The notes below the pieces were generated by a model that ran no database searches, had not been told where the DNA came from, and was given only the letters and a program-made list of their open reading frames with translations. From a bacterium BMS3Abin14 (lineage in GTDB: Bacteria > BMS3Abin14): a stretch of DNA of 17,217 nt. Positions 1-17,217 of the stretch are shown here, one piece after another (positions within the stretch are counted from its first letter, which is position 1; each line of letters begins with the position of its first letter). The DNA is taken from contig BDTG01000037.1 in the NCBI GenBank assembly GCA_002897695.1, positions 1-17,217 of the forward strand, read 5' to 3'. A program made the translations under genes and the position numbers.

Positions 1-1
1 A

Positions 2-646
2 CCGAACCCGGCAGTTTCACATGCGCCGGTTATAGACAATGTCCGGTTTGAAGGATCGGAAGATTCGTCAACCATCGCGATCTCGGTCAGCGATCCCGAC
101 GGCGACCTTTCTCATCAGGTCCTGGCGCTCAACAGGGCCACCGGAAGAGCCTTCCGCATGAAACCACCAAGCTTCGTCTTCCCGTGGACGAAAAACTATC
201 CCGATGGCGTTTATACCCTGAGCCTCAAGAGCGCAGGTGCGGCAGCTTATCGTGTCATCAATCCCAGGGACTGGTTCTTCGTGGCAGCCGACAACCGCTG
301 CTATAATTCCCCTGTCATGAAATACCCTTTCGATGCGGAAAGTTTCATCGAAGCCCATGGCGTTACCGCTTTGCCCCCCGGGCCTGGTGAAACCGGCGGG
401 GTAACAGGACAGGGGGTATTCCGCGACAACTGCCGTGTCTGTCACTATCCGGATTCGACCAGAACCAAGGTCGGGCCCGGGCTCAAGGGACTGTTCAACC
501 TGAAAACATCCCCGGTTCGGGGATTTCAGATGAACAAGGCCAATGTGATAACTCAGATCAAACACGGCGGCACCGTCATGCCCCCTTACGCCCACCTGAC
601 GGATTCGGAACTCAGGGCGCTCATCGAGTACCTGAAAACCCTGTAG
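2..646 (+). CDS. C-terminal part of an exported c-type cytochrome domain protein (5' end outside window)
   Basis: The reading frame is open from the window edge, so this is the 3' end of a longer gene. The first ~120 residues look like a beta-rich, Ig-like or periplasmic adaptor region (for example [20 protein letters not shown]) with no motif I recognise. The last ~80 residues are a class I mono-haem cytochrome c domain: a CRVCH haem-attachment motif near the start of the domain, then GPGLKGL, and a distal methionine in GGTVMPPY followed by the usual closing helix ([16 protein letters not shown]). Such domains sit in the periplasm and pass electrons to or from a fused or partner redox enzyme; which one cannot be told from this fragment. 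An internal ATG at 158 would be a poor start because the frame is open and protein-like upstream of it. The gene converges on the nickel operon. The cytochrome call is secure; the role of the whole protein is unknown. Confidence 0.85.
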
Positions 647-1053
647 TCCCTCTGCACATCCAGTGTCGTCCTTACCATCCAATATCATTGCCAATTCTTT
701 CGGGTTCAGGGAGGTCGAATTTTTCGAGATCGAGCTCGCAACGCAAAGGGAGGTCCCCGAGGTCAACTTCTGATGAAACGCCCGCTTAATCCCCTCATAT
801 TGTTTCGGCTCCTCCCTGACCTCGGCAATCTCCTCGTCTTCCACAGCTCCGGGATCATCCTCCGGGTTTTCGGGAGGCGGGTCATCCGTGGGCGGGGCGG
901 AGGGGGAGGCGGAGGCTGGTAACTACCAAGAGCTAACGACCGCAAGTTAACGAAGTTTCGCTAAGTTGAGAACCATGACCTTGGGGTTAGATCTACTTTG
1001 CGCAACTTTGCGTACCTTGCGGTGAATCAGCGTTGAGTCGGCCTAAACGTATG
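647..1053. other. Intergenic region between convergent genes, no supported gene
   Basis: This ~400-base gap separates the cytochrome gene from the 3' end of the nickel operon. A long minus-strand frame runs through it (roughly 660-930) and reads proline-rich and acidic (PPPENPEDD), but it continues antisense through the cytochrome gene, has no ribosome binding site and no recognisable domain, so I do not call it. The end near the nickel operon carries a short low-complexity repeat (995-1024) and a small inverted repeat TGGTA-AC-TACCA at about 919-930. I saw no convincing rho-independent terminator for either convergent gene. Confidence 0.6.
995..1024. repeat. Three-copy 10-bp tandem repeat of the CTTTGCG type
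   Basis: Three imperfect 10-mers follow one another: ACTTTGCGCA, ACTTTGCGTA and CCTTGCGGTG. On the minus strand this reads CACCGCAAGG, TACGCAAAGT, TGCGCAAAGT. From memory, runs of the CGCAAAG-type are a common intergenic filler in environmental Gram-negative genomes. Its function is unknown; it lies just past the 3' end of the nickel operon. Confidence 0.5.
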
Positions 1054-1692
1054 TCAGGAGAGTTGGCCGTTTTTCAGGGTCAGGGTCTTTTCCACGGCCC
1101 GGCTGAGGAACCGGGGGTCGTGGGAGACTACAATGCGGGTGGGAACGTGCCGGTCCAAGACATCCAGCAGGTGTTCGGCAGCATCCTCGGCAAGCCCTGT
1201 TGCAGGCTCATCGAGGATCAGGATCTCGGGCTCCATGGCGAGGGCCGTTGCCAGGGCCACCAGCCGTTTTTCCCCTCCCGAAAGCTGGTAGGTCACCCTC
1301 TTTTCCAGGTGTTCGATGTCCAGCATGGAAAGGACGCGGTGTGTGACATCGTGGGCCTCCGATGCCGACTTACCCAGGTTCCTTGGCCCGAAGGCCACAT
1401 CCTCTGCTACGGTGGGGCAAAAGAGCTGATCGTCTGCGTCCTGGAATACGAACCCCATGCGTCGTCGTGAGTCCCGGAAATCATCCTCCCGTCTCCGCTC
1501 TTTTCCAAAAAGCTCCACCGAACCCGAGGTGGGGAGAAGCAGCCCCATAAGGATGTGGAGCAGGGTCGTCTTCCCCGATCCATTGGCTCCCATAATGCCG
1601 ATCCGATCGCCCCTGCCGCATGACAACTCCAGCCCTCCCAGGACTTCGGTCCCATTGGGATAGGTAAAACCGATATTCGACAGGTGGATCAC
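1054..1692 (-). CDS. nikO: Energy-coupling ABC ATPase of a nickel/cobalt ECF transporter
   Basis: This 212-residue protein powers metal uptake by ATP hydrolysis at the cytoplasmic face of an ECF-type transporter, working with the NikQ/CbiQ membrane protein encoded just upstream. All ABC ATPase motifs are visible: Walker A GANGSGKT at about 35-42, the Q-loop glutamine near 84 (FVFQDADDQLF, where the DADDQLF stretch is typical of CbiO/EcfA proteins), signature LSGGEKRL at 137, Walker B ILILDEP ending at 163 with catalytic Glu162, and the switch histidine 191. It is shorter than many CbiO proteins (about 270 residues) because it stops soon after the core domain. The ATG overlaps the stop of nikQ by four bases, so translation is coupled. 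It is the last gene of the nik operon. Cobalt as the substrate (then named cbiO) cannot be excluded from this gene alone. Confidence 0.9.
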   Translation of the reverse strand: MIHLSNIGFTYPNGTEVLGGLELSCGRGDRIGIMGANGSGKTTLLHILMGLLLPTSGSVELFGKERRREDDFRDSRRRMGFVFQDADDQLFCPTVAEDVAFGPRNLGKSASEAHDVTHRVLSMLDIEHLEKRVTYQLSGGEKRLVALATALAMEPEILILDEPATGLAEDAAEHLLDVLDRHVPTRIVVSHDPRFLSRAVEKTLTLKNGQLS

Positions 1693-2450
1693 AACATTAC
1701 CCCTGGGACCTGGAGGCCGATCTCAACGCCGATGCCAAGTGCCATCAGGCCAAGAGCTACCCAATCCGACCGCCGCATTCGGAAGTGATTCAGGGTCCAG
1801 AAGGTCCCCGAGAATCCCCTGAGAATCATGGCATGGTAGATCCGCTCTGAACGGTCGAAACTCCGGACGAACAGCATTCCCATAAGATAGGCATACGATC
1901 GGTAGGTGTGAAGGTTCGTGCCTGAATGAAAACAGCGGACGCGCATGCCAGCCCGCAGGCGCAGGTATTCCCTGTGGATAACCGACAGGTACCGGTAGGT
2001 AAAGAAGAAGAGCTGAACCAGCTTTGAAGGCATCCGCAGGTGGACCATCCCGTGGACCAGGTCGAACACAGTACTTGTGCCAAGGAGAGCGATGGTCGCT
2101 GCTGCGATGGCGTTGGCTTTCAGGGTAATGGAGACAGCCAGGAGAAGGCCAGCGCGATGGACCGTAAGCCATCCCCATTGGGCCATGACTTCGCCCGGGG
2201 TTGTAAATGGCAAAAACAACCACAGGAACAGGACAAATCCGTTTACCACCGACAGCCGGATGACCACCTGCCGGATTTCCAGCCGGGCAGCGGCCAGGGC
2301 CCCCATCGACAGAGTGAAGGCGAACACCAGAGCCCACATTCCGCTGGAAACGGCGGTTACCACCGCAAAGGCGGTGACCCCGGCTATCTTCACCCTGGGG
2401 TCCATACGGTGCCAGACACTGCGCCCAACGGCGAATTCCTCCAGGTGCAT
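1689..2450 (-). CDS. nikQ: Transmembrane T component of a nickel/cobalt ECF transporter
   Basis: This 253-residue membrane protein is the coupling (T) subunit that links the ATPase to the substrate-binding NikM. It has the CbiQ family layout: an N-terminal region ending in HRMDPRVKI, with the usual (D/H)PR-type start of the family; hydrophobic helices at about 24-90, 105-130 and 230-250; and cytoplasmic coupling segments. The two short helices that touch the ATPase carry Ala-Arg-Gly-type motifs in this family; here the relevant regions appear to be around RLRAGMRVRCF and MILRGFSG. A good Shine-Dalgarno (GAGGAAAT) precedes the ATG at 2450. It lies 40 bases after nikL and overlaps nikO by four bases. 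Family assignment is firm; which metal it serves is inferred from its neighbours. Confidence 0.9.
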   Translation of the reverse strand: MHLEEFAVGRSVWHRMDPRVKIAGVTAFAVVTAVSSGMWALVFAFTLSMGALAAARLEIRQVVIRLSVVNGFVLFLWLFLPFTTPGEVMAQWGWLTVHRAGLLLAVSITLKANAIAAATIALLGTSTVFDLVHGMVHLRMPSKLVQLFFFTYRYLSVIHREYLRLRAGMRVRCFHSGTNLHTYRSYAYLMGMLFVRSFDRSERIYHAMILRGFSGTFWTLNHFRMRRSDWVALGLMALGIGVEIGLQVPGVML

Positions 2451-2490
2451 TCAGATTTCCTCTTCCTGATATCCGGTATGTCGCAGCTGC

Positions 2491-3087
2491 TTATGACCTT
2501 TTCCTGCTCAGACCCCAGAGGAATGCCCCTGCCAGCCCGATGATATATCCCAGTCCTCCCAGGACTTTTGAGAGGCTCGGTTTCTCCATGGCCCGTTCGA
2601 TTTTAAGGATTGATTCATTCATGGAGCCGAGCCTCCTGTCCAGGGCACGTTCAACGGCCCTGTTCAGTGAGGTATCCCGCGACCCGTCTGGTGCGCTATA
2701 AAGACTCCCACTCTTCACGCCGGGTGGATTATTGCCCTGTTGGGACATTGATCCGGCTTCGCTGCTCACGGTATCAGCGGCAGACAGTAGTATCTCGTTT
2801 CGGTGCCCCATGCTCGCCTCCAGGACGATCCTGAGGTTCTCCGGATGCTCAACCGGAAAAACAAAGACGCCTTCATCATCGGTCCGCCCCTCGGCCACTA
2901 CTTTCCCTTTGCCGTCGTAGGCTGTGACCTGGGAATCACGGGCCGGCGTCCCGTCCACAAAGTAGCTTTCCGTGTGGATCTTGCCGCCTTCCTCGTAGGC
3001 ATAGATGTTCACCTTATGGGCCGATACCGGCACAACAGTGAGGAGTAAAAAGGCCACACAGAGCACGGCCCTCGCCCAACGGTTCAT
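2491..3087 (-). CDS. nikL: Periplasmic membrane-anchored accessory protein of nickel ECF transporter (NikL-like)
   Basis: This 198-residue protein starts with a signal peptide whose likely cleavage leaves a histidine at or next to the mature N-terminus (VPVSA then HKVNIYAY). A carboxypeptidase-regulatory/transthyretin-like beta domain follows (about 24-95, with QVTAYDGKGKVVAEGRTDDEGVFVF). Next come a Ser/Gly-rich linker, an amphipathic segment with many Arg/Glu, and one C-terminal transmembrane helix (about 175-192) ending in RKRS. In known NikMLQO systems NikL takes the place that CbiN holds in cobalt systems and is needed with NikM for metal capture. This composition is the main reason for preferring nickel over cobalt here. 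A Shine-Dalgarno GGGAGAAA precedes the start. It sits between nikM and nikQ. Family call is good; the exact gene name rests on context. Confidence 0.8.
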   Translation of the reverse strand: MNRWARAVLCVAFLLLTVVPVSAHKVNIYAYEEGGKIHTESYFVDGTPARDSQVTAYDGKGKVVAEGRTDDEGVFVFPVEHPENLRIVLEASMGHRNEILLSAADTVSSEAGSMSQQGNNPPGVKSGSLYSAPDGSRDTSLNRAVERALDRRLGSMNESILKIERAMEKPSLSKVLGGLGYIIGLAGAFLWGLSRKRS

Positions 3088-3130
3088 CTTATTTCTCCCT
3101 CCCCGATCGCTTTGATGACGTCGAGTATTT

Positions 3131-3169
3131 AGTTTGAAGTTGCAGGCTGACAGCCCGCAACTTCAAACT
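3131..3169. repeat. Perfect 13-bp stem-loop between nikM and nikL
   Basis: AGTTTGAAGTTGC (3131-3143) and GCAACTTCAAACT (3157-3169) are perfect reverse complements around a 13-base loop that itself contains GGCT-GAC-AGCC. The structure lies in the transcript between the nikM stop codon and the nikL start. There is no U-run on the operon strand, so it is more likely an RNA processing or stability element, or an inserted repeat, than a terminator. Confidence 0.7.
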
Positions 3170-3195
3170 CCCAAACTCCCAAACTCTCAAACTCT
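3164..3195. repeat. Four tandem 8-bp units (CAAACTCC/CAAACTCT)
   Basis: Two copies of CAAACTCC are followed by two of CAAACTCT with no gap. The first unit overlaps the right arm of the hairpin at 3131-3169, and the last overlaps the end of nikM, so the final codons and stop of nikM (AGA GTT TGA) are written within the repeat. Such an array could vary in copy number by slippage, which would change the nikM 3' end. Confidence 0.7.
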
Positions 3196-3795
3196 CTTAA
3201 TTCCCAGGATCTCAGGTTTGACCCTTCTGAGAAAAGTTACGCAGAATCCCGTGATTATCCCTTCGATCACCATAACTGGGATATGGGCCGCGACAGCCAC
3301 CATAGCCGCCTTGTAAAAGTTTTCCCCGGTAAGGGCGAGCGAAAGTCCGAGGAGACCGGCTCCGACAGCTACCGAAACGAACCCGGCACCAAAACCAGCC
3401 GACCATGCGGCAAGCATTGATCCCCTACGCACGAACCTCCCAAAAACATAGTATGAGAGAACCGCGGGAAGGGCCATTACAACAGTATTCACCCCCAATA
3501 CCGTGAGGCCGCCGAACTGGAAAAGAAGGGCCTGGAGGGTCAGAGCAACGAAGATGGCCGGAAACGCGGCCCATCCCAGGATCAGCCCGTTAATGCCGTT
3601 TAACACCAGATGAACGCTAACCGGCCCGGCCGGTACATGGATGAGGGACGCTACGAAAAAAGTTGAGGAAAGGACCGCAACCTGCGGTATCTTCTCCGCC
3701 TTGAGCCCCCGCATGCCCATTGCCAGGCCGGCCACGGCCAGTACTGCGCCGCCCGAAAGCACCTGTGGGGACAGTACTCCTTCACTTATGTGCAT
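3187..3795 (-). CDS. nikM: Substrate-specific membrane component of nickel/cobalt ECF transporter
   Basis: This 202-residue integral membrane protein binds the metal ion. The N-terminus MHISEGVLSP is the family hallmark: in solved NikM/CbiM structures the amino group, His2 and further histidines form the metal site. The second hallmark, SVHLVLNGINGLILGW near residues 60-75, is also present. About six hydrophobic helices cover the rest. At 202 residues it matches stand-alone NikM/CbiM size and is not fused to NikN or CbiN. The ATG at 3795 is fixed by the conserved N-terminus, although its Shine-Dalgarno (AGGA, about ten bases upstream) is weak. It follows nikK after a 210-base gap that holds a mobile repeat. 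Nickel versus cobalt is decided only by the accessory genes, so nikM is the likelier name than cbiM. Confidence 0.92.
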   Translation of the reverse strand: MHISEGVLSPQVLSGGAVLAVAGLAMGMRGLKAEKIPQVAVLSSTFFVASLIHVPAGPVSVHLVLNGINGLILGWAAFPAIFVALTLQALLFQFGGLTVLGVNTVVMALPAVLSYYVFGRFVRRGSMLAAWSAGFGAGFVSVAVGAGLLGLSLALTGENFYKAAMVAVAAHIPVMVIEGIITGFCVTFLRRVKPEILGIKRV

Positions 3796-3870
3796 AGCTT
3801 TTTGTCCTGCTTCCTGGTTTCAGGTTTCAGATTGCGGGGACGCGATCGGAACATGGATAACGGATGGTCT

Positions 3871-3954
3871 TGTCATCGCGAGCAGATCCCATACAACGCG
3901 ATCCCGTCAAGATTTATGAGATTGCCGCGCTTTTTTCAGTCGCTCGCAATGACA
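3871..3954. mobile_element. 84-bp palindromic repeat element with TGTCATYGCGAGC ends (MITE-like)
   Basis: The ends TGTCATCGCGAGC (3871-3883) and GCTCGCAATGACA (3942-3954) are inverted copies with one mismatch in 13. The interior contains GAGATTGC, part of a widely seen intergenic element with TGTCATTGCGAGC ends (family recognised from memory, no search done). It carries no gene. It sits in the nikK-nikM gap and would be transcribed in the operon, forming a long hairpin. A non-autonomous transposable element is the most likely origin; an RNA-processing role in the operon is possible. Confidence 0.75.
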
Positions 3955-4005
3955 TCTTTTGGTTCTCCGCAACTATCCTACCCCCTCGCCCATTAACCCA
4001 CCGGG

Positions 4006-4773
4006 TCATTTCATGTCCCTCGTCCGGACCCAGATGACCGCACCTATCTCCACGGGGACCTTCTTCCCGTCCCTCTCCATCATTTTATCTCTCTCCGAGA
4101 TGGCGGCAAAGCCCCACCACCCCGCACGTGGAATCCCGTAGCAAAAAACCCCGTTGGAATCCGCCTTGACCACCTGGGTGAGGTAAGGATCGGCCGGAGG
4201 CTTAACATTATCCGTGTTCAGATATTCAACCTCCACCTTGGCGTAAGGCGCCGGTCTGCCGTTTATCTTTACGATCCCGCGAAAGACGTTCCCGGTCCAC
4301 AGGCCATAGGGGCGACTCAGGGGAACGATCTCCGTCTTCATGCCAACCTCGGCGTCCCATCCCCTTTCCAGTCCGAACGCGTTTACAACGACCTTCGTGT
4401 AGTGAATGATGTACCGTCCCTCGGCCGGTTCCCAGTACGGCTCCGGCTCGACGAAGAAAACATAGTCGCCTGGACGTTTGATCTCGTAATTGGCGGTCCA
4501 TGTGGAAAATTCGCCCACCTTTTTCTCGCGAAGGGCCCCGGTCAAGTCGATCTTCTTGTCGCGGAAAAGCACCCCGAAACGGGAAGGCTTTTCCATCTGC
4601 ATATAGCTATTATCCATTGGATGGATGAACATGGCATGCAGAGTAACTATTCTTCCTTCACCCTGGGAAACGATATCGTCACTCGGGATCAGCGCTCCGA
4701 AATGGGCATGAGCAATCCGGGCCTGAGTCGCCAGCGCCGCTGCCACAAAAATGATCAACATCCATCTTTTCAT
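4006..4773 (-). CDS. nikK: Periplasmic DUF4198 (NikK-like) nickel uptake accessory protein
   Basis: This 255-residue exported protein heads the nickel operon. A signal peptide ([23 protein letters not shown]) should leave a mature N-terminus starting with histidine ([10 protein letters not shown]), a probable metal ligand that parallels the mature start of NikL. The body matches DUF4198/NikK proteins: [16 protein letters not shown], a beta-sandwich domain, a tryptophan-rich stretch ([19 protein letters not shown]), a DADNGVF-like turn ([20 protein letters not shown]), and a C-terminal EIGAVIWVR. Such proteins bring metal to the membrane component in ECF nickel or cobalt systems. The ATG at 4773 is preferred over an upstream TTG at 4788 because a strong Shine-Dalgarno (GGGAGGGGG) lies between them. 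A probable promoter and a weak candidate NikR site lie just upstream. Confidence 0.85.
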
Positions 4774-4804
4774 ATATCCCCCTCCCAAAGAAAATACGTG
4801 TCAT

Positions 4805-4832
4805 GTAATCATATAATCGTGCTACGATATAC
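4805..4832. promoter_or_regulatory. Weak candidate NikR-type operator upstream of nikK
   Basis: A 28-bp window begins GTAATC and ends ATATAC on the + strand. This equals the overall length of the known Escherichia coli NikR operator (GTATGA, 16 bases, TCATAC), but only GTA on the left and ATAC on the right agree. Inside it is TCGT-GCT-ACGA (4817-4827), a short perfect inverted repeat. The site would lie just downstream of the predicted nikK -10 box, where a repressor would act. The match is marginal and the call is tentative. Confidence 0.3.
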
Positions 4833-4837
4833 CCGAC

Positions 4838-4867
4838 CTAATACAAATTATTGTTACGCACTGTCAA
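4838..4867 (-). promoter_or_regulatory. Sigma-70-type promoter of the nik operon
   Basis: On the minus strand TTGACA (4862-4867) is followed after 18 bases by TATTAG (4838-4843), four of six matches to TATAAT; TGTATT at 16 bases is an alternative. The transcript would start near 4830, about 57 bases before the nikK start codon. The perfect -35 box is shared in an inverted repeat with the divergent promoter at 4889. Confidence 0.55.
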
Positions 4868-4888
4868 GACAATTATTTTTCCCGGAGC

Positions 4889-4917
4889 TTGACAAAAGGA
4901 TTGCCGAGGAATATTTT
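4889..4917 (+). promoter_or_regulatory. Sigma-70-type promoter of the ABC exporter operon
   Basis: TTGACA (4889-4894), a 17-base spacer, then TATTTT (4912-4917). Transcription would begin near 4925, about 105 bases before the ATPase gene. The -35 region CTTGACA is the mirror of TGTCAAG at 4862-4868, so the two divergent operons have back-to-back promoters. Confidence 0.5.
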
Positions 4918-5029
4918 TTCTCCGGAACATTTCGAGGGGCCTTCACTACAGCTGAATCCAAACAGGTTTACGGAGCCTGCACCGTTCCGTTTCCGGAGGG
5001 GAATATTCAGACAGGAGGTGGTGTTCATT

Positions 5030-6001
5030 ATGGAATCGCGGATTGAGGTCCGTAGCCTGCATAAATCGTTCGGGGCCATAACCGCTGTAAACGACATCAG
5101 TTGCGAGGTGAGGACAGGGGATGTCCTCGGCTTCCTCGGCCCCAACGGCGCCGGAAAGACAACCGCTATGAGGATGATAACCGGATACCTGACACCTGAC
5201 AAGGGGTCGGTGTCCGTATGCGGTATTGACGTGCTCAAGCACCCCGTGGCGGCAAAGGAGAAACTCGGCTATCTCCCGGAGGGGGCCCCCCTTTACCCGG
5301 AGATGACCCCGGCTTCATTTCTGGGTTTCGTCGCGCGGATACGGGGCATCGAAGGAAGTGAAAGGACAATTCGCCTCTCCGAGATCGCCGAACTCGTTCA
5401 TCTCAAAGAGGTCTGGAAGCAACCCATTGAGACGCTGTCAAAAGGATTCAAAAGAAGACTGGGGCTTGCCCAGGCCATACTCCACGACCCGCCTGTCCTG
5501 GTTCTGGATGAGCCCACCGACGGCCTGGACCCTAACCAGAAACGGGAGGTGCGAGACCTCGTCAAAACCATGGCGAAAGACAAGGCTATCATTATCTCAA
5601 CACACATCCTGGAGGAGGTCCGGGACGTGTGTAACCGTGCCATTATCATAACCCGGGGAAAGATCGTGGCCAACGGAACCCCGATGGAACTGGAGGCAAT
5701 GTCGTCCTACCACAACGCCGTTTCCATCCTCCTGTCCGCGAAACAGGAGGAGTCTCTAACCACCGCACTCAATGACCTCCCGGATGTCGCAAGGGTATTA
5801 TCCGAAACCGTGAACAGCGACACGGTCCTTTGCACCGCCTTTCCCCAAAACGGGCGACCCATCCTGGCGAAGATCGCGGACCTCCTGAACTCGGGACCAT
5901 GGCACATCCTGGAATTGCGGCAGGAATCCGGCAGGCTGGACGAGGTTTTCCACAATCTGACCGTCCCGGCGAAAGATCCCAACGAAGGGGGGCGGGCATG
6001 A
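5030..6001 (+). CDS. ABC exporter ATP-binding protein, GldA/CcmA-like
   Basis: This 323-residue cytoplasmic ATPase of an ABC-2 type exporter is related to those annotated as 'gliding motility' GldA, although the family is widespread in non-gliding bacteria. Motifs: Walker A GPNGAGKTT at 37-45; GYLPE near 80, replacing the usual Q-loop glutamine as is typical of this family; signature LSKGFKRRLGLAQ at 136; Walker B LVLDEP (Asp160, Glu161) followed by TDGLDPNQK; and His192 in ISTHILEEV. The C-terminal ~100 residues form the accessory domain of this family (NAVSILLSAKQEESLTTALN). I chose the ATG at 5030, not the upstream ATG at 4889, because AGGAGGTG lies just before it and the upstream stretch lacks homology-like character and overlaps the promoter. 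The stop overlaps the permease start (ATGA). Confidence 0.9.
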   Translation: MESRIEVRSLHKSFGAITAVNDISCEVRTGDVLGFLGPNGAGKTTAMRMITGYLTPDKGSVSVCGIDVLKHPVAAKEKLGYLPEGAPLYPEMTPASFLGFVARIRGIEGSERTIRLSEIAELVHLKEVWKQPIETLSKGFKRRLGLAQAILHDPPVLVLDEPTDGLDPNQKREVRDLVKTMAKDKAIIISTHILEEVRDVCNRAIIITRGKIVANGTPMELEAMSSYHNAVSILLSAKQEESLTTALNDLPDVARVLSETVNSDTVLCTAFPQNGRPILAKIADLLNSGPWHILELRQESGRLDEVFHNLTVPAKDPNEGGRA

Positions 6002-6729
6002 AACGCATGACATCTATCTACCGGCGTGAAATGACATCGTACTTTTCCACCCCGCTGGCGTACGTATTCATAGTCATATTCCTGGTCCTCACGGGAACAT
6101 TTACGTTCTACCTGGGCGGATTCTTCCCCAGGGGGCAGGCCGACCTCCAGCCATTCTTCACCTGGCACCCATGGCTATACCTTTTTCTCGCTCCGGCCCT
6201 TGGAATGCGGTTGTGGGCCGAGGAGCGAAAAACCGGCACCATTGAACTTATCCTGACCCTGCCTGTTTCCACGATGGAGGTGGTCCTTGGCAAGTTTCTG
6301 GCCGCATGGACCATGATCGCCATATCCCTGAGCCTTACCTTTCCCATCTGGATTACCGTAAACGTCCTCGGTCAGCCCGACAACGGGGTGATCGTGGCAG
6401 GATATTCAGGGAGTCTTCTGATGGCCGGGGCATATCTCTCCATCAGCGCGTTCTTTTCCGCATTGACCCGCAGCCAGGTTATTGCTTTCGTTATCTCTGT
6501 CGCGGGGTGTTTCGTTTTTCTGCTTTTCGGGTTTCCCATCGTCCTGGACTTCTTCCGCCCATGGCTTCCCTCGGCGGTGGTTGAGATGCTCGGATCCTTC
6601 GGTTTCCTCCAGCACTTCAACACCATAATCGAGGGGGTCCTCGATTTCAGGGACATCGTTTATTTTCTCACCTTTACTGTCCTGTGGCTTCTGGCCGGCG
6701 TCTGGGCCGTCAATCGCTGCAGGGACTAA
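5998..6729 (+). CDS. ABC-2 type transporter permease, GldF-like
   Basis: This 243-residue inner membrane permease pairs with the ATPase encoded upstream. It has six predicted hydrophobic helices: about 20-40 (TPLAYVFIVIFLVLTGTFTF), 55-75, 103-125 (AWTMIAISLSLTFPIWITV), 140-160, 165-190 (VIAFVISVAGCFVFLLFGF) and 215-240. The pattern YRREMTSYFSTPLAYVF, then RLWAEERKTGTIELILTLPVS, is characteristic of the ABC-2 permeases annotated GldF or YhaP-like; the EERKTGTIELLL segment marks the coupling region. The ATG overlaps the stop of the ATPase gene, showing translational coupling, and the GldG-like gene follows 16 bases later. The substrate is unknown. The annotated role in gliding comes only from Flavobacterium relatives and should not be carried over. 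Confidence 0.88.
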   Translation: MKRMTSIYRREMTSYFSTPLAYVFIVIFLVLTGTFTFYLGGFFPRGQADLQPFFTWHPWLYLFLAPALGMRLWAEERKTGTIELILTLPVSTMEVVLGKFLAAWTMIAISLSLTFPIWITVNVLGQPDNGVIVAGYSGSLLMAGAYLSISAFFSALTRSQVIAFVISVAGCFVFLLFGFPIVLDFFRPWLPSAVVEMLGSFGFLQHFNTIIEGVLDFRDIVYFLTFTVLWLLAGVWAVNRCRD

Positions 6730-6745
6730 AAAGGAGGTCCGACAG

Positions 6746-8650
6746 ATGAAAAACGGAAAATTATTGACGACAGGCGGCCTCCTCGCGGCAGTAGCCATCT
6801 TCATTTTGATCAACACGGTCGGCAGGCCACTTTTGCGATCCATACGGCTCGATCTTACTCAAAATAAGGTTCACACACTGTCAAAGGGAACCGTCCACAT
6901 CCTTGAATCACTGAAAACTCCTGAAAAAATACAACTCTACTGGTCGGCAACGGCTGCAAAGGACATGACCAGCCTCAAGCTCTTCGCACAGCGGGTTATA
7001 GATCTTCTGGATGAATACTCATCGGTTGCGGGGGGGAAACTGACTTTTGAGGTCATCGATCCCGAACCATTCTCAGAGGCGGAGGACAACGCGGTCCGCT
7101 ATGGAGTACAGGGAGTTCCCACCGGGAGCAGCGGCGACACTCTCTACTTCGGCATCGTTGGGATCGGAAAAGACGGCAAGCGCCAGGTCATCCCCTTTCT
7201 GCAACCCGACCGCGAGAGCTTCCTGGAGTTCGACCTGAGCCAGATGGTCTACTCCCTCGATCATCCGGAAAAAACCAAAGTGGGTCTGCTGAGCGCCCTT
7301 CCGCTTATCGGTGGTCCGTCGCCTCGCAACCCGTTCAGCATGGAGCCTCCCTGGACCATCGTGGGTCAGCTGCGCCGTCAGTACGACCTGAAGATTTTGT
7401 CCAAAAACGAGCAGAATATCCCCGATGATATCAGGGTTTTGATGGTCGTCTATCCTCAAGGTCTTGGCAAACGGTCTCTTTATGCAATTGATCAGTTTGT
7501 TCTACGCGGGGGGCACGCTCTTGTCTTCGTGGATCCCATGAGCGAGTTCATGGCGGGACAGGGTCCAGCAGAAGGATCAACCGCCGGGTATGGGCCTGAC
7601 AACCTGCTCCACTCTTGGGGGGTAAGGCTTGAACCGGGCAAGGTGGTTGGAGACATGGCCGCGGCGCAACGGGTAAGCTACAAGGGCCGGTTTCGAACCG
7701 AGGTCGTCGATTATCTTCCATGGCTCGCCGTCAGGGGCAACATGCTGAACAGGGACGAGGTGGTCACCGGTCAGATTGACCAGATCAACCTGGCCAGTGC
7801 AGGGTCTCTGACACCTGTAAAGGGTGCCAGGACAGATTTCGTACCCCTCATGCAATCCACATCACAGGCGATGCTGCTTGACCGCAAACAGCTTGCCTTC
7901 CCCCCGGACCCGAAAAAGCTTATCGCCGATTTCAAACCGGCAGGCAAACCCTTTACACTGGCTGTACGTATCAGCGGGCCTGCTGATACTGCATTTCCTG
8001 ACGGGCCTCCCCCGCCGGAGAAAACGGATAAACCGGCAAATAAGGGACAAAAAAAAGCGAAACAGGAAGAACAGATCATGATCTCCAAAGGTCCGATCAA
8101 CGTTGTTGTGGTTGCGGATACGGACATGCTTCAGGACAGGTTCTGGGTTACTGTACAGAACTTCTTTGGAAGGCGCATACTCATCCCCAACGCAGGCAAC
8201 GCCGATCTGGCCATTAATGCCATCGACCAGCTTGGCGGCAGCTCGGACCTCATCGGTATCCGGGGACGCGGGACATCTTCCCGACCGTTTACCCTGGTGA
8301 AAAAGATCCAGCAGGAGGCAGAGCGCAAGTATCGGACCAAAGAGCAGGAACTGACCGCAAAACTGGATGGAACCGAGAAGAAATTAAACGAGCTTCAGGG
8401 AAAGCGCAAGGATATCGAATCTGCCAAACTGACGCCTGAGCAGGAAAAGGAGGTTGCAAAATTCCGGGAGGAAAAGGTCAGCATCCGGAAGGACCTCAGG
8501 GTGGTTCAATACCAGCTCAGGAGAAACATCGAGAGGCTGGAAACACTGCTGAAATTCATCAACATCGTTTTAATCCCCATCCTCATCGCGCTTGGTTCCA
8601 TTATTGTGTGGTTCGTACGGCGAAAAAGGGACATGGGATTTCCGGCCTGA
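6746..8650 (+). CDS. GldG-like ABC-type auxiliary protein with periplasmic domain and C-terminal coiled coil
   Basis: This 634-residue membrane-anchored partner of the ABC-2 exporter starts with a transmembrane helix (about 10-28, GGLLAAVAIFILINTVGRP) followed by RLDLTQNKVHTLSKGT, the hallmark N-terminal segment of GldG-type proteins. A large extracytoplasmic domain follows with VFVDPMSEF and VVADTDMLQDRFW motifs typical of the family. Lys/Pro-rich low-complexity sequence lies near 430-450, a charged coiled coil at about 530-600 (EQELTAKLDGTEKKLNELQ), and a closing transmembrane helix (about 603-624) ends in VRRKRDMGFPA. It starts 16 bases after the permease with AAGGAGG as Shine-Dalgarno. 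Many related operons carry a DUF4340 gene next; none is present here. The substrate is unknown. Confidence 0.87.
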   Translation: MKNGKLLTTGGLLAAVAIFILINTVGRPLLRSIRLDLTQNKVHTLSKGTVHILESLKTPEKIQLYWSATAAKDMTSLKLFAQRVIDLLDEYSSVAGGKLTFEVIDPEPFSEAEDNAVRYGVQGVPTGSSGDTLYFGIVGIGKDGKRQVIPFLQPDRESFLEFDLSQMVYSLDHPEKTKVGLLSALPLIGGPSPRNPFSMEPPWTIVGQLRRQYDLKILSKNEQNIPDDIRVLMVVYPQGLGKRSLYAIDQFVLRGGHALVFVDPMSEFMAGQGPAEGSTAGYGPDNLLHSWGVRLEPGKVVGDMAAAQRVSYKGRFRTEVVDYLPWLAVRGNMLNRDEVVTGQIDQINLASAGSLTPVKGARTDFVPLMQSTSQAMLLDRKQLAFPPDPKKLIADFKPAGKPFTLAVRISGPADTAFPDGPPPPEKTDKPANKGQKKAKQEEQIMISKGPINVVVVADTDMLQDRFWVTVQNFFGRRILIPNAGNADLAINAIDQLGGSSDLIGIRGRGTSSRPFTLVKKIQQEAERKYRTKEQELTAKLDGTEKKLNELQGKRKDIESAKLTPEQEKEVAKFREEKVSIRKDLRVVQYQLRRNIERLETLLKFINIVLIPILIALGSIIVWFVRRKRDMGFPA

Positions 8651-8807
8651 CGGGCTTGGGAGGTTCTGCCGTCTGATGCCCCTAAGGTGTACAGCGAAAT
8701 TGTAGTTCAAAATAGCATACAATCTGGGATATCAATGCCAAACAGCAACCAGCCCTTGACAAGCAGCAAAAATACCGGTGAAGTGCGGCCCAAGGAGGGG
8801 TACGCAT

Positions 8808-9533
8808 ATGAAAAGGAAAACACTTCTGCTGGTGGACGACGCCGAACTGTTTCTGGTTATGGAAAAATCTTTTCTTTCCAGAAAGGAACTCGACCTGCAT
8901 TCGGCGACGTCCGGGATAGAAGCCCTTGAAATTGCCCATACGGCCAAGCCGGATCTGATACTTCTTGACCTTCACATGCCCGGCATGGATGGCGACGAGG
9001 TGTGTACAAAACTTAAGGCCGACCCCGACACTGAACATATCCCGGTTATCATCGTAACATCCGAGAGGAATCCTGAAACTCTGAAGAGGTGCATCAACGC
9101 CGGGTGTGACAGGATCATCTACAAACCATTTACCAGACAATCTCTCATTGGCGCCGTTCAGGAAGTTCTGGTTCTGATTCAGCGACGCTACCCGCGTACG
9201 GAGGTCAGCCTGGGATGCACTGTGGGGGTCGGAAGCCTTAAACTTGAGACCACCATGCACGTCCTGTCGAAAGGCGGGGCTTTTATCGAGATGGGCATCC
9301 CACCGGACTCCGGTTCCGAAATAGAGGTGTCCTTCGCCCTTCCCGAATCAAATTATACTATCTCAACCTCGGCCATGGTCCGATGGGCCGCCAGCGTCCG
9401 AAGGGGCGGCCCGTTGGGAATGGGTGTCGAATTCCTGACCATAGAGGAAGCCGAACGCGAACTTATCCAGGCATACATTGATGAGGAGATGAAAAAACAG
9501 CGGCGGAAAGCCGCCGGCATCGCGGAGGAGTGA
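8808..9533 (+). CDS. Response regulator receiver domain fused to a PilZ domain
   Basis: This 241-residue protein is a likely switch joining two-component phosphorylation to cyclic di-GMP signalling or a PilZ-type protein interaction. The receiver domain (1-~118) has acidic Asp10/Asp11, phospho-acceptor Asp54 in LILLDLHMPGMDG, Thr84 in IIVTS and Lys106 in YKPF, so all key residues are intact. The PilZ domain (~125-230) keeps RRYPR (the RxxxR motif at 126-130), but the second c-di-GMP motif DxSxxG reads VLSKGG at 152-157, with Val in place of Asp. Binding may therefore be weakened or lost. PilZ-type GMGVEFL follows. I chose ATG 8808 because it has AAGGAGGGG upstream; the in-frame ATG at 8778 has none. 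No histidine kinase is adjacent. It converges on menA. Confidence 0.9.
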   Translation: MKRKTLLLVDDAELFLVMEKSFLSRKELDLHSATSGIEALEIAHTAKPDLILLDLHMPGMDGDEVCTKLKADPDTEHIPVIIVTSERNPETLKRCINAGCDRIIYKPFTRQSLIGAVQEVLVLIQRRYPRTEVSLGCTVGVGSLKLETTMHVLSKGGAFIEMGIPPDSGSEIEVSFALPESNYTISTSAMVRWAASVRRGGPLGMGVEFLTIEEAERELIQAYIDEEMKKQRRKAAGIAEE

Positions 9534-9536
9534 AAG

Positions 9537-9557
9537 GCATGGGGTCAGACCCCATGC
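9537..9557. repeat. Perfect 21-bp palindrome (GCATGGGGTC-A-GACCCCATGC)
   Basis: A 10-bp perfect inverted repeat with a single central base lies between the convergent stop codons of the receiver-PilZ gene and the prenyltransferase gene. The core GGGGTCAGACCCC resembles palindromes I have seen scattered between genes in many environmental proteobacteria, some near REP-type Y1 transposases (from memory). With no U-tract and almost no loop, it is not a normal terminator as drawn, though the cruciform or RNA hairpin could still end both transcripts. Confidence 0.6.
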
Positions 9558-9581
9558 GACCCGACAAGAGATTCGGATCTG

Positions 9582-10472
9582 TCAGTGGATGAAGTAGGCT
9601 ATGGCCATGAGAAAGTCTATCCCCAGGACCAGACCCACGTTGGCCCCCTGTGCCGCGATCATCTTCTCGAAATCGTCATGGTTCCTCAGTGTGGTGACAG
9701 CGGCTTTAAAAGCGAGGGGGAGGGTCAGGAGGGTGATGAGCATCGAAACCGGAAAAACGCCCGATATGACACCCCATACGATGAACCCGTAGCAGACGCA
9801 TAGAGAAGCCGTGTAGACCCGCGCCGAGACCGACTTCCCCAGGACGATAAGAAGGTGACGCCGCCCTCCTGAACTGTCCGCTTGCAGATCCGGGAATTCA
9901 TTCAGGAAGAGCAGCAGGAACGTTAGGATGCCCGGCGGCACGGAGGCCAGCAGCACCGTGGTGTTCAGCTCCCCGGTCATGGCGATGAAAGTTCCGACGA
10001 CTACCATGCTCCCGAGGCACACGCCCGCGAACAGCTCTCCCAGGGCGATCTTGGCCAGGCGGCTTGTGTAGAACACCGTCGTCACCCCCCCCACCAGGAT
10101 GAATCCCAAGAGGACCCAGCCTGACCGCCACGCCAGGTACACCCCGATGATCCCAGCCAAAACCAGGGTGCCCCACGCGGCGATCCTGACACCCAATTCC
10201 GAGGTGAGGCCCGCCTGCAGGTTCCCGCTCCCTCCTGAGAACGGTGTTCTCCTGGTCAAGGAGTCGATGTTGGTCCGGAAATCTGAAAGTTCATTGAAAA
10301 GATTGACGGAAGCGTGAGCCAGGACCGTACCTGCCAGGCACAGAAAAAAGAGCAAAAAGCTGAACCGTCCGTATTCGTGGGCCAAGGCGCCCCCGATAAG
10401 AACGAGAAAAATGGCCAGAAGAAGGAACGGCGCTCGTACCTGGGCAGCCCAGACAGTGATTTTTTTCTTCAT
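9582..10472 (-). CDS. UbiA-family prenyltransferase, probable MenA-type (menaquinone pathway)
   Basis: This 296-residue membrane protein with 8-9 hydrophobic helices matches UbiA-superfamily prenyltransferases, which join an isoprenoid chain to an aromatic acceptor. The two magnesium-diphosphate motifs are visible: NELSDFRTNID (Asn60, Asp64, Asp70, the spacing seen in MenA) and NEFPDLQADSSGGRRHLLIVLG (Asn191, Asp195, Asp199, the usual second motif with following conserved Gly/Arg and a LxxxLG ending). The most likely job is 1,4-dihydroxy-2-naphthoate prenylation to make menaquinone, consistent with an anaerobic respirer, but other acceptors are possible and no men genes are adjacent. The ATG at 10472 has a Shine-Dalgarno AAGGGAGA. 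The upstream sequence is the degraded toxin/IS region, which may have replaced its native promoter. Confidence 0.8.
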   Translation of the reverse strand: MKKKITVWAAQVRAPFLLLAIFLVLIGGALAHEYGRFSFLLFFLCLAGTVLAHASVNLFNELSDFRTNIDSLTRRTPFSGGSGNLQAGLTSELGVRIAAWGTLVLAGIIGVYLAWRSGWVLLGFILVGGVTTVFYTSRLAKIALGELFAGVCLGSMVVVGTFIAMTGELNTTVLLASVPPGILTFLLLFLNEFPDLQADSSGGRRHLLIVLGKSVSARVYTASLCVCYGFIVWGVISGVFPVSMLITLLTLPLAFKAAVTTLRNHDDFEKMIAAQGANVGLVLGIDFLMAIAYFIH

Positions 10473-10506
10473 CTTCTCCCTTCAGCTCTAAAACGCGAAC
10501 GAAATA

Positions 10507-10656
10507 TTACCACATCGTCACTTCGTTTTGCATATCTTCGAAGTAACGTCCGGGCGTGACGAAGGTGGACCCGTCACGGCGGTGGGCTATTCTCACGACA
10601 ATAACAAGAGCCACTTCGTCATTGATTCGGTAGAGAATGCGATATTTTCCCTGGCG
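10507..10656 (-). pseudogene. 3' remnant of a RelE/ParE-type toxin gene
   Basis: The last ~49 codons of a 89-codon chimeric frame read GKYRILYRINDEVALVIVVRIAHRRD, the closing strands of RelE/ParE toxins (…GKYRIxYRI…VxVVxIxHRxxxY). The N-terminal half is missing: at 10657 the frame switches directly into a fragment of an IS4-type transposase gene. No antitoxin gene is recognisable next to it. A product made from the chimera would lack the front of the RelE fold, so this is treated as a broken gene. Confidence 0.7.
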
Positions 10657-10820
10657 AGCCGCGAGCAAATAGACGCATAAAGCAACCCATATTTGACTCT
10701 TGACGGCATTGGGGGAGGTCCCGAGGAACGCATTTATTCGTAAATGTTGTTTGATCCATTTGAAGAACAGCTCCACTTGCCAGCGCTGCTTGTAGATCGC
10801 AGCGACCGTAAGTGCCTCAA
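10657..10820 (-). mobile_element. Internal fragment of an IS4-family transposase gene
   Basis: These 164 bases match 13681-13844 of the intact insertion sequence in this window without gaps and with eight mismatches (about 95% identity). They encode transposase residues ~281-335, including the Y-R-E-K signature (Y290, R293, E297, K304). Neither IS end is present: the similarity begins and ends inside the transposase gene. It is therefore a leftover of a second, older or diverged, copy of the same family. Confidence 0.88.
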
Positions 10821-10868
10821 TTTTTTAGGGGAAATTGAGTGGAGGTCGGCAATCACGATCGGTGCCGA
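10816..10868. repeat. Two small perfect stem-loops past the 3' end of fic
   Basis: CTCAATTT (10816-10823) pairs with AAATTGAG (10832-10839) around TTTAGGGG, and TCGGCA (10846-10851) pairs with TGCCGA (10863-10868). They follow the fic stop codon on the minus strand. The first lies at the edge of the IS fragment. Either could act as a weak transcript end for fic, but U-tracts are poor. Confidence 0.4.
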
Positions 10869-10873
10869 TTTTC

Positions 10874-10918
10874 ATTCTATTTCCCCCCCTCAGGATAGAG
10901 GCGGGGAAAATAGAATCC
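10874..10918 (-). terminator. Long hairpin covering the last codons of fic, possible terminator or mRNA 3' structure
   Basis: On the minus strand ATTCTATTTTCCCC is followed by its near-perfect reverse complement, GGGGAAATAGAAT, with one bulged T; the inner bases (GCCTC/GAGGG) add further pairs, giving about 17-18 pairs around a short loop. The stop codon of fic (TAG at 10877-10879) lies inside the right arm. After the stem comes GAAAATCGG and not a U-run, so it is not a standard rho-independent terminator. It is more likely a stabilising 3' structure. Confidence 0.4.
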
Positions 10919-12085
10919 GACAGCCTTGATTGGAAACGCCGCCCTGAGCGGTCCCTTGTCGGAATCAGATTGCAACAGGTTCTTATCGAGGAGCTGTTTC
11001 ACAACCCGCCGCCCCGTCCGCTCGGCTTTGCCTGTGAGCAGGGCCGCTTCGCCGCGGGAAACCCGGCCACGAAGAAACACTTGCTGTAAAACCTTCCCGG
11101 ACCCCCTGGGCAATTCATCCATCAGGACCTGTTGCTGCGCGTAAGCCCCTATCCTTTTCTGCATCCCATCGAGATCCAGCAGGTTCCGCATAAAATCCAC
11201 CTGATCCAGCATTGTTTCGAGGAAGAACCTGCAGAAAAGGACAAGGCCCTGTTCCGAGAGATTTCCCCTGCCATCCAGATCTCCACGGCGGTGCTCGTCC
11301 GCTTCCGCCAGGGCGGTGAGATACTCGTTCCGGCGGCGGGCAAGACCCCTTGAAACAGCCCACATCCCATGCCCATCCAAACCAGCCTTGATGAGGTAGG
11401 CGTGGGTGAAGATCCTGGCAACCCTCCCGTTCCCGTCCAGAAAGGGATGGATCCAGGCCAGCCTGTGGTGAGAGGCCGCAGCTGCTATTACCTTGTTTAC
11501 GCTGTCCAGACCGGCAGGATTGTAGGCTTCTGAGAAACGGGCAAGAAAGAGCGTCAACGAGGAAGCTGCGGGAGCCAGGTGCCTTCCCACCTCCACCCCA
11601 TCATCTCGTAGTTTGCCGGGCCTGACGATGCGTGTTGCCCCATCGGGCGCTTTGACCTCTTTAAATTCTTCCGGCAAATGGTCGTAGAACTGTCTGTGAA
11701 TCAGGCAGAGAAATTCCCTCGAACAGATGTCAGTCTCAGGTTCCATCTCGAGGAGCTGTTCAGTAAACTTCTGGACCTCGATGTGCGCAATGCTCTCCAT
11801 CTGAAGCGCGCGCTTTGCAGGATCTCCTGAATAATCTTTTGCCAGGGCTTTTTCTATATCCACCGGGTGAGTGTCATGACCTTCGATAAGATTTGAGTAG
11901 AAGCTGTTCATGGCGCGCACCAGCTCCCCTATACCTTTGGCGGTTTCGCGATGAACAGAAGATCCCAGCGCTGCTGAACGACGGACCACATCGAGTGCAA
12001 GGTCTCGCAGTTCTCCGCTCGAATCCGGCGGGAGCATGGGCTCCATCTGGGAGGGGATGGTGTAAAGGACTCCATTTTGGGTCAT
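10877..12085 (-). CDS. fic: Fic domain protein (class II, self-inhibited) with C-terminal winged-helix-like segment
   Basis: This 402-residue protein is a likely AMP-transferase that modifies a target protein's hydroxyl side chain using ATP. The catalytic Fic motif HPFLDGNGRVAR is complete at 213-224 (His213, Asp217, Asn219, Arg224). An N-terminal inhibitory helix carries the class II motif S-N-L-I-E-G at 64-69, in which Glu68 would block productive ATP binding until released. The last ~90 residues (RVSRGEAALLTGKAERTGRRVVKQLLDKNLLQ) look like a winged helix-turn-helix, common in this Fic subfamily and suggesting DNA binding or autoregulation. The ATG at 12085 has GAGGA eight bases upstream. 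A promoter and 12-bp direct repeats lie just upstream. No separate antitoxin gene is seen, as expected for class II. Confidence 0.92.
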   Translation of the reverse strand: MTQNGVLYTIPSQMEPMLPPDSSGELRDLALDVVRRSAALGSSVHRETAKGIGELVRAMNSFYSNLIEGHDTHPVDIEKALAKDYSGDPAKRALQMESIAHIEVQKFTEQLLEMEPETDICSREFLCLIHRQFYDHLPEEFKEVKAPDGATRIVRPGKLRDDGVEVGRHLAPAASSLTLFLARFSEAYNPAGLDSVNKVIAAAASHHRLAWIHPFLDGNGRVARIFTHAYLIKAGLDGHGMWAVSRGLARRRNEYLTALAEADEHRRGDLDGRGNLSEQGLVLFCRFFLETMLDQVDFMRNLLDLDGMQKRIGAYAQQQVLMDELPRGSGKVLQQVFLRGRVSRGEAALLTGKAERTGRRVVKQLLDKNLLQSDSDKGPLRAAFPIKAVGFYFPRLYPEGGK

Positions 12086-12121
12086 TTTCGTTATCCTCGA
12101 ATTTCCGGCTGAACGGGAGAA

Positions 12122-12150
12122 GACATATCATACACGAGAATATGTGTCAA
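12122..12150 (-). promoter_or_regulatory. Sigma-70-type promoter of fic
   Basis: On the minus strand TTGACA (12145-12150) is followed after 17 bases by TATGTC (12122-12127), a weak -10 match (three of six). The transcript would start near 12115, about 30 bases before the fic start codon. A pair of 12-bp repeats begins three bases upstream of the -35 box, a usual place for an activator or repressor. Confidence 0.5.
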
Positions 12151-12152
12151 TA

Positions 12153-12176
12153 ATTGGCCGATGTATTTGCCGATCT
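12153..12176. repeat. First pair of 12-bp direct repeats upstream of fic
   Basis: ATTGGCCGATGT and ATTTGCCGATCT follow each other with no gap (two mismatches between them). They match the second pair at 12261-12284 to a consensus WTTGGCCGATMT, and lie immediately upstream of the predicted -35 box of fic. The 12-bp spacing is close to a helical turn, as expected for two protein subunits bound side by side on one face of the DNA. Confidence 0.75.
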
Positions 12177-12260
12177 ATTAAGCACACATTGAAGGAAATC
12201 TCTTGTTATTTCAGATAAATAAAGGCTGGAAAGATCTTATAGCTTAAATATACCCGGTTT

Positions 12261-12284
12261 TTTGGCCGATATATTGGCCGATCT
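12261..12284. repeat. Second pair of 12-bp direct repeats upstream of fic
   Basis: TTTGGCCGATAT and ATTGGCCGATCT are contiguous and copy the first pair, which begins exactly 108 bp away (nine repeat lengths, about ten helical turns). Two spaced tandem pairs suggest a looping or cooperative operator rather than chance. Confidence 0.75.
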
Positions 12285-12343
12285 TATGCGGGAGGGGCTG
12301 AAGGGGGAGGGTTCCGATTCGAGGGGGATGGTCAGTTCCAACA

Positions 12344-12373
12344 GTGTACAGGTACACCGGTGCACTAGTGCAC
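12344..12373. repeat. Four 8-bp units forming two adjacent 14-bp palindromes
   Basis: The units GTGTACAG, GTACACCG, GTGCACTA and GTGCACTT follow each other at an exact 8-bp period. Units one and two make the palindrome GTGTAC-AG-GTACAC, and units three and four make GTGCAC-TA-GTGCAC, with CG between. This looks like a binding array for a dimeric regulator. No regulator gene is adjacent apart from Fic itself and the HicA-like operon. Confidence 0.7.
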
Positions 12374-12490
12374 TTAAAAACCGCCTCCTGTGACATCCTG
12401 AGAAGACTGGAAACCTGAGAGTCTGGACCCTGACCTTACGTTATTCTCATTTGTCTGATGGTCATCGGAAAAAGGCTGTGGAGTTACTGG

Positions 12491-12808
12491 TTAGGGAGGC
12501 CAATTATGAAAGCGGAACTTTATAAAAGTCCTTTTTTTTGTAAGGTGAAGATTGTATTCTTCTGCTGTCATAGGACACTCAAGCAAATCTCTTGCTTCTT
12601 GCACGCGGTCTAGCCTGAGTTGCTTGCGAATCTGCGTAAGAAGATCACCTGAAATATCTCTCATCTTTCGCGTGTGAGAGATTTTTGTAAATATATCCGT
12701 CAGTTTGCCATTATGTCGATGCCTAAAAAATATGTGATGACCTTGAGGGTCTCTCTCGAAACCTTTTTTTTGAAGGCTCGCTTCCATATCTTTTCTATCT
12801 ACGGGCAT
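12491..12808 (-). CDS. 105-aa HicA-like small basic protein
   Basis: The small protein begins with a pattern like HicA toxins: RKDMEASLQKKGFERDPQ, then GHHIFFRHR, resembling the GSH-type motif whose histidine is catalytic in HicA ribonucleases (His24/His25 region), followed by a beta-strand and THxRKM-like helix (ISHTRKMRD). The rest (RKQLRLDRVQEARDLLECP) extends beyond the ~60 residues of typical HicA and ends with a basic, aromatic tail. The resemblance is in the dsRBD-like alpha-beta-beta-beta-alpha order, not in overall similarity. No HicB-like antitoxin is adjacent; the 148-aa gene lies five bases upstream and the start has no clear Shine-Dalgarno, which suggests coupled translation. Function: uncertain; an RNA-binding or RNase role is inferred. 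Confidence 0.65.
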   Translation of the reverse strand: MPVDRKDMEASLQKKGFERDPQGHHIFFRHRHNGKLTDIFTKISHTRKMRDISGDLLTQIRKQLRLDRVQEARDLLECPMTAEEYNLHLTKKRTFIKFRFHNWPP

Positions 12809-12813
12809 GATGA

Positions 12814-13260
12814 CTATTCGAGTTTGAATGAACCAAGAAACACTTCTTTTAATCGAACAGCTTCCCCAAGTAGTTGCTCTACTGGAGTATCTTGGTAATG
12901 TTCAAACTGGCACACGACTTGAACACTAAAATCACTAATTGCGTCTTGGTCGGTATCACCAGCGGCAAAAATACTTAATGCTTCATTTTCCGCAAAATAT
13001 AGTCGTTCACCTCGCCTTACTTCGACTTCAATGGGTTGGCTTGAGGTTACAGTTGTTACGGGTGCGTCATTATCCTTTTTGGCAACAAACTTCCAGAGAG
13101 GATAACGAACAATTGCAGTATGCCGCCATGCGGCTGCAGGGGAATCTGAAAAAGCGCCTAATGCTCCCTCCACTGTAGAAGTAACAACTCTCCGCCAACC
13201 AGAAAGCGGTGGATCATAATCTTGTGCACGCTCTTCTTGAAAGGCAAGCGCACTTTTCAT
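12814..13260 (-). CDS. Uncharacterised 148-aa protein, middle gene of a three-gene operon
   Basis: I do not recognise this protein. It has no signal peptide or membrane segment and is acidic overall. The first ~50 residues have Trp/Arg-rich segments (PLSGWRRVVTSTVEG and AAWRHTAIVRYPLWKFVAKK); the middle looks beta-rich (PIEVEVRRGERLYFAENEALSIFAAGDTDQDAISDFSVQV written here in two parts, 75-95 and 96-115). The end (TPVEQLLGEAVRLKEVFLG) is helical. Its ATG overlaps the TGA of the upstream truncated gene (ATGA) and its stop is five bases from the HicA-like gene, so all three were made from one coupled mRNA. Base composition is AT-richer than the neighbouring core genes, consistent with acquired DNA. 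Confidence 0.7.
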   Translation of the reverse strand: MKSALAFQEERAQDYDPPLSGWRRVVTSTVEGALGAFSDSPAAAWRHTAIVRYPLWKFVAKKDNDAPVTTVTSSQPIEVEVRRGERLYFAENEALSIFAAGDTDQDAISDFSVQVVCQFEHYQDTPVEQLLGEAVRLKEVFLGSFKLE

Positions 13261-13508
13261 AATGTATCTCCTCTGAGATATTGTCTGTAGTTGTCTGTAA
13301 TGAGTTCTTCAAAAAGCTTTCGAGTATAACCATGCCCCTCATCTATATACTCTTCAACAGAGTTAAAATTTAGATTATCCTCTTTAGCATAATCAAAATC
13401 TAAAAGAAATGCCTCACCACTTCCATCAGCGCGCTCAAGCGTTTCTAGCGTGGTTGTAATCTTGCCCCCATCAGTTTCGGAAACGAAATTTAACTTGAGT
13501 ATCAGTAG
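13257..13508 (-). pseudogene. 3' part of a gene truncated by the IS insertion
   Basis: A minus-strand frame is open from the IS boundary at 13508 to a TGA at 13257-13259. It encodes about 83 residues ending in EELITDNYRQYLRGDTL, with LLDFDYAKEDNLNFNSVEEY and IDEGHGYTRKLFEEL before that. The ordered pattern of an acidic LxDFD strand, then a helix with GHxxxRKLFEELIT resembles the C-terminus of the sporadically distributed TIGR04255 family, but I hold that loosely. The start is missing: the remaining ~190 codons of such a protein cannot fit in 14825-15220, beyond the IS. The gene is coupled to the 148-aa gene by an ATGA overlap, so it was the head or an early gene of this operon. Confidence 0.7.
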
Positions 13509-13519
13509 TGTCCGGTTAA
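13509..13519 (+). repeat. Left inverted repeat of the IS
   Basis: TGTCCGGTTAA. It matches the right end in ten of eleven positions. The transposase stop codon (TAA on the minus strand) is at 13516-13518, within this repeat. Confidence 0.75.
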
Positions 13520-14685
13520 TAGTTGAACAAATTCAACTGGTTACGGTCAGGCAGGTCTGGGGTTTGCTTGAGCGCGGCTGTAACTAGTGAATAAATAGGC
13601 TTTTTCTCAAACAAATTGACCTCCAGAATCTGTAGAAAAGTGTAGAGCGTACATGGGACTTCGAGCTGTTTCTTGGTAATAGCCACGAGCAAATAGACGC
13701 ATAAAGCAACCCATATTTGACTCTTGACGGCATTGGGTGAGGTCCCGAGGAACGCTTTTATTCGTAAATGTTGTTTGATCCATTTGAAGAACAGCTCCAC
13801 TTGCCAGCGCTGTTTGTAGATCGCGGCGACCGTTGGTGCCGCAATCTTAAAATTGTTAGTGAGAAATACCAATCGTTTGTTTCGGTCTTTATCAACGTAG
13901 CTGACCCGGCGCAAAGGCTCTGGGTAGCCCTTCTTAGATTTTTGGGTGACCAGTGTAACAATCTGGTCGGCTCGAATGCCAGCCTCTTTGTTCTTGGGCA
14001 AAGAGTAGCGCCGCTGATAACGCAGATTGTTTTTGGCTCGCACTACGAAAAAAGCGCCCTGCAGATGAATCGCATAGAGCCGGGCGAAGTCGACGTAGCC
14101 GCGGTCCATGGTATAGATGGCCTCTCCGATGACAGGCATTGCGTCAAGCATCTTGACGTCATGCACCTTGCCGGTTGTAACGGCCACAAATGTAGGAATT
14201 GGGCCACGCAAATCAATCTGCGTATGCATCTTAACAGCAGCCTTGGCCTTGCGGAATTCAGCCCAAGGGAACACAGAGAGACACAGATCAATGGTCGTCG
14301 AATCAAAAGCAAACAATGGCTGTCGCAACTCAATGGCCAAAGGTTCATTCTGGTAGAGCCGTTGTGCTATGCCAATTAACACTTGCCCAAAATCTTGAAA
14401 AACACGCCAGTCGCGACGTTCATTGGCATCGGCAAGAGTGGACCGGGCAATTTTACCTCGAAAGCCGATATGGTAAAGTTTTTCCCGATGAGAGTTCAAG
14501 CACGTTTCGATGTCCCTTAAACTCTCGCGACCCGCTAACTGGGCATATGCCAGACAAAGAAACTGGTCAAATGTGGAGAAGCCTCTGGTGCCATGCTCAC
14601 CCCAATATCGTTGGACGCAGCAGTTGAATTCGTACCGAGGAAGAAACTGAAGTAGTTGCCTGAAGACAGACTGACCAACGTTCAT
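13516..14685 (-). CDS. IS4-family DDE transposase (DUF4372 N-terminus)
   Basis: This 389-residue transposase moves the surrounding IS by cut-and-paste. The N-terminal ~75 residues (MNVGQSVFRQLLQFLPRYEF) match the DUF4372 segment typical of the ISPepr1-like group of IS4. The DDE catalytic core is complete: Asp128 in FAFDSTTIDL, Asp194 in YTMDRGYVDF and Glu297 in YKQRWQVELFFKWIK, where Y290, R293, E297 and K304 make the Y-(2)-R-(3)-E-(6)-K signature. The C-terminal tail (PDLPDRNQLNLFNY) is normal for the group. The gene is full length with no frameshift, and the start codon at 14685 has a strong Shine-Dalgarno AAGGAGGG, so the element may still be active. Confidence 0.95.
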   Translation of the reverse strand: MNVGQSVFRQLLQFLPRYEFNCCVQRYWGEHGTRGFSTFDQFLCLAYAQLAGRESLRDIETCLNSHREKLYHIGFRGKIARSTLADANERRDWRVFQDFGQVLIGIAQRLYQNEPLAIELRQPLFAFDSTTIDLCLSVFPWAEFRKAKAAVKMHTQIDLRGPIPTFVAVTTGKVHDVKMLDAMPVIGEAIYTMDRGYVDFARLYAIHLQGAFFVVRAKNNLRYQRRYSLPKNKEAGIRADQIVTLVTQKSKKGYPEPLRRVSYVDKDRNKRLVFLTNNFKIAAPTVAAIYKQRWQVELFFKWIKQHLRIKAFLGTSPNAVKSQIWVALCVYLLVAITKKQLEVPCTLYTFLQILEVNLFEKKPIYSLVTAALKQTPDLPDRNQLNLFNY

Positions 14686-14813
14686 TGAGATACCCTCCTT
14701 TATGATGTCAGGAAGGTATCACCCCCAAAACCTCGGGTGCGAGTTCAAATCGAAAAATAATAATTGTGCCAAAGAGCTAATATATTCAGCATGTTACAGT
14801 GATACTCAAAAAT

Positions 14814-14824
14814 TTTACCGGACA
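14814..14824 (-). repeat. Right inverted repeat of the IS
   Basis: On the minus strand from 14824: TGTCCGGTAAA. Further agreement with the left end stops after this point. Confidence 0.72.
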
Positions 14825-14850
14825 GCAGTGAAGAAGTATCTGAAATAGTT

Positions 14851-14916
14851 CCTTCCGACGCCGTCGAGCTTCACCGCGGCGACCTGTCCCGGCGAAGCTA
14901 CAGCGACGGTGGAAGG
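14851..14916. repeat. Long imperfect hairpin, possible mobile palindromic element
   Basis: The arms CCTTCC...GCTTC...CCG (14851-14879) and CCGG...GAAGC...GGAAGG (14888-14916) are inverted copies with a few mismatches and one bulge, around a loop of about eight bases. The GC content contrasts with the DNA to its right. It has no gene and no attC core (GTTRRRY), so I do not call it an integron site. Confidence 0.55.
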
Positions 14917-14982
14917 TCCGACCCCAGGCCTTTCGCGGCGCCAACAGGCAGGCTGGGAGTGATTATCGTCGGAATATACTTT

Positions 14983-15011
14983 TTGACATGAATAAAATGA
15001 TGTTCTATAAC
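14983..15011 (+). promoter_or_regulatory. Strong sigma-70-type promoter of the DUF3015-DUF4105 genes
   Basis: TTGACA (14983-14988), a 17-base spacer, then TATAAC (15006-15011), five of six matches to the -10 consensus. A second copy of the whole TGTTCTATAAC segment lies 18 bases on (15019-15029). Transcription would start near 15018, leaving a leader of about 200 bases. Confidence 0.7.
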
Positions 15012-15029
15012 GAAACGGTGTTCTATAAC
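15001..15029 (+). repeat. 18-bp spaced repeat of TGTTCTATAAC over the promoter
   Basis: TGTTCTATAAC occurs at 15001-15011 and 15019-15029, and a weaker copy ends in GTAAC at 15046-15050. The first overlaps the -10 box and the others lie downstream. Either the -10 region was duplicated, or the sequence is a regulator site. A perfect 14-bp palindrome (AAAAGAG/CTCTTTT, 15030-15043) follows. Confidence 0.6.
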
Positions 15030-15220
15030 AAAAGAGCTCTTTTTTGTAACGTGTTTTCCGGTGCTGTTTGCAAACCGTTTGATTAACCTGTAGTCAGAAG
15101 GAGGTGAGAAAAAAGGAGCTACCGCTTAAACAGGAGTACAAAGTAAACAGCTGTTTGAGAACCTGACCAGGGAGGGATAACAACTATTAACTGATGGAAT
15201 CTATGTGGAAAGGGGAAAGG

Positions 15221-15706
15221 ATGCTTAAATCGTTAAAGTATGTTGGTCTGGCATTACTGGTTGTGTGCGCCTTCGCTCAGCCTGCCGTGGCTGGCCGTGA
15301 ATTTGCCGACATCTATACCGATTGTGGTCTTGGTGCCATGATCGCACCCCATAGTGATGGGGTTGCCGCCGTCACCAACGTAACTTGGGACCTGGGAACA
15401 ACAGCTATCAGCTCCAACATCAGCTCCCCTGATAGCTGCGGGGGTGGCAAGGAGAAAATGGCCGCCTTTGTCTATGATTCACAAGACCTTCTCCTCCAGG
15501 AGCTGGCAAACGGCAGTGGCGGCTATCTGGACGCCCTTACCGCTCTCGCCGGTATCGAAGCTGCGCAGAAAGAACTTTTTATTTCCACCCTGCGCAGCGA
15601 TGTAGGCCATTTTGTCATGACTTCTGAGTTCACCACCCAGTCCCGTTTTGAAAAAGCGGAAGCGCTTTTCAACATTGTGACCTCCAACAGTTACTATAGT
15701 CTTTGA
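15221..15706 (+). CDS. Exported DUF3015 family protein
   Basis: The 161-residue protein has a clear signal peptide (MLKSLKYVGLALLVVCAFAQPAVA, cleaved before GREF) and the DUF3015 signature: IYTDCGLGAMIAPH, VAAVTNVTWDLGTTAISSN, ISSPDSCGG, AAFVYDSQDLLLQELANGSG and YLDALTALAGI. Two conserved cysteines (in TDCGLG and PDSCGG) could form a disulphide. The function of the family is not known. Start choice: the ATG at 15221 follows a strong purine-rich Shine-Dalgarno (AAAGGGGAAAGG); the ATG at 15194 lacks one at a usable distance and would place charged residues before the signal peptide. Transcription probably starts near 15018. A hairpin terminator follows, then the DUF4105 gene. The pairing of DUF3015 with DUF4105 is one I have seen in other genomes, which suggests a shared role at the cell envelope. 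Confidence 0.9.
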   Translation: MLKSLKYVGLALLVVCAFAQPAVAGREFADIYTDCGLGAMIAPHSDGVAAVTNVTWDLGTTAISSNISSPDSCGGGKEKMAAFVYDSQDLLLQELANGSGGYLDALTALAGIEAAQKELFISTLRSDVGHFVMTSEFTTQSRFEKAEALFNIVTSNSYYSL

Positions 15707-15732
15707 TTACTTTTCGGGAAGATTAACCCTTG

Positions 15733-15768
15733 AAAGGGTGTGTTTTTCACGAGCACACCCTTTATTTT
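15733..15768 (+). terminator. Rho-independent terminator after the DUF3015 gene
   Basis: AAAGGGTGTG (15733-15742) pairs perfectly with CACACCCTTT (15754-15763) across an 11-base loop, followed by ATTTTAT. It lies 27 bases after the DUF3015 stop and 14 bases before the DUF4105 start, so read-through would set how much DUF4105 mRNA is made relative to DUF3015. Confidence 0.85.
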
Positions 15769-15781
15769 ATCTGCAGCGATA

Positions 15782-17217
15782 ATGCTACCGATGTATGTTC
15801 GCCAGCTACTCCTCTGGGTAATTCCGCTCGGTGTGCTTTTCTGCCCATTCGGTGCCTCGGGGGACGCCCCGTCCCCTTATGGAGACATCCCCTCGGAGGA
15901 GCTGAGGGGGCTGGCCGGAGACCCGACCTGGTTGAAACTTCTCCATTATAGTCAAGATGGTAAACGAAGCACGGTGCTTTCCGAAGATTTTTTCCTTTCG
16001 CCAGAGGGCAAGGCCGATCCGCTGGCTGAATTAAAAGCCACCATTGCCGCATATTTTCATCCTTGGGCCGGCAACCGGGATCAGGATCCACGATGCAGGT
16101 TTCCGGCACGCTACTACTGGTTATCGCACGAGGTGTCCCTTCCTGATTTTCGGCCCGGGAACCCTGGATGCCGACGCTTTGAAAAATGGGCCATACCTGA
16201 GACGGTACAATCAGTCAGCGTGATGATGGTAAGCGGATATCTTGGGAACCCAGCGTCAACATTCGGCCATGCTTTCCTCAAGTTCAACACGGACTCACCG
16301 GATGATGCAGGATTGTTTGATCTGACCCTCAGCTACGGGGCATTGATACCGGAAGGGGAAAATACATTCACCTATGTATTAAAGGGCCTCTTCGGAGGAT
16401 ACGAAGCGGGTTTCTCCGACCGGTATTTCTACACGAAAGACCTTGTATATTCGCACACCGAATTCAGGGACATCTGGGAATATCACCTGAATCTGACGGA
16501 TTATGAGCAGAAACTCCTTATATTTCACCTTTGGGAAATCGTCGGCAAAAAGTTTCAGTATTTTTTCTTGAGGGAGAACTGCGCCTACAAGCTTGCTGAA
16601 CTCCTGGACATCGTCGTCCCCGATGAGGTCCTCAAGAATCCAAAAGTTTGGTATCTCCCGGTTGACCTGTTTTACCGGATTATCGAGATAGATGATGCAA
16701 GACGGGAACGATCAGAGTCCCCCCTGCTACTCAATGTAGATTACGTCCCTTCGAGCCAGAAAAAACTCTATTCCCGTCTGCAATTTTTGGACTCTAAAAT
16801 GATGGCGGCCTTAAACGGCATCCTGGAAAGTGATTTTTCGTCCATACCTGGACAAATTGCAGAGTTCGACCAGGAACAGCAAATTTTGATTCTGGATGCT
16901 CTTCTGGATTATCAACAGTATCTTCTGGTAGTCCAGGGGAATGCCCCTTCCCTTGAAACCGAAGAAAAGCGGCGCCGTGTTCTTGCGGCCCGCTTTGGGC
17001 TCCCTCCGCAGCCCGTCAAAACAGCCGCCATCCGGGAGTTGCCCCCTCCGACTTCAGGGTCTCCCCCCATGACGATTGGGATCGGATCAGGACACACAGA
17101 AGAGGAGGGTTCCTATGCACTTCTGAACTGGTCTCCCTATAAAAATGAGCTGGTCGGGCAAAACAGCCTTGAGGGCGACGAACTGGTTGTGCTTGACCTG
17201 TCTGTCGGGTTCCAGCA
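15782..17217 (+). CDS. DUF4105 (Lnb N-terminal periplasmic) domain protein, 3' end outside window
   Basis: The frame is open from the ATG at 15782 (a second ATG three codons on is equally possible) to the window edge, giving 478 visible residues. A signal peptide is present (LLLWVIPLGVLFCPFGASG). The family's marks follow: RYYWLSHEVSLPDF, YLGNPASTFGHAFLKFN (His163), LTLSYGALIPEG, YVLKGLFGGYEAGFSDRYFY, YEQKLLIFHLWEIVGKKFQYFFLRENCAYKLAELLD (His/Cys region written in parts; Cys267 in RENCAYKL). The His-then-Cys order recalls permuted NlpC/P60-like hydrolases; this is inference. In this family the C-terminal part often resembles an outer membrane barrel, which would lie beyond the window. No good Shine-Dalgarno is seen, and a terminator lies just upstream. 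Weak expression is likely. Confidence 0.87.
   Translation, partial: MLPMYVRQLLLWVIPLGVLFCPFGASGDAPSPYGDIPSEELRGLAGDPTWLKLLHYSQDGKRSTVLSEDFFLSPEGKADPLAELKATIAAYFHPWAGNRDQDPRCRFPARYYWLSHEVSLPDFRPGNPGCRRFEKWAIPETVQSVSVMMVSGYLGNPASTFGHAFLKFNTDSPDDAGLFDLTLSYGALIPEGENTFTYVLKGLFGGYEAGFSDRYFYTKDLVYSHTEFRDIWEYHLNLTDYEQKLLIFHLWEIVGKKFQYFFLRENCAYKLAELLDIVVPDEVLKNPKVWYLPVDLFYRIIEIDDARRERSESPLLLNVDYVPSSQKKLYSRLQFLDSKMMAALNGILESDFSSIPGQIAEFDQEQQILILDALLDYQQYLLVVQGNAPSLETEEKRRRVLAARFGLPPQPVKTAAIRELPPPTSGSPPMTIGIGSGHTEEEGSYALLNWSPYKNELVGQNSLEGDELVVLDLSVGFQ

Follow-up and report, generated by a model that had tools for sequence, protein, structure and literature searches.

Class II Fic proteins are said to represent about 80% of all Fic proteins, and their control is almost wholly unexplored (PMC9755527). 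CccR of Yersinia pseudotuberculosis, a Fic-HTH protein, uses its HTH domain to repress the promoter of its own gene; the dimer is needed for this repression, and the recognition helices of the dimer are located 70 A apart (PMC9755527). CbFic2 of Coxiella burnetii (PDB 8cil), a class II Fic protein with a C-terminal HTH, has a high affinity for random DNA and no defined operator, and its binding to DNA acts as a switch between the AMPylation and deAMPylation activities (PMC10628234). SoFic of Shewanella oneidensis (SO_4266, PDB 3eqx), consisting of a Fic domain and a C-terminal winged helix, was deposited as a possible transcriptional regulator. A search of the open-licence literature for Fic operators with direct repeats or looping yielded only CccR and CbFic2, and no description of looping or helical phasing was found for CccR.

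The stretch of DNA analysed here (17,217 nucleotides, called the window below) carries on its minus strand a fic gene (10877-12085) encoding a protein of 402 amino acids, which matches Pfam family PF02661 with an E value of 8e-16. The FIC motif HxFx(D/E)GNGRxxR is matched by HPFLDGNGRVAR at residues 213-224 (11414-11449, minus strand). N-terminal to it, in the same chain, the inhibitory (S/T)xxxE(G/N) motif is present as S64-NLIEG69 (11879-11896, minus strand), the columns of which are invariant or nearly so in 46 sequences. By these motifs the protein is a class II Fic AMP-transferase, in agreement with the first-pass annotation of this DNA. An AlphaFold prediction, with alignment rows taken from the window and the contig loci only, gave a model with pLDDT 93 and pTM 0.91. 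The C-terminal segment, previously described as winged-helix-like, forms a winged helix in this confident model, with a predicted recognition helix at residues 355-367 (ERTGRRVVKQLLD; codons at 10985-11023, minus strand) that includes Arg356, Arg359 and Arg360.

The closest solved full-length structure to the window protein is CccR (PDB 7xux), with a Z score of 32.1 over 348 residues and an rmsd of 3.0 A. Both proteins are of class II and share the N-terminal inhibitory motif, the C-terminal HTH and the overall fold, at 22% sequence identity; CccR is in addition secreted by a type VI system (PMC9755527). CbFic2 has a DUF4172 N-terminus without a match in the window protein, and its full-length superposition is poor (rmsd 10.6 A). 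The identity with SoFic is 16-18%; the PADLOC model for SoFic matches the window protein with an E value of 6e-28, and with the NCBIfam model NF046030 (SoFic) the window protein scores 36.4 bits, far below the cut-off of 550 bits. Assignment to a two-gene type II toxin-antitoxin module (FicTA, Phd-Doc) was rejected, the inhibitory motif being located in cis and no recurrent neighbour being present in 74 loci.

Upstream of the fic gene, two contiguous pairs of 12-bp direct repeats are found, giving four boxes, all on the minus strand. The distal cluster consists of a first repeat at 12273-12284 (ATTGGCCGATCT) and a second repeat at 12261-12272 (TTTGGCCGATAT), and the proximal cluster of a first repeat at 12165-12176 (ATTTGCCGATCT) and a second repeat at 12153-12164 (ATTGGCCGATGT). 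On the fic strand the boxes thus read, from far to near, AGATCGGCCAAT ATATCGGCCAAA ... AGATCGGCAAAT ACATCGGCCAAT. Compared with the consensus proposed in the first-pass annotation, two boxes are exact and two carry one mismatch. The two 24-mers (12153-12176 and 12261-12284) are identical at 21 of 24 bases and start exactly 108 bp apart; the coordinates, spacing and consensus reported earlier were all correct. The four-copy score of the 401-bp region was 61 out of a maximum of 72, while 400 dinucleotide-preserving shuffles reached at most 40. Within the 2.28-Mb assembly the exact tandem pair occurs at these two places only, with one further match carrying 2 mismatches.

Two bases beyond the end of the proximal pair lies a perfect TTGACA hexamer (12145-12150, minus strand), a possible -35 element belonging to the best promoter found by PWM. 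It is followed after 17 bp by TATGTC (12122-12127, minus strand), a possible but weak -10 element. In the alignment, the sister species G001 has TGGACA-N17-TATGTT at this place. The -35 box that had been predicted beside the nearer pair is present as a hexamer, but the -10 element that should go with it is poor, and a consensus scan reported no promoter at TTGACA/TATGTC in the window. For these two reasons the promoter call is uncertain, and TTGACA-N17-TATGTC can be regarded as a plausible but unproven fic promoter. In the genus of the window's source, the promoter appears from the sequence to be situated downstream of both clusters, just past the proximal pair. Most relatives have their best promoter-like sequence inside the interval that separates the clusters, in A+T-rich DNA 5-30 bp upstream of the proximal cluster, which itself overlies the start of transcription or translation; in many of them the proximal pair is immediately adjacent to the start codon. 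Such a location over the start is typical of a repressor site.

Some other features of the window were noted as well. Between fic and a HicA-like gene, at 12344-12373, four GTRYAC hexamers (GTGTAC, GTACAC, GTGCAC, GTGCAC) follow each other at exact 8-bp steps and form overlapping perfect or near-perfect palindromes (GTGCACTAGTGCAC); this looks like a second, unrelated protein-binding array. The HicA-like toxin gene, located in the region 12491-13260 (minus strand), falls just under the Pfam cut-off, and a 148-aa frame is found upstream of it; this frame matched no family, and no HicB was recognised. On the other side of fic, an 89-aa frame at 10507-10776 (minus strand) is probably a chimeric remnant: it fuses in frame the C-terminal end of an IS4 transposase and the C-terminal part of a ParE-like toxin. 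A full transposase copy belonging to the same family is present at 13516-14685.

The boxes were then compared across the relatives of the gene, collected by profile search as the best 80 genomic contigs and 8 viral contigs. Among viral contigs, a search with the single sequence found no Fic relatives, and the alignment search found 8. A period test assuming no motif was applied, in which an 8-mer with three G/C had to be found again, with no more than one mismatch, at the offset under test. A tandem repeat with a period of exactly 12 was detected in 82 of the 91 Fic-family upstream regions, against an expectation among 91 regions of 6.4 from shuffles, 7 from coding DNA and 16 from downstream controls; no other period in these regions was comparable. 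For 25 distant Fic genes from other families, period 12 was seen in five, which is not above the other periods there. The family members with upstream regions belong to Desulfobacterota, Proteobacteria, Verrucomicrobia, Cyanobacteria, Bacteroidota, Acidobacteria and others, and also include plasmids and phages. Boxes, mostly arranged as two clusters, are found upstream of fic relatives in more than 10 phyla, and an iterated matrix gave the half-site R-A-[T/C]-C-G-G-C-[A/C]-A.

The presence of the repeats upstream of orthologous fic genes, on which the first-pass annotation had made its reading depend, could also be seen in the nearest relatives. The boxes are present with changed letters in the sister species (L005, protein 82% identical) and in L006 and L008, which belong to the same family as the window's source; one example among these three is ACCGGCCATATTACCGGCCA, occurring twice, 111 bp apart. 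Plasmid homologues with 43-48% identity carry CCGGCAA pairs, the second of which abuts the start codon, a Melainabacteria relative has GATCGCTGAAAA boxes and a phage copy of the family has ATTGACATTAAT boxes. No recognisable boxes were found in L046 and L127, and only single ones in L048. In four loci on plasmids of the Roseobacter group and Rhizobium (L436, L437, L438, L440) the period is 13 bp instead of 12 bp, e.g. GATCGGCAACCAAGATCGGCAA. In L114 and L121 (Bacteroidota, phage) the distal region contains at least five tandem ACCGGAAT boxes at 12 bp, indicating that clusters can expand. The tandem pair alone (ATCGGCAA-N4-ATCGGCAA, CCGGCAA-N4-ACCGGCAA and a loose double pair) was discarded as a search key. 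In 386 genomes and in viral contigs it recovered mostly coding repeats and no intact fic gene, and it is unspecific because coding DNA often contains repeats of these letters with period 12 (I-G-K-x codons).

For the identification of the protein that reads the boxes, operators were re-called with positions 6 and 7 masked, and the calling could therefore not favour the association described here. Arg360 is present in 23 of 85 proteins, and without exception the operators of these proteins carry C at position 7 (boxes CGG[C/A]C). Among the 62 proteins with another residue, 61 have no C at this position, and the exception (L444) is a misread register. The agreement of 84/85 corresponds to a phi of 0.97, compared to 0.64 for the next best of all residues and columns, and residue 360 falls inside the predicted recognition helix. 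Recognition of the G in a C-G pair by a facing arginine is common among DNA-binding proteins. Gly328, which ranked beside Arg360 as a partner of position 7 by mutual-information z-score, was rejected, as Arg360 had no equal when absolute information was used, nor in the test with masked positions. For operator positions 2, 6 and 8, no convincing partner residue was found in the recognition helix. In a phylogeny from which the winged helix had been left out, the residue-360 trait changed at least six times, and well-supported branches provided four independent pairs, all agreeing (sign test p 0.125). Taken alone, this phylogenetic count is modest; with only four well-supported pairs, the independent switches that are certain are few, and the covariation draws its support from these and from the large contrast between columns.

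Other variants of the recognition helix point in the same direction. Three proteins without Arg356 (L095, L104, L047) have boxes lacking CGGC, and the 12-bp repeat is still present in L095 and L104, e.g. GATCGCTGAAAA. These three loci, together with L073, L074 and L128, have other letters in place of the CGGC core but for the most part keep the arrangement of the repeats, and most of them have altered residues at positions 356, 359 or 360. Among the genes neighbouring fic in 74 loci no partner recurs, fic being the sole recurrent gene. Only one double cluster was met without an intact fic, on viral contig L196 (4800-4975, minus strand), where an intact double operator precedes a fic gene cut to its first ~27 codons, and the operator has outlived its gene. 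Based on the winged helix, the Arg360 covariation, the Arg356 variants, the lack of a conserved neighbour and the L196 remnant, the operator-binding protein is very probably Fic itself, which was one of the two binders initially suggested.

In most family promoters the start-to-start distances of the two clusters fall into classes of 67-69, 77-79, 86-92, 98-103 (few) and 108-112 bp, which lie about one helical turn apart. Several distances of 103 and 122-123 bp come from three-box clusters, for which a 12-bp shift of register gives 91 and 110-111 bp. The vector length at ~10.5 bp was 0.72 for 61 loci, and the maximum in 2000 random sets was 0.41. After related proteins had been collapsed to one locus per cluster, the highest vector length for periods of 9.5-11.5 was 0.77 at 60% identity (22 clusters), 0.73 at 70% (46 clusters) and 0.74 at 80% (57 clusters); with a jitter of up to 5 bp, none out of 3000 sets matched the phasing of the collapsed sets. 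Distances changing by whole helical turns are a classical sign of proteins facing each other in a fixed way. The DNA looping that had been suggested from the spacing in the window alone is consequently supported at the sequence level by the quantisation of the inter-cluster distance, also after collapsing. The distances are centred on half-integral turns, d = (n+1/2) x 10.5 (phase ~0.5). A simple planar loop does not explain this half-turn offset of equivalent bases, and a bridging dimer on direct repeats need not require integral turns.

These results make it likely that the winged helix of Fic binds the boxes of its own gene and that the distal and proximal clusters are bridged by the Fic dimer into a repression loop; autorepression through such a loop appears to be the best-supported mechanism. 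For each 12-bp box (A-T/C-C-G-G-C-C/A-A on the fic strand), recognition would be by a single Fic monomer through its winged helix, and Arg360 would select C over A at position 7. Fic on the distal pair and Fic on the proximal pair would be joined through the Fic dimer, closing a loop of 67-112 bp that would contain the promoter in most of the family. In the window's genus, where the promoter appears to follow immediately after the proximal pair, the -35 element would be crowded by the complex. The outcome would be a negative feedback keeping a potentially toxic AMP-transferase at a low level. The joining of clusters by Fic dimers is favoured by the distance of 70 A between the CccR helices, by the autorepression of CccR, the nearest relative to have been characterised, and by the repressor-like position of the proximal cluster. 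If the family dimerises like CccR, 70 A would be too wide for two adjacent 12-bp boxes and would suit the joining of DNA segments.

Binding of Fic without a loop is an unlikely alternative. The distal cluster would then be an activator or co-repressor site phased to RNA polymerase, and the proximal cluster would block the promoter alone. The promoter-like sequences located mostly upstream of the proximal cluster fit this explanation, as they place the distal cluster ~50-100 bp upstream of the start, and activator sites at such distances show one-turn steps, as class I activator sites do. However, a cluster distance of 108-111 bp is retained in the window's genus and L008 although the promoter of the genus seems to lie downstream of both clusters, which therefore appear to be phased to each other. 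The wide separation of the CccR recognition helices (PMC9755527) also speaks for bridging, provided that dimerisation is alike. It is considerably less probable that an unlinked regulator binds the boxes and that Fic is only its target. Such a regulator is compatible with the fact that Fic binding is deduced from sequence, but the operator sequence tracks a single position in the recognition helix of Fic, and the surroundings of fic contain no conserved regulator gene. In addition, fic is accompanied by the boxes across phyla, also on plasmids and phages, and within the window's genome the pair is found nowhere but at fic.

Even less weight can be given to an action of the boxes in the mRNA or in translation initiation instead of in double-stranded DNA. 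The abutment of the proximal pair on the start codon in many relatives would agree with it, but in most relatives the distal cluster precedes the predicted promoter, and helical quantisation and covariation with a winged helix are properties of DNA. That the repeats are chance, simple-sequence or a mobile-element remnant can practically be dismissed: the abundance of similar period-12 repeats in coding DNA is outweighed by the shuffle test in the window and by the retention of boxes in 82 of 91 family members, and this conservation excludes chance. Autorepression by looped Fic hence remains the preferred explanation. A possible extension of it, which is doubtful at present, is that loop-bound Fic is held in one catalytic state (e.g. 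deAMPylating or silent, cf. CbFic2 on DNA), and that release by a target or stress would both turn the enzyme on and allow more synthesis. If true, one protein would act as sensor, enzyme and repressor in a family of more than 10 phyla.

An operator shared and conserved so deeply would make self-limited expression a part of the control of a whole family of Fic proteins, and it offers concrete DNA for assays. The Arg360-C7 code predicts the operators of unseen members and permits a clean swap of residue and base, and the one-turn distance steps represent a natural looping experiment repeated across bacteria. The operator of CccR is one inverted repeat, AGATAATCAT-N26-ATGATAATCT, with a 46-nt footprint (PMC9755527), whereas the window has 12-bp direct repeats in two clusters; an inverted repeat with a 26-bp spacer of the CccR type was not found in the fic operator of the window. 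In the open-licence literature, where absence is weak evidence, neither the Arg360 code nor a Fic operator that is double, phased or built of direct repeats was found to be described, and the combination of a direct-repeat, double and phased operator with a one-residue specificity code may therefore be new. Autorepression by a Fic-HTH protein (CccR) and the alteration of Fic catalysis by DNA binding (CbFic2) are already known. Among looping repressors, GalR acts at the gal operon through operators that flank the promoter ~110 bp apart, with a repressor loop that depends on helical phase; the gal operators are palindromes and GalR is a repressor without an enzymatic domain. Operator distances in steps of one helical turn, as expected of a looping repressor, are found in the Fic family as well.

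Follow-up and report, generated by a model that had tools for sequence, protein, structure and literature searches.

A truncated three-gene cassette in a BMS3Abin14 genome: most likely a toxin-antitoxin pair of the HicBA type behind a TIGR04255 gene

Introduction

What do three tightly packed genes abutting an insertion sequence (IS) in the genome of bacterium BMS3Abin14 encode, and in what state has this copy been left? We analyzed the 17,217-nt stretch that carries them (GenBank assembly GCA_002897695.1, contig BDTG01000037.1, positions 1 to 17,217 of the forward strand; hereafter the window), which an earlier preliminary description had read from its letters alone. Comparison with homologues and family profiles suggests that the genes are most likely a HicBA-type toxin-antitoxin pair plus a third gene, the latter beheaded in the window. 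The third gene belongs to TIGR04255, a family for which a search of an open library of papers returned none that mentions it, an absence that is not proof of novelty.

Results

The three open reading frames all lie on the minus strand and span 12491-13508, with an ATGA overlap (13257-13260) where the stop codon of the first meets the start codon of the second, and a gap of 5 bases between the middle and last genes, a packing that the preliminary description had reported correctly. The arrangement is not due to chance, as the complete set is found again elsewhere with its gene order kept. The cassette is also, as had been noticed, AT-richer than its surroundings (GC 39-46% vs. mostly 52-60% in flanking DNA) and lies beside a Fic gene (10877-12085) and IS scars, namely a 168-bp remnant (10657-10824, 95% identical to an IS4-family element) and the IS4-family element itself (about 13508-14825). 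Two further observations concern this neighborhood. Within window ORF 10507-10776, the 168-bp remnant is fused to the tail of a ParE-like toxin, and this ORF probably represents another toxin-antitoxin gene damaged by the IS. The stretch at 12150-12375, upstream of the Fic gene, contains repeats of the motif TTGGCCGAT and a palindrome, GTACACCGGTGCACTAGTGCAC, which are possibly operators.

The first gene survives as its last 83 codons (13260-13508, minus strand, stop TGA 13257-13259) and has no start codon. That it ends like TIGR04255 proteins, at first a loose resemblance, is borne out by a score of 32.9 bits to the NCBIfam model (sporadTIGR04255; curated cut-off 30), with the match covering only profile positions 198-249 of 252, i.e., the C-terminal third of a protein of about 250 aa that is absent from the window at full length. 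Its relatives are full-length: over the C-terminal third, the remnant shares 47-51% identity with the intact TIGR04255 proteins of loci L093, L070 and L068, of which the L093 protein scores 122.1 bits to the family model.

The gene is cut at 13508 by the IS4-family element (minus strand, 277.6 bits to the NCBIfam IS4 family), which encodes a transposase at 13516-14685 (minus strand), is bounded by imperfect terminal inverted repeats GTGTCCGGT / ACCGGACAG, and is the sole full copy detected in the genome. The missing front of TIGR04255 lies neither across the element on its far flank nor, by a search with the family model, anywhere else in the genome, so simple insertion is insufficient and a deletion or rearrangement must have come with it. 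Beside the right end of the element, 56 bp (14831-14886) recur at 98% identity and in opposite orientation at G000:C46:1815-1870.

About two thirds of TIGR04255 were lost in this copy, and the promoter was probably lost with the same event. A promoter search upstream of the middle and last genes gave a match count no higher than in shuffles. With most of the first gene gone and no convincing promoter found, the two remaining genes are most likely silent here, and the cassette is likely disabled. Both reading frames nevertheless remain intact, as would be expected if the damage is recent or if a promoter in the IS drives them.

The last gene (12491-12808, minus strand) encodes a 105-aa protein that scores 26.4 bits to Pfam HicA_toxin (PF07927; E = 7.6e-6), 0.6 bit below the cut-off of 27, with its relatives scoring lower, and that matches PHROG 353 'toxin'. 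A profile of four such proteins aligned to HicA in hhalign with P = 1e-3, and an enlarged profile did so at 90.9%, with a score of 36.7 vs. at most 14.3 in 150 column shuffles. His25 (12734-12736) falls at the position of the HicA catalytic histidine and is invariant among the aligned relatives. We therefore regard this gene as HicA-like and a predicted toxin, just below the Pfam cut-off yet strong by profile comparison, in agreement with what had been suspected of it.

The middle gene (12814-13260, minus strand; 148 aa) had been called unrecognized, a description that no longer applies to its C-terminal part. Its profile aligned to HicB with P = 8e-4 when built from four sequences, whereas the crossed pairs (middle vs. 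HicA, last vs. HicB, four sequences each) gave P of 0.4-0.5, and in 200 column shuffles the score of either four-sequence profile against its own partner was never reached. With nine sequences the middle profile reached 92.4% (score 41.4 vs. at most 15.3 in 150 shuffles), although the sequences added to both profiles, taken from the forms without TIGR04255 described below, were found by the profile itself or by adjacency and are not fully independent. The aligned range, about residues 73-124 (12889-13044, minus strand), marks a HicB-like core that follows a variable N-terminal extension; at the profile level the protein is thus a predicted antitoxin.

For four members of the middle family, Pfam gave no HicB family even at E = 10, and no helix-turn-helix (HTH), RHH or other DNA-binding domain was recognized; HicB antitoxins often, though not always, carry a C-terminal HTH or RHH domain. 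A scan with the single 148-aa sequence found no relatives and an alignment-based scan found one. Neither this protein nor the related one from L093 had relatives on plasmids or in viral contigs. A structure model from a two-row alignment (pLDDT 48) was too poor for structure search. A shared N-terminal tyrosine motif (a polar residue followed by Y in 11 of 20 proteins vs. 5.1 expected) was set aside because it had been picked post hoc.

Intact cassettes of the same order, with homologues of the middle gene in each, occur in L068 (G284) and L070 (G147), from two genomes of one genus, and in L093, from a Ca. Omnitrophota MAG (1999-2703, 2700-3134 and 3134-3418), so the three genes are indeed found together elsewhere. 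In a survey of the genes around TIGR04255 in 386 genomes, homologues of the two complete window proteins (P0001, P0002) adjoined only those TIGR04255 genes that most resemble the one in the window, namely L068 and L070. G001, a close relative in the same genus as the window genome, keeps the neighboring Fic region at 84% identity, and TIGR04255 and the cassette genes have no match there.

The pair also occurs without TIGR04255. The middle and last profiles, searched separately, matched adjacent genes in G045 and G174, where a protein of 312-358 aa that ends in the same core stands ahead of a HicA-like gene; G313 is similar. In the two-gene versions (L147:555-1776, L148:1501-2857, L149:1495-2879) the first protein, of 312-367 aa, carries the HicB-like core at its C-terminal end, and its gene overlaps or abuts a HicA-like gene. 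G011, from the family of the window genome, has a trio (L154:700-2045) in which a DUF3467-like gene (match below cut-off) occupies the TIGR04255 position ahead of an N-terminally extended HicB-like protein and a HicA-like one.

Beyond these close relatives, the TIGR04255 model was found in 48 of 386 genomes, in a sporadic distribution. Using a simple longest-ORF procedure for neighboring genes, we found that the next gene after TIGR04255 is tight and co-directional in 39 of the 50 loci with downstream room (26 of them overlapping), compared with 61 of 240 (25%) other neighboring pairs (binomial p = 1e-14), while a tight gene upstream (10/46) showed no excess over this background. Of 62 loci, 44 had a third gene belonging to one of eight types, in most cases with a single gene between it and TIGR04255: HEPN-like (11), 'IPDxDH' (11), 'QGD..QxCDL' (8), PIN (6), HicA-like (4), DUF7689 (2) and single others, with the HEPN, PIN and DUF7689 assignments confirmed by Pfam, which also identified a SocA/Panacea antitoxin as the second gene of one locus. 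The other 18 loci held orphan TIGR04255 genes or no recognized third gene. On the TIGR04255 tree, third-gene type changed 16 times vs. 32 with shuffled labels: it is linked to TIGR04255 lineage, yet exchanged. Read together at the level of gene order and family membership, these loci place TIGR04255 at the head of closely packed operons of three genes across dozens of lineages, the third gene being interchangeable. Sequence searches against solved structures, with the three cassette families and two of the third-gene families, gave nothing convincing.

Some of these genes lie on viral or prophage contigs. L117, L118 and L119 carry complete three-gene cassettes of the 'IPDxDH' type, and the 159-kb viral contig IMGVR_UViG_3300005573_000054 carries an orphan TIGR04255 gene without a second or third gene (L094:4001-4738), 57% identical to the HEPN-type Thermus plasmid protein, that might serve a phage as an antidote or decoy for such systems.

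The preliminary description had left a choice between toxin-antitoxin and defense cassette. The toxin-antitoxin part is supported by the HicA and HicB profile matches, but the defense part has no direct support, and the cassette proteins match no PADLOC model (the one weak match was to a HEPN relative). We consider it unlikely, though worth some weight, that TIGR04255 is the infection sensor of an abortive-infection system, holding the antitoxin-toxin pair and releasing it on a phage product, even if the sporadic distribution, the presence of cassettes and orphan genes on viral contigs, and the modularity of the third genes, as in defense systems, would all fit such a role.

A structure model of TIGR04255 (pLDDT 81, pTM 0.80) shows a two-layer sheet/helix protein; a full-length member of the family had no Pfam match. 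TBP is among its top Foldseek matches (E = 2e-4 to 1e-3), and together with the lack of a recognized DNA-binding domain in the middle proteins this would suit a TIGR04255 that serves as the operon's transcriptional regulator, binding both DNA and the antitoxin extension and supplying the DNA binding that the antitoxins lack. We consider this unlikely: TM is only about 0.3, Mediator subunits and guanidino kinases stand at the same middling level in the VIA list (Z 8-9), and neither a helix-turn-helix nor any other bacterial motif for binding DNA was recognized. No known fold was assigned from these middling matches (TBP, Mediator Med18/20, guanidino kinases), which lie in a range where likeness may reflect a common arrangement alone. 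A SecB-like chaperone was rejected at the sequence level (hhalign against a profile of eight SecB-like proteins, P = 0.35); SecB is absent among the structural matches listed for the model, which shows nothing either way.

How TIGR04255 might relate to the pair is suggested by one chimeric operon, L049. Its TIGR04255 protein shares 63-65% identity with the L044 and L048 proteins. In the middle protein, L048 is matched over residues 4-91 (31% identity, E = 2e-7) and L081 over residues 90-224 (39%, E = 5e-28); the third protein also matches L081 (57%, E = 5e-58). Within the HEPN type, middle-protein similarity is mostly limited to the C-terminal part. The pattern is suggestive of an N-terminus of gene 2 that travels with gene 1 and a C-terminus that travels with gene 3, with the N-terminal match in this single chimera at 31%. 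It would be improbable for the locus to be a plain two-gene HicBA pair sharing its operon by accident with an unrelated TIGR04255 gene, since the pairs without TIGR04255 in G174, G045 and G313 and the DUF3467-like trio of G011 are outweighed by operons that TIGR04255 heads with many different toxins, by the clustering of third-gene type on its tree, and by the tie in L049 between TIGR04255 and the antitoxin N-terminus.

Discussion

We slightly favor the reading that the site is a decayed three-gene toxin-antitoxin-type operon comprising TIGR04255, an N-terminally extended HicB-like antitoxin and a HicA-like RNase toxin, with TIGR04255 acting as a chaperone of the antitoxin. In such an operon the HicB-like core would neutralize the HicA-like toxin, and the extension would be a handle by which TIGR04255 binds and stabilizes the antitoxin, a site of action that we propose mainly because of the module split in L049; if TIGR04255 failed or were titrated, the toxin would be released. 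In the window copy, the IS event would most likely have silenced the pair by removing the greater part of TIGR04255 and probably the promoter. One point counts against this reading: were the toxin held in check only with the help of TIGR04255, the two downstream genes should not outlast its loss unless silent.

The cassette resembles type II HicAB (HicBA) systems (PMC2701414) in having a small HicA-like protein with a histidine at the catalytic position beside a HicB-like core, encoded by tight co-directional genes with a sporadic, mobile distribution. It differs in that the antitoxin gene precedes the toxin gene and TIGR04255 stands in front as a third gene, in that its HicA falls short of the Pfam cut-off by 0.6 bit and its HicB is seen by profile comparison only, and in an antitoxin that carries an N-terminal extension, with no HTH or RHH domain found. 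Two-gene surveys such as NetFlax, by their own account, cannot predict multigene systems, and HicBA is stated to have escaped NetFlax (PMC10440598).

A parallel in design is offered by toxin-antitoxin-chaperone (TAC) systems, in which HigBA, MqsRA or HicAB pairs are joined by a chaperone resembling SecB and the antitoxin bears a transferable tag at its C-terminus, a tag that also functions when placed N-terminally on test proteins; Methylomonas methanica, with its HicAB-SecB TAC, provides a precedent for such a design (PMC5105189). As in TAC, there is a three-gene operon, one protein family accompanies different toxin-antitoxin pairs, and the antitoxin has a variable extension outside its toxin-binding core, the extension and its partner appearing to be transferable modules. 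The cassette differs in that its antitoxin extension is N-terminal rather than C-terminal, and in that the TIGR04255 gene comes first, its product has no detectable SecB homology and its chaperone role is putative. Since homology between TIGR04255 and SecB is undetectable by profile, we do not file the system under TAC, although by analogy it may work like one.

More broadly, and at somewhat less than even confidence, we propose a class of tripartite toxin-antitoxin operons, defined by TIGR04255, in which a shared accessory protein, without recognized SecB homology, binds interchangeable N-terminal tags on otherwise unrelated antitoxins and so brings HEPN, PIN, HicA-like and several unknown toxins under one kind of control. 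This gives a widespread family with no assigned function a testable role as the first gene of modular toxin-antitoxin operons. If true, the TAC principle of a shared helper and a transferable antitoxin tag would have arisen again with a protein not recognizably related to SecB and would cover additional families of toxins, while several of the unknown families in third position would become candidate toxins.
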